Shown piece after piece: positions 1 to 64,000 of a stretch of 64,000 bases of DNA (within the stretch, counting starts at the first letter, position 1; every line of letters starts with the position of its first letter). The position numbers were made by a program, and so were the translations under genes. The notes below the pieces were generated by a model that worked only from the letters and a program-made list of their open reading frames with translations, searched no databases and was not told where the DNA came from. This DNA comes from Haloarchaeobius salinus (lineage in GTDB: Archaea > Halobacteriota > Halobacteria > Halobacteriales > Natrialbaceae), in assembly GCF_024464185.1 (NCBI RefSeq), contig NZ_JANHAU010000005.1, positions 62,001-126,000 of the forward strand, given 5' to 3'.

Positions 1-1
1 C

Positions 2-190
2 GCGTACAGCTCCCTCGTGATGACGGCCATCCACGCGACGGACCCTGCCTACCCCGCGGCCACGGCGGCCGTGCAGGGGCCGGTGCCGTTCTACGTCGAA
101 CCGTGGGTGTTCGCGGCCGTCCTGACCGCGTGGACGGTCGGACCGCTGTGTATCGGGACGTTGCTGTTCGAGCGAGCCGACCTCAACTGA
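2..190 (+). CDS. C-terminal end of an integral membrane protein (partial)
   Basis: Only the last 62 codons are inside the window; the frame runs open from base 2 to a TGA at 188-190. The peptide ends with one clear hydrophobic segment (around the run VFAAVLTAWTVGPLCIGTLL) followed by a short charged tail, FERADLN. A final helix with a short polar tail is what ABC-2 type permease subunits look like, but the fragment is too short to prove the family. The following gene begins about 107 bases downstream on the same strand. Confidence 0.55.
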   Translation, partial: AYSSLVMTAIHATDPAYPAATAAVQGPVPFYVEPWVFAAVLTAWTVGPLCIGTLLFERADLN

Positions 191-296
191 CGGTCCAGCC
201 GCGACGACACAGTCGGCCGCGTGAGGGAGTCACCTGCCCCCGGGAACGGTCGTCCCGGAAACTAAGTGAGCGGGAGCAGTAGGGTTCGGACACGAG

Positions 297-1622
297 ATGG
301 TCCCCGACCTCCCCTCCCCCGACAGACGACAGTTTCTCGGTGGCCTCGCGGGTCTCGGTGCCATCGGGACGGGTCTGACCGTGGCCGTCGGCGCGTCGGA
401 GCCCACGGCGTTGCCCGACCCGCTCACCGATGCAGCCACCAGACACTACCCGACCCCACCGGAGGTGACGGCACACTGGCGGCCGACCGTGACCGAGGAC
501 CACGCTTCCTTCGCGGTCGAACTCCTCGCACGGACCGTCGAACGAGCAGCGCCGCTGTGGGAACAGCTCGAGACGGACAGACCGTTCACCGGTGCCGGCG
601 GCTGGCTCGAGGATGCCCGACGGGACCTCCGGTCGGGCAGGACCCACGACGCGCTCTGGAAGGCCACCTACGGACTCCAGTTCGCGGGTGAGTACCTCGG
701 CGAGGCCCGCTGGGAGCTGGACCGTGTCGAGCTCGACGAACTGGCCGCCCGGGGTCGGTCGGTGCGCGACCGGGTCGAGACCGTCGTCGACGGCCTCGAG
801 CCGTACCCGGTCTCGGACCCGGCGACCGACCTGTCGTGGTACCTCGAGATCGAACAGGAGGCGCTGCGGGCCGGCCAGCGAACCGACCGGTGGGCGACGG
901 ACGACGACGGCGAGACGGAGGGCGGTCCCGACAGTGTCGACGCGGACGACGTGGGCGAGGCGACGGCAGCCCTCCTCCTGGCCGAGGTCAACGTCGAGAG
1001 CGCAGAGCGGTTCCAGCGGCACCTCACGGACCGTCTCGGCGAGGATACGCGGCCGTTCGCAGAGCGGTTGGAGTCAACCACAGAAGGGTTCCGGCTGGCG
1101 CTCTCGGAGGTGCCAACCAGCGACGAGGCGCTGGCCCGGTTCGGACTGGCGGAGCGGGACCGAAGTGGACCCTACGCCTTCGCCCACTACCGGCTTGCGG
1201 ACTGGTGCTACCCGACGGCGGCCCCGATGCCGTGGACGACCACGGTCGACCGGCAACTGCGTGTCGTGACGGCCGTCGGTTTCTCGCAGGCTGTGGCTCG
1301 CGCCCGCGCCCATCGCTTCGCAGTGGGCGAACTCGTCGTCGGCGAGGACGACACCGGGTTCGACTCCGGGCACGTCCTCGCCGAGAAGCGCCGCGCCCGG
1401 TCGGTGTATCGGTCGGTCGTCGGGTCGGACCCACCGCCGCTGCTGACGCGGCAGGCCGGGCGTGCCATCGAGGACCTCCAGGTGGCCGAGGTCGACGGTG
1501 GCGGCGGGTCGGAGTGGGAGATGTGGCGCGAACGACTCCAGGCGTACCTCTACGCACTGGTCGGGCGTGCGAAGCTGCGGGAGTACCCGGCCGTGCACCA
1601 GCGACTCGTGGACGACGGGTGA
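297..1622 (+). CDS. Tat-exported protein of unknown function
   Basis: A 441-residue protein with a Tat signal near the N-terminus (DRRQFLGG followed by a hydrophobic Ala/Gly/Leu stretch at about residues 10-35). No lipobox cysteine follows, so it is probably released or anchored another way. The mature part is acidic and mostly helical in composition, with no motif I recognise; there is no obvious C-terminal anchor. ATG at 297 is the natural start because it places the twin arginine about ten residues in. I cannot assign a function; it stands alone between a membrane protein and the phosphatase-like gene. Confidence 0.8.
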   Translation: MVPDLPSPDRRQFLGGLAGLGAIGTGLTVAVGASEPTALPDPLTDAATRHYPTPPEVTAHWRPTVTEDHASFAVELLARTVERAAPLWEQLETDRPFTGAGGWLEDARRDLRSGRTHDALWKATYGLQFAGEYLGEARWELDRVELDELAARGRSVRDRVETVVDGLEPYPVSDPATDLSWYLEIEQEALRAGQRTDRWATDDDGETEGGPDSVDADDVGEATAALLLAEVNVESAERFQRHLTDRLGEDTRPFAERLESTTEGFRLALSEVPTSDEALARFGLAERDRSGPYAFAHYRLADWCYPTAAPMPWTTTVDRQLRVVTAVGFSQAVARARAHRFAVGELVVGEDDTGFDSGHVLAEKRRARSVYRSVVGSDPPPLLTRQAGRAIEDLQVAEVDGGGGSEWEMWRERLQAYLYALVGRAKLREYPAVHQRLVDDG

Positions 1623-1701
1623 CCGGCACGGCTCCGTCTCGGGCCGACACGTCCGGTCCGGTATCGAAGTTACTATGCGCCGCTTTCACCTCGGAGGGAA
1701 C

Positions 1702-2619
1702 ATGGGCGAGATCCGTTCGGTCGTCGACGAGAGCATCAAGAACCTGCGCGGTGCGGGGTTCGGTGCCGTCCGGGAGGTCGTCTCCCGGTCCTACCTGCGG
1801 TACGCCCGCAGTCTCGACGCCGACGACATGTTCGCCGAGGACTGGGACATGCTGGTCGTCCTCGACGCCTGCCGCGCGGACCTCTGGGACGAGGTGGCCG
1901 GCGACTACGACCTTCCGACCGGCGAGTCGCGCATCTCTCCGGGCGGCACGTCGACGGAGTGGCTCGACTCGACGTTCGGCTCCCGCGACGCCGACGAGCT
2001 GGGCGACGTGGGCTACGTCACGGCGAACCCGTACAGCTCGTCACACGTCGACCACGACGCGTTCGCCTTCGTCGAGGAGGTCTGGCGCGACGGCTGGGAC
2101 GACGACGTGGGCACCACGCCGCCGCGGCCGGTGACCGCCGCCGCGGTGCGGGCCGCCCGGACCCACGACGTCGACAGACTGGTCGTCCACTACATGCAAC
2201 CCCACTTCCCGTCGCTGGCGGACGAGCGCGACGACGGCATCGCGCTCGACGACTTCGGGGAGGAGTCGCTCTCGGTCTGGGAGGACCTCCGGTTCGGCAA
2301 GCGGACCGTCGAGGAGGTCTGGGAGGCCTACCGCACGAACCTCGAGATCGTCCTCGAGGACGTCGGGCTCCTGCTCGCGAACGTCGACGCGGACCGGACC
2401 GTCATCACGGCGGACCACGGCAACGCAGTCGGCGAGAAGGGGCTCTACGGTCACGCCGCCGGGATCGCGCTGCCGGAGCTCCGGACCGTTCCGTGGGCGG
2501 TGACGACGGCGAACGACGGCGGCGAGTACGACCCAGTGGCGGCGGGTGAGCTCGTGGACGGCGACGGGGCGGTCGACGCCGACGTCGCGAGCCGTCTCGA
2601 ACAGCTCGGCTACCGCTGA
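1702..2619 (+). CDS. Sulfatase/alkaline-phosphatase-superfamily protein
   Basis: The ATG at 1702 is chosen because a GGAGG sits a few bases upstream (1693-1697) and homologous proteins start close to this point; the open frame itself extends much further upstream. The 305-residue product has the haloarchaeal sulfatase-like signature VVLDACRADLW near residues 52-62 (metal-binding Asp and the nucleophile region) and a late metal-site motif ITADHGNAVGEKG around 234-246 with a nearby His (YGHAAG). Such proteins act on sulfate, phosphate or phosphoethanolamine-type esters, often in cell-surface glycan metabolism. The convergent neighbour is a flippase-like membrane protein, which fits that setting. 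The exact substrate is unknown. Confidence 0.8.
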   Translation: MGEIRSVVDESIKNLRGAGFGAVREVVSRSYLRYARSLDADDMFAEDWDMLVVLDACRADLWDEVAGDYDLPTGESRISPGGTSTEWLDSTFGSRDADELGDVGYVTANPYSSSHVDHDAFAFVEEVWRDGWDDDVGTTPPRPVTAAAVRAARTHDVDRLVVHYMQPHFPSLADERDDGIALDDFGEESLSVWEDLRFGKRTVEEVWEAYRTNLEIVLEDVGLLLANVDADRTVITADHGNAVGEKGLYGHAAGIALPELRTVPWAVTTANDGGEYDPVAAGELVDGDGAVDADVASRLEQLGYR

Positions 2620-2633
2620 GTGCCCGGCCGCAG

Positions 2634-3689
2634 TCAGACCCCTTTCGTCCGGAGCTTCAGAATGCCGATAGCGGCCGCGCCGACCGAGGTCGTGAAGAAG
2701 AACCCCCCGACGCGGGAGATGGCGACCGCGGCCGTGATGGTCGGGGCGACGACCGTCGTCGTGGCCACGAGGAGGGTGATCTGCAGGGTCTCGACGCCGC
2801 CGAGCCCGCCGGGCGTGGGGAGAGCGCCGGCGAACGCGCCCAGGGTGACCACGAACAGCGGGATGTACGGCGGGATGACGATGCCCAGCGCCCAGAACGC
2901 GAACCAGAGGCCGGCCGCCTGAAGCGCCCACCCCGAGGCCGACAGCACGACCGCGATGACGAGCCGTCGGCGGTCCGTCGCGATGCGCTCGATGCCCACG
3001 AAGAACTCCTCGACCATCCGCTCGATCGCCGCCCGGCCCGGCAGCGAGACCTTCGGGAGCACCCGGTCGACGAACCGCAGCGGCGGGACGAGGACGCCGA
3101 CCAGTCGCCGCTCCAGCGCCTCGCGCTTGCGCCACACGAGCCCGCCGAGCACCGGCAGGGCCACCGCCAGCAGGAGCAGTCCGGCGGCCAGATACTGGAT
3201 TTGCTGGACGAGGACCGCCTGGACCGCGTAGTAGCCGAGACCGACCAGCGCGAACAGCAGCGACGGGACGACGTTGATGGTGTCGAAACTCGTCATCGCC
3301 GCCAGCGCTCGCTCGAACTCCGCGTCGCTCGTCTCGGTGACCAGCCACGCCGCGATGGGCTCGCCACCGGCCTGCCCGAACGGGGAGATGTGGTTCGCGA
3401 AGGCCGCGCCGGCGTGGACGAGCACCGCGTCGACGATCGAGATCTCGACACCGACCGCCGCGAGGATAACTCGCAACGAGACCCCCCAGAGACAGAGCCA
3501 CGCGAAGATGGCCAGCGGGACCAGCACGACGCGGGCGGGGTTGGCCCTGCGGAGCGCGTCGAGTATCTCGCCGGTCCCGACGAGGTACGCGAGCGCCAGC
3601 AACACGGCGGCCGCGATGGCGAACCCGACCAGCGTCGCGGCGGCGTTGCGAACGTTCACACCGTATCTTGGCTCGAAAGGTGGCTTCAA
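2634..3689 (-). CDS. LPG-synthase-TM/flippase-like integral membrane protein (UPF0104 type)
   Basis: A 351-residue polytopic protein with about eight to nine hydrophobic segments. It shows the family hallmarks: an early NHISPFGQAGGEP motif (about residues 93-106) and a late stretch LPTPGGLGGVE. The family takes its name from the transmembrane half of bacterial lysyl-phosphatidylglycerol synthase; archaeal members lack the catalytic domain and are thought to move lipid-linked molecules across the membrane. It converges on the sulfatase-like gene with 14 bases between the stop codons. ATG at 3689 is used; a start a few codons later is possible. Confidence 0.85.
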   Translation of the reverse strand: MKPPFEPRYGVNVRNAAATLVGFAIAAAVLLALAYLVGTGEILDALRRANPARVVLVPLAIFAWLCLWGVSLRVILAAVGVEISIVDAVLVHAGAAFANHISPFGQAGGEPIAAWLVTETSDAEFERALAAMTSFDTINVVPSLLFALVGLGYYAVQAVLVQQIQYLAAGLLLLAVALPVLGGLVWRKREALERRLVGVLVPPLRFVDRVLPKVSLPGRAAIERMVEEFFVGIERIATDRRRLVIAVVLSASGWALQAAGLWFAFWALGIVIPPYIPLFVVTLGAFAGALPTPGGLGGVETLQITLLVATTTVVAPTITAAVAISRVGGFFFTTSVGAAAIGILKLRTKGV

Positions 3690-3799
3690 CCCTCCGGAAC
3701 TTGTCCGTCGCTGGTCGGCACGCCCCTGGTCGGGGGGATGCCGACGCGTGCTGTCCCAACAACGCCACGATTAACTCATCGTTGACACGATACGCCGCC

Positions 3800-4711
3800 A
3801 TGGGCCAGCGATACCTCGTCCTCGGTGACCACCACGGGGACACCGAGTCGCTCCGCCGAGTCCGCGACGATATCGAGGGTGAGACGTTCGACTTCGTCGT
3901 ACACGTCGGCGACGTCACCGACGCGATGCGGGCGGGCCGGGAGACGGCCGTCCGGCAGCTCCGCGAGGTCGAACCACTGCTCGATGCTATCGCGTCCCAC
4001 GCCCGCCACGGCCTCATCTGGGTGTGGGGCAACCGCGACCACTTCGGCGACCTCGACGCCGACCTCGACGTCGGGACCGAGGCCCCGTCCGAGGGCTGCG
4101 TGACCGTCGGCGGCCAGCGGTTCACGAACGACCTCGACGCGGTGGCGTCCGACGTGGTCCTCGTGACCCACATGGAGACGTGGCGGCTGCTCGACCACTT
4201 CGAGGGCAGGGCGCACTTCTGCGGGAACACCCACCTCGGACGGCTGAAAGGTCGTCGGGTCAACTCCGCGTTCCTCCAGTACACCCATCGGGAGACCGGC
4301 GAGCAGTCCTTCGGCGGCTACTTCGTGGTCGACGTGACCGACGAACCACCGTTCGACGTGGAGGTGCACGAGGTGGGGACGCTGAACCGGTTCGACTGCC
4401 CTGCCCACGGCGAGCGCGGCGTCCAGTACCACGCCGCGTTCGACGGCTGCATGTACTGTGCCGAGTCGGACATCCTCATGCGCGAGATGGCGGCGTCGGC
4501 GTTCTACGGGCTCACGGACGGAACGGACCGGGAGGCGGTGCGTGAGGAGGCGCTGGTGTCGTACGCGGTCGAGCTGTGGGAGGACCCGCCACGGGGATTC
4601 CGGTCGGCGTTCGCGGACTACATCGAGGGTATCGACGGCGACCGCTACGCGCCACTGGACCGGGCCGACGATGGGCTACTCGCGGTCGCCGAGCGGAGCT
4701 ACGCCTACTGA
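3800..4711 (+). CDS. Calcineurin-like metallophosphoesterase
   Basis: The 303-residue protein has all five metallophosphoesterase blocks: GDHHGD (residues 8-13), VHVGDVTD, GNRDH, an isolated THME and GNTHLGR. These supply the Asp, His and Asn ligands for a two-metal centre that hydrolyses phosphoesters. The C-terminal third contains a Cys pair region (HGERGVQYHAAFDGCMYCAESD) that may bind zinc and is not part of the catalytic core. The ATG at 3800 puts the first metal motif at the usual position; upstream in-frame codons read through the neighbouring promoter. The natural substrate cannot be inferred. Confidence 0.85.
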   Translation: MGQRYLVLGDHHGDTESLRRVRDDIEGETFDFVVHVGDVTDAMRAGRETAVRQLREVEPLLDAIASHARHGLIWVWGNRDHFGDLDADLDVGTEAPSEGCVTVGGQRFTNDLDAVASDVVLVTHMETWRLLDHFEGRAHFCGNTHLGRLKGRRVNSAFLQYTHRETGEQSFGGYFVVDVTDEPPFDVEVHEVGTLNRFDCPAHGERGVQYHAAFDGCMYCAESDILMREMAASAFYGLTDGTDREAVREEALVSYAVELWEDPPRGFRSAFADYIEGIDGDRYAPLDRADDGLLAVAERSYAY

Positions 4712-4729
4712 GGGCGGCGGCGGCCCGAC

Positions 4730-4921
4730 TCACCGGAACTGCTCACGGGCCTGCCAGAACGCCACAACCGTCGTCAGCACCAGCAGGAGGAGCAACGGGA
4801 TGGGGTGGAACGACGTGAACGCTCCGGGCGAGAGGAGCAGGTAGACGATTAGCACGACGGCCACGATGCCACTCACGAGTAAGGCGACTCCCCGGATGCG
4901 GTCTGTGGGGCCGGGCGACAT
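4730..4921 (-). CDS. Small two-helix membrane protein
   Basis: A 63-residue protein with two hydrophobic segments (about residues 11-31 and 39-56) joined by a short loop (PGAFTSFHP). The tail is charged (AREQFR). No family is recognised. It converges on the metallophosphoesterase gene and lies next to the HAD hydrolase gene. Codon use matches its neighbours, which supports it being real. Confidence 0.6.
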   Translation of the reverse strand: MSPGPTDRIRGVALLVSGIVAVVLIVYLLLSPGAFTSFHPIPLLLLLVLTTVVAFWQAREQFR

Positions 4922-4996
4922 CCTGACAGCAGTATCGTAGGCGAGCCGGAAAGGCAGTCCCTGCCTACCACACTTCTAGGGGGCGGCTGGCCCGGG

Positions 4997-5590
4997 TTAC
5001 CGCCAGCCGAACGCGGCGGGTGCGTCACGGAACCGCTGTCCGTCGTACCGGAGCGACGCCCAGCCCCGCTCTCGTGCACCGTCGACGTCCGCGTCGGAGT
5101 CACCGACCATCCCGAACGCATCCGCCGTGACGGCCGACTCCGCGGCCTCGAAGGGTGCGGGCTCGGGCTTGTGTGCGCCGACTTCGTAGGACGTGACGAC
5201 GGCGTCGAAGTGCCGGTCGAGGTCGTTCGCCGCGAGCTTCTCGCGCTGCCAGCCGGGCATCCCGTTGGTGAGCACACCCAGCTGGTAGCGTTCACCCAGC
5301 GCGGCGAGGTCTGCGTGGGTCCCGTCGGGGACTCGGCCGTACTCGGCCTCGAGTTCGAGCAGTTTCGTCGCGAGCGTCTCGTCCTCGTCGCTGACCGTGG
5401 CGAACGCTCGACGGACCGGGTCCGGTTCGCAGGCCTGGAACGCCTCGAAGAACGCCTCGTCGTAGCTCGTCAGCCACTCGTCGCGGCACTCGCCGTGGAC
5501 CGACCGGAAGGTCTCCGCGAGGATCTCACCGTAGCCCCGCTCCTGCTCGAGGAGGGTGCCGTCCAGGTCGAAGTAGATCGCTCGTTTCAC
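4997..5590 (-). CDS. HAD-superfamily hydrolase
   Basis: The product carries the HAD motif I nucleophile region FDLDGTLLE at the very N-terminus, motif II LTNGM, the Lys motif YEVGAHKPEP, and motif IV MVGDSDADVDGA. This set is typical of phosphoglycolate-phosphatase/haloacid-dehalogenase type small-molecule phosphatases. The GTG at 5590 (protein VKRAIYFDLDG...) is preferred to the longer frame opening at 5605, because a TATA-like TTTATT at 5614-5619 sits 27 bases upstream, predicting a leaderless transcript starting at that codon. The substrate is not evident. Confidence 0.85.
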   Translation of the reverse strand: MKRAIYFDLDGTLLEQERGYGEILAETFRSVHGECRDEWLTSYDEAFFEAFQACEPDPVRRAFATVSDEDETLATKLLELEAEYGRVPDGTHADLAALGERYQLGVLTNGMPGWQREKLAANDLDRHFDAVVTSYEVGAHKPEPAPFEAAESAVTADAFGMVGDSDADVDGARERGWASLRYDGQRFRDAPAAFGWR

Positions 5591-5610
5591 AGCGACGGTC
5601 CGCACAGATG

Positions 5611-5622
5611 GACAATAAACAG
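5611..5622 (-). promoter_or_regulatory. TATA-like box of the HAD hydrolase gene
   Basis: Read on the minus strand the stretch contains TGTTTATTGTC. Its centre is about 27 bases before the GTG at 5590, the canonical archaeal spacing between TATA box and transcription start, so this box decides the start codon. Confidence 0.5.
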
Positions 5623-5683
5623 TCCGGATTCCGGCACGTTGGCGACGGAGCAGTGGGCCGTCCGAGGACGGACGTTCGGTCTG

Positions 5684-7162
5684 TCAGCGGCGTTCGATGA
5701 GCGCCTCGTCGGGGTCGCCGATGCGGACCGCCTCCACCTCCGCGTGGTACTCGACGGCCTCCGTCAGCTTGCCCGCGTTCTCCGCGTAGATGGTGAACAG
5801 TTCGTCCTCGGCCGCGACCTGGTCGCCCTCCCGACAGTGGAGTCGGATGCCGGCACCCGGGTCCCGGGGGGCACCCGCCCGTCTGGCGACCTCGCTGATA
5901 TGACGGTTCTGGATGGTCATCACGAGCCCGTCCCGACCGGCGGTGACAACGTGACGTCGCCCACCGGGCGACAGGTCCTCGCGTTCGACCTCCGGGTCGC
6001 CACCCTGTGCGGCGACGATCTCCTGGAACTTCGACCGTGCGGCCCCGGAGTCCAGCAGTTCGGCCGCATCGGCGTCGACGTCACAGAGGTCGAACAGGAT
6101 GTCGGCGAGTCTGACGCTCTTGAGTCGGAGTTCGAGCGGGCCGTCGCCGTCGAGCACGGCCAGAACGTCGCGCGCCTCCAGAATCGGCCCGATGCCCTGG
6201 CCGATGGGTTGGCCGCCACGGGTGATGGTGCACGCGATGTCGATGTCGAGATGCTCCGCGACGAGGCGGAAGTCGTCGGCGAGTTCGCGGGCACCGACCA
6301 GACTGGTGACCTTCGCGTGCTCCCCGTACGGGATGTCGATGAGCACCCGGTTCGAGCCGGCGCTCTTCTTCTTCGAGAGCACCGACGCGATGATCTGTCC
6401 GGGTGGGTCCACCGAGAGCGGGTTCTCCGCGCGGATGATCTTGTCGTCGACCGGCGACAGGTCGACGCCGCCGCCCCACACCAGGCAGCCGCCGGTCTCC
6501 TCGACGATGGCCCGCATCTCGTCCGTGGTGAACTCCACGTCGCAGAACACAGCCATCGTGTCGGCGGTGCCGGCGGGCGAGGTGATCGCCCGCGAGGAGG
6601 TCTTCGGGACGGTCACACCAGCGGCCGCGACGATGGGGACCATGATGGGCGTGACCCGGTTGCCCGCCACGCCGCCGATGGAGTGCTTGTCGGCGACGAC
6701 GTCCTCCGACCAGACGATGCGCTCGCCGACCGCCGTCATCGCCTCTGTGAGATGACGGGTCTCCTCGTGGGAGAGGCCGTTCGCGTGGAGCCCGGAGACG
6801 TATGCGCCGAGTTCCACGTCCGTCAGCCGGTTCCGGTTGATGTCGTGGACGATCTGCTCGATGTCGGGGCGCTCCAGCTCGTGGTCCTCGAGCTTCGACC
6901 GGATATGGGCGACCGAGCGGGGTTTCGGAGCGAGTGAGACGCTGACCGGCCCGGTGACGTGACCCAGCCGGCTCGTCACCGCCAGCATCCCCTCCTCGAC
7001 GAGTTCGGTCGTCGTCTCGACCACGCCCGTGTACGTCCGTCCGTTCCGGTCGATTCGGATGCGGTCGAGCGGATGCGCGCCCAGCTCCTCGGCGTCGGCG
7101 GTGTGGAGGATGACCGTCGGGGTCGGGGTCGCGATGTCGATCTCACGCGCGGTGAGCTCCAT
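5684..7162 (-). CDS. deoA: AMP phosphorylase (archaeal DeoA-type)
   Basis: AMP phosphorylase converts AMP and phosphate to adenine and ribose-1,5-bisphosphate, the entry step of the archaeal AMP degradation route. The 492-residue product has the extra N-terminal domain of the archaeal enzymes, then the nucleoside-phosphorylase core with the phosphate/ribose-binding stretch KHSIGGVAGNR and the motifs TSSRAITSPAGTADTM. The start is placed at the ATG at 7162 (MELTAREIDIA...), giving the usual length of about 500 residues; the frame stays open further upstream but that part reads through the promoter. It is divergent from the membrane HTH gene. Its pathway partners (ribose-1,5-bisphosphate isomerase, type III RubisCO) are not in the window. 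Confidence 0.93.
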   Translation of the reverse strand: MELTAREIDIATPTPTVILHTADAEELGAHPLDRIRIDRNGRTYTGVVETTTELVEEGMLAVTSRLGHVTGPVSVSLAPKPRSVAHIRSKLEDHELERPDIEQIVHDINRNRLTDVELGAYVSGLHANGLSHEETRHLTEAMTAVGERIVWSEDVVADKHSIGGVAGNRVTPIMVPIVAAAGVTVPKTSSRAITSPAGTADTMAVFCDVEFTTDEMRAIVEETGGCLVWGGGVDLSPVDDKIIRAENPLSVDPPGQIIASVLSKKKSAGSNRVLIDIPYGEHAKVTSLVGARELADDFRLVAEHLDIDIACTITRGGQPIGQGIGPILEARDVLAVLDGDGPLELRLKSVRLADILFDLCDVDADAAELLDSGAARSKFQEIVAAQGGDPEVEREDLSPGGRRHVVTAGRDGLVMTIQNRHISEVARRAGAPRDPGAGIRLHCREGDQVAAEDELFTIYAENAGKLTEAVEYHAEVEAVRIGDPDEALIERR

Positions 7163-7270
7163 ACCCGAGAGAGGCCCGATGCGGTAAAGAAAGGTGGGGG
7201 CCACCGTCGCGGGGGTGTGACACCAGGCGGTCCCTCGACGATATCCCGGGGAGTATCGGTGCGTTTTCCC

Positions 7271-7288
7271 GTTTGGTGCCCACAAAAT
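7271..7288. promoter_or_regulatory. Operator-like imperfect palindrome, copy 1
   Basis: The 18 bases GTTTGGTGCCCACAAAAT resemble two further sites at 8465 and 8507 (consensus TTYGGTGSCCRCMAAA). It lies just before a TATA-like TTTACAAC (7300-7307) serving the gene that starts at 7338, in the divergent region shared with AMP phosphorylase. The position next to the core promoter suggests a transcription factor site. Confidence 0.5.
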
Positions 7289-7337
7289 ACGGTCGTACGT
7301 TTACAACCGACTCCACGTAACAGACCGATACTACCCG

Positions 7338-7946
7338 ATGACGGCCCTCCCATCCTGGATAGACGACCGGATCGACCACGACTTCACCAAGAAGCTCACG
7401 CAGGAGCACGTGGTCGAGACGATGCTCCACGCCGACAGACCGTTCTTCTCCGCCTCGCAGATCCGCGCCCGCGTCACACCCGAGGTCAGCAAGGAGACGG
7501 TCCGCAACCGACTCAACGAGCTCCGCGAACTGGATGTCGTGGCGACGGAGGCGTATCCCGACACCATCACGCTGTACTACATCAAGCACCCCGAGTCCGC
7601 GTGGCCGGTCTCACCCGAGGGACGGCAGGCGCTCGCCCACGAGACGCCCCTCGATACCCTCTCCGTGACCGACTTCGTCCGTCTGCGCAACCCCGCCGGT
7701 ATCAGGACGCTCGTCCTCGCGGGGTTCCAGCTGAGCCTCGTGCTGTTCTCGCTCGGCGCGGTGACCGCCGCACTCTCCGTCGACATCGCCATCGGGAGCA
7801 GCATCAGGCTCTGGGCGGCCGCAGGGAACCTCTTCCTCGTCTGTCTCGTGTTGCTGTTCGCAGAACGCATCGCCCGCCAGCTCAGAGGCGACGGACTGGG
7901 TGCGCTCGCACCCTGGTCGAATCGACCGGGGGATGATCGACGGTGA
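7338..7946 (+). CDS. Winged-HTH protein with two transmembrane helices
   Basis: The 202-residue product starts with a winged helix-turn-helix region (about residues 15-85; FSASQIRARVTPEVSKETVR looks like the HTH) and ends with two hydrophobic helices (about 125-150 and 155-180) before a basic tail. A DNA-binding domain fused to membrane helices suggests a membrane-tethered regulator. It overlaps the next gene by four bases (GTGA), so the two are translationally coupled. The palindrome 50 bases upstream recurs before the gene at 8569, so this protein is a natural candidate to bind it; that is inference. Confidence 0.8.
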   Translation: MTALPSWIDDRIDHDFTKKLTQEHVVETMLHADRPFFSASQIRARVTPEVSKETVRNRLNELRELDVVATEAYPDTITLYYIKHPESAWPVSPEGRQALAHETPLDTLSVTDFVRLRNPAGIRTLVLAGFQLSLVLFSLGAVTAALSVDIAIGSSIRLWAAAGNLFLVCLVLLFAERIARQLRGDGLGALAPWSNRPGDDRR

Positions 7947-8434
7947 AGCGTCCCACCCGACCACCCACGGAGGACGACGACGAGAGCCCGAGCGGCTACG
8001 AGGAGTCCGAACCCGGACCCAGCCTCCTGACGGAACGGACGCTGACCGGTATCTTCCTCCACCCGCTCGGTCTGGTCTCGGGGGTGGCACTGCCAGGGAT
8101 CGTCTACCTGACGACCGACCACCCGTTCACCCGTGAGAACGCCCGGAACGTACTGAACTGGCATCTCTGCTACATGTCCGTGCTGGCCGGGGTGCTGTTC
8201 GGCTTCGGACTCACGTTCGTCGTGGACGCGATACTGCCGGACTTCTCGCCGTTCGACTGGGTGGTCCTCGCCATCCTCCTGCTGGTGGTCCTCGGCGTCT
8301 TCGTCCTGGCCATTCTGACGCTGTTGACGATGGTCTTCTCGGTCGTCGGCATGGCGAAGGCGATCTTCGGGACCGCGTGGGAGTACCCACTCGCGCCCGA
8401 CCTGCTCGCGTGGGGGCGTGAGCTGACCAGCTGA
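7943..8434 (+). CDS. DUF4870-family membrane protein
   Basis: The GTG start overlaps the stop of the preceding gene. After an acidic, Pro-rich N-terminal 30 residues the 163-residue product has four hydrophobic segments, with the DUF4870 features HPLGLVSG...DHPFTRENARNVLNWH between the first two and a closing segment AIFGTAWEYPL. Members are small membrane proteins of unknown role found in many bacteria and haloarchaea. Co-translation with the membrane HTH protein suggests the two act together. Confidence 0.85.
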   Translation: MKRPTRPPTEDDDESPSGYEESEPGPSLLTERTLTGIFLHPLGLVSGVALPGIVYLTTDHPFTRENARNVLNWHLCYMSVLAGVLFGFGLTFVVDAILPDFSPFDWVVLAILLLVVLGVFVLAILTLLTMVFSVVGMAKAIFGTAWEYPLAPDLLAWGRELTS

Positions 8435-8464
8435 CCGTTCGGACGGAACCGCATGAGGGGACCG

Positions 8465-8482
8465 GTTTGGTGGCCACCAAAC
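8465..8482. promoter_or_regulatory. Operator-like perfect palindrome, copy 2
   Basis: The sequence GTTTGGTGGCCACCAAAC is an 18-base perfect palindrome. It sits 42 bases (about four helical turns) from copy 3 and about 100 bases before the lipoprotein start at 8569. It matches copy 1 at 7271. Confidence 0.6.
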
Positions 8483-8506
8483 GGTCGTTGACGGGTGTCG
8501 ATTCGC

Positions 8507-8524
8507 GTTCGGTGCCCGCCAAAT
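8507..8524. promoter_or_regulatory. Operator-like imperfect palindrome, copy 3
   Basis: GTTCGGTGCCCGCCAAAT is a variant of the palindrome at 8465. It lies directly upstream of a TATA-like CTTTTAC (8534-8540), itself about 30 bases before the ATG at 8569. This is the same arrangement as copy 1 relative to the gene at 7338. Confidence 0.5.
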
Positions 8525-8568
8525 CTGCTCCCGCTTTTACCCACCCATCGACACTGGGTCCAGACACG

Positions 8569-9534
8569 ATGGCAGACCGACCGAACTGGTCCCGACCGCA
8601 GCGTGCCGACGAACGAACGACAGCCACCCGCCGCCGGTTCCTCGGTGGCGGTGTCGCCGCGGCCGCCCTCTCCCTCGCGGGCTGTCTCGACGACACCCTA
8701 GCGGGCGCTCATACCGACGATGACGAGACCGAGAACACGGAACAGACGACCACGAACCCGACGGACAGCCTGCGAAACGTCATCGGTGAGTACATCGACG
8801 CGGCGGCCGCGGGGGACATGGACGCACTCGCCGCGGTCACCCACGGCGAGAGCCTCCTCCACCCCGATCAGTGGAGCGACACCGACTGGGAGTTCGACAC
8901 CGAGCTGTACAGGGCCGTCGACGACTTCGAGCTCCAGCAGGTGACCAGAGACGTCTCCATCGAGTTCCTGCTGGAGTTCCACGCCGTCGACGTCTGGTTC
9001 GACGAGGAGCAACTCGGGACCCGCATCGGGCCCGCCGACATCGCGGTGGTCGACCTCGGTTCGGATCCCCTGACCGAGGCAGAGCGGGACAGCTGGATCC
9101 TCGTGACCGAGGACGGCGAGTGGCGGGTGTTCTTCGTCGGCGATGGCCGGCGAGCGACCGAGGACCCGCGAGCGTCGTTCGAACCGGAGATCCTCGACAC
9201 AGAGGGCGACGTCGTCGACACAGTCACGTGGGACGTCGAGCCGGGCTCCACGGCCGGAGAGGCGGCAGCGGGCCGCATCCGCGTGCGGGTCGCACTCACG
9301 GATTCGCCGGGTGTCGACGCCGACACCGTCCGCATCGAGACGACGGTCGCCGACACGGAGCTCGAGTTCTACACCGAGAAGGACGGGGCGATAACCACCA
9401 GCTGGGCGGGGAACACCGGCACCATCGGCGCGAACGCCACCGGCGACCAGCTGGTCGTGACTGCGGTCGACGGCGAGACCGAGACAGTCGTCCATCGGGA
9501 GCACTACGAGCCCGGGAACGACGATGACGCCTGA
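8569..9534 (+). CDS. Tat lipoprotein of unknown function
   Basis: The 321-residue product has a Tat signal (TRRRFLGGG at about residues 20-28) followed by a lipobox LAGC, so it should be a lipid-anchored surface protein. An acidic Thr/Asp-rich linker follows, then about 150 residues resembling a small alpha/beta fold of the kind found in limiting-conductance/NTF2-like domains (region from SLRNVIGEYIDAAAAGDMDALAAVTHGE), and a C-terminal beta-rich domain. The start at 8569 is supported by the signal peptide and a TATA-like box. It overlaps the next gene by 11 bases. Confidence 0.8.
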   Translation: MADRPNWSRPQRADERTTATRRRFLGGGVAAAALSLAGCLDDTLAGAHTDDDETENTEQTTTNPTDSLRNVIGEYIDAAAAGDMDALAAVTHGESLLHPDQWSDTDWEFDTELYRAVDDFELQQVTRDVSIEFLLEFHAVDVWFDEEQLGTRIGPADIAVVDLGSDPLTEAERDSWILVTEDGEWRVFFVGDGRRATEDPRASFEPEILDTEGDVVDTVTWDVEPGSTAGEAAAGRIRVRVALTDSPGVDADTVRIETTVADTELEFYTEKDGAITTSWAGNTGTIGANATGDQLVVTAVDGETETVVHREHYEPGNDDDA

Positions 9535-10027
9535 TCTGAGTATCACGGCCGCGGGACGGAAGCTCGGCTTGGTCCGGGGTGGATTCGCCATCCTGCTCGT
9601 GGGCTGTGCCGTACTCGGGTACGGAGCCTACGACTACCAGCAGCAGTCCGACGCGCTACAGGGGGCGACCACGGTGAACGCCACCGTCACCGAGACCGGC
9701 ATCGAACAACTCCCCCAGCGCCGCGGCAGTCCCGACTACCGCCCGACCGTGACCTACGAGTACCGGTACGAGGGGACGTCCTACACGTCCCACAACGTCT
9801 ACCCCGGTTCGGCCGGCCCGAGGTTCGAGACACGGTCCGACGCCGAAGCCGAGCTCGGGGCATACGAGAACGGCTCCGTCGTGACCGCGTACGTCCAGCC
9901 AGACGCCCCGGGGGAGTCGTATCTCGCCCAGCAGCGGACGGACGCGCCGCTGAAACTGGTCGGTATGGGCGGGCTGTTCGTCCTCGTCGGACTCGGCTCG
10001 GTGCTCAAGTCGTTCCTCGGAGGCTGA
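9524..10027 (+). CDS. DUF3592-family membrane protein
   Basis: The 167-residue product has one hydrophobic segment at each end (about residues 18-40 and 145-163) and, between them, an extracytoplasmic beta-domain with the DUF3592 pattern PTVTYEYRYEGTSYTSHNVYPG and a closing VTAYVQPDAPGESYL. It begins inside the preceding lipoprotein gene, so the two are co-translated. The role of DUF3592 proteins is not known; the context points to a surface or envelope function. Confidence 0.8.
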   Translation: MTPDLSITAAGRKLGLVRGGFAILLVGCAVLGYGAYDYQQQSDALQGATTVNATVTETGIEQLPQRRGSPDYRPTVTYEYRYEGTSYTSHNVYPGSAGPRFETRSDAEAELGAYENGSVVTAYVQPDAPGESYLAQQRTDAPLKLVGMGGLFVLVGLGSVLKSFLGG

Positions 10028-10085
10028 GGCGGGCGTCGACTGCTGGTTGCCAAACCGTTTTCCGCCGCAATCCCCGAATACCGTC

Positions 10086-11114
10086 GTGAAACTCTCCATC
10101 GTCGACCTGTCGCCGGTCCCCGACGGCGGGACGGCCACCGACGCCTACGCGAACACCGTCGAGGCGGCGAAACAGGCGGAACGACTGGGGTACGAACGGT
10201 TCTGGGTCGCAGAACACCACGGGATGGCGGAGCGGCTCGCCGGGACGACACCGGAGGTGCTGCTCGGGCACCTCGCCGCCGAGACGGACAGCATCGGACT
10301 CGGCTCCGGGGCCGTCCTGCTGAACCACTACAGCCCGTACAAGGTCGCGGAGGTGTTCGGTGCGCTCGACGGGCTCGCCCCGGGGCGCATCGACGCTGGG
10401 CTCGGCAGGGCGAACGGCTCTCCCGCGAGCGACCGGGCCCTCGGGACGGAGCGGTACAGCGAGGACCCCGACGGCGACCACCGCGAACGCGTCGAGGCCG
10501 TGGTGAACCACCTCTACGACGACTATCCCGAGGGACACGAGTACGCCGACCTGTCCGTCCCGGGCTCCAGCGCGGAGCCACCGGAGCCGTGGCTCCTCGG
10601 GTCCAGCCCGTCGAGCGCCGAGCTCGCAGCCGAACTCGGGCTCCCGTACTGCTTCGCCGGGTTCATCCGCCCGCAGTGGGCCGAACACGCCTTCGAGACG
10701 TACCGCGAGGAGTTCCAGTCCGGGGCGCTCGCCGCCGGCGTCGACGAGCCGACCGGGATGGTCGCGGTGAACGCGGTCTGTGCGGAGACCGACCAGGCGG
10801 CGGCCCGACTGCGGGCGGTCGCGGAGGCGTCGTACCAGCGGCTCCGTCGCGGCGAGCTCGGGTCGACGCCGTCCGTCGACGAGGCCATCGAGGAGCTCGG
10901 CGGCGTCCCCGACCCGACCCCGGAGACGCTCGACGACGACGAGTGGCCCCGGGCCGTCTCCGGGAGTCCCGAGACCATCGAGAGCCTGCTCGAGCAGTTC
11001 GCGGACCGCGTCGGCGTCGACGAGGTGATGATCCAGCACGTGGTCGCCGACCACGACGACGGACTGCGGTCGCACGAGCTGCTGGCGGACGCGGTGGGCC
11101 TCGACCCGCGCTGA
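10086..11114 (+). CDS. Luciferase-like (LLM class) flavin-dependent oxidoreductase
   Basis: The GTG at 10086 begins the conserved strand KLSIVDLSPVP. The 342-residue product has the bacterial-luciferase fold signatures: RFWVAEHHGM near residue 40, GSGAVLLNHYSPYKVAE near 80, and LAPGRIDAGLGRANGS near 100-115. The family uses F420 or FMN to oxidise small molecules; in haloarchaea either is possible. The C-terminus ends with the typical VDEVMIQHVVADHDDGLRSHELLADAV. The substrate is unknown and neighbours give no clue. Confidence 0.9.
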   Translation: MKLSIVDLSPVPDGGTATDAYANTVEAAKQAERLGYERFWVAEHHGMAERLAGTTPEVLLGHLAAETDSIGLGSGAVLLNHYSPYKVAEVFGALDGLAPGRIDAGLGRANGSPASDRALGTERYSEDPDGDHRERVEAVVNHLYDDYPEGHEYADLSVPGSSAEPPEPWLLGSSPSSAELAAELGLPYCFAGFIRPQWAEHAFETYREEFQSGALAAGVDEPTGMVAVNAVCAETDQAAARLRAVAEASYQRLRRGELGSTPSVDEAIEELGGVPDPTPETLDDDEWPRAVSGSPETIESLLEQFADRVGVDEVMIQHVVADHDDGLRSHELLADAVGLDPR

Positions 11115-11165
11115 ACCAGCCGGCCCACCGGAACTTCTTTCGTCGGAGCGTTCCATCGGGCGTCC

Positions 11166-11600
11166 GTGAACGAGGACGACGGCGGTTCGGGCGCGGACGG
11201 CGTTCCCGTCCCGGGGATGACACGGCGTCGGGTCGTCCGCACGCTCTTCCTCGTCGTCTTCCTCGACCTGCTCGGGTTCGGCATCCTCATCCCGGTCATC
11301 CCGCTCTACGCGAGGTTCTTCGGCGCGAACGAGTTCGTCGGGAGCCTGCTCATCGCGACGTACTCGCTGTTCCAGTTCGTGGGCGCGCCAGTCCCCGGCC
11401 GGCTCTCCGACGAACGGGGGCGACGACCCGTACTCCTGCTGTCCCTCAGCGGAAGCGTGATCGCGTGGACGCTGTTCGGGCTGGCGGGCGAGCTCGGGAG
11501 CGGATCGAATCGACGGCCGACGACTAGAGCAACGGCGTCGCCTCGGCCCAGAGGGATTCGAACTCCCGCTCGAACGCCTCCACGACCGCCGGATCGGTGA
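11166..11600 (+). pseudogene. Truncated MFS transporter (N-terminal fragment)
   Basis: The first about 108 codons read as the start of a 12-helix MFS drug-efflux type transporter: VVFLDLLGFGILIPVIPLY (helix 1), helix 2, and the loop motif GRLSDERGRRPVLLLSL between helices 2 and 3. Homology stops after FGLAGELG (about position 11,495). The rest of the frame is an Arg/Pro/Thr-rich read-through of the convergent regulator gene, ending at 11600. About 290 residues are missing, so the protein cannot function as a transporter. The gene was probably cut by a deletion or replacement that brought the TrmB-type gene next to it. The start is GTG at 11166. Confidence 0.8.
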
Positions 11601-12309
11601 CGCCGACGACCCCGAGCCTGTCACCCGGGTCCCGTGGGTGGGGGAGGTCGACCGTCGCCAGCTCCCCGTCGACGACGTCGAACGAGACGGGAACCGTGTG
11701 CGTGGCCCGGATCTCGAACGTTCCAGGCGCGGCCTCGACGAGGTCGGGGAAGCTGTCGGGGAGCACCTCGAGGACACTCCCGGCGAGGACGAGCGAGACC
11801 GAGACACCGTCCGTCGTGTTGTCGAGGAACGCCGCGACTTCCGTCCGGAGGGTCTCCCAGGAAGCGCCCTCGTACGGAGGCCCGACGGTCGCCAGGACCG
11901 ACTCGGTGGCGGTTCGGGTGTGCTCCTGCATGGCGGTCTGCATCTCCTCGCCGCCGAGCGACCCGAGCCAGACGCTCGCGTCCGCCGGTGCCGAGGGGAG
12001 GAGGTTCGACCGGACCGACCGGGCGACTCCCCGATACCGCCGCCACTCGTCGGCGAGTTCGCGCGACCGCTCCGCGAGCAGCCTGTCGACCGCGATGTCG
12101 GGGTCGACCGCCCGGTAGCGCGTCGGCTCCGTGGGCTGGGTCCCGACCAGCCCGCGCGATTCGAGGCCGTTGAGCACGTCGTAGATACGGCCCCGCGGGA
12201 CGTCGCTGGCGGTCGAGAGGTCGGCGGCCGTCGTCGCGCCGGTCACGAGCAGGGCCCGGTACACCTGCTCCTCGTAGCTCGACAGGCCCAGTTCTCCGAG
12301 CTCCGTCAT
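11524..12309 (-). CDS. TrmB-type transcriptional regulator
   Basis: The 261-residue product begins with the TrmB winged HTH (LGLSSYEEQVYRALL, then DVPRGRIYDVLNGLESRGLV, residues about 5-55), followed by a short coiled linker and a C-terminal sensor domain resembling the TrmB effector-binding region. The ATG at 12309 gives the usual start just before the helix MTELGELGL. TrmB regulators control sugar uptake and metabolism genes in archaea, but here the adjacent genes are a divergent SMR pump and a broken MFS gene, so an efflux-related role is equally possible. Confidence 0.85.
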   Translation of the reverse strand: MTELGELGLSSYEEQVYRALLVTGATTAADLSTASDVPRGRIYDVLNGLESRGLVGTQPTEPTRYRAVDPDIAVDRLLAERSRELADEWRRYRGVARSVRSNLLPSAPADASVWLGSLGGEEMQTAMQEHTRTATESVLATVGPPYEGASWETLRTEVAAFLDNTTDGVSVSLVLAGSVLEVLPDSFPDLVEAAPGTFEIRATHTVPVSFDVVDGELATVDLPHPRDPGDRLGVVGVTDPAVVEAFEREFESLWAEATPLL

Positions 12310-12328
12310 CACCAGGGCCTTCTCGGGT

Positions 12329-12349
12329 CTCCGACAAAAATGGTCGGAG
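12329..12349. promoter_or_regulatory. Inverted repeat in the TrmB/SMR divergent region
   Basis: Seven-base arms CTCCGAC and GTCGGAG flank seven bases. The repeat covers positions about -20 to -40 relative to the regulator start, where its core promoter should lie, so it may be an autoregulatory site. Confidence 0.3.
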
Positions 12350-12445
12350 GTCCGGCGGTCGTGACCGTGCCGAGGAGCCTGCAACGAACTGCAAGTGGCA
12401 GGGGATTCGGGAACAGTGATACGAACCGCGGTGCGAACGACGGGC

Positions 12446-12778
12446 ATGCATCCGTACCTGTTGCTCGCCGCCGCGATCGGCTCCGAACTCGTCGGGACGA
12501 CCGCACTCAAGCTCTCCGACGGGTTTTCGAAGCCGGTCCCGAGCGTGGTCGTGGTCGTCGGCTACGGCGTGGCGTTCTACCTGGTGTCGCTGACGCTGGA
12601 GGAGCTCCCCATCGGCGTCGTCTACGGGACCTGGGCGGCGCTGGGCATCGTCGGTGTGGCCGCAATCGGCGTCGTCGTGTTCGACGAACCGATCGACCTC
12701 GCGGGCGGTCTCGGTATCCTGTGCATCCTCGTCGGCGTCTACGCGGTCAACGTCGTCTCCGAGATGTCCGCGCACTGA
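12446..12778 (+). CDS. Small multidrug resistance (SMR) family transporter
   Basis: The 110-residue, four-helix product has the SMR signature from the first helix, AAAIGSELVGTTALKLSDGF, with the essential membrane-embedded glutamate at residue 14, exactly as in EmrE. Later segments IGVVYGTWAALGIVG and FDEPIDLAGGLGILCILVGVY match helix 3 and helix 4. SMR proteins work as dimers that exchange protons for cationic drugs or guanidinium compounds. It is divergent from the TrmB-type regulator, which may control it. Confidence 0.93.
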   Translation: MHPYLLLAAAIGSELVGTTALKLSDGFSKPVPSVVVVVGYGVAFYLVSLTLEELPIGVVYGTWAALGIVGVAAIGVVVFDEPIDLAGGLGILCILVGVYAVNVVSEMSAH

Positions 12779-12822
12779 AGGTGCCAGCCGGAGGGACGTC
12801 GGCTCCGGTCGGGGGGCTCGCT

Positions 12823-13209
12823 TCAGTCGTCGTCGGAGGCGTCCCCATCTGCCTCGTCGAGCAGGAGCATCGCCCCGCCGAGGAGGGCGACGTTCTTGCA
12901 GAAGTTCACCTTGTTCGCCTGTCGTTCCTGGCCCTCCATCGTCCAGAAGTCGTGGATGACCGGCGTCGTCCCGAGGAAAAAGAGGATGACGGCACCGACG
13001 GACGCACGCGGGAACCGCCAGAGGAGGATCCCGACGTTGGCGACGAGCAGCATCCCGGTGACGACCGGCACGGCCACGTCCGCCATCGGGAGGCCCTTCG
13101 CCTCGGCGATATCGACCCGCTTGTCGTTGTTGCGGAAGCCGTCGATGGCCATGTAGACGAGGGTCGCACTGAACAGGGTCCGGCCGAGTCTGGACGGCGC
13201 GTCGGCCAT
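12823..13209 (-). CDS. DoxX-family membrane protein
   Basis: A 128-residue product with about four hydrophobic segments and DoxX features: an N-terminal helix ending MAIDGFRN, a second helix beginning at the VPVVTG region, and the HDFWTMEGQERQANKVNFCKN stretch before the last helix. An acidic tail closes it. DoxX relatives are linked to quinone or thiosulfate chemistry, but most are uncharacterised. It lies two bases from the beta-propeller gene on the same strand and is probably co-transcribed with it. Confidence 0.8.
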   Translation of the reverse strand: MADAPSRLGRTLFSATLVYMAIDGFRNNDKRVDIAEAKGLPMADVAVPVVTGMLLVANVGILLWRFPRASVGAVILFFLGTTPVIHDFWTMEGQERQANKVNFCKNVALLGGAMLLLDEADGDASDDD

Positions 13210-13211
13210 GT

Positions 13212-14258
13212 TCAGACCACCTCGAGCCGGCTGACGTTGGCGCTCACGCGGCCGACGGTCTCGTACTCGCCGCCCTCGCTCCGACGCATGATCCGCCCCT
13301 CGACGTCGTCACGCTGGTCGGGGACGTCGAACAGCCCCGAACCACAGATGACGTCGCCGTCGTGCACCGCCCACGTCTCGACGACCTCGTGTGGTTCACC
13401 GGGATACGACACCCGTTCGAGGTCGCGACAGAAGTTCGTCGACTCGAACAGCGCCACCCCGTGTTCGTCGTTCACCCATGCCGGTGGTGCCTCCTCGCCG
13501 CCCCCGAAGAAGACGGTGCCCTCGTGGACGAACACGCAGCGGATGTAGGAGTAGTCGTTCCCGCGGTCGATGCGGGTCCACGAGTCGCCGGCGTCGACGG
13601 TGCGCCAGAGTCCGCCCTCCCCGACCGCGTGGCCGAGACCGAGGTTCTCCAGGTCGTGGTCGAGGTAGCCCGTCGTCGCCAACCACACGTCCTCGGAGAT
13701 GGGGAGTACCTGGTGGACGTCGTCGACGATGGTGTCCCGGCGGTCCTGCCAGGTCCGCCCACCGTCCGTGCTGAGGTGGATCCCGCCTGCTTCGACGCCC
13801 GCGATGAGGTGGTCCGGTCGCCCGGGCACCGTCTCGAGCGCCCGGAGCCGGGCGTAGTGCGGGTCGATGGGGGACTCCCAGTGACCGCGGGACGGCAGGT
13901 CGCGGAAGCCCTTCAGCTCGGCCCACGTCTCGCCGTCGTCGACGGACCGGAAGATGTAGGGGTCGTTCGTGCCGGCGTACAGCGCACCGTCGGCGGTGGC
14001 GAGTATCGACCAGACCTCGCTCTGGCCGGCGTGCCAGAACCGGTCGCCGAGCGGCACTCCCAGGTCGGTCCAGCTGTAGCCGCCGTCGAGCGACCGGTAG
14101 GCCCCTGTCGACGAGGCGACGAACACGCCCTCGGTGTGGGACCAGGATTCGACGGCCGTGACAACACCGCAGTCGAGCACCAGCTCGAGCTCGTCGCGCT
14201 CGAACGGCACGGAGTCCGCCCTGCACAACCCGTCGTCTGTCCCGATTAGCAGTGACAT
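13212..14258 (-). CDS. BNR/sialidase-type beta-propeller protein
   Basis: The 348-residue protein contains repeated Asp-box units (SLDGGYSWTDLG, SVDDGETWAEL, STDGGRTWQDR, TVDAGDSWTRID) spaced about 50-70 residues, the hallmark of BNR/sialidase or WD40/YVTN-like propellers. No signal peptide is seen and no catalytic set of sialidase residues is evident, so it is likely a cytoplasmic binding or lactonase-like protein. A TATA-like box (minus strand TTAATAT at about 14281-14287) lies 25-29 bases before the ATG. The operator at 14291 lies immediately upstream of that box, placing the gene in the putative TetR regulon. Confidence 0.8.
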   Translation of the reverse strand: MSLLIGTDDGLCRADSVPFERDELELVLDCGVVTAVESWSHTEGVFVASSTGAYRSLDGGYSWTDLGVPLGDRFWHAGQSEVWSILATADGALYAGTNDPYIFRSVDDGETWAELKGFRDLPSRGHWESPIDPHYARLRALETVPGRPDHLIAGVEAGGIHLSTDGGRTWQDRRDTIVDDVHQVLPISEDVWLATTGYLDHDLENLGLGHAVGEGGLWRTVDAGDSWTRIDRGNDYSYIRCVFVHEGTVFFGGGEEAPPAWVNDEHGVALFESTNFCRDLERVSYPGEPHEVVETWAVHDGDVICGSGLFDVPDQRDDVEGRIMRRSEGGEYETVGRVSANVSRLEVV

Positions 14259-14290
14259 ATGTGATGTGTTACATGGGCACATATTAAGTT

Positions 14291-14306
14291 TTTACCAAGC
14301 TGTAAA
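14291..14306. promoter_or_regulatory. Candidate TetR operator, copy 1
   Basis: TTTACCAAGCTGTAAA shares 13 of 16 positions with the palindrome at 17744 beside the TetR gene. It lies in the divergent promoter of the beta-propeller and TatD-like genes, 33 bases before the propeller start codon and adjacent to its TATA box. Confidence 0.65.
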
Positions 14307-14401
14307 ACGCTAAGTGGCAGGGCTCCGAAGGAGTGTCCAGTACGACCGTCGACGGACGGCCGGTCGACGGGGCGAGCCAGCGCGACGACCACCACCCAGC
14401 A

Positions 14402-15406
14402 ATGACACCCGACTACCCCACCGCCCGACCGACGGACGCATCGCACCTCGAGGACCAGTCCGAGCTCCCGACGGAGCTGCTCAACCTCCCCTGGATCGAC
14501 CCCCACAACCACGCCCACACCCTGTCCTGGGAGGATCGGGAGCGATACGCGCTGTCCGGCTGTCGGTCCATGGTGATGGTGGCATCGGGCTACCACTGGA
14601 CCCCCTACAAGCCGGTGCAGGCGAGCGACATCAGGTTCCTCTGGGACGACGCCATCAACCGTCGTGCCGCCATCGAGCGGAACCACTTCTTCGAGGCGAA
14701 GCTCGGGCTCGGCGTCCACACCGGCGTCCGCATCGAGGACCCCGACGAACTGCTGGCCGCGATGGACGAGTACGCGGCGCTCGACGAGGTGGTCGCCATC
14801 GGCGAGACGGGTGTGACCCCGAGCCAGCACGTCGAGCGGTGGGAGCTGGACGAACAGCGAGCCGTCGTGGGGGCGCAGATGGAGCTCGCGAGGAGCCACG
14901 ACCTGCCGGTCATCCTCCACACGCCGAACACGGGAACCGAGTCGAAGCGGGCGTACCGCGACGAACTGGGTACACCGGGGTACGAGAAGAACCCCGGGAT
15001 GGGAACGGAGCCGGTGCTCGACCCCGAGAACCCGGCGCTGGAGTCGGTCAAACTCGATGTTCAGGCCGCCGAAGACGCGGGACTGCCGGAGCACCGGGTC
15101 GTCGCCTCGCACGCCGACCGGAACAACACCGACTACCTCATGGCCGAGACCGACTGCTACCTGAGCTACACCATCGGCCACTCCTGGCTCGTGGGCGTCG
15201 ACGCCGCGGACGTGGCGAACGCAATCGACGAGTACGGCCCCGAACGGATCATGGTCGACACCGACTGCGCGAACGTCCTCCGCACCGACCCGTACGCACT
15301 CAAGCGGGCGATCTTCGAGCTGTACCGCTACGGCATCGACCCCGCGGACATCCGGACGGTCGTCTACGAGAATCCGAGGGACGTGTTCGGGCTGGCGGCG
15401 GAGTAG
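14402..15406 (+). CDS. TatD-like metal-dependent hydrolase
   Basis: The 334-residue product has an amidohydrolase-fold metal site: DPHNHAH near residue 33, AIGETG near 132 (bridging Glu), VILHTPN near 174, VVASHADRNN near 231, and DTDCANV near 290 (Asp). This order matches TatD-type hydrolases rather than classical deaminases. It converges on the fumarylacetoacetase-family gene and shares the operator at 14291 with the divergent propeller gene, so it probably joins the same degradation pathway. ATG at 14402 is preferred; a GTG at 14333 preceded by AAGGAG would add 23 residues. Confidence 0.85.
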   Translation: MTPDYPTARPTDASHLEDQSELPTELLNLPWIDPHNHAHTLSWEDRERYALSGCRSMVMVASGYHWTPYKPVQASDIRFLWDDAINRRAAIERNHFFEAKLGLGVHTGVRIEDPDELLAAMDEYAALDEVVAIGETGVTPSQHVERWELDEQRAVVGAQMELARSHDLPVILHTPNTGTESKRAYRDELGTPGYEKNPGMGTEPVLDPENPALESVKLDVQAAEDAGLPEHRVVASHADRNNTDYLMAETDCYLSYTIGHSWLVGVDAADVANAIDEYGPERIMVDTDCANVLRTDPYALKRAIFELYRYGIDPADIRTVVYENPRDVFGLAAE

Positions 15407-15424
15407 TCCAGCGAGGAGAGGGAC

Positions 15425-16306
15425 CTACAGGTAGGCGCAGTCGTTCGTCAGCTCCCCCAGCTCCTCGACGCCGATGGTCACCTCGTCGCCATCCGCCAGC
15501 AGCACCGGCGGGTCGCGGTAGACGCCGACGCCCGGCGGGGTCCCGGTGAACAGCAGGTCGCCCGGCGTCAGCGTGAACGCCTGACTGCAGAACGAGACGA
15601 GCTCGTCGATGCCGAAGATGAGGTTCGACGTCGAGGAGTCCTGCAGCCGTTCACCGTTCACCTCGGCGTAGATGCCGAGGTCGTGCGGGTCGGACACCTC
15701 GTCTGTGGTCACGAGTTCGGGACCGATAGGGGCGAAGCCGTCGAGACTCTTGCCCCGGACCCACTGACCGTCGCCGTGCTGGAGGTCTCGGGCCGACACG
15801 TCGTTGCCGACGAGGAAGCCAGCGACGTAGTCAATCGCCTCGTCCCGGTCGACCCGCCGGGCCTCCCTACCGATGACCGCGACGAGCTCGGCCTCGTAGT
15901 CGACCTTCCCGGTGAGGTCCGGGTCCCACGAGATGGAGTCCTCGGGCCCGGCGACACAGGTGGGGAACTTCGAGAACAGCACCGGCGACTCCGGGATGGG
16001 GTTGTCGCCCTCCTCGGCGTGGTCGCGGTAGTTCAGGCCGACACAGACCACCTTCTCGGGGCCGGTGACCGGTGCGTGTCGGTCGAGGTCCGCCGGTTCG
16101 TAGCGCCCGGTCCCGGTCGCCGCGGCGTACTCGACCGCGAGGTCGACCTTCTCGCGCCAGCGCCAGGTGTCGAGCAGGTCGGTTGTCGTCTGTGGGATGT
16201 CCACGCCGGCCTCGGTGCCGGCCTCTGCGACGTTCACTACATGGTCGTCGTGCAGGACGCCGACCCACGGGTCGACGCCGTCCGTGCTGTATTGTCCGAT
16301 TCTCAT
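15425..16306 (-). CDS. Fumarylacetoacetate hydrolase family protein
   Basis: The 293-residue product shows the FAH-family core: CVGLNYRDHAEE, the metal ligands in KVDYEAELVAVIG, and GFLVGNDVSARDLQ followed by KSLDGFAPIGP. Family members hydrolyse or decarboxylate C-C bonds next to a carbonyl (for example oxaloacetate- or hydroxymuconate-type substrates) with Mg2+ or Mn2+. It follows the amidohydrolase gene by 47 bases on the same strand, so the two form an operon read from the promoter at about 17740. Together they suggest ring opening or amide removal followed by C-C hydrolysis. Confidence 0.9.
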   Translation of the reverse strand: MRIGQYSTDGVDPWVGVLHDDHVVNVAEAGTEAGVDIPQTTTDLLDTWRWREKVDLAVEYAAATGTGRYEPADLDRHAPVTGPEKVVCVGLNYRDHAEEGDNPIPESPVLFSKFPTCVAGPEDSISWDPDLTGKVDYEAELVAVIGREARRVDRDEAIDYVAGFLVGNDVSARDLQHGDGQWVRGKSLDGFAPIGPELVTTDEVSDPHDLGIYAEVNGERLQDSSTSNLIFGIDELVSFCSQAFTLTPGDLLFTGTPPGVGVYRDPPVLLADGDEVTIGVEELGELTNDCAYL

Positions 16307-16353
16307 GGTGTATCAGGGTCGCGTGTCGACAGTGGCTGGGTACGGGAGTTCGG

Positions 16354-17709
16354 TCAGAGGTCGATACCGGCTTCCTCGACGAGGCGTCGCCCGGATTCGA
16401 CGAAGCGGTCGTGCTCCGACTCGACCAGCGGGTTCAGGAGTTCGCCGTCGCGCTTTACCACCTCGCCGTCCACGAGGACGGTGTCGATGTGGTGCGGGTT
16501 CGTCTCGAAGACGACCGTCTGGACCGGCGAGTGCACGGGCGCGGTCATGAAGTCGCTCGCGTCGACCATGATAATGTCCGCCCGTTTCCCGGGCGTGAGC
16601 GTCCCGATCTGGTCCTCCATCTGGAGCGCCTTCGCGCCCTCGACGGTCGCCATCTCGAGGGTATCGCGGGCGGTGAGCGAGACCGACGTGATCTCCTCAC
16701 CGGCTTCGAGCTCCGGCTGGTTGTCCAGCATCCGCTGAGTCTGCAGGCCGATGCGCATCTGTGTCGTCATCTCGCCGCTGACGTCCGAACAGACGTCGAC
16801 ACCCCAGGCGACACGCCCGCCGGCCTCGTGGACCTTCCCCGTCACCGGGATACCGTGGCCCATCTGCATCTCGACCTCGGGGGTCGACGAGAACGAGACG
16901 CCCTCGTCGACGGCGTGCTGGATGTCCTCCTGCGAGAAGTGGTTCGCGTGGGCGAGGTTCACGTCCGGGCCCAGCATGTCATCGAGACAGCCGAAGCCCT
17001 GGTACTCGGGGTTGTACTCCGAGGATGGCCACTGCGCCGCGCCCATGTGGATGCTTGCGAGCGCGTCCAGTTCGCGGGCGAGTTCCAGGTCGGCGCGGGC
17101 GGTCTCGTCGACGCAGAAGTCTGGCCCACGGAGCCCGAGCCCCAGACCGAGCAGGTCGTCGTCCCGGATCCGTGTGTCGTAGACCTCGCGGATCTGTTCC
17201 TCGGGGAGACCCACGTCGCTCTCGTACCACCACTTCGCCGCGTCGTCACCCGGCGGCCCCCAGGTGTACACCGCTCGCAGTCCGGCATCCTGCAGCGCGT
17301 CGACGCCCCGCTCGGCGTGTTCGACCGAGTTGGGGTACGACCAGTCCAGGGCCGTCGTCGTTCCCGTGTAGAGCTTCTCCAGCCCGCCGAAGAGCCCCCC
17401 GAGGTACATGTCCTCGGGCTGGTAGAGCCCGGTAATGTTGCCGAGCATGTGCTCGAAGTACTCGCCCATGAGCGACCAGTCCCCGGCGATACCCCTGACC
17501 TGTGCCTGTGCGAGGTGGATGTGCGAGTCGACGAACCCCGGGAGTACGATGTGGTCCGTGGCGTCGATGACCTCGGCGTCGGGTGCGCCGAGGTTCCGCC
17601 CCACGTCGACGATCTTGCCGTCCTCGATGAGCACGTCGGCACCGCCCATCTCCCCGAGGTCGGGGTCCATCGTGACGAGCGTGCCGTTTCGTATGAGTGT
17701 GACTGACAT
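16354..17709 (-). CDS. Amidohydrolase-superfamily hydrolase/deaminase
   Basis: The 451-residue product resembles the SAH/MTA-deaminase, cytosine-deaminase and chlorohydrolase group: metal-site HIHLAQ after the TIM-barrel entry VLPGFVDS, then HMGAAQW, HANHFSQED, and the late Asp region GVDVCSDVSGEM. A composite beta-sandwich made of N- and C-terminal parts (TLVTMDPD, and TPGKRADIIMVDA) encloses the barrel. The ATG at 17709 is supported by a TATA-like stretch at 17735-17743 on the minus strand, 27 bases upstream. It is the first gene of the operon with the FAH-family gene and is divergent from the TetR gene, with the palindrome at 17743-17760 between them. Confidence 0.88.
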   Translation of the reverse strand: MSVTLIRNGTLVTMDPDLGEMGGADVLIEDGKIVDVGRNLGAPDAEVIDATDHIVLPGFVDSHIHLAQAQVRGIAGDWSLMGEYFEHMLGNITGLYQPEDMYLGGLFGGLEKLYTGTTTALDWSYPNSVEHAERGVDALQDAGLRAVYTWGPPGDDAAKWWYESDVGLPEEQIREVYDTRIRDDDLLGLGLGLRGPDFCVDETARADLELARELDALASIHMGAAQWPSSEYNPEYQGFGCLDDMLGPDVNLAHANHFSQEDIQHAVDEGVSFSSTPEVEMQMGHGIPVTGKVHEAGGRVAWGVDVCSDVSGEMTTQMRIGLQTQRMLDNQPELEAGEEITSVSLTARDTLEMATVEGAKALQMEDQIGTLTPGKRADIIMVDASDFMTAPVHSPVQTVVFETNPHHIDTVLVDGEVVKRDGELLNPLVESEHDRFVESGRRLVEEAGIDL

Positions 17710-17742
17710 ACTCAATAACACAGTCTGACCAGGAGGTTAAAA

Positions 17743-17760
17743 GTTTACCGAGTGGTAAAC
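17743..17760. promoter_or_regulatory. Candidate TetR operator, copy 2 (perfect palindrome)
   Basis: GTTTACCGAGTGGTAAAC has perfect seven-base arms around GAGT. It lies between the amidohydrolase and TetR genes, directly upstream of the amidohydrolase TATA box (about 35 bases from that start codon). Spacing to the regulated gene is nearly the same as for copy 1. Confidence 0.7.
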
Positions 17761-17819
17761 AACCTCGCCAGCGCTGCCACAGGCAATCGAGTTATGTAGC
17801 TCCCGGATGGAGTGAGGGT

Positions 17820-18440
17820 ATGAGCGAATCGGACGAGAAGGTCTCCGCGAAGGACACCGAGGAGGTAATCATGGAGGCCACGTTCCGTGCCCTGAGCAAA
17901 CAGGGCTACAGCGACCTGCGGATGCGGGACATCGGCGAGGAGATGGAGCTCACCCGGCAGGTCATCCACTACCACTTCGACGGCAAGTACGACCTCATGT
18001 CCTCCTTCCTCGAGTACATCATCGGGCAGTACGAGGGCAGCGTCGAGGTCGACGGCGACGCGGACCCGCGGACGGAACTCGACGCCCGGATCGACCAGTG
18101 CCTCTTCGGGCCGGAGTTCGAGGAGTTCTCCCACTGGGACCGGATGAAGGTGTACCACGAGCTGTACACCTTCGCCCAGAACGACGACACCCACCGTGAG
18201 ATCTTCAACGACCACTACGAGCGCATCCGCGGGAGCGTCGTCGAGGTCGTCGAGGAGGGAATCGAGCAGGGCACCTTCAGGGAGGTCGACGCCGAGCGGA
18301 TGGGCCAGCTCATCACGGACATCATCCACGCCGCCCGCGGCCGCCGCATGGCGCTCGGCCACGAGGACGCACCCGCGGAGGCCCGCCAGTCCATCGACGA
18401 GTTCATCCTCGACTCGCTGATGGTCGACGACGGGAACTGA
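17820..18440 (+). CDS. TetR-family transcriptional regulator
   Basis: The 206-residue product has a classic TetR N-terminus: EEVIMEATFRALSKQGYSD then MRDIGEEMELTRQVIHYHFDGKYDL (HTH, residues about 15-62). The remainder is a helical ligand-binding domain. A TATA-like GTTATGTAG around 17791 lies about 27 bases before the ATG, so the transcript is probably leaderless. The divergent amidohydrolase operon and the shared palindrome make this the likely local regulator; the inducing compound is presumably the pathway substrate. Confidence 0.92.
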   Translation: MSESDEKVSAKDTEEVIMEATFRALSKQGYSDLRMRDIGEEMELTRQVIHYHFDGKYDLMSSFLEYIIGQYEGSVEVDGDADPRTELDARIDQCLFGPEFEEFSHWDRMKVYHELYTFAQNDDTHREIFNDHYERIRGSVVEVVEEGIEQGTFREVDAERMGQLITDIIHAARGRRMALGHEDAPAEARQSIDEFILDSLMVDDGN

Positions 18441-18498
18441 CAGCGACGAACGGTTCGACACCGACAACACCGTACTTCTCGCCCACCATAGTCCGTCC

Positions 18499-18867
18499 AT
18501 GGAGAAGGTGAACCTCACCGAGGCCTTCGCCTCGTTCGACGAGCAGTGGTCGCCACGGGTCGCGGCGGAGCTGAACGGTCAGGCGGTCAAGCTCGCGAAG
18601 GTCGAGGGCGAGTTCGTCTGGCACCACCACGACGAGGCCGACGAGCTGTTTCTCGTCCGGTCCGGCGAGTTGACAATCGAGTTCCGCGACGAACCCGACG
18701 TGACGCTGGGCGAGGGCGAGCTCCTGGTCGTCCCGCGGGGCGTCGATCACCGGCCGGTCGCTGACGAGGAGGCCGAGATACTGCTGTTCGAACCGGGCGA
18801 GACGCGGAACACGGGCGACGTCGAGGACGCCGAGTTGACACAGTCGGAGCGGCAGGAGCTGTCCTGA
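18499..18867 (+). CDS. Small cupin-domain protein
   Basis: The 122-residue protein is a single cupin barrel. Motif 1 is EFVWHHHDEADELFLVRSG with the three His and Glu metal ligands; motif 2 is LVVPRGVDHRPVADEEAE with the closing His. Such one-domain cupins bind a metal and often act on small ligands or sense them. It begins 58 bases after the TetR gene on the same strand and may be co-transcribed, which would link it to the degradation cluster. The following 287 bases, up to the chaperone gene, show no gene. Confidence 0.88.
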   Translation: MEKVNLTEAFASFDEQWSPRVAAELNGQAVKLAKVEGEFVWHHHDEADELFLVRSGELTIEFRDEPDVTLGEGELLVVPRGVDHRPVADEEAEILLFEPGETRNTGDVEDAELTQSERQELS

Positions 18868-19154
18868 CCGCCCGGCCGACCGACCGCGCCGGCGTACCAG
18901 TGTGGAACACAGTCGTCACAGGATGGTCGGGACTGCGAAAAGAGCCCTGCAGACGCTACGACGGCCCGATACCGAGCGAGGTGTACGCGACGGTCCCGCG
19001 GCTGGAGGCGTCACCGACGGCGCTCTTCCGTCCCGGCATCCGCTGGCGCTTCTGCGGACCACCAGCGGGGAAGCGGGAACGAGGGCACCGAGGCGACGCT
19101 GGCCGCTCGCGTACGGAGAGAACAGCCTGCCCCTGCGACGAGAGCCGGAGTTGC

Positions 19155-19352
19155 TCAGGCCTGGGCCGTGTAGCCGGCGTCCTCGACCGCCGCGAGGAGT
19201 GCAGACACGTCGGCATCGCCCTCGACGGTCGCCTGCGCCGACTCCCGGTCGGCGCTCGCGCCGGTCACTCCCGCGACTCCAGCAAGCGCCTCCTCGACCG
19301 TCTGTTCGCAGTGTCCACAGCTCATCCCTTCGACGGTGATCGTCGTCGTCAT
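19155..19352 (-). CDS. Heavy-metal-associated (HMA) copper chaperone
   Basis: The 65-residue product is one HMA domain with the metal-binding loop EGMSCGHCEQTVEEAL (Cys at residues 11 and 14). The fold and length match CopZ-type chaperones that hand Cu(I) to the N-terminal domains of copper ATPases. The start is taken as the ATG at 19352 (MTTTITVEGM); a longer frame upstream reads through the promoter. The 22-bp motif at 19375-19396 begins exactly 44 bases before this codon, as it does before the copper ATPase gene, which supports both the start and the copper assignment. Confidence 0.9.
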   Translation of the reverse strand: MTTTITVEGMSCGHCEQTVEEALAGVAGVTGASADRESAQATVEGDADVSALLAAVEDAGYTAQA

Positions 19353-19374
19353 GGATGGACGTACGGGCTCCTGG

Positions 19375-19396
19375 TTCAAGCAGGTTGTCCATTCGA
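19375..19396 (-). promoter_or_regulatory. Shared copper-regulon promoter motif, chaperone copy
   Basis: On the minus strand this reads TCGAATGGACAA then CCTGCTTGAA. It aligns without gaps to sites at 22390 and 25712 and starts 44 bases before the ATG at 19352. A second shared element, CTTTTGATTCG, lies at 19425-19435, 39 bases further upstream, as in front of the copper ATPase gene. Confidence 0.7.
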
Positions 19397-19470
19397 TTCA
19401 GTACTCGAACGCGCCACGGAGTTACGAATCAAAAGGAAAGATCCCCGAGCAGTGGTGGAACGACGGACCC

Positions 19471-22098
19471 CTAGGGAGCCGTCGTCTCCACCGCCTCGAC
19501 GCTCTCGGGGCGGATCCGCGAGAGGCGCATGGCATTCGCGGTCACCGCGGTCGTCATGCCGGCGTCACCGGCGAGGACGGCGAGCCAGATCGGCACGAGG
19601 CTGAACGGCACCCCGATTGCCAGCGCCGCCTTGACGCCGAGACTGGCCCAGATGTTCTGTCTGATGACGCCGTTGGCGTCGTGGGCCAGCTCGTAGAGGT
19701 ACGGCAGCTTGGCGAGGTCGTCGCCCATCAGGGCGATGTCGGCCGTCTCGAGCGCCGTGTCGGTACCGGCCGCACCCATCGCGACACCGACTGTCGCCGT
19801 CGCGAGCGCGGGTGCGTCGTTGACGCCGTCGCCGACCATCGCGACGCCGTCGTACTCGTCGTTCAACTCCTCGATGGCGGCGACCTTCTCGTCGGGCAGG
19901 AGTTCGGCGCGGAACTCGTCGACGCCGACCTGTTCGGCGATGGCACGGGCGGTCCGCTCGTTGTCACCGGTGAGCATGATGGTGTGCTCGACGCCGAGCT
20001 CGCGGAGCCGGGCGACCGTCCGTGCTGCCTCGGGCCGGACCTCGTCGGCGACCGCGATGACGCCCTCGAGTTCGTCCTCAGTGCCGACCAGCACGACGGT
20101 CTTGCCCTCCGACTGGAGCGCAGGGACGGTCTCGTGCAGCAGGTCGAGACAGTTGTTGCGGTCGCAGATGGTCCGGGCGGTCTGCGTGACGACGCCGCCG
20201 TCCGTCGTCGCGTGGACGTGCGAGAGGTCGAACCCGAGGTCCTCGAACAGGCCGGGTTTCCCCGCGTAGTGCGGCTGGCCGTCGAGGTCCGCACGGACGC
20301 CCTTGCCGGTGATGCTCTCGAAGTCGTCGATCTCGCGCTCACCGACGCCGGCGGTGGTCGCCTGCTCGACGATGGCCTCGCCGATGGGGTGTTCGCTGCG
20401 GGCCTCCAGGCCGCGAGCACAGCGGAGCACGTCCTCCTCGGTGTTGCCGTTCAGGGGGACGACGTCGGTCACGGTCAGCTCGCCCTTCGTGAGCGTGCCG
20501 GTCTTGTCGAAGGCGACAGCCTCGACCGCGCCCATCGCCTCCAGGTGGTTGCCTCCCTTGATGAGCACGCCGTTCTTCGCGGCGCTCGTGATGCCGGAGA
20601 CCACCGAGACCGGCGTGGAGATGACGAACGCGCACGGACAGGCGAGCACGAGCAGGGTCAGCCCGTAGACGACGGCGGTCGACCAGGTGGTGCCCAACAC
20701 GGACGGGCTCGCGAGGGTGACGACGACGGCGAACGCGACGACGACCGGCGTGTAGTACGACGAGAACCGCTCGACGAACTGCTCGCGCTCGGTCTTGTTC
20801 GACTGGGCGTCCTCCACCATCTGGACGATGCGCGAGAGGGTGTTGTCGCCCGCCTCCGAGGTCACCTCGACCTCCAGGTAGCCCCCTTCGTTGATGGTGC
20901 CCGCGTAGACCTCGTCGCCGCCCGTCTTGTCGACGGGGACGCTCTCGCCGGTGATGGGAGCCTGGTTGACGGCGCTCTCGCCGTCGACGACGACGCCGTC
21001 CATCGGTATCTTCTCGCCCGGCCGGACGACGACGACGTCGCCGACGGTCACCTCGTCCACGGACACCGCCTCCTCGTCGCCGTCGCGCTTCACCGTCGCC
21101 TCGTCCGGCGAGAGGTCCATTAGCTCCTCCAGCGAGTTCCGGGCACGGTCCATCGAGTACCGTTCGAGGAGCTCGGCGACGCTGAAGAGGAAGGCGAGCG
21201 TCGCTGCCTCGAAGTAGAGCGCCTCGCCGAAGACGACGCTGGCGACGAGCGCCCCGAGGATGGCGACGGACATCAGGAAGTCGATGTCGAGGTTTCGGTT
21301 GCGGGCGGAGTAGTAGCCGTTCCGGAGGATCTCCTGGCCACCGGTCGCGATGGCGACGAGGAACAGCACGTCCGCGACGAAGAGTTCGCTGCCCGCGACC
21401 GTCGCGACCAGCCCGTTCTGGGCGTGGAGGAAGAACTCGAAGAGGAGACCGAACACGAGGAAGCCGCCGCTGATCCAGGTCTTCACGGCGCGCGGACTCC
21501 GCCAGATGCTCTCGTCGGTCCCCGCATCCTCGGTCGCGCCCACGCTGCCGGTGCTGTCGGTGACCTCGTAGCCGGCGTTCTCGATGGCACCGACGAGGTC
21601 GGCCTCGGAGACGGTGCCGTCGTACGTGACCGACACCTTCCCGGTCGTCGGCCGTGGGTCGACGCTCAGCACGCCATCGACGGCGGTCAGCGCGTTCTCG
21701 ACCTTGCCTGCGCAGGAGGCACAGTCCATGTCGGGGACCGTGTAGGAGATCGTCGTCTCGGCGGGTCGGTCGACGGAGTAGCCCGCCTTCTCGATGCGAT
21801 CGACGACGGCCTCGGGCGAGGTCAGGTCCGGGTCGTAGACGACGGTCAGCATCCCGGTCGCGATCTGCGGGTCGATATCGACGATTCCGTCGAGCCTGTC
21901 GACGCTGTTCTCGACCTTGCCGGCACAGGACGGACAGTCCATGTCGGGCACCGAGAACTCGGCGACGGTGCCGCCATCAGCCTTCGAGACGGACCCCCCG
22001 TCAGGGCGATAATCGCGGCCGCTGCCGTCCCCACGGCAGGACGCGCCGTCTTGGGATACGTCGCACGAATCCGGCGTATCCCGGTCGGGTGAACTCAT
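19471..22098 (-). CDS. P1B-2-type Zn2+/Cd2+/Pb2+-exporting ATPase with two HMA domains
   Basis: The 875-residue product has two N-terminal HMA domains (MDCPSC with Cys 55/58 and MDCASC with Cys 126/129), eight membrane helices, the ion-site motif ACPCAFVIST in helix 6, the phosphorylation site [10 protein letters not shown] and the hinge [12 protein letters not shown]. The sequence after CPC and the last helices (NIWASLGVK..., WLAVLAGDAG) carry the conserved Lys and Asp of the ZntA/CadA subgroup rather than the copper subgroup, so the likely cargo is divalent Zn, Cd or Pb. A TATA-like TTTAATAA at 22121-22130 is 27 bases before the ATG at 22098, suggesting a leaderless transcript. Confidence 0.9.
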   Translation of the reverse strand: MSSPDRDTPDSCDVSQDGASCRGDGSGRDYRPDGGSVSKADGGTVAEFSVPDMDCPSCAGKVENSVDRLDGIVDIDPQIATGMLTVVYDPDLTSPEAVVDRIEKAGYSVDRPAETTISYTVPDMDCASCAGKVENALTAVDGVLSVDPRPTTGKVSVTYDGTVSEADLVGAIENAGYEVTDSTGSVGATEDAGTDESIWRSPRAVKTWISGGFLVFGLLFEFFLHAQNGLVATVAGSELFVADVLFLVAIATGGQEILRNGYYSARNRNLDIDFLMSVAILGALVASVVFGEALYFEAATLAFLFSVAELLERYSMDRARNSLEELMDLSPDEATVKRDGDEEAVSVDEVTVGDVVVVRPGEKIPMDGVVVDGESAVNQAPITGESVPVDKTGGDEVYAGTINEGGYLEVEVTSEAGDNTLSRIVQMVEDAQSNKTEREQFVERFSSYYTPVVVAFAVVVTLASPSVLGTTWSTAVVYGLTLLVLACPCAFVISTPVSVVSGITSAAKNGVLIKGGNHLEAMGAVEAVAFDKTGTLTKGELTVTDVVPLNGNTEEDVLRCARGLEARSEHPIGEAIVEQATTAGVGEREIDDFESITGKGVRADLDGQPHYAGKPGLFEDLGFDLSHVHATTDGGVVTQTARTICDRNNCLDLLHETVPALQSEGKTVVLVGTEDELEGVIAVADEVRPEAARTVARLRELGVEHTIMLTGDNERTARAIAEQVGVDEFRAELLPDEKVAAIEELNDEYDGVAMVGDGVNDAPALATATVGVAMGAAGTDTALETADIALMGDDLAKLPYLYELAHDANGVIRQNIWASLGVKAALAIGVPFSLVPIWLAVLAGDAGMTTAVTANAMRLSRIRPESVEAVETTAP

Positions 22099-22120
22099 TG
22101 GCTGAAGCTAGGCGAGGGGG

Positions 22121-22130
22121 AGTTATTAAA
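22121..22130 (-). promoter_or_regulatory. TATA box of the P1B-2 ATPase gene
   Basis: Minus-strand TTTAATAACT is centred 27 bases before the ATG at 22098, the standard archaeal spacing for a leaderless gene. Confidence 0.6.
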
Positions 22131-22170
22131 CCGTCTGCTATGGGGCAGGGTTCGACTATGTCGTCATTAT

Positions 22171-22191
22171 TAATCCAATCGGAATGGATTA
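22171..22191. promoter_or_regulatory. Inverted repeat upstream of the P1B-2 ATPase promoter
   Basis: Seven-base perfect arms TAATCCA and TGGATTA flank seven bases, in an AT-rich patch about 45 bases upstream of the TATA box. The rest of the 335-base region between the two divergent ATPase genes contains no gene. This is a candidate operator for a metal-responsive repressor. Confidence 0.45.
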
Positions 22192-22389
22192 TTATCCTCG
22201 GCGGTTGCGACTACCTCGAAGCGACACCAGACGCAGGGCCGTCCACTGGCCGGCTCGGGGTCTCAGAATTGGAATCCGAACCGATGCCACTTCCGGAGCG
22301 ACCGTGCACCGCGACTTACGGGCACATCGACAACTGAACCGTCCACCTGGCTTTTGATTCGAAATTTCAGACCGCGAGTTGCTTGGGTG

Positions 22390-22411
22390 TTGAAAGGGCA
22401 AACCGATTGAA
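22390..22411 (+). promoter_or_regulatory. Shared copper-regulon promoter motif, copA copy
   Basis: It reads TTGAAAGGGCAA then ACCGATTGAA and starts 44 bases before the ATG at 22434. The element CTTTTGATTCG at 22351-22361 lies 39 bases upstream, the same spacing as before the chaperone gene. No good TATA box occurs at -27; the motif occupies that place (-44 to -23). Confidence 0.7.
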
Positions 22412-22433
22412 GGAGTAGCCCGTACATCCTACC

Positions 22434-25076
22434 ATGAGCACGCATCGAAGCCAGATCGACATCCAGGGGATGAGCTGTGCGAACTGCTCGCAGACCATCG
22501 CCGAACGGGTCGAGGGACTCGACGGTGTCTCGGAGGCGAACATCAACTACGCCACCGACGAGGGCACCGTCGAGTACGACCCGGGCGAGGTCTCGCTCGG
22601 CGATATCTTCGACGCCATCGAGGACGCGGGCTACAGCCCGGTCACCGAGTCCACGACCATCGCCATCACGGACATGTCCTGTGCGAACTGCTCGGAGACG
22701 GTGCAGGACGCACTGGAGTCGCTCCCGGGCGTCGTCCGCGCGGACGTGAACTACGCGACGGACGAGGCACAGGTCACGTTCAACCCGGCGGAGTCGTCGC
22801 TCGATACGTTCTACGAGGCGATCGAGAACGCCGGCTACTCACCCGTCAGGGAGGAGCCGTCGGACCAGGACGGGACCGCCGGTGGCGACGGTAGCGGCGA
22901 GAGCGCTCGCGACGCCGCACGGAACGCCGAAATACGGAAGCAGCGTCGGCTGACGCTGTTCGGTGCACTGCTGTCGGCACCGATGCTGTTCTTCCTCGCC
23001 GACAAGTTCCTGCTCGGCGGAACGTTCGTCCCGGAGACCGTCTTCGGGGTCACGTTCGGCTGGGTCGAGTTCGCCCTCGCCACGCCCGTCCAGCTCCTGC
23101 TCGGGTGGCCGTTCTACCGGAACTCGTACAACGCGCTCGTCAACAACCGTCGGGCCAACATGGACGTGCTCATCGCGCTCGGGTCGAGCACGGCCTACAT
23201 CTACTCGGTGAGCGTCCTGTTCGAGCTCGTCGCCGGCAGCATGTACTTCGACACCGCCGCGCTCATCCTGGTGTTCATCACGCTCGGGAACTACCTCGAG
23301 GCGCGCTCGAAGGGCCAGGCCGGCGAGGCGCTCCGGAAGCTGCTCGAGATGGAGGCCGAGACGGCGACCGTCGTCGACGAGGACGGCACCGAGCGCGAGG
23401 TCCCGCTCGAAGACGTGGCGGTCGGCGACCGGATGAAGGTCCGCCCCGGCGAGAAGATCCCGACGGACGGGGTCGTCATCGACGGCCAGAGTGCGGTCGA
23501 CGAGTCGATGGTCACCGGCGAGAGCGTCCCCGTCGAGAAGAGCGAGGGCGACGAGGTCGTCGGCTCGACCATCAACGAGAACGGCCTGCTCGTCGTCGAG
23601 GCCACGAAGGTCGGCAGCGACACCGCCCTCCAGCAGATCGTCCAGACGGTCAAGGAGGCCCAGTCCAGACAGCCCGACATCCAGAACCTCGCGGACCGCA
23701 TCTCGGCGTACTTCGTGCCCGCGGTCATCGTGAACGCCCTGTTCTGGGGCGTCGTCTGGTTCCTGTTCCCCGAGGCGCTGGCCGGCTTCGTCGACGCGCT
23801 CCCGCTCTGGGGGCTCGTCGCGGGCGGCCCCGGCGTCGCTGGCGGTGGCGTCTCCGTGTTCGAGTTCGCCATCATCGTCTTCGCCTCCGCGGTGCTCATC
23901 GCCTGCCCCTGCGCGCTCGGGCTGGCGACCCCGGCGGCGACGATGGTCGGGACCACCATCGGGGCGCAGCACGGCGTGCTGTTCAAGGGCGGTGACGTGC
24001 TCGAACGGGCGAAGGACGTGGACACCGTCGTCTTCGACAAGACGGGGACGCTCACGAAGGGCGAGATGGAGCTGACCGACGTCGTCGTCTTCGACGACGG
24101 GCAGGCCGTCGCGGACGGTGGTGAGACCGCCCCCGACGGTGGCGAGCTCGTGACCGAGGACCGCCTGACCGAGGCCGATGTGCTCCGACTCGCCGCGACG
24201 GCCGAGAGCGGCAGCGAACACCCGCTCGCCCAGGCCATCGTCGAGGGCGCTCGCGAGCGCGGTCTCGAGGTCGGCAGCCCCGACTCCTTCGAGAACGTCC
24301 CCGGCCACGGTGTCCGGGCCGAGTTCGACGGCGAGACGGTGTTCGTCGGGAACCGCAAGCTGCTCCGCGACAACGGCATCGACCCCGAACCGGCGGCCGA
24401 GACGATGGAGCGGCTCGAATCCGAGGGGAAGACGGCGATGCTCGTCGGCCGCACCCCGTCCAAGGGTGGCGACGGCGAGCTCGTCGGTGTCGTCGCCGAC
24501 GCGGACACCGTGAAGGAGAGCGCGAAGGACGCGGTGAGCGCACTGCAGGAGCGCGGCGTCGACGTGATGATGATCACGGGCGACAACGAGCGCACGGCCC
24601 GCGCGGTCGCCGAGCAGGTCGGCATCGACCCCGAGAACGTCCGCGCCGAGGTCCTCCCCGAGGACAAGTCCGACGCGGTCGAAGCGATCCAGTCCGAGGG
24701 CCGGCAGGCGATGATGGTCGGCGACGGCGTGAACGATGCGCCCGCGCTCGCCGTGGCCTACGTCGGCACGGCAATCGGCTCGGGGACGGACGTCGCCATC
24801 GAGGCCGCCGACGTGACGCTCATGCGGGACGACCCCCTGGACGTCGTGAAGGCCATCCGCATCTCCGACGCAACCCTGGCGAAGATCAAGCAGAACCTCG
24901 TCTGGGCGCTGGGCTACAACACCGCGATGATCCCGCTGGCCTCGCTCGGGCTGCTCCAGCCCGTGCTCGCGGCCGTCGCGATGGCCTTCTCCAGCGTCTC
25001 GGTGCTGACGAACAGCCTGCTGTTCCGCCGGTACGACCCCGACCACGACTACAGCCTGCTCGGGCTGCGTGACTGA
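22434..25076 (+). CDS. copA: P1B-1-type Cu(I)-exporting ATPase CopA
   Basis: The 880-residue product has two HMA domains (GMSCANC, Cys 15/18; DMSCANC, Cys 83/86), then the P-type core: the actuator motif [11 protein letters not shown], the copper-site CPC at residues 491-493 ([13 protein letters not shown]), the phosphorylated Asp 535 in [10 protein letters not shown], and [12 protein letters not shown]. Helices 7 and 8 have the copper signatures YNTAMIPLA and [12 protein letters not shown]. It exports Cu(I) or Ag(I) across the membrane using ATP. The shared motif upstream links it to the chaperone encoded 3 kb away. Confidence 0.96.
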
Positions 25077-25175
25077 GATGCCGACCACGGGGGTTCCCGT
25101 CCTCCGGACTCCTCGTGGACGGACTGGGGCCGGCGAGCACGTGTTTTCATAGTATTCTCGACCGATTGGTGAATC

Positions 25176-25604
25176 ATGGCCCGGTACCAATCCATCCTCG
25201 TCGCGACGGACGGGAGCGAGACGGCAGGGAGGGCGGTCGACCACGCGGTCTCGCTGGCCAGCGACGCCGACGATATGGTGTACGTGCTCTCGGTCGCGCA
25301 TTCGCGCGAGAGTCCGATGTCCTTCGGGGTGGAGACGCTCGAGGGCATCGAGGCAGCGGTCGAGAGGACTGCAGCAGAGGTCGGCGAGCACCTCGGCGAA
25401 GCGGCGGTTTCGGGCATGGTCCGTCGGGGACGCCCCGATGACCAGATTCTCGCCGCTGCCGACGAAGTCGGCGCAGACATGATCGTCCTCGGCAGGACCG
25501 GCAGCTCGGGGCTCGCCGACCGCGTCCTCGGGGGCACGGCGGACCGGGTCGTCAGACGGTCGAAACGTCCGGTCCTGCTAATCCCCGAGACCGGCGCGAC
25601 GTAG
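25176..25604 (+). CDS. Universal stress protein (UspA family)
   Basis: A 142-residue single Usp domain starting ILVATDGSETAGRAV and ending with the ATP-binding pattern VLGRTGSSGLADRVLGGTADRVVRRSKRPVLLIP, so it probably binds ATP. It follows copA by 99 bases. It has no copy of the copper motif, so co-regulation is uncertain. Its role is probably general stress response. Confidence 0.93.
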   Translation: MARYQSILVATDGSETAGRAVDHAVSLASDADDMVYVLSVAHSRESPMSFGVETLEGIEAAVERTAAEVGEHLGEAAVSGMVRRGRPDDQILAAADEVGADMIVLGRTGSSGLADRVLGGTADRVVRRSKRPVLLIPETGAT

Positions 25605-25711
25605 CGGGACTGACCGGACCGTTCCCTCGCCCAGGGCAGGTTTTGGATGCATGGCGTGTCGGGGGTCCGACGGCCAGTTCGCAAAGTGTCGTCGGGTACC
25701 CACCCACGTTC

Positions 25712-25733
25712 TCGAAAGGGCAACCGCATTGAA
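25712..25733 (+). promoter_or_regulatory. Shared copper-regulon promoter motif, SHOCT-gene copy
   Basis: It reads TCGAAAGGGCAA then CCGCATTGAA. Forty-four bases from its first base lies the GTG at 25756. That spacing is identical to the two metal genes and decides the start codon of the next gene. Confidence 0.65.
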
Positions 25734-25755
25734 CGGTGCGCACGTATCTAGAACC

Positions 25756-26151
25756 GTGGAGACGGTCCACGGAGACTCACCAATGTCCGAACGAACCACC
25801 GATAAATCGCTCGCCACGCTCGTCCTGGTCGTACTGGGAGCCCTGCTCGTCCTGCCCCTGCTGTTCATGGGCTTCGGAACGATGGGGTCCGGCGGTATGA
25901 TGGGCGGCTGGGAGCACGGGATGTGGAACGGCGGGGGTGCACCTGGCTGGGTCGTGCTGCTGGGCGCGGTGATACAACTCGGGTTCCTCGCCGCCCTCGT
26001 CTGGCTCGGCTACCTCGTCTTCCGGTCGGTGAGCGATTCGTCGTCCGGGTCCGAACGCGCGCTCGAAGAGCTCAGACTGGCTTACGCTCGGGGCGATATC
26101 AGCGACGAGGAGTACGAGAACCGACGCGACCGCCTCGAACGGGACAGCTGA
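25756..26151 (+). CDS. Met/Gly-rich SHOCT-domain membrane protein
   Basis: The GTG start at 25756 gives 131 residues. It is preferred over the ATG at 25783 because the shared promoter motif starts 44 bases upstream. Two hydrophobic helices (about residues 20-44 and 62-84) flank a loop rich in Met, Gly, His and Trp (FGTMGSGGMMGGWEHGMWNG), a composition that could bind Cu(I). The C-terminal 30 residues are a SHOCT motif (LEELRLAYARGDISDEEYENRRDRL). SHOCT proteins are usually accessory oligomerisation modules. Its promoter and Met-rich loop suggest a copper-related role; that is inference. Confidence 0.75.
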   Translation: METVHGDSPMSERTTDKSLATLVLVVLGALLVLPLLFMGFGTMGSGGMMGGWEHGMWNGGGAPGWVVLLGAVIQLGFLAALVWLGYLVFRSVSDSSSGSERALEELRLAYARGDISDEEYENRRDRLERDS

Positions 26152-26174
26152 CCATCGGCGTAGGCACGCCCGAC

Positions 26175-27530
26175 TTACGAGGTCGAGGCCAACCGGTGGA
26201 CCCCACCGCCGTCACCACCGTTGCCGAGCGCGTAGAGGTCGCCGCCATCTCGCCCGAACGAGAGGATCTGCGAGAGCTTCCCGGCGTCGCCGTCCGCGAC
26301 GGGAAGGACCGACGTGGACCAGAGCCCGCTGTCGGCCGGAGTCGCTACGAACTGCCGTCCCTGCGCCCGGAAATCGCCGAAGACGAACGCACCCTGGAGG
26401 CCCGGTATCGCGTCGCCACGGTAGACGTTGCCCGTGATGACGGAGATGCCGCTGACCGGTTCGCCACTGTGTGGGTACTCGATGACCGGCTGGAGCAGGG
26501 GTTCGCCCCCACGCACGTCGTCGGGTGTGCTGCTCGGGCAGTCGTCGGCGTCGAAGCAGTGGGTCCCCTCGCGGACGTTCCAGCCGTAGTTCCCGCCGGC
26601 GTCGACCACGTCGACCTCCTCGTATCGGTTCTGTCCCACGTCACCCGCGAAGAGCGTCTCGCCGTCGAACGCGAGCCGCCAGGGGTTGCGAAAGCCCCAG
26701 GCGTACTGCTCGTCCAGCCCGTCGCGACCGACCAGCGGGTTGCCGTCCGGGATGGCGTACGCCCGGTCTCCGTCACGCCCGTCGATGTCGATGCGGAGGA
26801 TGCTCCCGAGGAGGTTCTCGGTCACGTCCTGCCCGTTACCGCCGTCAGCACCGTCGTACCAGTCGCCGACGTGGCCGAACCCGCTGTCGTTCGCCGCGCC
26901 GCCGTCACCCGTACCGACGTAGAGGTAGCCGTCGGGGCCGAACAGCACCGAGCCCGCGTTGTGGTTCGCCTGCGGCTGGTCGAGTTCCAGGATCACCCGC
27001 TCCGAGCCGCGGTCCGCGGTCAGTCCGTCGGCGGAGACGGTGAACTCGGAGAGGACGAAGGTGTGGCTGTACTCCGTCGACGCACCGTCGCGACGGGGTG
27101 CGGAATATCGGACGAACAGGCGGCGGTTCTCGTCGAAGTCCGGGTGGAGCGCGATGCCGAGCAGGCCCTGCTCGAAGCCGGTGACGACGGTGTCCGTGAG
27201 GTCGAGCAGTGGCTCGTCGCGGAGTCCGGCGTCGCCGACGACCCTGACACGTCCCGGCTGTTCGGCGACGTACCGACGGTCTCCGTCCTGGGTGAAGGCG
27301 ATGTCGAGGGGGTTCTGGAGGCCGCTGGCGAGCGTCTCGAGGCCGACCGCGTCCGGAACGGCAGGTGTGGTGGTCTCCCCACCGGAATCCGGGTCTGTAC
27401 TCGTTCCCCCTCCCGTCGTCGGGTCGTCACCGCGGGTCGGCGTCTCCCCGGGTTCTGAGTCGTTCGACGCACAGCCAGCGGTGAGTGCGAGCGCGCCGGC
27501 ACTGGCGGCGAGGAAGCGACGACGATCCAT
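26175..27530 (-). CDS. PQQ-dependent sugar dehydrogenase-like Tat lipoprotein
   Basis: The 451-residue protein has a Tat signal (DRRRFLAAS) and lipobox TAGC, then a Thr/Gly/Asp-rich linker and a six-bladed propeller of the glucose/sorbosone dehydrogenase family: LASGLQNPLDIAFTQDG, QGLLGIALHPDF, the central NHNAGSVLFGPDGYLYVGTGDGG, and EQYAWGFRNPWRLAFD. These enzymes oxidise aldose sugars with PQQ and calcium on the outer surface. It ends a short run of two divergent-free minus-strand lipoprotein genes. Whether this archaeon makes PQQ cannot be told here, so a PQQ-free role is possible. Confidence 0.88.
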   Translation of the reverse strand: MDRRRFLAASAGALALTAGCASNDSEPGETPTRGDDPTTGGGTSTDPDSGGETTTPAVPDAVGLETLASGLQNPLDIAFTQDGDRRYVAEQPGRVRVVGDAGLRDEPLLDLTDTVVTGFEQGLLGIALHPDFDENRRLFVRYSAPRRDGASTEYSHTFVLSEFTVSADGLTADRGSERVILELDQPQANHNAGSVLFGPDGYLYVGTGDGGAANDSGFGHVGDWYDGADGGNGQDVTENLLGSILRIDIDGRDGDRAYAIPDGNPLVGRDGLDEQYAWGFRNPWRLAFDGETLFAGDVGQNRYEEVDVVDAGGNYGWNVREGTHCFDADDCPSSTPDDVRGGEPLLQPVIEYPHSGEPVSGISVITGNVYRGDAIPGLQGAFVFGDFRAQGRQFVATPADSGLWSTSVLPVADGDAGKLSQILSFGRDGGDLYALGNGGDGGGVHRLASTS

Positions 27531-27595
27531 ATTCCTACTGCCACGTGCAGTCGGTTATAGCTGGTGCGAGGGCTGGAGCCGGCAGGTCGGCGGGG

Positions 27596-28144
27596 TCAGC
27601 AGATCTCGAATCCGACGGTCGGTTCGCCCTCGGAGATAGCCACGTTCACGTCGCCGAAACAGGCGGTCGTCTGGACGGCGCGGGAGTCCCGATTCGACCC
27701 AACCTCGGCGACGATACGGTACTGGACGATACCGTCGGGCTCGAGCCGCTCGAGGTTGTAGACGACCCCTTCGAAGCCCGGTTCGATCTCGACGGACATG
27801 CTGTGGACCTCCTCGCCGTCGCGCCGGATACGGAGCGACAGCGTGTGGGTGGTATCGTCACCGTTGTCGACCCTGATCGGATGGTCGGGGTCGAACTCGT
27901 CGACGCCGGACAGTGGCCCGTCTGTCCCACCGGTCGTCGTCTCGGCGATGTCGTCGTCGGTCGGCGCGTGTGTCGGGTCGGTCGTCGTCTCGGCGATGTC
28001 GTCGTCGGTCGGTGCGTGTGTCGGGTCGGTCGTCGTCGGGCCGTCACCCGAGTCGTCGCTCCCGCCGAGCGAGTCCAGACAACCAGCGAGGCTCGCGACG
28101 GTCAGCGTGGAGGTGGTCGAAGCGAGGAACCTGCGGCGATTCAT
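27596..28144 (-). CDS. Small Tat lipoprotein with a tandem linker repeat
   Basis: A 182-residue product with Tat motif NRRRFLAST and lipobox LAGC. The linker contains two exact copies of the 16-residue unit DPTHAPTDDDIAETTT. The C-terminal 110 residues form a beta-rich domain starting PIRVDNGDDTTHTLSLRI, typical of small haloarchaeal surface lipoproteins with an immunoglobulin-like fold; two late cysteines occur (TACFGDV and the terminal Cys). No enzymatic motif is seen. Confidence 0.8.
   Translation of the reverse strand: MNRRRFLASTTSTLTVASLAGCLDSLGGSDDSGDGPTTTDPTHAPTDDDIAETTTDPTHAPTDDDIAETTTGGTDGPLSGVDEFDPDHPIRVDNGDDTTHTLSLRIRRDGEEVHSMSVEIEPGFEGVVYNLERLEPDGIVQYRIVAEVGSNRDSRAVQTTACFGDVNVAISEGEPTVGFEIC
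27932..28027. repeat. 48-bp tandem direct repeat inside the lipoprotein gene
   Basis: Two near-identical 48-base units begin at 27932 and 27980 and encode the duplicated linker segment. They differ at one base (GGCGCG versus GGTGCG), so the duplication is recent or maintained by recombination. Confidence 0.85.
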
Positions 28145-28204
28145 CGTACAGACCCACCAGAGGCCTCCGGGAAGTGTTTTGTGGAGAACTGACCTGCTAG
28201 CCGG

Positions 28205-29503
28205 CTACGGCCAGAGGCCGCGTGCCTCGTGGGCCTCGGCGACCCGGGAGAGGGCGACGATGTAGGCGGCGTCACGCCAGCTCACGTCGCGGTCGTCGAA
28301 CTCCCTCCGGACGTCGTCCCAGGCGGCCTCCATCTCGGCCGCGAGCTCCTCGTGGACGCGTTCGAGCGACCACGCACGGCGGTTGATGTCCTGCAGCCAC
28401 TCGAAGTAGCTCACGGTCACGCCGCCGGCGTTCGCGAGGATGTCGGGGACGACGGGGATGCCGCGCTGGTCGAAGATGTCGTCGGCGATGGTGGTGGTCG
28501 GGCCGTTCGCACCCTCGACGATGATGTCGGCCCGGACGTCGTGTGCGTTCTCCGCGGTCAGGACGTTGCCGACCGCGGCGGGGACGAGCACGTCGACGTC
28601 CAGTTCGAGCAGCTCCTCGTTGCTGACGGTCCGGGGTGCCTCGTGCTGCATGACGGCCTCCGGCTCGGTCGCGTGGGACGGGATAGCGGCCGTGTCGAGC
28701 CCGTCGGGGTTGTAGATGCCGCCGTTCACGTCGCTCACCGCGACGACGTCTGCACCCCACTCGTCGAGCAGTCGCGCGGCGTTCGCGCCGACGCTCCCGT
28801 ACCCCTGGATGGCGACGGTGGTGTCGGAGACGTCCCGGTCGTAGTACTCGACGACCTCACGGGTGATGATGGCGACGCTGCGGCCGGGCGCACCGTCGCG
28901 TCCTTCGCTGCCGCCGACGACCGGTGGTTTGCCGGTCACGACACCGGGTGTCGTCTCGCCCTGCTGCATCGAGTACGCGTCCATCAGCCACGCCATCGTC
29001 TGCGGGTCCGTCCCCATGTCCGGAGCGGGGATGTCGACCGTCGGGCCGATGACGTCGCGGATCTCCTGTGCGAACCGACGGGTGAGTCGCTCCTTCTCGT
29101 CGGTGCTGAGCTCCTTCGGGTTCACCGCGATGCCGCCCTTCGCGCCGCCGAATGGCAGGTCCATCACGGCGCACTTCCAGGTCATCCACATCCCGAGACC
29201 GACGCACTCGTCGCGGGTCACCTCCGGATGGTACCGCAGCCCGCCCTTGTACGGGCCACGGACGCTGTCGTGCTGGGCACGGTAGCCGGTGTACACCTCG
29301 ACGCTGCCGTCGTCGCGCTCGATGGGCACCGTGACCTCGTGGACCTTCTTCGGGTACCGGAGCCGCTCGACGATGTTCGGGTCGATGTCCACCAGCTCTG
29401 CGGCGTGCTCGAGCTGTCGACGGGCGGTCTCGACGGCCGACTCGGGTTCGAGTGTCCCCGTCGTGCTACCGTCGTCCGTGGTCACGTCCGATTGCGACGC
29501 CAT
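28205..29503 (-). CDS. gdhA: Glutamate dehydrogenase (Glu/Leu/Phe/Val dehydrogenase family)
   Basis: The 432-residue product contains the catalytic-lysine motif [11 protein letters not shown], the preceding [11 protein letters not shown], the glutamate-binding [11 protein letters not shown], and the NAD(P)-binding Rossmann motif [17 protein letters not shown]. It reversibly deaminates glutamate to 2-oxoglutarate and ammonia. The start at 29503 (MASQSDV) gives the normal family length; the open frame continues far upstream through the next genes. The residue set fits the haloarchaeal GDH paralogues; coenzyme preference is not determinable by eye. Confidence 0.95.
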
Positions 29504-29505
29504 GG

Positions 29506-29649
29506 TCACTCGATGGGCGTCTGTCGGTTTCGCATCGCGCCGGCACAGTCGGGACAGCTGCCCGGTGGGTCGCTCGTAACGATGATCGTTCCACACTCGA
29601 AACACTCGTAGGATCGCTCCTCGTCGGGGTTGACGTCGACATCTCTCAT
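29506..29649 (-). CDS. Rubrerythrin-like zinc-ribbon mini-protein
   Basis: A 47-residue product with two CxxC knuckles (YECFECG and GSCPDCAG), the pattern of the short rubrerythrin-like/rubredoxin-like proteins common in haloarchaea, which bind one metal. The ATG at 29649 is favoured because the upstream extension lacks conserved features. It lies directly upstream of gdhA, two bases from its start, and is likely co-transcribed with it. Confidence 0.75.
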
Positions 29650-29760
29650 TGTTGTCACGAGCGCCGCCGGTGGAACCGAGGCACTCGGAAGAGCAGTAAT
29701 AGGTGTATAAGGGAATATCCGTCCGTTGGATGTCACAGGGCAACAGTAGAGACGGGTGTA

Positions 29761-32640
29761 CTATCGAACCCCTCCCGGCCTCGGAGGTCGCGTCCCCTCC
29801 TCGAACAGCATGGCGAAGAGCTTCCGCTCGACGGTGCGGACGTGGCGGTAGAACGCAGTCGAGGAGATATCGAGCGTCTCCGCGACCGCCTGCCCGCTGC
29901 TGTCCCGGGGTGACTCGAAGAAGCCGCTGAAGTACGCAGTCTGGGCGACCTCGAGCTGTCTGTCGGTCACCTCGTCCAGGAACGTCGCGTAGAGGTCGCG
30001 CTCGTCGACGTTCTCGAGCGTCTGTCTGGAGCGGAGCTCGACGCCGGAGAACGTCTCGCGGACGAGCTGGGTCACCGTCCGGACGTCGATGCCGTTCGGC
30101 ACGTCGACGACCAGCGTCGTCGTCTCCGGCGTCGTGGTCGCCTCGCGGAAGACGGCCCCGTGGTCGGCCAGTTCGAGAGCGAGGAACGGCTGCGAGAGAC
30201 GGAGCCTGACGACCCCGCTGGCCCCGTCGTCGCTGACCGTCTGGACGCCCTCGATAGCGACGAGGTCGTCCGCCGCCTCGACGACGGCGGAGACCGATGC
30301 GTCCTCGAACCTCGCGAAGACGAAACTCCCCTCGGTGGTCTGCTGGACACCGCCCCGGTAGGAGATGGTGCAGTCGGCCGCGCGGGCGAGCCGCGAGAGG
30401 ACGAACGCATCGTCGGCGATGTCGAACTCGACGCGGGTCATCGACGTCGAGAGGAGTGCGTTCTTGCGTTCGAGGGCGCTCAGAGCCGAGGCGATGGTCT
30501 CGCCGAGTTCGGACAGGACTGCCCGCGCCGTGTCGTCGAAGGCAGCTCTGGAGTCCGCGTACACCGTCAGCACCCCGTGGGTCAGGTCGTTGTACACCAG
30601 TGGGATGCTGAGGACGGAGAGGTAGTCCCTGGCGAGCGCGTCGGTCCGCCAGGGCTCGTCCCGGAGGCCGGCGGCGACGTTGCTCACCGTCGTCGTCTCC
30701 CCGGCCGCGGCGGTCCTCCCGACGGGTTCGCCACCGGTCTCGTCCACCGTGAACGTGCGACTGTCGAGGTAGCCCTGTTCCGCTCCGTCCCACGCCCGGG
30801 GCGTGACTGTCCCCGTCGCCCGGTCCACCGTCCCGACCCAGGCGAACGCGAACCTGTCGTCGTCGGTGAGCAGTTCACAGACGGTGTGGTCGACCGCGTC
30901 ACGGGTCTCCGCCTGCACGAGCGCCTGGTCGATCTCGCGGATCGTCTCGTTGATCCGGTTCAACGCGGTGAGCTGGTCGTTCTTGCGCTGGAGCGTTCGG
31001 TCCTGTTCGCGCAGGCGCGACTCGCGGGTGACGCGGTCCAGTGCTGCCTCGGCCGTCGCCGCGAGCAGGTCCGTCAGCTCGCGGGTCACGTCGTCGAAGG
31101 CATCGACGCTGTCGGAGCCCACGAGGAACACCCCGTGGTCACCGAGCGGGATGAACGCCGCGCTCCTGATGTCGGTCGCCTCGTTCGCGAGCCGTGCCGA
31201 CCGGTGGACGTCGTCGAAGAAGAGCGCCTCGTCCTCGACGAAGCTGAACGCCGGGAGCGTGTCCTCGCTCACCGGTACATCGGGGAGTGGGCCGTGGAGC
31301 TCCGAGAGCGCAGCGGAGTACGCACTCGGCCGGAGCTGGTTCGAATCGGGGTCGAACAGGAACACCGCACTCGCGTCGAGGTCGAGGACGCCGGGGGTGT
31401 CGTCGACGACGTGCTGTGCGATCTCCTGGTGGGTCTGCGCGTAGAGGAAGTCGCGAGCGGTCTCCTGCAGCGTCGCGAGCGCCTCCTCGCGCTGCTTCCG
31501 TTTCGTGATGTCGCGACAGCTGTACAGCAGTGTCCCGTCCTGGATGGACACCTCGCGCACGTTCACGAGAAGCGTATGCTCGTTGCCGGCCTTGTCGGTC
31601 GCCGTCACCTCGATGTTCTTGAGGACACCGTCGGCGGCGAGCTCGTCGCGGTCGAACAGCGGATCCCCGAGCAGTTCGTCGATGGGGACCCGGTCGCGGA
31701 GCTCCTCGGCCGTGTACCCGAAGATGAAGTGGACGTTCGGACAGACGTAGGTGTACTCGCCGTCCTCGTCGGTCATCAGGACGGTGTCGGTCATGTTGTT
31801 GAGCGTGACGCGGTGGAGTTCCTCGGAGCGCCGCAGGTCGCGTTCGAGGTCGATGCGGTCGGTGACGTCGACGCCCTCGACGACGACCGACACCAGTTCG
31901 TCGCGGTCGTTCGAGACGGGGCGGACCGAGAGGTCGACCACGGTGGAGTCGTCGGTGAGCGACGACCGGGCGACCACCGCGTTGGCGAACGACCCGTCGA
32001 GGGCCGTCTCGACGAGGCGTCGGACGTCGTCGTTCGGCTCTTCCGAGTCAGACCACCAGGGGAGTGTCCAGAACGGTTCCCCGAGGAGATCGTCCGTCGG
32101 CGACTCGAGCATCCCACGGGCGGCCTCGTTGAGCCTGGCGAGGTGCCCGTCGGGTGCGAGCACCCACGTAGCGGTGCGGTCGTCGTCGAACATCGCGTCG
32201 AACTGCCGGGCGCGTTCACGTCTGGTTCGCCGACTCCTGGCTGCGCTGACGGCCCGTTCCGTCCGAGCGGACAGGTCCTCGATGGCGGCGTCGACGTCGT
32301 CCCCGATAGCCACGTAGTCGGTCGCACCGGCCCCGAGGAGCCCGCTCGCCGTCTCCTCGTCCCCGGAGTCGGTCGCGACGACGACGGGAGGGGCCGCCGT
32401 CTCGGACCGGAGGTACTCGATGAGGTCCACCGCGGGAGCGTTCGGGAGGGACAGAGCGGTCACGATGCAGGCAGGAGAGCGGCCGTCCACGAACTGGAGT
32501 GCCCCGTCGACGCCGTCACGGCGGTGGACGGTCGCATCGGTCTCTGTGGCGAGGCCATCCGCGAACCGGTCCAGCCAGTCCGTGGCTCCGACGAGAAGGA
32601 GGTCGGCGTCGTCGAGCGTCGCGTCGACGGCGGTCATCAT
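29761..32640 (-). CDS. PAS/GAF sensor with C-terminal Bat-type HTH (bacterio-opsin activator-like)
   Basis: The 959-residue protein is modular: a receiver-like but degenerate N-terminal domain (1-140), PAS domains around 145-270 and 275-395 (the second with [18 protein letters not shown]), two GAF domains around 410-545 and 575-720, a Bat-specific linker domain, and at about 880-935 the HTH_10 motif [14 protein letters not shown] then [20 protein letters not shown]. Such proteins sense redox, light or small ligands and act directly as transcription factors without a histidine-kinase domain. No TM helix is seen. Targets cannot be inferred from the neighbourhood. Confidence 0.88.
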
Positions 32641-32880
32641 TGGTCACCCGGAGAGCGATGCAAGCCGTCTGAGACCAGTGTAACGGTTCGGCCGGAGGAC
32701 ACGGGGGATCCCATCTTCGAAGGAACGAGGTGCTCCCGGCATTAGGGGTTTACTATCCAACGGTACGGGTCGAGCGTGGCGGGCCCGCAATCGCTCCGGG
32801 AGTGTGGACCGGCGACCGGGCGGTCGGTGCCTCGATGGGCACCCCACGAAGCCAAGTTCGAGGTGAGCGGCTATCCTCCC

Positions 32881-33167
32881 ATGGGAGAGCTAGAGACGGA
32901 GGAGCAGCGGACGCGTGCCGAGGTCGCGACGTACCTGCGGGATCTGGCCGACCAGCTGGACAGTTCCGAGCCGGTGACGCTCGGACTCGGTGGCCACCGG
33001 TGAGCCTCGATCCCGACGACGACATCACGTTCAAGCTGGAGGGCGAGTCCGACTGGAGCGAGGGCGACACCGAGGCCAAGCAGAGCATCGAGTTCGAGCT
33101 GGTCTGGTGGCGGGAGGCGACGACCCCCGAGGAGGGACACCTCTCGGTGGAGTCCGAGCGTCCCTGA
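32881..33167 (+). pseudogene. Amphi-Trp domain protein interrupted by a -1 frameshift
   Basis: The first part (32881-33003) encodes GELETEEQRTRAEVATYL and ends SEPVTLGLGGHR with a premature TGA at 33001. The rest of the domain continues in another frame: VSLDPDDDITFKLEGESDW, then SIEFELVWWRE, to a TGA at 33165. Adding one C in the run GGCCACCGG (about 32994-33002) joins the two halves into a normal amphi-Trp protein of about 95 residues (GGHPVSLDP). A real deletion, a sequencing error or recoding could explain it. Confidence 0.75.
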
Positions 33168-33173
33168 CACCCG

Positions 33174-34736
33174 TCACTCCCGTCGGACTCGGTGCAGGTA
33201 CAGGAGACAAAAGACACCGGCGAGGACGGCGACCGGAATCTCGTACGGCTGGCTGTGGAACGCGAGCAGCGAGGCCGCAACGGCCAGCGAGCCGCCGAGC
33301 ACCGCGTAGCCGAGCGCACGGTCGGTCCCCCCGTCGACCGGCTCGGTGCGGACCACCAGTTCGCCCCGTTCGAGACGGCTCATCGTCCGCTCGACCCGGT
33401 ACGGAGCCCTCGCCAGCGCGGGGAGCGACCGTCGGAGGTCCGTCCAGGTGTCGTCGAGGAGCGCCTGGAACTCCGTCTCGATGAACCCCTGCTCGACGAG
33501 GAACGACCGGATGACCGCGAGGAAGTCGAACTCCGGGTCGAGCTGGCGACAGACGCCTTCCCCGACCGTGCCGACGCGGATGAGCAACATCACGTCGGGT
33601 GGAATCCGGAACGGGAAGTCCTGCAGCATCGTGGTCAGTTCGGTGACGATGGCGCGCCAGGTCACCTCGTGCCGCCCTTCGAGGTTCTCGATGACGAGGT
33701 CGAGCACCCGGCCGACCTCCGCACGGTCGACACCGACCTCCAGCACGTCCAGGGCGATGAGCGCGTCGACGAGGGCATCGACGTCCTGTCGGACCAGTGC
33801 TCTGTACAGTGAGACGATGTCCTCCTGCACGGTCGGGGCCAGGCGTTCGCTCATCCCGAAGTCGTAGATGAGCAACCCTCCGTCGTCGGTCACCGCCAGA
33901 TTGCCCGGATGCGGATCGGCGTGGAACACGCCGTCGACGAGCCCCATCTTGAGGTACACCGTGGCGATCCGGGACGCCATCTCGTGGGGTGTCACGTCCA
34001 GACCGTCGAAGGCTCCGTCGTCGGTTATCTTCCGGCCCGTCCGGTACTCCATCGCGAGCAGTCGCTCGGAGGAGAGCTCGTGGTGGACCGCCGGCACGAC
34101 GACGTCGTCCTCGTCCGCGAGGTTCTCGCGGACCTCCGCCATGATGCTGCGTTCGCGATTGAAGTCCAGTTCGTCCGCGATGATCTCCTCGAAGTCCTGG
34201 GCGGCGTTCTCCAGGGAGTACCGCTGGCGCTCGTTCGCGAAGAGGCTGACCAGGGGGATGATCCGCCGAACGACACGCAGGTCGCGGTCGATCTGCTCCT
34301 TTACGTCGGGGCGTCGGACCTTGAGCGCGATCCGCTCTCCCCGATACCGGACGGTGTAGACGAACGCCAGCGAGCCACCGGCGACTGGCTCGAGCGTCGC
34401 CAGGTCGATATCCGCACCCAGTTCGGCCTCGACCACCGCACGCGGGTCCCCGCCGGCATCCTCGGGTATCTCGTCCTGCAGGGTCCGGAACTCGTCGGCG
34501 TAGATCGGGGGCACGATGTCGGGGCGCGTCGAGAGCACCTGGCCCACCTTGACGAACGCCGGGCCGAGGTCGAGCATCGTGTCCCGGAGCCGCTCGGCTC
34601 GGTCCCGATGGACGCGCTCCTCGAGCCGCCTGGGTCCGCCGAACAGCAGGAACCGGCGTCTGTCGCGGAGGAAGGCGAGCGCGAACGGGAGGAACCGGAG
34701 GAGGACGGCGACGTATCGCCGGTAGAAGCCGGTCAT
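33174..34736 (-). CDS. ABC1/UbiB-family atypical protein kinase with Gly-variant A-loop
   Basis: The 520-residue protein carries the family marker KxGQ (AFVKVGQVLSTRPD), the Lys of the nucleotide site (IALKVRRPDVKEQI), the catalytic HADPHPGNLAV, and the metal-binding YDFGMS. Two hydrophobic helices close the C-terminus. The usual Ala-rich loop of this family (AAAS) is replaced by VAGGSLAFVY, resembling the Gly-rich loop of normal kinases. UbiB-type proteins support quinone synthesis or lipid homeostasis at the membrane by ATPase or kinase activity. It is convergent with the amphi-Trp gene. Confidence 0.9.
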   Translation of the reverse strand: MTGFYRRYVAVLLRFLPFALAFLRDRRRFLLFGGPRRLEERVHRDRAERLRDTMLDLGPAFVKVGQVLSTRPDIVPPIYADEFRTLQDEIPEDAGGDPRAVVEAELGADIDLATLEPVAGGSLAFVYTVRYRGERIALKVRRPDVKEQIDRDLRVVRRIIPLVSLFANERQRYSLENAAQDFEEIIADELDFNRERSIMAEVRENLADEDDVVVPAVHHELSSERLLAMEYRTGRKITDDGAFDGLDVTPHEMASRIATVYLKMGLVDGVFHADPHPGNLAVTDDGGLLIYDFGMSERLAPTVQEDIVSLYRALVRQDVDALVDALIALDVLEVGVDRAEVGRVLDLVIENLEGRHEVTWRAIVTELTTMLQDFPFRIPPDVMLLIRVGTVGEGVCRQLDPEFDFLAVIRSFLVEQGFIETEFQALLDDTWTDLRRSLPALARAPYRVERTMSRLERGELVVRTEPVDGGTDRALGYAVLGGSLAVAASLLAFHSQPYEIPVAVLAGVFCLLYLHRVRRE

Positions 34737-34994
34737 CGATACCGGGGTCGTGGGGTGTTCGCGGGCGTCTGGTGCATAGCAGTCCGTTCAGACGAGTTGC
34801 ATAAATAGCTGGGTGACTGTGGTCGCGAATCGGGTGAGCAACGGGACGCTGTCCGACGCCCACCGGCCGGGTTCGACGGTGGCCGAACGGGGGACCGACA
34901 CGGGACTACCCGGACCCCGTCGGTCATTTCCGGGGAGGGATTCGGGACTCGACCGCAAGACAGATACGTCGTGTCCAGATAGTCTTGCACGTCA

Positions 34995-35732
34995 ATGGAT
35001 AGCGGGAGCAATATTACACGGCGGCGCGCCCTCCTCGCCGGCGGTGCGACGGTCGCCTTCGGCGGCGGCGTCGCGTATCTCGCATCACGAACGGGGTCCT
35101 CGAGCGGGGAGTACACGCCGTCGACGTACCAGTCGCTCGACGAGTCGACGGGGTACGGGGTCGAACTCGCCGGGAGACCGGTCGTCGGCGAGCGCGACGC
35201 CCCCGTCGACGTGTACTACTGGACGGACTACCTCTGCCCGTTCTGCAAGGAGTTCGAGACGCAGACGCTGCCGAAGATCGGTCGGAACTACATCGAGCCC
35301 GGCGACGTGCGGCTGGTGTTCCTCTCGTACCCGAACATCGGGCAGTACTCGATGCCGTCGGCGCAGTGGGACCGGTGCGTCTGGCGGCTGAACGCCGAGA
35401 CCGAGCCGTCGGCGTACTGGCACTGGCACGGGGAGGCGTTCGAGGCGCAACAGAGCGGTGGCCACGACTGGGCCGACGAGTCCACCTTCGAGGACATCAC
35501 GGAGCGGACCGACGGCGTCGACGTCCCCGCAGTCGACGACTGTCGACAGAACAACCGCGAGGAGATTCGATCGAGCATCGAAGCGGACGTCGACCTGGCC
35601 CAGAACTCGGGGGTCCAGGGGACGCCGGGCTTCGTGCTCTACAACCGGGACGCCGATGCCGCCGGGAAGATAGTCGGGGCCCATCCCTACGAGAACTTCG
35701 CGGAGGCGCTCGACAGGGTGGTAGCGGCGTGA
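34995..35732 (+). CDS. DsbA-like thioredoxin-fold protein with Tat signal
   Basis: The 245-residue product has a Tat signal (TRRRALLAGG) without a lipobox cysteine, so it is exported and possibly anchored by its signal. The catalytic motif YLCPFCKEFE (Cys 81 and 84) and the cis-Pro loop GVQGTPGF identify a DsbA/thioredoxin_4 fold. Two further cysteines at about 128 and 183 may form a structural disulfide. It would make or shuffle disulfides in exported proteins. Its stop overlaps the start of the next gene (GTGA), and that gene overlaps the third one the same way, so the three are co-translated. Confidence 0.9.
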   Translation: MDSGSNITRRRALLAGGATVAFGGGVAYLASRTGSSSGEYTPSTYQSLDESTGYGVELAGRPVVGERDAPVDVYYWTDYLCPFCKEFETQTLPKIGRNYIEPGDVRLVFLSYPNIGQYSMPSAQWDRCVWRLNAETEPSAYWHWHGEAFEAQQSGGHDWADESTFEDITERTDGVDVPAVDDCRQNNREEIRSSIEADVDLAQNSGVQGTPGFVLYNRDADAAGKIVGAHPYENFAEALDRVVAA

Positions 35733-36274
35733 GTACCGCCGACAGCACGGGCCAGGGGCACCTCCACACCCTCCGTGACGCTCTGACCTATCCCCTCACC
35801 TCTGACCGCCGGCTGCTGGTCGCCGGTGTCGCCACGGCACTGACGTACCTCGTGCTCGTGTTGAGTACGTTCCCACAGTTCTCCGTCCAGATCGTCTCGA
35901 AGGACCCCGCGGACATCGGCTACGCCGTCTCGGCGCTCACCCGGGAGGTGTACCTCACCACCGGCTGGATAGGGCTCGCACTCGTCGTGCTGTACGCGCT
36001 CCTGACCGGGGTCGCGCTGACCCACACCGCCGCGCTGTACCGGCAGACACGGGCGAGCGGCGCATCGTCGCTGGCGACGGTGCTCCCGGGCGTCCTCGCT
36101 GCGGGCTGTGCGAGCTGCGGAGCCGGCGTCCTCGGGATGCTCGGGTTCGTGGGGGCGATGGCGGCGCTCCCGTTCCAGGGGAACCTCCTCCGGGCCGCCG
36201 GGATCCTGCTGCTCGTCGGATTCCTCGCCAGAACGGGCGACCCCCGGACCTGTGACGTAGGTGACCTCACGTGA
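35729..36274 (+). CDS. Membrane protein with intramembrane CxxC (operon with DsbA-like protein)
   Basis: The GTG at 35729 overlaps the upstream stop. The 181-residue product has four hydrophobic segments (about residues 29-50, 75-98, 115-140 and 148-168). Cys 127 and Cys 130 form a CxxC (AGCASCGAG) at the edge of the third helix. The C-terminus is short and polar. No known family is recognised. Coupling to a DsbA-like protein suggests that this CxxC either re-oxidises or reduces it. Confidence 0.75.
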   Translation: MSTADSTGQGHLHTLRDALTYPLTSDRRLLVAGVATALTYLVLVLSTFPQFSVQIVSKDPADIGYAVSALTREVYLTTGWIGLALVVLYALLTGVALTHTAALYRQTRASGASSLATVLPGVLAAGCASCGAGVLGMLGFVGAMAALPFQGNLLRAAGILLLVGFLARTGDPRTCDVGDLT

Positions 36275-36687
36275 ACGTCGCCGGTGACCGACGAGACGTC
36301 CTGCGAGGCGTCGCCGTCGGACTGGGCGTGTTCCTGGTGTTCGGGGCGGTGACGGGACTGATACCGAACCCGCTCTACGTCCGGATGGTCGCCAGGACGC
36401 CGGTGGACTACCTCTTCCTGTTCGCCACATCCGCGTTCGCGGCGGCGTTCGTCTACCAACGGTCGCTGGCGGCGGAACCAGTCGGTGACGGTGTCGCCGT
36501 CGGCGGCGTCATCTCCGGGGTCCTCGCGTTCGGGTGTCCAATCTGCAACGCGCTCCTGCTCGCGCTGTTCAGCAGCTCCGCGCTGCTGACGTACTTCGAC
36601 CCGCTCCGCCCGCTGCTGGGCGTCGCGAGCATCGGTCTCTTCGTCGGTCTCCTCTACTACCAGCGGGTCAACTGTCGGCGGTGTTGA
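36271..36687 (+). CDS. Membrane protein with CPIC and terminal CRRC pairs
   Basis: The GTG at 36271 overlaps the previous stop by the GTGA pattern. The 138-residue product has about four hydrophobic segments. A CPIC pair (Cys 89 and 92) lies in the third, and the protein ends NCRRC with a second pair (Cys 135 and 138). The spacing resembles a redox relay in which a membrane pair exchanges electrons with a cytoplasmic pair. No family is recognised. The stop is followed by a UspA gene 71 bases downstream. Confidence 0.75.
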   Translation: MNVAGDRRDVLRGVAVGLGVFLVFGAVTGLIPNPLYVRMVARTPVDYLFLFATSAFAAAFVYQRSLAAEPVGDGVAVGGVISGVLAFGCPICNALLLALFSSSALLTYFDPLRPLLGVASIGLFVGLLYYQRVNCRRC

Positions 36688-36758
36688 GACCACGGCCCGA
36701 TTCCACCGTCACGGGAACCGGCGCATCACTCTTGGTAGCAAACAGCGTAGTTCTAGCC

Positions 36759-37190
36759 ATGTACTCGAGCATCCTCGTGCCGACGGACGGGAGCGAGCAC
36801 GCCGAGCGGGGCATCGAACACGGGATGGACCTGGCGGCGGAACACGGCGCGACACTCCACGTGCTGTTCGTCGTCGACGAGAACGTCTACGGGTCGACGC
36901 CGGCCCTGAGCAGCTACGAGGCGGCGCTGGAGCGGCTGGCGGACGACGCAGAGGACCTCGTCGGGGACGTCGTCGAGGACGCCATCGAACACGGAATCGA
37001 GACGACGACGGCAGTGCGCCGCGGCGTTCCCCACCAGGAGATTCTGACGTACGCTTCGGAGAACGACATCGACGCCATCGTGATGGGCAAGCGCGGTGCC
37101 TCGGGGGAGCCAGGCGAGGGCCCCCACCACCTCGGGTCGGTGACGGACCGTGTCCTCAGGGGGTCCGAGGTGCCGGTCACACCGGTCTGA
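36759..37190 (+). CDS. Universal stress protein (UspA family)
   Basis: A 143-residue single Usp domain: starts MYSSILVPTDGSEHAERGI; ends DAIVMGKRGASGEPGEGPHHLGSVTDRVLRGSEVPVTPV, containing the ATP-binding G-2x-G-9x-G(S/T) pattern in altered form. Its position after the redox operon suggests oxidative stress involvement, but it has its own upstream spacer. Confidence 0.9.
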   Translation: MYSSILVPTDGSEHAERGIEHGMDLAAEHGATLHVLFVVDENVYGSTPALSSYEAALERLADDAEDLVGDVVEDAIEHGIETTTAVRRGVPHQEILTYASENDIDAIVMGKRGASGEPGEGPHHLGSVTDRVLRGSEVPVTPV

Positions 37191-37328
37191 GCGAACCGGA
37201 GTGGGGCGGCCGAGACGGACACAACCGGGGCGGACCCGACGTGCTTCGCCCCCGAATCGCCTGGGTGCGGCGGGACACGAAGTACTTCGACTGCGATATC
37301 AAGACGGTCGACGACCGAGGAGCAGTCG

Positions 37329-37424
37329 ATGGGTAGACAAGAGACGGTACCACCGACAGCGACTGCAGTTGCGAACGGATTCGACGCACGTGCCGACGCG
37401 GCGGCCAGCGGAGGGAACCGATGA
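37329..37424 (+). CDS. Possible 31-codon leader ORF overlapping the beta-helix lipoprotein gene
   Basis: ATG at 37329 opens a 31-codon frame whose TGA (37422-37424) overlaps the next gene's ATG at 37421 in an ATGA pattern. The peptide is Ala-rich and unremarkable. The overlap could couple translation of the two; it may equally be chance. Confidence 0.3.
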   Translation: MGRQETVPPTATAVANGFDARADAAASGGNR

Positions 37425-39958
37425 CGGAGCAGCGGGACCGGACGACGAGGCGGCGCGACCTGCTCAGGGCGGTCGGCGCGACGGCGTTCGCAACCTCGGT
37501 CGCGGGCTGTGCGGCGCTGACTGGCGGTTCCGACAGCCCGGCGGCGGACCCGACACCACAGGCGACCACGGCCGCGCCACCGACGGATCAGCCGACCACG
37601 GCAGGGGACGGCGAACCGACGGACGACACCGGCCAACCTGCCGGTGACGGACCCACGGCGGGCATGGAGGCCTGTCCGGCGGGGAACGCGGGCGGCGGCG
37701 ACGTCGTCGAGATCGGCGGCACGTTCACCGAGGACACGACGCTCGGCTCCGAGGCCAGCGAGTACCTGGTCACCAGCTCGCTCGACGTAGAGGACGGCGC
37801 AGTGTTGACCGTCGAACCGGGGACGAAGCTCCGCTTCGCACAGGACACCTCACTCGTCGTCAGAGCCGACTCCGCGCTCTCGGCGGTCGGGAACTGCGCG
37901 GAGCCCGTGGTGTTCACCGGTGATCAGGCGACACGCGGCTTCTGGAAGGGCATCTTCTTCGAGGGGTCCGACCGGGTGCAGAGCGAGCTGACCTACGCGG
38001 TCGTCGAGTACGGCGGCGGGGACTCGTTCATCTTCGCGCCTGCACGAGCGAACGTCGTGGCCATCGACGGCGCACGACTCCGTATCGACAGCTCGAGCCT
38101 GCGCGAGAGCGACGCCTACGGGCTGGCCTACAGCGGCAGCGTGACGGTCGACAGTTTCGAGCAGAACGTGCTGACGGCCAACGGCGACGGTGCCGCGTAC
38201 GTCTCGTCACAGTCGGCGCACTTCCTGAGCGACGGGAGCACCTACACGGGAAACGACGAGGACCGCGTCGCCATGCACGGCGACGACATCGGGGCCGACT
38301 TCGCGGGCACGTGGGACGCACTCGACGTGCCCTACACCGTGGAGACGGGGGACAACATCCGGCTGGACGGTGAGCTGACCATCGCCCCCGGGACGACCGT
38401 CGAGTTCGGACAGGGCGTCGGTCTCCTGGTCTCGGAGGACGGCCCCGGTTCGCTCCGAGCGGTCGGGATGGACCCCGAGACCGAGGAGGTCCAACCAATC
38501 ACGTTCACCGGCTCACAGCAGACCCGTGGTTACTGGAAGGGCGTCGGTATCGTCGGCAGCGACCAGACGCCGAGCCGGTTCGAGCACGTGGTGTTCGAGT
38601 ACGGCGGCGGCGACGACTACATCTTTGCGCCAGGGGAGGCCAACCTCGCCGTCTGGGACGGCTCGCGGGTCGACGTCTCGAACTGCACGTTCCGCGAGAG
38701 CGACGCCTACGGCTTCGCCTTCTCCGGTAGCGCACGTGTCGACGCCTTCGTGCAGAACACGGTGACCGCGAACGCCTCCGGGGCCGGGCTGGTCTCGTCC
38801 GCGACCGCGCACGTCCTCTCCGACACCGGGACCTACACCGGTAACGACGAGGACTTCGTGCTCGTCCGCGGGGCCACGATTCCGGGTGACGACGAGGTGA
38901 CGTGGGACGCAATCGACGCCCCCTATCGCGTCCAGACCGGCGAGAACGTGCAGGTGGACGGCCACCTCACAGTCGGCCCCGGCACCACCGTCGAGTTCGG
39001 ACAGGGCGCCAGCATGACCATCGAGGAGAACGGGCCGGGCCGGCTGACGGCGGTCGGCATCGACCCGGACACCGAGGAGAGCCAGCCGATCACGTTCACG
39101 GGTGAACAGCAGACCCGCGGCTACTGGGACGGCATCGCCTTCCGCGGCACCGACCGGACCGAGAACCAGCTCCGCAACTGCGTCGTCGAGTACGGCGGCG
39201 GCGACGACTGGATCTTCGCACCCGCCAGGGCGAACGTCGTCGTGTTCGAGGGCTCACGGGTCCGCATCGACGGCTGCACACTCCGGGAGAGCGACGCCTA
39301 CGGCTTCGCCTTCTCCGGCAGCGCGAAGGTCGACAGCTTCACGGCCAACACCGTCACTCGGAACGCGTCGGGGGCGGGGAGGGTCGCCTCGTCGACGGCC
39401 CACCCGCTCTCGGACACCGGCACCTACACCGGCAACGACGAGGACATCGTGCTCGTCCGTGGCGACACCATCGGGAGCCGACAGACCGTCACCTGGGACG
39501 CCATCGACGTGCCCTACCGGGTGAACACCGACGACAACGTCGAGGTGAACGGACACCTGACGATCGACCCCGGGACCACCGTCGAGTTCGGCCAGGGTGC
39601 GCGGATGACCGTCGAGGAGGACGGTCCCGGCGCGCTCACGGCCGTTGGCGAGTCCGGCAGTCCGATCACCTTCACCGGTGAACAGCAGACGCCGGGGTTC
39701 TGGGACGGCATCGCCTTCCGCGGCAGCGCGCGGACCGACAACCAGCTCCACTGGTGCGTCGTCGAGCACGGCGGCCGCGACGACTGGATCTTCGCCCCCG
39801 GTCACGCGAACGTCGTCGTGTTCGAGGGCTCGACGCTCTCGCTCCAGAACTCGACCATCCGCGACGGCAGCGGCTACGGGCTCGCGGTGAGCGGCGACGC
39901 GACAGTGAGCCAGAACGGGAACACGTTCTCCGCGAACGGGGGCGGGGCGCAGAACTGA
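37421..39958 (+). CDS. Tat lipoprotein of tandem beta-helix repeats
   Basis: The 845-residue protein has a Tat signal (TTRRRDLLRAV) and lipobox SVAGC, followed by a Thr/Pro/Asp/Ala-rich stalk to about residue 95. The rest is nearly four copies of a roughly 197-residue unit. Each copy has TVEFGQG (about residues 326, 522 and 719; a related TVEPGTKL in the first), a GITF/GIAFRG segment, and VVEYGGGDD(Y/W)IFAPARANVV, then RESDAYGFAFSGSA. The last copy is cut short. The pattern is a right-handed parallel beta-helix like pectate-lyase-type surface proteins, anchored outside the cell. No catalytic residues are identified; the role may be adhesion or polysaccharide binding. Confidence 0.85.
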   Translation: MTEQRDRTTRRRDLLRAVGATAFATSVAGCAALTGGSDSPAADPTPQATTAAPPTDQPTTAGDGEPTDDTGQPAGDGPTAGMEACPAGNAGGGDVVEIGGTFTEDTTLGSEASEYLVTSSLDVEDGAVLTVEPGTKLRFAQDTSLVVRADSALSAVGNCAEPVVFTGDQATRGFWKGIFFEGSDRVQSELTYAVVEYGGGDSFIFAPARANVVAIDGARLRIDSSSLRESDAYGLAYSGSVTVDSFEQNVLTANGDGAAYVSSQSAHFLSDGSTYTGNDEDRVAMHGDDIGADFAGTWDALDVPYTVETGDNIRLDGELTIAPGTTVEFGQGVGLLVSEDGPGSLRAVGMDPETEEVQPITFTGSQQTRGYWKGVGIVGSDQTPSRFEHVVFEYGGGDDYIFAPGEANLAVWDGSRVDVSNCTFRESDAYGFAFSGSARVDAFVQNTVTANASGAGLVSSATAHVLSDTGTYTGNDEDFVLVRGATIPGDDEVTWDAIDAPYRVQTGENVQVDGHLTVGPGTTVEFGQGASMTIEENGPGRLTAVGIDPDTEESQPITFTGEQQTRGYWDGIAFRGTDRTENQLRNCVVEYGGGDDWIFAPARANVVVFEGSRVRIDGCTLRESDAYGFAFSGSAKVDSFTANTVTRNASGAGRVASSTAHPLSDTGTYTGNDEDIVLVRGDTIGSRQTVTWDAIDVPYRVNTDDNVEVNGHLTIDPGTTVEFGQGARMTVEEDGPGALTAVGESGSPITFTGEQQTPGFWDGIAFRGSARTDNQLHWCVVEHGGRDDWIFAPGHANVVVFEGSTLSLQNSTIRDGSGYGLAVSGDATVSQNGNTFSANGGGAQN
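37800..39940 (+). repeat. Four tandem repeats of about 590 bp in the beta-helix gene
   Basis: Landmark sequences recur with about 590-base spacing: GTCGAGTTCGG appears near 38399, 38991 and 39581. Units 2-4 are much more alike to each other than to unit 1, and short stretches are identical at the DNA level. This implies repeated unequal crossover or conversion. Confidence 0.75.
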
Positions 39959-40040
39959 GGCGTCCGGAGGGAACCGGGGGACGGTTTCTGCGGCCTCGTC
40001 CTCCAGAAAGCACTTGTCTGTATTCCTGAAACCCCTATCC

Positions 40041-40871
40041 ATGGACCGACGGCAGTTCCTCGGTCTCGCGGCGGCCGGGGTTCCGTCCATCGCCGGCTGC
40101 CTGGGTGGCTCTCCGGGCGAATCGCCGCCAGCCTCCACCGAATCGCCAGCCTCTGAACCGACTACTCGAACGCCGAGTATCAATGAGACATCGACCCGAG
40201 TCGAGATGGGAGAGACGGCTACGGTCGGGGACCGGGACGTGGTTCTCTCCGAGCCCAGACTCCGGAAGGGCGTCTACACAACGGGCGTCCACGACCCGCG
40301 GCTGGTCGCGTGGCGTGGCCAGTACATCGTGGTCACGGTCACTGGCTCCGACCTGGCGTCCATCGACGACCTCCGAACGGAGGTCCCCGGCGGCAGCGAC
40401 GTCTCCGTGTCCCCGACGCCGACGCTCACCGACCGGGAGTACGCGGTTCCCCTTCCGCCAGGCAACCACGAGAGGGCCGAACTGGTCGTGGAGGAAAACG
40501 GTGAAACTGCCCGCTGGAGCCTCCCGGCGGCGGTCCAAGAGAACGTCGGCAACATGCCGAGGTTCGGCATCGAGTCGTCCGAGTTCGTCCGGCGTGACGG
40601 CGACCTCGAGCTGGAGATGACTGTCCGGAACGAGGGCGACCGGGACGGCCAGTTCGTCGCGACGGCGAGTTCGGCGGCCTTCAGCGGGAAGCGCGCCTTC
40701 GAGTTCCCGGTCGCGGCCGGCGAGTCGTACGAGTACAGCGGAACCGCGGGCGGGATGGCCCTCCTGTTCGACAACGACGGTGGCGGGACGTTCGTCGTCG
40801 AGTACCCGGGACGTGACGGGGTGGAGCGGCACGAGATTCGTGCGGAGATGCCGGGCACGACGGCGAACTGA
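40041..40871 (+). CDS. Tat lipoprotein of unknown function
   Basis: A 276-residue product with Tat motif DRRQFLGLA and lipobox IAGC, then a short Ser/Pro/Thr-rich linker. The mature part has two beta-rich halves (about 55-155 and 160-276), the second reading like an archaeal immunoglobulin-type domain with GVYTTG..., LELEMTVRNEGDRDG. It has no enzyme motif. It follows the beta-helix gene by 82 bases and may be a paralogous surface protein. Confidence 0.8.
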   Translation: MDRRQFLGLAAAGVPSIAGCLGGSPGESPPASTESPASEPTTRTPSINETSTRVEMGETATVGDRDVVLSEPRLRKGVYTTGVHDPRLVAWRGQYIVVTVTGSDLASIDDLRTEVPGGSDVSVSPTPTLTDREYAVPLPPGNHERAELVVEENGETARWSLPAAVQENVGNMPRFGIESSEFVRRDGDLELEMTVRNEGDRDGQFVATASSAAFSGKRAFEFPVAAGESYEYSGTAGGMALLFDNDGGGTFVVEYPGRDGVERHEIRAEMPGTTAN

Positions 40872-40906
40872 CCGGGTCGGCGCTGGGGCCGAGTGTCACG
40901 CCGTAC

Positions 40907-42751
40907 TCAGTCACCGGATGCCGCGACCGCACCGACCTGCACGTTCCAGAGGCGCGCGTAGCTCCCTCCCGCCTCGACCAGCTCGTCGTGCGTGCCCGAT
41001 TCGACGATCCGGCCGTCGTCGAGCACGACGATCTGGTCGGCGTGCCGGACCGTCGAGAGACGGTGGGCGACGACGAACGTCGTGCGGTCGGCGGTGATCT
41101 CGGCGAGGTGCTCCTGGACGATGCGCTCGGTCTCGGTGTCGACGTGGCTCGTCGCCTCGTCGAACACCAGCAGCTCCGGGTCGCCGACGACGGCGCGGGC
41201 GATGGCGAGTCGCTGGCGCTGGCCGCCCGACAGCGAGGTGCCCTGCACGCCGAGTTCGGTGTCGTAGCCGTCGGCCAGTTCGGTGACGAACTCGTGAGCA
41301 CCCGCGACGCGGGCGGCCTCGCGGACCCGCGCGTCGTCCACCTCACCGTCCGGTGCGCCGGCCGCGACGTTCTCCCGGACGGTGCCGTCGAACAGGAACG
41401 AGTCCTGGTCGACGTAGCCGACCTGTTCGCGGTAGGACTCCGGTTCGATGTCGGTGAGAGCCCGTCCCTGAACCTCGATGTGACCCGTTCCGGGGTCGTG
41501 GAACTTGAGCAGCAAGTCGAGGAGCGTCGACTTGCCAGCGCCCGTCGCCCCGACGATACCAACTGTCGAGCCGGATGCGACGGCGAGGTCGATGCCATCG
41601 AGGACCGGCCGGTCTGTCCCGGGGTAGGTAAAGGAGACGTCGTCGACGGTCACGCCGGGTGCGTCGAGGTCGACGGCGGCCTCCTCCCGACGACCGGTCC
41701 CCACCTCGCGAGCGGTGAGTCCCCCGATCCGTTTCGCGGCCGCCTTCGCGCCCTTGTAGCCGTTGATGAGGCCGCCGAGGTTCTTCAGCGGCGGCGTCAT
41801 CCGCTCCAGGTAGAAGAGGAACGGGACGAGCTCCCCGGCGGTGAGCGTCCCGGAGAAGACCAGCGGTGGTCCGACCGTGGTCCACTGGACCCCGATGGCG
41901 ACGACGAGGACGAGCCAGACACCGACGACGAGGCGGTTGAGCGGTGCCTGTCGGATGGAGAGCCGACGGTTCGCGAGCCGGGCGTCGGTGTACTCGCGCG
42001 AGGCGTCGGCGGTCCGCCGGCTCTCGGCGGCCTCGGCGGTGTTCGCCTTGATGACGTCGAGCCCGCCGAGCGCCGTCTCCAGCAGCGCGTTCAGTCCGCC
42101 ACGCTCGGTCCGGATGTCGTCCTGGATCGGCTCCACCCGCCGGGAGAACCAGAGGTTCATCGCGGCCAGCACCGGCGCGGATAGCAGGACGAACAGCGCG
42201 AGCTGGACGTTCAGCAGGCCCATGTAGACGAACGCACTCACGATGGTGGTGAGCGCCCAGATGCTCGCCTCGACGAGCTTGTTGAAGAACGTGTCCAGCT
42301 GGTTCACGTCGTCGTTCAGCGCGCTGATGACGTTGCCCGTGCGGTGCTCGTCGAAGAAGGCCAGGTCGAAGCCGACGACCGTCGAGAAGGCTCCTGTCCG
42401 GACCTCGTGCAGGAACCGCTGGGTGTACAGGCCGAAGCAGTACTCCCCGACGAACGAGAGCGAGTGCGACACCAGACTGGTCGCGACGATGAGTGCCGTG
42501 ACGAAGACGAGCAGGTCGATGGTCTCGGTCGGGACCACGGACTGCGGCAGCAGCGGCAGAGCGAAGGGCTGGTCGTTGAACAGCGCGTCGATGCCCAGTC
42601 CGATGAGGTAGACGTCGGCGAGGCTCAGGAAGATGGAGACGAACGTCGACGCCATCGCGACCAGCAGCAGCGGAAGGTCCGCCCGTCCGTAGCGGTCGAC
42701 GAGCGAGACGAGCGGGTGGTCGTCGGCCCGCTCCGAGAACGCATCCGTCAT
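40907..42751 (-). CDS. ABC exporter half-transporter B (fused membrane and ATPase domains)
   Basis: The 614-residue product has six membrane helices (about residues 20-330) and an ATPase domain with Walker A GATGAGKST, the Q-loop region VGYVDQDSF, signature LSGGQRQRLAIARA, Walker B LLVFDEATSHVD and H-loop VVAHRLS. It starts inside the last four bases of the other half-transporter gene (ATGA overlap), so the two subunits are made together and form a heterodimer. Both ATPase sites look complete. Substrate is unknown; a drug, lipid or peptide exporter is likely. Confidence 0.93.
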   Translation of the reverse strand: MTDAFSERADDHPLVSLVDRYGRADLPLLLVAMASTFVSIFLSLADVYLIGLGIDALFNDQPFALPLLPQSVVPTETIDLLVFVTALIVATSLVSHSLSFVGEYCFGLYTQRFLHEVRTGAFSTVVGFDLAFFDEHRTGNVISALNDDVNQLDTFFNKLVEASIWALTTIVSAFVYMGLLNVQLALFVLLSAPVLAAMNLWFSRRVEPIQDDIRTERGGLNALLETALGGLDVIKANTAEAAESRRTADASREYTDARLANRRLSIRQAPLNRLVVGVWLVLVVAIGVQWTTVGPPLVFSGTLTAGELVPFLFYLERMTPPLKNLGGLINGYKGAKAAAKRIGGLTAREVGTGRREEAAVDLDAPGVTVDDVSFTYPGTDRPVLDGIDLAVASGSTVGIVGATGAGKSTLLDLLLKFHDPGTGHIEVQGRALTDIEPESYREQVGYVDQDSFLFDGTVRENVAAGAPDGEVDDARVREAARVAGAHEFVTELADGYDTELGVQGTSLSGGQRQRLAIARAVVGDPELLVFDEATSHVDTETERIVQEHLAEITADRTTFVVAHRLSTVRHADQIVVLDDGRIVESGTHDELVEAGGSYARLWNVQVGAVAASGD

Positions 42752-44607
42752 CCCTGGACCTCCGTTTCGGGGGCGTCGGCCGACCCATCCATCCCGGTCG
42801 CGACGGCTCCGGTCTGGACCGCCCAGAGCGAGGCGTACGTACCGTCCCGGTCGACGAGTTCGTCGTGCGTGCCGCGCTCGGTGATCCGGCCGTCCTCGAG
42901 GACGACGATGCGGTCGGCCTGCCGGACCGTCGAGAGTCGGTGGGCGACGGCGAAGACGGTCCTGTCCTGGGCGACGGAGCGCAGTGTCCGCTGTATCTCG
43001 GCCTCGGTCTCGGTGTCGACGTGACTCGTCGCCTCGTCGAACACCAGCAGGTCCGGCTCCGTCAGGAGGGCCCGGGCGATGGCGAGACGCTGTCGCTGCC
43101 CACCGGAGAGCGTGGTGCCGCGCTCGCCGACCTCGGTGTCGTAGCCGTCGGCCAGCTCGGTGACGAACTCGTGTGCGCGAGCCTGCTTCGCTGCGTCGAC
43201 GACGGCCTCGCGTGGGGCGTCCGGGGCCGCGTAGGCGACGTTCTCGTGGACCGTCCCGGGGAACAGGAACGGGTCCTGCCCGACGTAGCCCACGTGCTCC
43301 CGGAGGCTCTCGACGGCGTGTTCGTCGATTGGCCGGCCGTCGATGCGGATCTCGCCGGTGTCCGGGTCGAAGAACCGGAGCAGGAGCTTCACGAGCGTGG
43401 ACTTGCCAGCGCCGCTGTGGCCGACGATACCGACGAAGTCACCGGGGTCGGCCCGCAGGGAGACGTCCTGCAGCGTCGGCTCGCCAGCGGCGTCGTCGTA
43501 GGTGAACGACACCCCATCGTAGTCGACACCGCCGTCGGTGACGGACAGCGGTGGTGCCTGCTCGTCGGGGCTCTCGGCGGCGTCGTGGCGCAGCAGCGGG
43601 ACGACCCGACGACCGGACGCCCGACCGTTCTCTATCCTGTCCAGCACCTCGACCGCGAGCTTCCGCGTCGGGTCCATCAGCGAGAACGTGTACATGATGA
43701 ACGTGAGCAGGGTCCCCGCGGTGAGCGACTGCGTGAAGACGGCCGGGGTGCCGGTGAGGAGCCAGTAGCTCCCCACGCCGAAGAGGAACCAGACGCCGGC
43801 GACCGCGAGCAGCCAGGAGACGCGGTTGTAGATGGCCCGGAGCTTGAGAGCCGACCAGGCAGCGCGCTTGTAGGCCGCCGAGGCCGCACCGAGCCGACTG
43901 GTCTCGTGCCGTTCTCGGACCAGCGACTTCACGCTCCGGATGCCCTCGACAGCGTCACGGAGACGGTTGTTGAGCCGGCCGACGTTCGAGCGCACGGCGT
44001 CGTACCGCGGCTCGAGCAGCCCGGCGTAGTACCGCGCCGTGACGGCGACGACCACCGGGAGCACGGCCACGACGAGTGCGAGGTTCCAGTTCAGGAGCAG
44101 CATGAAGGCGAACGCGGTGAGGAGTTCACCGCCGTAGACGACAGCTGCGCGACCGCCGTCGAACAGGTCCGCGAGGTTGTCCACGTCGTCGTTGAGGACG
44201 CTCAGACGGTCCCGGTCCCCGGTCCAGTGGGCCGACAGTGGAAGACCGATCGCCGTGTCGAACGAGGTGGTCCGGATCTCGTGGAGCGTTTCGAGGGTGG
44301 CGCGCTCGTAGACGAGGGTGCCGTACCAGCGGCAGAGGCTCTCCCCGACGACGGCGACGGCGAGGAGTGCCACCACGAGCGCGGCCTGTGCGCCCGTCTC
44401 GTCCGGAGCCAGTCCGGCGGGGACGAGTGGCAGGGCGAACGCCTGGCTCTCGAGCAGCAGCGAGTCCAGTGCGACGCCGATGACGAGCGCGGGGACGCGC
44501 TGGAAGGCGAGCGCGAGCAGTATCAGCAGAGTGCCGCCGACGAACTGGCGACTGCGGCGGCGGGCGAACCGGTGCAACAGGTAGCGAACGGGGGTCGATG
44601 TCGACAT
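42748..44607 (-). CDS. ABC exporter half-transporter A (fused membrane and ATPase domains)
   Basis: The 619-residue product has six membrane helices and an ATPase domain with GHSGAGKST, QDPFLFPGTV, LSGGQRQRLAIARAL, LLVFDEATSHVD and VAHRLS. It is the upstream gene of the pair. The ATG at 44607 gives a short cytoplasmic N-terminus; a longer frame upstream reads through the divergent regulator's promoter. It is divergent from the HTH/zinc-ribbon gene at 44825, which lies 217 bases away. Confidence 0.93.
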   Translation of the reverse strand: MSTSTPVRYLLHRFARRRSRQFVGGTLLILLALAFQRVPALVIGVALDSLLLESQAFALPLVPAGLAPDETGAQAALVVALLAVAVVGESLCRWYGTLVYERATLETLHEIRTTSFDTAIGLPLSAHWTGDRDRLSVLNDDVDNLADLFDGGRAAVVYGGELLTAFAFMLLLNWNLALVVAVLPVVVAVTARYYAGLLEPRYDAVRSNVGRLNNRLRDAVEGIRSVKSLVRERHETSRLGAASAAYKRAAWSALKLRAIYNRVSWLLAVAGVWFLFGVGSYWLLTGTPAVFTQSLTAGTLLTFIMYTFSLMDPTRKLAVEVLDRIENGRASGRRVVPLLRHDAAESPDEQAPPLSVTDGGVDYDGVSFTYDDAAGEPTLQDVSLRADPGDFVGIVGHSGAGKSTLVKLLLRFFDPDTGEIRIDGRPIDEHAVESLREHVGYVGQDPFLFPGTVHENVAYAAPDAPREAVVDAAKQARAHEFVTELADGYDTEVGERGTTLSGGQRQRLAIARALLTEPDLLVFDEATSHVDTETEAEIQRTLRSVAQDRTVFAVAHRLSTVRQADRIVVLEDGRITERGTHDELVDRDGTYASLWAVQTGAVATGMDGSADAPETEVQG

Positions 44608-44695
44608 GTCGTGGTGTGGGGGAGCGCGTATCGTCGATGTGCGAACGGTCTGGCGTGTCACAGTTTCAGAGCTGGGAACGGAATAAGCGTAATCT

Positions 44696-44707
44696 GTACC
44701 GCGGTAC
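44696..44707. promoter_or_regulatory. Palindrome between the ABC exporter and its divergent regulator
   Basis: GTACCGCGGTAC is a perfect 12-base palindrome roughly 90 bases before the exporter start and 118 before the regulator start. It is a candidate operator for the adjacent HTH protein. Confidence 0.4.
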
Positions 44708-44824
44708 TGTAAGAACCCAGACACGCCTGTCCTCAGGGGGCCGTCCCATCCAGAGACTCGGCGGGGTCGAAACAGCGCGGCACCCGACCACAAATCAGTT
44801 GCCGGTGGGCGTGAACGACGGCAT

Positions 44825-45739
44825 ATGGACGGTGAGCAGCCGGACGACACCACCGAAGGGGTCGACGAACGGCCGCCGGACGACGTGTTCGGGCTGCTCG
44901 GGAACGAGGTCCGCGTCGACATCCTCCGGGCGCTCGGGATGCGACCGGACGACCGGCTCTCGTTCTCGGCGCTGTTCGACCGCGTCGACATCGCCGACAG
45001 CGGGAACTTCAACTACCACCTCGACAGGCTGTGCGGCGTGTTCGTCCGGAAGACCGACGACGGCGACGACAGCGGCTACGAGCTGACCCACGCTGGCCGG
45101 GAGGTCGTCGGCGCGATGTACGCCGGCACGTACACGACGAACGCGACCATCGACCCCATCAGGCCGGGCTGGAACTGCCTGCTCTGTGACGGCGAGATGG
45201 TCGTCCGCTACGCCGACGAGCGTGCGGAGTTCCGCTGCGTGGACTGCGACGGCGGGGCCGAGTTCTCGTTCCCGCCGGGCAACATCGACCAGTACGACCG
45301 GGCGGAGCTACCGACCGCGTTCGCCCGCTGGTACCACCAGACGTTCGGGAGTCTGTTCGACGGGTTCTGCCAGCTCTGCTCGGGGCGCGTCGAGCGCGAC
45401 CTCCTGTGGCTCCCCGGCGGCGGCCCCGGCGAGGACCCGAAGCCGTCGATGGCCGAATTCGAGTGCGGGCGCTGCGGAAGCGTCGCCCACGTCTCCGGCG
45501 GTACGATGGCCACCTTCCACCCCGTCGTGGAGGGGTTCCTCGCCGAGCACGGCTTCGACGCATCGGCACGCCACCCATCGCAGGTCTGGGCCGACCTCGA
45601 CGGGTTCCGGGCGGAGATCCACAGCGAGGAGCCACCCCGGTTCTCGGTGGTGTTCGAGGTTGGCGGGGAGCGGGCGACCGTCGAGGTGGGTCCACACGCG
45701 AGTGTGGAGGCTGTGACGCGGGAGTCTATCGAGGAGTGA
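44825..45739 (+). CDS. ArsR-like winged-HTH regulator with zinc-ribbon domains
   Basis: The 304-residue protein begins with an acidic tail then a winged HTH (FGLLGNEVRVDILRALG... GNFNYHLDRL, residues about 20-95). This is followed by cysteine-rich zinc-ribbon parts: CLLCDGE... CVDCDGG, then CQLCSGR... CGRCGS, and a C-terminal domain. Three or more CxxC pairs suggest two bound zinc ions. It is divergent from the ABC exporter operon and a natural candidate to regulate it; the ribbons may sense metal or thiol stress. Confidence 0.85.
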   Translation: MDGEQPDDTTEGVDERPPDDVFGLLGNEVRVDILRALGMRPDDRLSFSALFDRVDIADSGNFNYHLDRLCGVFVRKTDDGDDSGYELTHAGREVVGAMYAGTYTTNATIDPIRPGWNCLLCDGEMVVRYADERAEFRCVDCDGGAEFSFPPGNIDQYDRAELPTAFARWYHQTFGSLFDGFCQLCSGRVERDLLWLPGGGPGEDPKPSMAEFECGRCGSVAHVSGGTMATFHPVVEGFLAEHGFDASARHPSQVWADLDGFRAEIHSEEPPRFSVVFEVGGERATVEVGPHASVEAVTRESIEE

Positions 45740-46121
45740 GAGTGGGTCGAGGCTCACAGGGTGATGCGTGAGATGTACCCAGGGGCACGAGGCAGAAAGA
45801 TACCCGGCTCCGCCACCACCTCCGCACCGTCGATCCCTGATGAAAGACTCGAAACGGTGGTGACGGGACTATTCAGCCGGTAAGTAGGTCCTCTGTATCG
45901 AACGCTCAGTGGATTCGAACCTGTCGACTCCTCTCGGACGATTCTTTGAATTTCTCCGGGGACTTGATATGTAGGACTGTAGGTTCCCGTGACTGGGTTG
46001 GACTCTGTTGACCGGGTCTGGTGCTCTCTGGGAGGGGTTATCCAGTCTGGCAGACACCCGTGTGGCTGAATGATCGGATGGGGTTTCCAACGAATGGCCG
46101 CAAGATGGGCTGTCTCCCTAA
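45740..46121. other. No supported gene
   Basis: About 380 bases between the regulator and the amphi-Trp gene. Open frames exist on both strands but have no recognisable features and unusual composition. It may be a remnant of the island's left edge. Confidence 0.5.
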
Positions 46122-46415
46122 TTATTCGTTCGCCGATACCGGTTCGCCGTCTTCTATCTGCCATTCGAGTTCGACTTCGAACTCGGCCTCGTCGTCGGTT
46201 ACCTCGTACTCGACTTCCAGTTCGAAGCGCTCTGGAACCGCCACCGTGAAGCCGTTTTCTCCTTCGATGTCGATCGTCCCGTTCTCGACACCATCAGCGA
46301 CTTCACGGAGTATTCCCGCACCGTCTGCCCGACTCATCACCCGCTCACCTTCACGTTCCGTCTCACCATCTGTCGATTCCGCTTCGGTCTCGGATTCTTG
46401 TTTATCGTTTCCCAT
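46122..46415 (-). CDS. Amphi-Trp domain-containing protein
   Basis: The 97-residue product begins with an acidic, Glu-rich segment of about 30 residues, then the amphi-Trp core: ILREVADGVENGTIDI and FELEVEYEVTDDEAEFEVELEW with the closing Trp. It is the same family as the frameshifted gene at 32881. The family has no known function. The gene sits at the left of the accessory island, separated from the regulator by an empty stretch. Confidence 0.85.
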   Translation of the reverse strand: MGNDKQESETEAESTDGETEREGERVMSRADGAGILREVADGVENGTIDIEGENGFTVAVPERFELEVEYEVTDDEAEFEVELEWQIEDGEPVSANE

Positions 46416-46542
46416 ACCGACTCTACGACGGCTGCCAATAAAATATCTCGGCCTCCATCAAAGTCAAAGACGCTGCCGCGATGCCCATTTGTGCGTTTGC
46501 CCAACACAGTCAGTGATACGGCTCTACCGAACCTTTCGAATG

Positions 46543-46614
46543 TTATCTGGTGGGATAGGGCGCTAAAACCTCACGCGTCAGCGCGGGGATACAGCGCCCT
46601 ATCCCACCAGATAA
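46543..46614. repeat. 72-base hairpin with perfect 22-base arms and an IS200/605-like loop
   Basis: The left arm (46543-46564, begins TTATCTGGTGGG) is the exact reverse complement of the right arm (46593-46614). The 28-base loop itself can fold: CCTCACGC and GCGCGGGG pair around GTCA with one mismatch, followed by AT. This resembles the right-end hairpin of haloarchaeal IS200/IS605-type elements, such as the one at 50505. It lies just before the start of the truncated endonuclease-repeat gene. Confidence 0.85.
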
Positions 46615-46632
46615 ACAAGAGGCGACCAGAAA

Positions 46633-47178
46633 GTGCCTGAAGCAGAGCGATTACGGGACAGCCTACAGAGACTCGAGCAGGAACTGGGGAGACCACCGGA
46701 GCTGGCAGACATCCTCGAGCGGGAGGACTGCCCGAATCTGCCTCCGTTCCAGGACGCGTTTGGCTCCTGGTACAGCGCGCTGTGGGCGGTCGGATTCACA
46801 CCCCAGAACCCACCGAGCTACTGGGAGGCTGCACTCGAGTCAGCAGGATATGCGACGCCAGTGAAACCAGTCCAGAAGTGGACTGAAGATCGGCTCTTGG
46901 ACGATCTGTGCGAACTGGCGGACGCACTCGGTCGAAAGCCGAAAGCGGTCGATGTCGCACATGAGTCGGAGATGGCTGCACCGCGAACGTACGACCACGT
47001 CTTCGGCTCCTGGAACACCGCGCTCGAGGAGGCTGGGTTTTCGGCGACGCCCGTTGGCAAGCTACGAAGATATTCGGACGAGGAATTGATCACGACCCTT
47101 CAGTCGATAGCTGCAGGACTGGACCGACAGCCCCGAACCGCTGATGTCGTGGTGCGCTACGCGCCGGAAGGCCGGTAG
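46633..47178 (+). CDS. Truncated protein of homing-endonuclease-associated repeats
   Basis: The GTG at 46633 opens a 181-residue frame containing three copies of a repeat of about 60-70 residues (LGRPPELADILER... FGSWYSALWAVGF, then LGRKPKAVDVAHE... FGSWNTALEEAGF, then LDRQPRTADV). This matches the homing-endonuclease-associated repeat often found with HNH nucleases in haloarchaea. The third copy breaks off and a short unrelated tail (VRYAPEGR) follows, so the original nuclease domain is missing. It may be non-functional. It starts 19 bases beyond the hairpin. Confidence 0.65.
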   Translation: MPEAERLRDSLQRLEQELGRPPELADILEREDCPNLPPFQDAFGSWYSALWAVGFTPQNPPSYWEAALESAGYATPVKPVQKWTEDRLLDDLCELADALGRKPKAVDVAHESEMAAPRTYDHVFGSWNTALEEAGFSATPVGKLRRYSDEELITTLQSIAAGLDRQPRTADVVVRYAPEGR

Positions 47179-47208
47179 ACGTTCGCGTCCTTTCGCCGAA
47201 CCATGCAG

Positions 47209-47844
47209 TCAGTCGTCCAGCGGCTCCTGTAACGCCTCCTCGATCGGCTCGTCGCCGGCCGCGAGTTCGAACGTCTCGCCGAACGTGCTCTCGGCCTCGA
47301 GCGCCGAGACCAGCGTCCGGGAGACGTCCTCACGCGGGATATCGACGTCGTCGCCGTCGAGATGGACGCCCGTTCTGATTCGTCCGGTTCCGTCCTCGTC
47401 CGTCAGCGGTCCGGGTCGGACGATCGTGTACGTCAGGTCGCTCTCCCGTAGGTACTCGTCGGCCTCGGCCTTTGCCTGGAGGTACTCTCGCAGCTCTTCC
47501 GGACCACTCTCGGGCCGATCGGCGTTAATCGAGCTGAGCATCACGAACCGTTTGATGCCTTCGGATTCGGCCTCGTCGACGAGATTGTTCGCGCCGTCGC
47601 GGTCGACGCCCCACACGTCCTCGCCGCCCGAACCCGCGGCGAAAATGATCGCGTCGATTCCCTCGACGGCGTGCGAGACGTCCCCGGTCAGATCCGCGAC
47701 GACGGGTTCGGCACCGAGGTCCTCGATGTCCGACGCTTGCGACTCCGCGCGAACCATCCCCCGAACATCGTGGTCGCTCTCGGCGAGGATGCGGGTCGCG
47801 TGTTGGCCGACCTGTCCGTGCGAACCGGCAACGAGTACGTTCAT
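47209..47844 (-). CDS. NAD(P)-binding SDR/NmrA-like protein
   Basis: The 211-residue product has the Rossmann motif VLVAGSHGQVGQHATRIL, then AIIFAAGSGG, MLSSINADR, and TYTIVRPGPLTDE, the pattern of the atypical short-chain dehydrogenase group without the Tyr-Lys catalytic pair (NAD(P)H-binding, NmrA or YhfK-like). It may sense the redox state or act as a small oxidoreductase. It is convergent with the preceding gene and does not look degraded. Confidence 0.88.
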   Translation of the reverse strand: MNVLVAGSHGQVGQHATRILAESDHDVRGMVRAESQASDIEDLGAEPVVADLTGDVSHAVEGIDAIIFAAGSGGEDVWGVDRDGANNLVDEAESEGIKRFVMLSSINADRPESGPEELREYLQAKAEADEYLRESDLTYTIVRPGPLTDEDGTGRIRTGVHLDGDDVDIPREDVSRTLVSALEAESTFGETFELAAGDEPIEEALQEPLDD

Positions 47845-48007
47845 ACGCTAGATATCGGCTGGCATGGTGAAGAGGGTAGCGGGGATCGGCGGCCCCAGGA
47901 GCGACGGAATAGAGTAAACGAGCCCACGTTGTGGTCGGAGCCCTTCGCGCGGGGAGAGCTGTGGGATGGTCTCACGAGCCGTGACGGCGCGCGGTCCCGA
48001 CGCTCGA

Positions 48008-49915
<1,908 letters not shown>

Positions 49916-50254
49916 ATGCAAACCGTTATCCATCTCGTGTCAGGAGACGAGAACGAGCAGAAAACAGCACTGGCTATCGCCAAAAACCTCCTGGACGACG
50001 AGACTGGCAGTATAGATGACGTTGCGGTTGTCGTTCAGGCGGATGGAATGAAGGCGATTAAAACTGGCCAAGAGAGCGAGGAGCAAGTTCGGGCCCTCTT
50101 GGACGACGGTGTCTCATTCAAGGCCTGTAGCAACACACTCGAGATGATGGGTCTCGACGAATCCGACCTCGTTGAGGGCGTTAAGACCGTCCCAGAGGGT
50201 GCTGTGGAAGTGACGCGATTGGAGACGGAAGGATACGCCTATATGCGGCCGTAG
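49916..50254 (+). CDS. DsrE/DsrF-like sulfur-relay family protein
   Basis: The 112-residue product has the DsrE-like fold signature: start TVIHLVSGDENEQKTALAIAKNLL, middle VAVVVQADGMKAI, and a conserved single cysteine in FKACSNTLEMMGLDESDL that fits the DsrE/F/TusD active position. Family members relay sulfur or bind small molecules; in haloarchaea the role is unknown. It stands alone in an AT-rich part of the island. Confidence 0.88.
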   Translation: MQTVIHLVSGDENEQKTALAIAKNLLDDETGSIDDVAVVVQADGMKAIKTGQESEEQVRALLDDGVSFKACSNTLEMMGLDESDLVEGVKTVPEGAVEVTRLETEGYAYMRP

Positions 50255-50642
50255 TGACCTCACGAAACTCTCAGTTGATCTGGAACGGTTTGCAGTCTAG
50301 TTCTTGCGGATGGCTCGGTCAAATACTGGTGGAGTAAACAGAGTCACTGTGCGATATCCATTCTTTGTATTTCGCGTCGTTTCTGAGTGTATTCTAGTAG
50401 CAGGCTCAAACGATTCTGAACACAGGGGGCGAATTGAGCGGATGGAACTCATACTTGTACGGAAATAATCTTGTCGAGTTCTGTTATACAGTGCGAGGAG
50501 AATACCCGTGCCTTTAGGCGCGGGATGAATCCGACAACCCATTCCACAATCCATCGTCAATAGCACCGCCGGGTATTCCACTGCCACGAAACACTAAAAT
50601 TTACAATCGAAGATAGCGTAATAGATTATACATCGTTTCAGA
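50255..50642. other. AT-rich stretch with an orphan IS200/605-like end
   Basis: No protein-coding gene is supported. The stretch holds the hairpin at 50505-50524 and ends at the tnpB remnant at 50643. It appears to be decayed mobile DNA. Confidence 0.5.
50505..50524 (+). mobile_element. Right-end hairpin of an IS200/IS605-type (IS1341-like) element
   Basis: CCCGTGCC and GGCGCGGG pair perfectly (with one G-U) around TTTA, followed by ATGAATCCGAC. In haloarchaea this hairpin marks the 3' end of tnpB elements and of their omega-type guide RNA scaffolds. No tnpB gene lies upstream, so this end is an orphan or left by a decayed copy. Confidence 0.6.
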
Positions 50643-50941
50643 ATGCTGGAAGTCCACCGTACCCTCCGTACGAAAATCCTCAACCACAGTCAGGCAGAAG
50701 AATCGCTTGACCGGCACGGGTGGAGTGCCAGCAAACTCTGGAACGTCGCCAACTACCACTCCCCGAAGTGTGGGAGGAAACCGGTGAGATTCCCGACCAC
50801 GGCGAGCCCAATGCACCGTTTGGTGGACTCAAACAGTCTGGCCTTGGCCGCTACAACGGCGAATGGGTGCGGGACGAACTCCTTGAGGAAAAGTGGATCT
50901 CGGTCCAGCACGAGGAACGTGAGTACGGTCTGCTTGACTGA
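50643..50941 (+). pseudogene. tnpB N-terminal remnant fused to an aldehyde dehydrogenase C-terminus
   Basis: The first part (50643-50762) encodes LEVHRTLRTKILNHSQAEES and WSASKLWNVANYHS, the N-terminus of a haloarchaeal TnpB. After a frame shift the reading frame (about 50765-50806) continues VWEETGEIPDHGE as in TnpB. At about 50807 it changes to PNAPFGGLKQSGLGRYNGEW and KWISVQHEEREYGLLD, which is the C-terminal end of an aldehyde dehydrogenase. This mosaic is two broken genes joined at one point. No active product is expected. Confidence 0.8.
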
Positions 50942-51100
50942 GACGGCGTTCTTCACCCGGAGCTGTTCCGTCGTTCAAACGACTGCTGAATGCAACCCCT
51001 GTATCTCGCACGGCGTTTTTGATCGCTACCGATTAGATCAGATGGTTGGTCGATACGTGAATCGGTGAAGTTTTGCAGTCAAAACGGGGATCCGATAACG

Positions 51101-51295
51101 ATGTCCGTCCAGAAAGCCCTCCTCTCCGAACTGTTTGCAATCCTGCTCGTACTATACGGAGGATTCACGGTGATTGCTCCTTACCAAACTGGCCATCCGT
51201 CGTTTATCCACGCAGGATTCTACCTCGGACTCTTCGGATTCCTCTATGGTCTCGTGGGTACCGAGATTTTGCGAACATCCCGGAACGATACATAA
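51101..51295 (+). CDS. Small membrane protein
   Basis: ATG at 51101 gives 64 residues with two hydrophobic helices (about 12-30 and 38-56) and a charged tail (LRTSRNDT). No family is recognised. The frame extends up to 51065 by a GTG. AT-rich composition matches the surrounding island. Confidence 0.5.
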   Translation: MSVQKALLSELFAILLVLYGGFTVIAPYQTGHPSFIHAGFYLGLFGFLYGLVGTEILRTSRNDT

Positions 51296-51340
51296 GCATA
51301 GCTACTTATCGGCTTACTCAGCTCGACGGCCATCGAACAA

Positions 51341-51531
51341 TGAGTGACTACGTCCACTGTTCCGCTGGTGCATCTCGCAGTCCAGCAGTCGCAGCAACTG
51401 CACTTGCAATACACTCAAATTTAGAGCTCGAAGAAGCATTCAAACGAATTTCGAACCGACGAGATGCGGTTGAGCCGCATTACGCGCTACTCCAGCAAGC
51501 TGCGAGAGTGTCTTCTGACACATCAATATAA
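51341..51531 (+). pseudogene. C-terminal piece of a dual-specificity phosphatase
   Basis: The 63 codons encode VHCSAGASRSPAVAATAL, the active-site loop HCxxGxSRS of dual-specificity or tyrosine phosphatases, followed by a short helical tail (ELEEAFKRISNRRDAVEPHY). The N-terminal half of the fold, including the general-acid loop, is missing, so it is a truncated copy. The ATG chosen is the first in frame and may not be the original. Confidence 0.65.
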
Positions 51532-51612
51532 CTCTGATTGTACTCCTCATCAGATCCTCCAGGCGGACAAGATTCAACATCCACCCGAGGAACTGGGAAA
51601 CTAGGTTGGAAG

Positions 51613-52050
51613 ATGACACGGACGAACGACCCTTACGACCTGCAACGGTTCGTCGACGCCCAAGACCCCGTCATCGACGAGGTTAAACAAGAACTCCGAA
51701 CGGGACGCAAGCGTAGTCACTGGATGTGGTACATCTTCCCCCAGATGGAAGGACTCGGCAAGAGTGAGATGGCTCAGCGGTACGCGATTTCGTCACGAAG
51801 CGAAGCCAAAGCCTATCTAGAACATCCCATACTTGCGCCGAGATTGCGCGAATGTACCGGGCTCGTGAACGAGACCAACGATCGATCGGCGAACGAGATT
51901 TTTGGCAGACCGGATGACCTGAAGTTCCGCTCCTCGATGACACTGTTCGAAGTCGTTGCAGATGACCCAGCACTGTTCAGAGACGCACTAGAGCAGTTCT
52001 TCGATGGCGAACCCGACCCGAAGACGCTTGAGTTGCTGGCGGATGGCTGA
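51613..52050 (+). CDS. DUF1810-family protein
   Basis: The 145-residue product matches DUF1810: start DPYDLQRFVDAQDPVIDEVKQELRTGRKRSHWMWYIFPQ, middle SRSEAKAYLEHPILAPRLREC, and end FRDALEQFFDGEPDPKTLELL. The family is widespread in bacteria and has no established function. It appears complete. Confidence 0.85.
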   Translation: MTRTNDPYDLQRFVDAQDPVIDEVKQELRTGRKRSHWMWYIFPQMEGLGKSEMAQRYAISSRSEAKAYLEHPILAPRLRECTGLVNETNDRSANEIFGRPDDLKFRSSMTLFEVVADDPALFRDALEQFFDGEPDPKTLELLADG

Positions 52051-52215
52051 TTGGCGAGACGGCGTGTTCGAGCTTGCTGGATGGGATGCTCGCTCCACAG
52101 GATGATGTAGGAATACCGCGACAGCGAGAGCGATGATTCTTGCGGTGGAAGAAACATCGGCAGACGGTGTACGTTCGCCCCAGAATTTATTGATGTAGTG
52201 ATACGTGAGGGGTGT

Positions 52216-53178
52216 ATGGGTCGTTCTCTTCAGTTTTCGGTCCCGCATAGCTCTGTAGACTGGAATTCGACGGGCGACCCTCCGAAGGACCCGTACTTAG
52301 ATGCGATTGCCGCCGTTGACGCGGATGTCGAACTGTTCTGTCCACAGCCATACGCTCATCATATCGTTCCTGTCAAGCGGACGCTCGACGCTTACAATCT
52401 TGACATAGGGACAGTCCACGGGCCGCACCTCCAGCGATTGCTAGAAGACGACGACGGTGGCGTGAACTCGCTGTTCACCAAACTGCGACACCTCCATCTG
52501 GCGTCTGTCATCGATAAAACCCCGGAGCACCGCTTAGAGCCTGCTGTATCCACCCATCACGCGCCACGTTTCTGGAGGGGCGACGATGTAGACGTCGACG
52601 CTGCCAGACGCCAGTTCCTCGAACGGCTCGCGGACGCAGTCTCGAAAGCCGAACCAGACGGTAGCCGCGACCACCTCGACGCGGACGTCTACGACGGTTC
52701 ACGGATTACTGCCACCGTCGCCTTGGAGAATGTCGCCCCTCGTGGCCCCCACCAGTACCTCCTCGTCACCCCTAGCGACGTCGAAGCCCTTGTTTCAACT
52801 GGTGAAAGTCTGGGGATCGACGACGCGTTCGCGTTCACCCTGGATGTTGGTCACTCGACCGAGCCTGTGGCACTGCTGGAAGCGATGCACGATGTCCGGA
52901 ACGTTCATCTGCACAGTACAGTCGCACTCGACTCGAGCGAAGCACGCCGAATCCACGACCGGTATGAGTTAGCGGAGACGGCCGAAGTCGGGTCGGAGGA
53001 CCGCGATGGCGTTGCCCACCACCTTCCGCCGCACGTCGGCGACCTTGATCTCACTCGAATCTTGGACGCACTGGACGACACCGGCTACGACGGCCCACTC
53101 ACGGTCGAGCTTGACTCGATATACCACCGACCGGAGGTTGTCACCGAGGTTTCCGACGCACTCGACCGCTACCAGTGA
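52216..53178 (+). CDS. Xylose-isomerase-like TIM-barrel protein (sugar phosphate isomerase/epimerase family)
   Basis: The 320-residue product has the AP-endonuclease-2/xylose-isomerase barrel pattern: GTVHGPHLQRLLE, a central TVALENVAPRGPH, FTLDVGHSTEP, NVHLHST, and PLTVELDSI near the C-terminus. Conserved Glu, Asp and His at strand ends fit one divalent metal site. ATG at 52216 is preferred over the GTG at 52198 that opens the frame. Substrate unknown; sugar epimerisation, isomerisation or DNA repair are all within the family. Confidence 0.8.
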   Translation: MGRSLQFSVPHSSVDWNSTGDPPKDPYLDAIAAVDADVELFCPQPYAHHIVPVKRTLDAYNLDIGTVHGPHLQRLLEDDDGGVNSLFTKLRHLHLASVIDKTPEHRLEPAVSTHHAPRFWRGDDVDVDAARRQFLERLADAVSKAEPDGSRDHLDADVYDGSRITATVALENVAPRGPHQYLLVTPSDVEALVSTGESLGIDDAFAFTLDVGHSTEPVALLEAMHDVRNVHLHSTVALDSSEARRIHDRYELAETAEVGSEDRDGVAHHLPPHVGDLDLTRILDALDDTGYDGPLTVELDSIYHRPEVVTEVSDALDRYQ

Positions 53179-53445
53179 CCGTTTGGGGAGCCAGTTACTG
53201 CTCGTGTCCTCAACGGACGTCACCAGCCAATCAGAATTGGAGCTGTCTGCCCAGAGATGTACAGGATCAAAGTCACCCACTCGAGTCTGGAACGACGGTA
53301 TCTGCTCGACGGCGATTCATATGACGTCCCCTAGTTTCGAGGACTGACTGCTCATACAGTCAATTTGGGCGCGACGGGTGTGGCAATTGCGGATCGCAAC
53401 TGCGATGGGGAAGTCTTTCACAGCGGATGACCCACGGGACATTTT

Positions 53446-54834
53446 TCAGTGGTCGTGATCGTGACTTGCTATCTGCGGGCTTTGATCAGCAAATTCCGTT
53501 GGTTCTTCTTCGAACGTGCGCTTACAGGTCTTCGAGCAAAAATAGTACGTCGTCCCATCGTGGGACGCACTCGGGCCCTCATCGTCGGTTCGCATCCCGC
53601 ACACCGGATCTCGATACTGACCTGGTGCGCCGAGTCCCCGCCGGTAGACATACAGAAGGAACCCGGAGAGTGCAAAGGCGATAATATTGAGGTAGAACGT
53701 GTAGTTGAGCTCGAAGTACGTCTGCTCGGTTGCCGTCTCGCCACCCGCGAGGTCCGGGACGATGCCGAGGGCGTCGAACAGCAGCTCCATGAGGAAGCCG
53801 GTGAACGCCATCGTCACGAAGAAGACACCGAGGATGTACAGCATGATCTTCCAGCCGTAGTACTTCCGGTAGACGTTCAACACGGGGATCGTGATGAGGT
53901 CAGCGTAGACGAACGAGATGATCCCGGCGAAGCTGACGCCACCGCCCCACAGCGCGACGGCGAACGGGACGTTCCCCATACTGCCGACGAAACTGAGCAC
54001 GGCGATGATGACGCCCATGACGGCGTTCTCGGCAGTCACCAGCAGGCCGTCGCCCTGAATGAACAGCGTGTTCCACACCCACTGCGGGACGAAGACGATG
54101 ACGAATCCAGAAATAAGGAAGCCGGCAACGATGTCCTTCCAGATCATCGACCACTCCTTGCGGTACTGATTCCCGACCTTGTACCAGCCACCCCACGACA
54201 GCAACTCGTCACGCCACCCGCCGCTACTCGACGTCTCCTGGCGGTAGGTCTCCATACAGCCCTCCGAGCAGAATTTGAGCGTCTCACCGCCGTCGGTCGT
54301 GAGCGTGTACTCGTCTTTTCCCTCCATCCCGCAGGTGGGATCTTCCGTGACGCCCGATGCGTGATCACGTTCGTTGAGCGTTTCTCGGACTTCGTTAAAC
54401 AGGTTCTCGGGGAGCGTCAGGTGAACGATGACCGCCATGACGGCGATGAGGATGAGGCCGCCGAGCAACTCTGCGAGGAGGAATTCCCACCCGAGCAGGA
54501 TCAGGATCATCAATCCGAGCTCGACGATGAGGTTCGTCGACGCGAACATGAACGCGAGGAAGTTCACCGTGTGCGCCCCCTTCTTGAATAGACCCTTCCC
54601 GATGGCGACGGCCCCAAAACTACAGCCACTACTCGCTGCTCCGAACACGGTCGCCTTGGTAAGTCCAGTTAGATCGCCCTCACCCAGCACCTGTGCCATC
54701 CGTTCCTTCGAGACGTAGACTTGGACGAGGCTCGTGATCGTGAGGCCCATGATAATCGCCCACGCCGCCGTCCAGAGAAACCCGACACCGATTCGGAGGG
54801 ATTCAAGAACTCCGTCGATTATCGTCGCCTGCAT
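53446..54834 (-). CDS. DUF318/ArsP-type permease with two YHS domains
   Basis: The 462-residue protein has eight or more membrane helices in two halves. Between them is a YHS (TRASH-like) domain (EDPTCGMEGKDEYTL... FCSEGCMETY), and a second YHS domain ends the protein (DPVCGMRTDDEG... YYFCSKTCKRTFEEEP) followed by a His tail (HDHDH). The membrane part shows AASSGCSFGAVAIGKGLFKKGA, the conserved first-half motif of DUF318 permeases. Such proteins export organoarsenicals or thiol-reactive metals. The two metal-binding YHS domains likely deliver or sense the metal. The ATG at 54834 begins MQATIIDGVLES. Confidence 0.88.
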   Translation of the reverse strand: MQATIIDGVLESLRIGVGFLWTAAWAIIMGLTITSLVQVYVSKERMAQVLGEGDLTGLTKATVFGAASSGCSFGAVAIGKGLFKKGAHTVNFLAFMFASTNLIVELGLMILILLGWEFLLAELLGGLILIAVMAVIVHLTLPENLFNEVRETLNERDHASGVTEDPTCGMEGKDEYTLTTDGGETLKFCSEGCMETYRQETSSSGGWRDELLSWGGWYKVGNQYRKEWSMIWKDIVAGFLISGFVIVFVPQWVWNTLFIQGDGLLVTAENAVMGVIIAVLSFVGSMGNVPFAVALWGGGVSFAGIISFVYADLITIPVLNVYRKYYGWKIMLYILGVFFVTMAFTGFLMELLFDALGIVPDLAGGETATEQTYFELNYTFYLNIIAFALSGFLLYVYRRGLGAPGQYRDPVCGMRTDDEGPSASHDGTTYYFCSKTCKRTFEEEPTEFADQSPQIASHDHDH

Positions 54835-55160
54835 AGGTGTATCTTTGTAGGAATCATCTATTGCGGTTTTGCTTAGAATATACTGACTATGAAGGTGCTG
54901 ATACAATGGAATCGTAACCCATGGCCAAAAATAATCTATCAGAACGGGGAAGGGCCTCGTAAATCACCACAGGAGCCGTGGAATCCGACTTTAGTTTCAT
55001 AAGGAAAATCGGATTAAATCACGCCGACGTATCAGAGGCTAATGGGACCAGTAGAGACCGATGATATCCCAAATGAGGAGGATACCACCTGGAGGAACAG
55101 TGTTCGCCGGCCTGCTCGTTTGTCTAGTACAGTACCTGGGGCATCCATTCCTAATTCACG
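54835..55160. other. No supported gene
   Basis: About 325 AT-rich bases between the permease and the amidohydrolase. Minus-strand AGTATATTC around 54880 may belong to the permease promoter. Nothing else is recognised. Confidence 0.4.
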
Positions 55161-56627
55161 ATGACTGCCGATCTGGCAATCCACGATGCACTCGTTCTCA
55201 CAGCCGACGAGCGGAACCGGCTGTACGAGCGTGGCACAGTATTCATCACCGATGGCTGTATCGAAGAAGTCCGACCGTCACGTGCAGGAGACGGAGAATT
55301 AGAAGCGTCCACCGTTATCGACGGGAACGGGAAACTGTTGATGCCTGGGTTGGTGAACGCCCACACGCACTTGGAGATGACACCGCTCATCGGTGCGTTT
55401 AGCGAACTCGATTTGACGGAGATGCTTGGGAGCGGGACGGCCTTGTTCAACAGACTAGGGAACGGCGAATTCGAGTACCTCGTCGAGGCGGGCGTCGAGC
55501 TCGCAGCGCTCAATTTCCTCCTGGGCGGTGTCACGACCGTGAACTCGATGGACGCACGGCCTGCCGCAGGTGCAGAGGCGTTCGGGGAAGCAGGGCTCCG
55601 CGGATTTTTCGGCCCGGCGATCTCGGACCTCTTCTGGGACCAACCAGTCGATCAGCAGTTCTCCCGTGCTCGCGAGTTCGTCGAAACGTACCACGACACG
55701 TACGACGGCCGAATCAGGGCGACGATCTGCCCGCACGACGACTGGTCGTGTACCCGGCAGTTGTGGGAACGGACCGCGTCCCTCGCCGCAGAGTATCCGG
55801 ACCTGCTCGTCCACACGCACTTGCTCGAACTCGAGGAGAGTAACACGATGGCACGAGCGAACGGCGGCGAGGACTCGGTGGGACTGCTCGACGACGTTGG
55901 ACTCCTGGACGACCGACTGGTCGCTGCTCACTTTCGCCTCGCCGACGAAGAGGACATCCAGCGAACCGCCGAGGCGGACGCAGCCGTTGCGCACTGCCCG
56001 TCCGTCTTCTGTTACTGGAATCCGGATGGGGAGACACAATGGACACCTGTTCCCGAGCTTCGAGCCGCAGGCGTCGACGTCGGAGTAGGGATTGACGACC
56101 ACTACTGGCACGACTCATACAGCATGTTCGGAGAAGCGCGGCAAGCTCGGCTGGCGGCAAATCTCAAGCGTTCAGCCGGGCAGTTCGACTCGATGGAACT
56201 GATACGAATGCTCACTATCGAGGGTGCACGCGCGCTGGGGGTGGGTGACGAGATCGGCAGTATCGAAGCGGGGAAGCGCGCGGATATTATCCTCCTCGAC
56301 GTCGACAAGCCGAAGTTCACGCCACGGACCAATATTCCTGCACAGGTCGTGAACAACGCAGCACCTGCCGATGTAGAGACAGTAATCGTTGACGGCGACA
56401 TCGTCCTTCGGAATGGCGTGCCCGAGACGATGAATTCGGACGACGTGCGACAGCGGGTAAATCAGTCTGTCGAGCGCTTCGAGGACGAGACGGGCTGGGA
56501 GTTACACGTTGGTGGTAGCGAACCGCCGACCAGCATCGAGACAGTACGGGACCTCCCAAAGCGTGGCCCTGCGAGACTCCTGACTCGCCTCGCAATTCAA
56601 TCGGCGCGTGATCGGTTCCCCTTCTAA
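55161..56627 (+). CDS. Amidohydrolase-superfamily protein (deaminase/chlorohydrolase-like)
   Basis: The 488-residue product has the metal-site motif NAHTHLEM, LVHTHLLELEES, AAHFRLADEEDI, the acid motif VGIDDHYWHDSY, and a composite beta-sandwich (VLTADERNR at the N-terminus, AGKRADIILLD at the C-terminus). This is the cytosine-deaminase/SAH-deaminase group, like the gene at 16354 but clearly divergent. Deamination or hydrolysis of a heterocyclic compound is likely. It stands alone, with no regulator nearby. Confidence 0.88.
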   Translation: MTADLAIHDALVLTADERNRLYERGTVFITDGCIEEVRPSRAGDGELEASTVIDGNGKLLMPGLVNAHTHLEMTPLIGAFSELDLTEMLGSGTALFNRLGNGEFEYLVEAGVELAALNFLLGGVTTVNSMDARPAAGAEAFGEAGLRGFFGPAISDLFWDQPVDQQFSRAREFVETYHDTYDGRIRATICPHDDWSCTRQLWERTASLAAEYPDLLVHTHLLELEESNTMARANGGEDSVGLLDDVGLLDDRLVAAHFRLADEEDIQRTAEADAAVAHCPSVFCYWNPDGETQWTPVPELRAAGVDVGVGIDDHYWHDSYSMFGEARQARLAANLKRSAGQFDSMELIRMLTIEGARALGVGDEIGSIEAGKRADIILLDVDKPKFTPRTNIPAQVVNNAAPADVETVIVDGDIVLRNGVPETMNSDDVRQRVNQSVERFEDETGWELHVGGSEPPTSIETVRDLPKRGPARLLTRLAIQSARDRFPF

Positions 56628-56985
56628 GCGGGTGGCAAAGAACAGTCCACACACCCTTCAGCGCGATATACGGAGCAGCCGGTCTTGCAGTACACTCTTC
56701 AAGGATTCTCCGGCTATGTACAGCTATGCCTAGTAACCGCAACTCCAGGGGGGGTTCCACCCCCGTTGGTTGACTGGCTGGAATTGTTTCTTTTTGAGGA
56801 TTTCACCATAGCAGCCTGACCTCCCGCTCGGTACTGCCTGATCCAGGCGGAGGCGCTCGACTAGTTGTGCTGTAGACGCGCCCTGTATCTCGACCGATGT
56901 CCAAACACCTCGTTGAGCTGGAAGAACTCACAGTGGTCAATTCGCAGCCTTCAGTGACCGGTGGTTTCGTGTCGTGTCGTATCTG
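56628..56985. other. No supported gene; one GC-rich hairpin
   Basis: About 360 bases. A run of seven Gs (56748-56754) followed shortly by CCCCC (56760-56764) can form a short stem and may be a terminator-like structure 120 bases after the amidohydrolase gene. A 28-codon frame at 56897 has no recognised features. Confidence 0.35.
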
Positions 56986-57330
56986 ATGAGCCGCATCATC
57001 TCGTACGTGACTGGTGCGACCGACGACGACGGATTCAGCGGGCTCGCCGGGGGCTACGGCGGCCGCCGCGACCTCCTCGTCTTCGACGCGTTCGACCCGG
57101 ACACGCCGGAGCCGACCTTTCGATTCCGGCGAACCGACACGGACGAGACCGTCGAAGTGACCTACCACGTCGGCGACGTTCCCGACGGCGGGTCCGCAAT
57201 CGGGAATCTTCAGGGAATCCTGGATGGGTCTGCGAGCGAGGAGCAGCGGGCGGCTTTCGCGGAGGCCTGGCACCATCGCGTGCAGGTCGTCCTTGACGAC
57301 GACTCGTTGTTCACCGTCGAGACTGCGTGA
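56986..57330 (+). CDS. Hypothetical protein
   Basis: The 114-residue product (start MSRIISYVTGATDDDG) is acidic with a mixed beta/alpha pattern and a Gly-rich N-terminus (GLAGGYGGRRDLLVFDAF). Codon use fits haloarchaea and it converges on the P1B-4 ATPase gene. A GTG at 56974 would add four residues. Function unknown. Confidence 0.6.
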   Translation: MSRIISYVTGATDDDGFSGLAGGYGGRRDLLVFDAFDPDTPEPTFRFRRTDTDETVEVTYHVGDVPDGGSAIGNLQGILDGSASEEQRAAFAEAWHHRVQVVLDDDSLFTVETA

Positions 57331-57344
57331 CTGGGTTCGACATC

Positions 57345-59558
57345 CTAGTCTCGAAAGCCGAGTAATCGAAGGCCATTCAGGGAAACGAGGACCGTCGAAC
57401 CCTCGTGGCCGACCACGGCCAACGGTAAGGGGATACCGCGTAACAGAATCGCGCCAACCATCACCGCGATTGCACCGAACGCGATTGCGAGATTAACTGT
57501 CAGCGTTCGGCGCGTCCGGCGGCCGAGTCCGAGCACGTAGGGAATCTTCCCGATGTCGTCGCCCATCAACACGACGTCGGCTGTCTCGAGGGCAATGTCA
57601 GTCCCGGCGCCACCCATCGCGATGCCGAGCGTTGCCGTCGCCAGTGCCGGTGCGTCGTTCACCCCGTCACCCACCATCGCCACGTTTTCGTATCGCCCAA
57701 CCAGGTCTTCGATGGTCGCCACCTTCTCTTCCGGCAATAGTTCCGCCTGTACCTCGTCGATACCTACTTCGTCGGCGATCTGCTGTGCGACGCGTTCGTT
57801 GTCGCCGGTCAACATGACGATGTGCTCTACGCCGAGCGATCTGAGGTCCTCGATCATCTCTGCAGCCCCAGGGCGAACCGTGTCGGTGAACGCAAGCCAT
57901 CCCAGTACTGTGACATCGTCGCCGCTCTCGCGTGCAACGAGGACGCTCGTCTTTCCCTCCGCCTCCAGAGTCTGAAGCCTGTCGAGGCCGGGTTCGATTC
58001 CCGAGATCACGGCGTCTTCGAGGACCGTCTCGACGTAACTCCGATTCCCGATGTGGATGGTCCCGTCGTCGACATCGGCGCGCACTCCCTTCCCAGCCTC
58101 CGACTGAAACCGACGTGCGTCTGGGACGTCGAGGGCTCGGTCTTCGGCTTCCGAGACGGTCGCACGAGCGAGGTGGTGCTCCGAGCGGGCCTGCACGGCG
58201 GCTGCGAGCGAGAGCAGCTCGTCGGCAGTTAGCGACTCGTCCCCAAGACCGTCCCGGACGAACACGTCCGTCAGCTGCGTCTCGCCCCGCGTGAGTGTGC
58301 CCGTCTTGTCGAACGCAACGGCGTCGATATTCGCGGCCGTCTCTACGTGTTCGCCGCCCTTGAACAGGACGCCCTGCCTGCCGCCGGAGGCGATCGCCGA
58401 CAGCACCGCCGCCGGCGTGGAGATGATGACCGCACACGGCGAGGCGGCGACCATCAGGGTCATCGCGCGGTAGAACGTGCTAGTGAACTCGCTTCCGAGC
58501 GCGAGCGGGATGGCGATCGCCGCGATCGTGAGCGCGAACACGCCGAGGACGTACGGCTGTTCGAGGCGGTCGATGAGCCGCTGTGTCGGCGCCTTCTCGC
58601 TCTGGGCGCGCTCGACCATGTGGATGAGCCGGCTGATTGCCGACTCGTGGGCCTGTCGCGTGACCTCGATTTCGAGGCTGCCGCTCTCGTTGATCGTCCC
58701 GCCGAACACCTCGTCACCGGGTTCCTTCGGTACCGGGACGGATTCACCAGTGAGCGAGGCCTGATCGACCGTTCCCTCGCCAGACGCGACGACGCCGTCG
58801 AGCGGAATCCTGTCGCCGGGACGGACGACGAACACGTCGCCCACGGCGACCTCGTCGATGGGCACAGTGACCTCCTCACCGTCGCGGAGGACCTGTGCCT
58901 CGTCCGGTCGCATCTCGACGAGTGACTTGATCGCCCGTCGCGAACGGCCAATCGCGTAGTGCTGGAGAGTGTTCGATAGTGAGAACAGGAACAGCAGCAT
59001 CGCGCCCTCGAATGGTGCGCCAATCGAGAGGGCGCCGAGTGCGGCAACGATCATCAAGAGGTCGATATCGACCGCATGGTGGCGGAGCGTCTCGATCGCG
59101 CCTTTGAGCCCATACCACCCGCCGAAGACGTATGCGACGCCGTAACCGGCCCACATGAGAAGCTGTGGTCCTTCGAGCCACCCCGTCACAAGGCCGGCTG
59201 CCATCCCGAGGAGCGTCAGACCGACGAACACGGCCTCCTGCCTGAGTTCCGAGCGGGTACTTACGTCATCCGTTGCTGTCTCAGATTCGTCCTGAATCGA
59301 CACGTGTCGGTCGCGGACAGCGTCTCGAATCGTTTCTTCTGAGGTGATGCTCTCGTCGTAGGTGATCCGGGCGTCCCCTGTTCGAAACGAGACGTCGACA
59401 TCGTGGACGCCGGAGAGACGTTTGAGATGTCGTTCGAGCGCCCGTGCTCCCGCGTCGCCACGACCACCTCGTCGTTCAATGTGGATCGTACACGTCGAGA
59501 GGGATTGTGATTCAGTAACAGCCACGTTCTCGATACCTATGGTTTGGTTTGATTTCAC
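57345..59558 (-). CDS. P1B-4-type metal-exporting ATPase with degenerate HMA domain
   Basis: The 737-residue product is a P-type ATPase with phosphorylation site [22 protein letters not shown] and the actuator SLTGESVPVPKEPGDE. In helix 6 the ion motif is ASPCAVIIST (SPC rather than CPC) and the last helix carries HEGST. Both are diagnostic of the P1B-4 subgroup, linked to Co2+, Zn2+ or Fe2+ and Cd2+. The N-terminal 80 residues look like an HMA fold (HLKRLSGVHDVDVSF...) but lack its CxxC, so this domain cannot bind metal in the usual way. It is the third metal ATPase class in the window. Confidence 0.9.
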   Translation of the reverse strand: MKSNQTIGIENVAVTESQSLSTCTIHIERRGGRGDAGARALERHLKRLSGVHDVDVSFRTGDARITYDESITSEETIRDAVRDRHVSIQDESETATDDVSTRSELRQEAVFVGLTLLGMAAGLVTGWLEGPQLLMWAGYGVAYVFGGWYGLKGAIETLRHHAVDIDLLMIVAALGALSIGAPFEGAMLLFLFSLSNTLQHYAIGRSRRAIKSLVEMRPDEAQVLRDGEEVTVPIDEVAVGDVFVVRPGDRIPLDGVVASGEGTVDQASLTGESVPVPKEPGDEVFGGTINESGSLEIEVTRQAHESAISRLIHMVERAQSEKAPTQRLIDRLEQPYVLGVFALTIAAIAIPLALGSEFTSTFYRAMTLMVAASPCAVIISTPAAVLSAIASGGRQGVLFKGGEHVETAANIDAVAFDKTGTLTRGETQLTDVFVRDGLGDESLTADELLSLAAAVQARSEHHLARATVSEAEDRALDVPDARRFQSEAGKGVRADVDDGTIHIGNRSYVETVLEDAVISGIEPGLDRLQTLEAEGKTSVLVARESGDDVTVLGWLAFTDTVRPGAAEMIEDLRSLGVEHIVMLTGDNERVAQQIADEVGIDEVQAELLPEEKVATIEDLVGRYENVAMVGDGVNDAPALATATLGIAMGGAGTDIALETADVVLMGDDIGKIPYVLGLGRRTRRTLTVNLAIAFGAIAVMVGAILLRGIPLPLAVVGHEGSTVLVSLNGLRLLGFRD

Positions 59559-59618
59559 GTTTTAGGTGGACCCACGAGCATTCCTCCGATCCTGATCTCG
59601 GTACACGAGTCGAGGATT

Positions 59619-60047
59619 TCATCCAATGATCGTTACCGGGATCTGTGCTCGGCGAGTGACTGTCTCGGCGACACTCCCGAGGAACGTCCGGTCTAGGCCT
59701 GACCGGCCGTGGCTACCCATAACGATCTGGTCGATGCCGTTGTCGGCAGCGTAGTCGAGAATCTCACGCGCCGGTTTCCCGACTTCAGTGACAGTATGGA
59801 GCACAATATCGTGTTCCGCCGCGAGATCCGTCGCAGTCGTGTGAATCTCGGTCGCCCGCTCCTGGGCGGTATCGTACCAGTCCTCTGCGACTGGCAAGCC
59901 ACCGGCCTCTACGTCGATTACCGAGTCGATCGGGTTGATGACGTAAATTGTGGTGATCGTGGCGTTCGGAAAGGTCTCGAGTGCGTACGTGAGTGCACGC
60001 TCGGCAAGTGGGGAGCCGTCCAAGGCGACGAGAACGTTGTCAGGCAT
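59619..60047 (-). CDS. Universal stress protein (UspA family)
   Basis: A 142-residue Usp domain: start MPDNVLVALDGSPLAERAL and ATP-binding motif MGSHGRSGLDRTFLGSVAETVTRRAQIPVTII, fully canonical. It lies 60 bases upstream of the P1B-4 gene on the same strand, so it may be transcribed with it. It is the third Usp gene of the window. Confidence 0.93.
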   Translation of the reverse strand: MPDNVLVALDGSPLAERALTYALETFPNATITTIYVINPIDSVIDVEAGGLPVAEDWYDTAQERATEIHTTATDLAAEHDIVLHTVTEVGKPAREILDYAADNGIDQIVMGSHGRSGLDRTFLGSVAETVTRRAQIPVTIIG

Positions 60048-60130
60048 ACGATAGAGTTCGAGAGGAGGTGAGAAGAGTGTAGTGCCGAAAACTCGGAACC
60101 TGGGAGTACCGTTAATTACCCATCAATCTC

Positions 60131-60352
60131 TCAAAGCGCCTCTGTTGCAACGTCACCGAGTTCTCCGGCTTCGATATGTAAGTACCGCTCCCGGACCATC
60201 TCTTCTGAGTTGTCGAGATATCGAGCTGCGACCGTATACCCGAAGGCCCGGACAAGCACCTCAGCCATTCCACGTCGACCGCCGTGGGGGGCGAGGTAGT
60301 CGTGCTTAGGATGGTCGATGTCCATGTCGAAAATCTCCCGCTTCACGAGCAA
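60131..60352 (-). pseudogene. C-terminal remnant of a tyrosine recombinase (integrase)
   Basis: The frame encodes only the last about 65 residues of a haloarchaeal XerC/D-like integrase: box II residues in YLAPHGGRRGMAEVL (HxxR) and the catalytic Tyr in VRERYLHIEAGELGD. The N-terminal DNA-binding and most catalytic parts are absent. It marks a former integration event. An intact partner element is not in the window. Confidence 0.75.
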
Positions 60353-60398
60353 GGCGGGTCGGTTAGCTAAAAATGCTGTCGGTGGGCGAGACGAAGTC

Positions 60399-60419
60399 GC
60401 CGCCCCCGAAGGGGGTGGC
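60399..60419. repeat. Short GC-rich hairpin
   Basis: GCCGCCCCC and GGGGGTGGC pair (one G-U) around GAA, a nine-base stem between the integrase remnant and the channel-like remnant. It may be a terminator or an IS-end-like structure. Confidence 0.35.
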
Positions 60420-60438
60420 AGCTTCGCCGACTACGCGG

Positions 60439-60657
60439 TTATGTCCCTGCACTGTCTGCGGGTTCACCTCGACAAATTCTACCGAGACGCTCTCGATTTG
60501 CTGAGGTCGATTCCTTCTTGAGTATCTTCCAGGTGCTGGACATCAGGCAGGAGGTGAGGGGACCAGCCCTCCCTTCAACCCACAGCGTCGTCCAGAGAAT
60601 GTCGACCACAGCCACCAGGAGCAAGACCACGCCAACAACGAGGGAGGTCGGATTCAT
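60439..60657 (-). pseudogene. N-terminal fragment of an ion-channel-like membrane protein
   Basis: ATG at 60657 opens MNPTSLVVGVVLLLVAVVDI followed by LWTTLWVEGRAGPLTS, which looks like the first helix and start of the loop of haloarchaeal channel-like membrane proteins. After about residue 50 the sequence is unrelated and ends at 60439. The helices that would follow are missing. I judge it a remnant. Confidence 0.5.
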
Positions 60658-60792
60658 TTCACCCACCTGCTAAAGTCAGTCTTCAAATTGTGTCTCATAT
60701 GTTGTATTTCCATCTGGTGACACCTATCTGCGGATCTACCGTGGCGACACGCGGTTTGGTGGTGAAAAATCGGGGTTCCGTCGGTCGTTCGA

Positions 60793-61143
60793 TTATGCGT
60801 TCGCCATCTCGCGGCAGGTTTCCGCACAGTCGCGGAGTACGTCGGCACAGACCTTGCAGTGTTCGGCGTCGTGGCGCTCGCACTCGTCGGCGCAGTCCTC
60901 ACAGGCTTCGGCACAGACCTGGGCAAGCTGGGAACCGTAGTTCGAGTTCCGTGCCATGAAGCGTGCGTGTAGCGTCGTGAGATCGGCTACGTCTCGACAG
61001 AGACGGGCACACTCCTCCATTCCCTCGTCACCGAGACACTCGTCAGCACACCACTCGCATGCTTGGGCCGCTTCGAGACAGTTATCGATACATTCAGCCA
61101 TCTGTTCGTTCTCGCCGACGTGGTCGATCTGAGCCAGAGCCAT
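60793..61143 (-). CDS. Cys-rich four-helix bundle copper-binding protein
   Basis: The 116-residue product is Cys-rich (repeated CxxxC motifs such as CIDNCLEAAQACEWCADEC and CAEACEDCADECERH) in a four-helix pattern. This is the family of cytosolic copper-storage proteins (Csp-like), in which Cys thiolates coordinate many Cu(I) ions inside the bundle. A TATA-like TGTTATAAAC at about 61174-61183 lies about 35 bases before the start. It does not carry the 22-bp copper motif. It adds a storage function to the metal set on the island. Confidence 0.92.
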   Translation of the reverse strand: MALAQIDHVGENEQMAECIDNCLEAAQACEWCADECLGDEGMEECARLCRDVADLTTLHARFMARNSNYGSQLAQVCAEACEDCADECERHDAEHCKVCADVLRDCAETCREMANA

Positions 61144-61232
61144 TACACGACTTCGTTACATACGGCTACGGATTGTTATAAACAGATTAGACTCTAAACG
61201 AGGAATAATGGGTGGCTTACTGTGTCTCCGGT

Positions 61233-61740
61233 CTACACGACAGATGAGACGGGGGAGATTATCGTATCCGAGGCCTGGACTTTCTCGCTCGTCTGCATCC
61301 GCATTGGGACCACGTATGAGAGCCCGCGCTGGCTGATCATCTCCAGGACGTGCTGACTATCGAACGCCCGGTCCATCGACACGTTATCGACGTGAACGAG
61401 ATCCTCAGCAGAGTTAAGCAAGTCTTCGACGATTTCCTTGCGTGATTCGCCTTTCCGCACGGGACGAGCATCGAGCGCGAGGGGAACAGCGATACCGACC
61501 AACTGAACTGTGGCCCACTGATAGGCGTACTCGTCGGTGTTCCCGTTCGTTCCGATGATCTCGTCCTCGTAGCCGGTGCGGTCTCCCGTGAAGGGGTCGG
61601 CCTCGGTGATGTCGATCGCGACGATTCCTGCGCGGAAGAACTCCTCCGTCTCTGCGACCTCGTCAATGAGTTGCCGGACCGCCTGCCGGTACATCTCTCG
61701 GATCTCCAGTATCGAGAGGTCACGAATCTGGTCGCGATGA
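61233..61740 (-). pseudogene. Fragment of a DDE-type (IS4-like) haloarchaeal transposase
   Basis: The reading frame has IRDLSILEIREMYRQAVRQL, GIVAIDITEADPFTGDR (first catalytic Asp region) and VHVDNVSMDRAFDSQHVLE (second Asp region). It then departs at QTSEKVQA near 61275. Both ends are missing, including the last catalytic Glu. The copy is dead; it marks the right border of the island, after which chromosome-like composition resumes. Confidence 0.8.
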
Positions 61741-61772
61741 GCGTGTCCGAGTGGTGTCCCCTGGCCGAACGT

Positions 61773-62156
61773 CTACGAGGAGTGGAGAGACGCCCGAACA
61801 CCTACCACGGCTCCAGCCCCCGACGTGACAGCGACCCCCACCGCCGTCATCTGGAACGCCAGCTGCCACGTCCCGGCCGGTACCGCGTGGACGTGGTCCG
61901 GCGAGTCGACGACGAAGTGCAGCGCGACGCCGAGCACGAACGCGGCCGCCATCGAGACGGAGAACAGCACCAGCCCGGACCGATACCCGCGACGATGGAG
62001 CACCACGCCGAGCACCGGCCCCAGGAACGTCGTCGCCACGACGAGTGCGTCCTGCCAGGCTGGCAACGGCACCGGCACCAGTCCGTGTGTCAGCCCGTGG
62101 GTCGTCGCGGCGGCGAGGTGGAGCACGAGCACGCCCGGGAGGAGACGGCTGCGCAT
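61773..62156 (-). CDS. Four-helix membrane protein
   Basis: The 127-residue product has four hydrophobic helices and ends in a short basic/Ser tail (VRASLHSS). His residues cluster in the first loop (THGLTHGLVPVPLP). No family recognised. It starts two bases after the stop of the epimerase gene on the same strand, so the two are likely co-transcribed. Confidence 0.75.
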   Translation of the reverse strand: MRSRLLPGVLVLHLAAATTHGLTHGLVPVPLPAWQDALVVATTFLGPVLGVVLHRRGYRSGLVLFSVSMAAAFVLGVALHFVVDSPDHVHAVPAGTWQLAFQMTAVGVAVTSGAGAVVGVRASLHSS

Positions 62157-62158
62157 CG

Positions 62159-63118
62159 CTACGCGTCCACGACCTCGCCGGTCGCCCGCCAGCGCGACAC
62201 CACCTGCGACAGCCCCTCGTCCACCGTCGGATACTGGGGCTCCCAGTCGAACGCCTCGCGCAGTCTGTCGTTCGAGGTCCGCATCGGCTCGGTGAGCAGT
62301 CGACGCATGTTGTCGTCGACGAACAGCCCGGCCAGCCAACCCGGAATCCGTCGCGGACGAGGGGCGTCGAGCTCGTCCGCGAAGCGCTGGAGGAAGTCCG
62401 CGTACGTGGTCGGGCGGTCGTCGACGACGTGGAACGTCCCGGTGGCGTCGCCGTCGACCGCGGCGGCGAAGGCGCTCGCCGCGTCGTCGACGTGGACGAA
62501 CGACAGTTCCGCGTCGTCCCGCCCCAGGAGGCCGCCGGCGATGATGGGCATGCGACGGTCGAGCAGCCCCTCACCGAACTTCCGCGTGTGCACCGTGTCG
62601 GGTGCATAGAAGTAGCCGCCCCGGAGAACGACCGGCTCGAACCCGTGCGTCTCGGCCCCCTCGGTGACGATTCGCTCGGCGTCCAGCGCGGACCGCGTCG
62701 AGCGGTCCGGCTGTGGCTCGGCCTCCTCGTCGAACCGGCTCCCGTCCGGCTGCCGTGCCAGCCAGACGACGCTCTGGAGGAGCAGGCGGTCGGCGTCGTG
62801 CTCGGCGGCCGCGGCGACGAGGTTCTCGGCACCCTCTCGGCGCACCCGGTCGTTCAGCTCCCACTCCTCGTCGTCGGGGTTCGTGTCGGTCGGGATCTTC
62901 GTCGCCGCGTGGACGAGCACGTCCGCACCGTCGGCGGTCTCGACGACCGAGTCGCGGTCGCGGGCGTCGCCACGTCGTGGCGCCCCACCGTTCTCCCGGA
63001 CGACCCGGTCGCCCTCGCTATCCCGCGTCAACCCCACCACGTCGTGGCCCCGGTCGGCACAGAGCGCGACGGTCCGACGGCCGAGTACGCCGGTCGCTCC
63101 AGCGATGAACACATTCAT
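62159..63118 (-). CDS. NAD-dependent epimerase/dehydratase-like protein
   Basis: A 319-residue extended SDR: start NVFIAGATGVLGRRTVALC (Rossmann GxxGxxG), VLVHAATKIP, a middle LQSVVWLARQP, and VVLRGGYFYAPDT; a YxxxK catalytic pair is not clear. It resembles the NAD(P)-binding epimerase-like group whose roles in haloarchaea are undefined. It is followed directly by the membrane protein gene. Confidence 0.88.
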   Translation of the reverse strand: MNVFIAGATGVLGRRTVALCADRGHDVVGLTRDSEGDRVVRENGGAPRRGDARDRDSVVETADGADVLVHAATKIPTDTNPDDEEWELNDRVRREGAENLVAAAAEHDADRLLLQSVVWLARQPDGSRFDEEAEPQPDRSTRSALDAERIVTEGAETHGFEPVVLRGGYFYAPDTVHTRKFGEGLLDRRMPIIAGGLLGRDDAELSFVHVDDAASAFAAAVDGDATGTFHVVDDRPTTYADFLQRFADELDAPRPRRIPGWLAGLFVDDNMRRLLTEPMRTSNDRLREAFDWEPQYPTVDEGLSQVVSRWRATGEVVDA

Positions 63119-63201
63119 ACGCTGTCATTGCTCGCCGTCGCCAAGCCCGAACTGCCGACATTGGTCGGGTTATTTTTGTATTCAGGTGACGACCGACGTT
63201 C

Positions 63202-63867
63202 ATGCGCTACCTCACGCTCCGTGTTACGGGGGCCGAAGCGGAGCTGCACCCGCTCGTCCCCGCACTCACCGACGAGTCGGTGTTCCGGGACGCCCAGATG
63301 GTCGACTGGGCACCGTCGCTCGACCCGCCACGGGCGACGGTCCTGCTCTACGTCGACGGCGACATCGAGCGGTTCGTCGACGTGCTGGAGGAGACGGACC
63401 TCGTGCTCGACTACGACGTGACACGCGTCGGCGACGAGCGGGCCTACGTCTACGTCCACTCGGAACCGCACCCGGTAGAGTGGCAGTTGTTCGATGTGGG
63501 AACCACCGAGGGGCTCATCCCGGTGTTCCCGATCCAGTACCATCACGACGGTTCCATCACGGCCCGAATCGTCGGCCCGACGGAGACGCTTCAGGCTGCG
63601 GTCGAGTCGATGCCCGGGGGCGTCGAGACGAAGCTCGAACGTGTCGGCGAGTACGACCTCGGCCGGCCACCGATCCCGCCATCACTGCCACCCCGACAGC
63701 GCGAGGCGCTCGTGACCGCGCTCGAACTCGGCTACTACGAGGTGCCGCGGGCAGCGGGCCGGGACGACGTGGCGGCCGCCATGGGCTGCGCCCCCAGCAC
63801 GGCCTCAGAGCACCTGCAGAAGGCGGAGCGCCACGTCGTCAGGACCTACCTGAACCGGAACGGGTGA
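63202..63867 (+). CDS. Bat-type HTH (HTH_10) transcriptional regulator
   Basis: The 221-residue product lacks PAS or GAF domains. The N-terminal about 150 residues are the bacterioopsin-activator sensor-like domain, and the C-terminus has the HTH_10 motif LPPRQREALVTALELGYYEV then DDVAAAMGCAPSTASEHLQKAE. It probably acts as a stand-alone transcription factor. It is divergent from the epimerase gene by 83 bases and may regulate it. Confidence 0.9.
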   Translation: MRYLTLRVTGAEAELHPLVPALTDESVFRDAQMVDWAPSLDPPRATVLLYVDGDIERFVDVLEETDLVLDYDVTRVGDERAYVYVHSEPHPVEWQLFDVGTTEGLIPVFPIQYHHDGSITARIVGPTETLQAAVESMPGGVETKLERVGEYDLGRPPIPPSLPPRQREALVTALELGYYEVPRAAGRDDVAAAMGCAPSTASEHLQKAERHVVRTYLNRNG

Positions 63868-63936
63868 CCGGGGTGGGTTCGAACCCGGTCGGCTGCATCC
63901 GACCACCGAGGTGGGCCCGGCAGACGTTCGTCCCGT

Positions 63937-64000
63937 TCACTCCGTCGACTCGTCCGGGCGGTCGTCTCCCGAGACCGGCCCACCGGAATCCGTCGGCTCC
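63937..64000 (-). CDS. C-terminal tail of a minus-strand protein (partial)
   Basis: The window edge cuts this gene. The last 20 codons read EPTDSGGPVSGDDRPDESTE before a TGA at 63937-63939. The tail is acidic and Gly/Asp-rich. Nothing can be said about its function. Confidence 0.4.
   Translation of the reverse strand, partial: EPTDSGGPVSGDDRPDESTE

Follow-up and report, generated by a model that had tools for sequence, protein, structure and literature searches.

VKOR is a small helical-bundle thiol enzyme and a partner of DsbA-like proteins. CcdA/DsbD proteins have six transmembrane segments (TMs), with a single cysteine in TM1 and in TM4, and act as reductive trans-membrane relays through which cytosolic thioredoxin supplies electrons to exported thioredoxin-fold proteins. 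MerT, a mercury transporter, works by thiol hand-over. In this study, a haloarchaeal locus encoding a DsbA-like protein (P1) and two small membrane proteins (M1 and M2) was compared with these systems. The window, that is, the whole 64-kb stretch of DNA analysed, covers positions 62001-126000 of a contig from a genome with a completeness of 99.98%. The genes lie in the order P1, M1, M2 on the plus strand at 34995-36687 and are joined by consecutive 4-bp GTGA overlaps:

34995..35732, plus strand: P1, DsbA/BdbD-like thioredoxin-fold oxidoreductase, 245 aa, with a Tat-type signal (Pfam, BdbD profile)
35235..35246, plus strand: CPFC codons of P1 (C81, C84), read from the sequence and invariant in 51 relatives
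35376..35378, plus strand: C128 codon of P1, covarying with C183 (35541-35543)
35729..35732, plus strand: GTGA stop/start overlap of P1 and M1, read from the sequence
35729..36274, plus strand: M1, 181 aa, four TMs, CASC in TM3, C175 after TM4
36107..36118, plus strand: CASC codons of M1 (C127, C130), invariant in 58/58 relatives
36251..36253, plus strand: C175 codon of M1, predicted cytosolic from the charge distribution, invariant in 58/58 relatives
36271..36274, plus strand: GTGA stop/start overlap of M1 and M2, read from the sequence
36271..36687, plus strand: M2, 138 aa, four TMs, CPIC in TM3, terminal CRRC
36535..36546, plus strand: CPIC codons of M2 (C89 in 61/61 relatives, C92 in 60/61)
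36673..36684, plus strand: terminal CRRC codons of M2 (C135, C138), predicted cytosolic, pair present in 51/61 relatives

The first-pass annotation had described three genes joined in this way, the first a Tat-exported CPFC protein and the others unrecognised membrane proteins with these cysteine pairs. The open reading frames, domain matches and cysteines bear this description out; it had overlooked C175 of M1. P1 is an ordinary DsbA-family member. It matches Pfam Thioredoxin_4 (3.7e-18) and DSBA (4.4e-10), with 66.7 bits vs a cut-off of 23.2, has a Tat-type N-terminus (ITRRRALLAG, with RR at residues 10-11), and carries its CPFC active site at residues 81-84 and a cis-Pro loop, GTPGF, in which TPGF and P211 are invariant among relatives. 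The nearest solved structure is BdbD of Bacillus (3eu3; profile E 3e-36), and ScsC-type proteins rank lower among the solved relatives (about 1e-17). C128 and C183 are both present in 43 relatives and both absent from 7, with one alone in a single relative; a structural disulfide between them is probable from this pattern.

The same 64 kb also contains a metal-homeostasis neighbourhood, with three heavy-metal P-type ATPases, a cysteine-rich DUF326 protein and an ArsP-like permease that carries YHS/TRASH domains:

19471-22098 (-), 22434-25076 (+), 57345-59558 (-), 60793-61143 (-), 53446-54834 (-): metal-homeostasis genes of the window

The G+C content is 52-63% at 46000-62000 of the window and 66-71% elsewhere, and this low-G+C stretch is probably an acquired island.

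Pairing of the membrane proteins with the DsbA subfamily

The host genome has no match to DsbB (PF02600) or DsbD/CcdA (PF02683) at E<=0.1 and none to VKOR (PF07884), so that the absence noted earlier for the vicinity of the locus is true of the whole genome. M1 and M2 are thus the only candidate partners found. Neither has a Pfam or NCBIfam match over threshold, hhalign of either against CcdA profiles gave a probability below 3%, and literature searches found no description of them. Such membership tests on sequence place neither protein in DsbB, VKOR, DsbD/CcdA or MerT.

The P1 subfamily (cut-off E<=1e-30) and M1 (counted at full strength) were sought in 294 genomes of Halobacteria. They share the same 79 genomes, with no genome containing only one of them, and 83 of the 88 P1 copies lie <=5.5 kb from an M1. 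The dsbA and M1 genes are either co-directional (dsbA-M1) or divergent, and this varying order indicates that inheritance of a single operon does not by itself explain the link. Across these genomes this DsbA subfamily has M1 as its obligate companion, and the partnership is well supported. M2 occurs in 67 of the 79 genomes and in 21 others; near M1 lie 58 of its 95 haloarchaeal copies, and 37 do not. M2 is not exclusive to DsbA and usually follows M1. The earlier proposal that the two membrane proteins could serve the DsbA-like protein is partly supported: M1 is paired with it in 79/79 genomes, the cysteines are conserved and the host has no classical partner, but those 37 copies of M2 do not fit. 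VKOR matches were found in 55/294 genomes of Halobacteria; an anti-correlation with M1 was sought and not found (VKOR in 18/79 M1 genomes vs 36/215, p = 0.24).

A second, divergent DsbA and M1-like pair was also observed in haloarchaea, with about 21-31% identity to P1 and M1. It is present in four of five fetched loci (L070, L071, L073 and L074, at about 2.4-4.8 kb within each, and not L072).

Cysteines and topology of M1 and M2

In the alignment of 58 relatives, residues G126, C127, A128, C130, G131 and C175 of M1 are invariant. The cysteine conservation on which the initial proposal depended was thus found throughout M1 and in nearly every TM3 motif of M2, with the terminal pair of M2 more variable; this conservation is no chance pattern. 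A thiol-partner gene (DsbA, TrxA, SCO, TlpA or CcdA) is present at the locus for 45/51 M2 relatives with the terminal CxxC vs 0/10 without it, a comparison in which the loss counts as one event because all M2 lacking the pair form a single clade (support 100/99):

L051, L052, L063, L064, L050, L053, L054, L041, L042, L048: M2 clade without the terminal CxxC, CPxCN kept

For M2, the idea of a constant thioredoxin-fold partner fails in this clade. Its members retain CPxC although no thiol partner is encoded at their loci, so this TM3 motif may serve an older function, perhaps one related to metal or sulfur.

Counts of lysine and arginine place both termini and the loop between TM2 and TM3 on the cytosolic side (N-in/C-in), with a charge bias that is strongest in M1 and the bacterial family described below and weaker in haloarchaeal M2. 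From this distribution, the terminal cysteines would be cytosolic and the CxxC would lie in the cytosolic half of TM3. No conserved cysteine was found in the loops of M1 or M2 assigned to the outside, and hence there would be no extracytoplasmic pair besides the CxxC. AF2 models (pLDDT 73 and 77) interrupt TM3 at the CxxC in both proteins, with the helix break at residues 125-133 of M1 and 88-93 of M2 and a pLDDT of 52-60 at the motif; the topology is thus a prediction from charges and low-confidence models. Foldseek searches of the PDB with both models returned no match (best E above 1), and nothing was found with the M1 sequence against PDB chains. The M2 sequence gave a match to complex I (0.019) in another region, which is at chance level. 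Scattered Pfam matches of the two families (DUF5676 at 4.7e-5, DUF4190, FAM165) were taken as hydrophobic noise.

Gene neighbourhoods, rival cargoes and remote homology to MerT

The neighbourhoods of 40 haloarchaeal case loci were compared with 40 displaced control stretches, mostly on the same contigs. A TrxA gene lies no more than 7 kb away in 22 of the 40 case loci vs 3/40 controls (p = 7e-6), as read for gene sets picked after annotated loci had been viewed and for loci that share ancestry and are not independent. These trxA genes are on the same strand in 21/22 loci and within 650 bp in 13; in Halobacterium hubeiense, for example, the genes run consecutively as trxA-x-dsbA-M1-M2. The window itself contains no TrxA gene. 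CcdA adjoins M1 in 7 haloarchaeal loci, and other loci carry CcdA, SCO, TlpA, Ccm or multicopper oxidase genes. An apparent CcmA signal reflected merely ABC ATPases (6/40 in controls) and was set aside, and a CcdA-M2 fusion in L149 proved only apparent, a frame artefact. Two further neighbours were observed. The first, a winged-helix regulator with a small membrane protein, accompanies M2/M1 in 13/40 haloarchaeal loci vs 1/40 and 0/40 controls; the second is an unannotated soluble protein:

L035:2387-3027, L075:5702-6342, L128:9394-10025: winged-helix regulator and small membrane protein
L127:6752-7150: the unannotated soluble protein, encoded between trxA and dsbA, similar in L008, L014, L018, L020, L021 and L075

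The first-pass annotation had suggested that the two membrane proteins recycle the DsbA-like protein. One form of this would be a DsbB-like oxidase in which M1/M2 re-oxidise P1 and pass the electrons to quinone, in keeping with the closeness of P1 to the oxidase BdbD and with a genome lacking DsbB and VKOR. However, the extracytoplasmic loops lack cysteines, the additional cysteines are predicted to be cytosolic, neither protein matches DsbB or VKOR, VKOR does not avoid M1 genomes, and the neighbouring TrxA and CcdA genes point to transfer in the reductive direction. Cysteines near the cytosolic face, the missing extracytoplasmic pair and these neighbours together favour a CcdA/DsbD-like relay; the oxidase is less likely, and we regard it as the least probable of the readings considered here.

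Genes for sulfane-sulfur metabolism (TusA, DsrE, MBL-fold, SQR, rhodanese, TauE or YeeE) are found near 27/40 case loci vs 2/40 controls (p = 4e-9), and DUF302 near 19/40 vs 0/40. M1/M2 may be a conduit in which persulfide sulfur moves from thiol to thiol through the membrane; on the extracytoplasmic side P1 would accept or donate this sulfur, and in the cytosol TrxA/TusA would be the partners. Psr-like molybdoenzyme clusters adjoin some loci, YeeE, TusA and DsrE are among the neighbours, and a DsbA-CcdA-DsrE module has been reported on Arthrobacter plasmids (PMC6305408), all of which would suit sulfur transfer. Sulfur genes, however, often cluster with redox genes generally; the window has none of these genes apart from one weak DsrE-like match, 13 kb off, and the actinobacterial loci are mixed. 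We consider sulfur as the cargo unlikely.

On plasmids of actinobacteria, tblastn detected relatives of M2 (35% and E 5e-7 for Rubrobacter), and a scan of Actinomycetota genomes revealed at least 566. CPxCN is present in all 51 aligned relatives and a C-terminal cysteine in 50. An M2-like gene directly adjoins DsbA-CcdA in 24/80 actinobacterial loci; any DsbA, CcdA or TlpA gene is present in 44/80, and a copper ATPase, CsoR, CopZ or DUF305 gene in 26/80. In hhalign, the bacterial family matches M1 with a probability of 95.7%, M2 with 99.9% and MerT with 91% (E 1.1e-6), aligning TM3-TM4 and the C-terminal cysteine with TM1-TM2 and Cys75 of MerT. The MerT match persists after cysteines are changed to serine, and with reversed profiles or unrelated membrane profiles the probability does not reach 3%. 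The MerT query was confirmed by annotated merT genes that it matches at 100%, and three more MerT sequences were retrieved. Used alone, the haloarchaeal M2 profile aligns in that register too, with a probability of only 7% (E 0.005), and the MerT link thus depends mainly on the bacterial members. The Pfam MerT model (PF02411) gave nothing over its cut-off in 98 genomes, and the best M2 member has E 0.005. By profile comparison, M1, M2 and the actinobacterial proteins are one superfamily, remotely homologous to MerT. The initial proposal had counted clear membership in an unrelated transporter family against itself; this remote homology goes part of that way, although thiol hand-over is also how MerT works.

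Some neighbouring observations concern the same theme. Sub-threshold matches to the MerT model (L105-L116, E down to 7e-6) occur in other haloarchaeal genomes. Small SLCCL-motif proteins, several with further terminal cysteines, adjoin or lie near M2 and have a MerF-like layout without profile support; MerF-like small CC proteins gave no alignment with M1 or M2.

L005:666-965, L013:2520-2867, L027:777-1094, L037:4066-4314, L044:3135-3386: SLCCL-motif proteins

The homology to MerT raises the possibility that M1/M2 are MerT-like and that P1, acting as a MerP substitute, supplies them with Cu(I) or Hg(II) for delivery to cytosolic thiols. The MerT match, the copper genes of the actinobacterial loci and the metal P-type ATPases of the window are in keeping with this, as is the tight binding of Cu(I) reported for a ScsC protein (PMC8900818). 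On the other hand, copper genes in haloarchaea are present near just 9/40 case loci vs 2/40 controls (p = 0.05), the motif is CxxC where MerT has a vicinal CC, thioredoxin-fold partners are much nearer and more constant than metal genes, and merP/merA appear in none of the gene lists of the annotated loci examined. A soft-metal cargo is more doubtful still than sulfur.

The proposed relay and comparison with known systems

We tentatively favour, at close to an even chance, a CcdA-like trans-membrane thiol relay of P1, M1 and M2 built on a MerT-like core. P1 would be exported by Tat and act extracytoplasmically as a thiol oxidoreductase of the DsbA/ScsC kind. M1, together with M2, would be four-TM members of a single superfamily and share a MerT-like core of TM3 and TM4, in which TM3 is interrupted at the CxxC, possibly reachable from either side; further cysteines would lie on the C-terminal tail in the cytosol. 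These C-terminal cysteines would be reduced by thioredoxin or a different thiol of the cytosol, the electrons would move to the intramembrane CxxC, the CxxC would reduce the CPFC of P1, and P1 would act on extracytoplasmic disulfides or persulfides. The sequences, their conservation, the gene pairing and the homology are observed; the direction of transfer and the cargo, be it electrons, persulfide sulfur or a soft metal, are inferred.

Several findings count against the relay. MerT, the sole recognised relative of M1/M2, moves a metal ion; orphan M2 copies retain the TM3 CPxC with no thiol partner nearby; the nearest solved relative of P1 is an oxidase; copper genes are near, both in the window and in the actinobacterial loci; and the window lacks TrxA, while the loss of the terminal CxxC from M2 is one event. 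A broader proposal, which we hold with somewhat more reserve, is that a MerT-like core became a dedicated thiol conduit, for electrons or persulfide, serving DsbA-type proteins as a fourth kind of DsbA partner in haloarchaea and Actinomycetota. Perhaps M1 and M2 form a two-part channel in such a MerT-like conduit. The relay offers a testable answer to how exported thiol enzymes are kept in redox order in archaea without DsbB, VKOR and DsbD. One MerT-linked superfamily now takes in hundreds of membrane proteins of actinobacteria and haloarchaea that lacked annotation, and a partner enzyme is predicted for many of its members.

The locus resembles BdbD/BdbC (DsbA/DsbB) of Bacillus subtilis in its BdbD-related P1 with CPxC and an adjoining gene for a small four-TM partner, but M1/M2 are related to MerT and not homologous to BdbC/DsbB, and they have no shuttle cysteines on the extracytoplasmic side. 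VKOR differs from M1/M2 in sequence, with no match, and in cysteine layout, and some genomes have both. With MerT, the M2 family shares a TM and C-terminal cysteine core aligned by profile; however, M1/M2 have two extra N-terminal TMs, CxxC instead of the vicinal CC in the first TM of MerT, M2 scores below the Pfam cut-off, and the neighbour is DsbA rather than MerP/MerA. As in CcdA/DsbD systems with ScsC or TlpA, there is a TrxA neighbour, an exported thioredoxin-fold partner and membrane cysteines at helix breaks, and CcdA genes often adjoin loci of the M1/M2 type; M1/M2 differ in having no DsbD_TM match and only four TMs, with a single CxxC in TM3.
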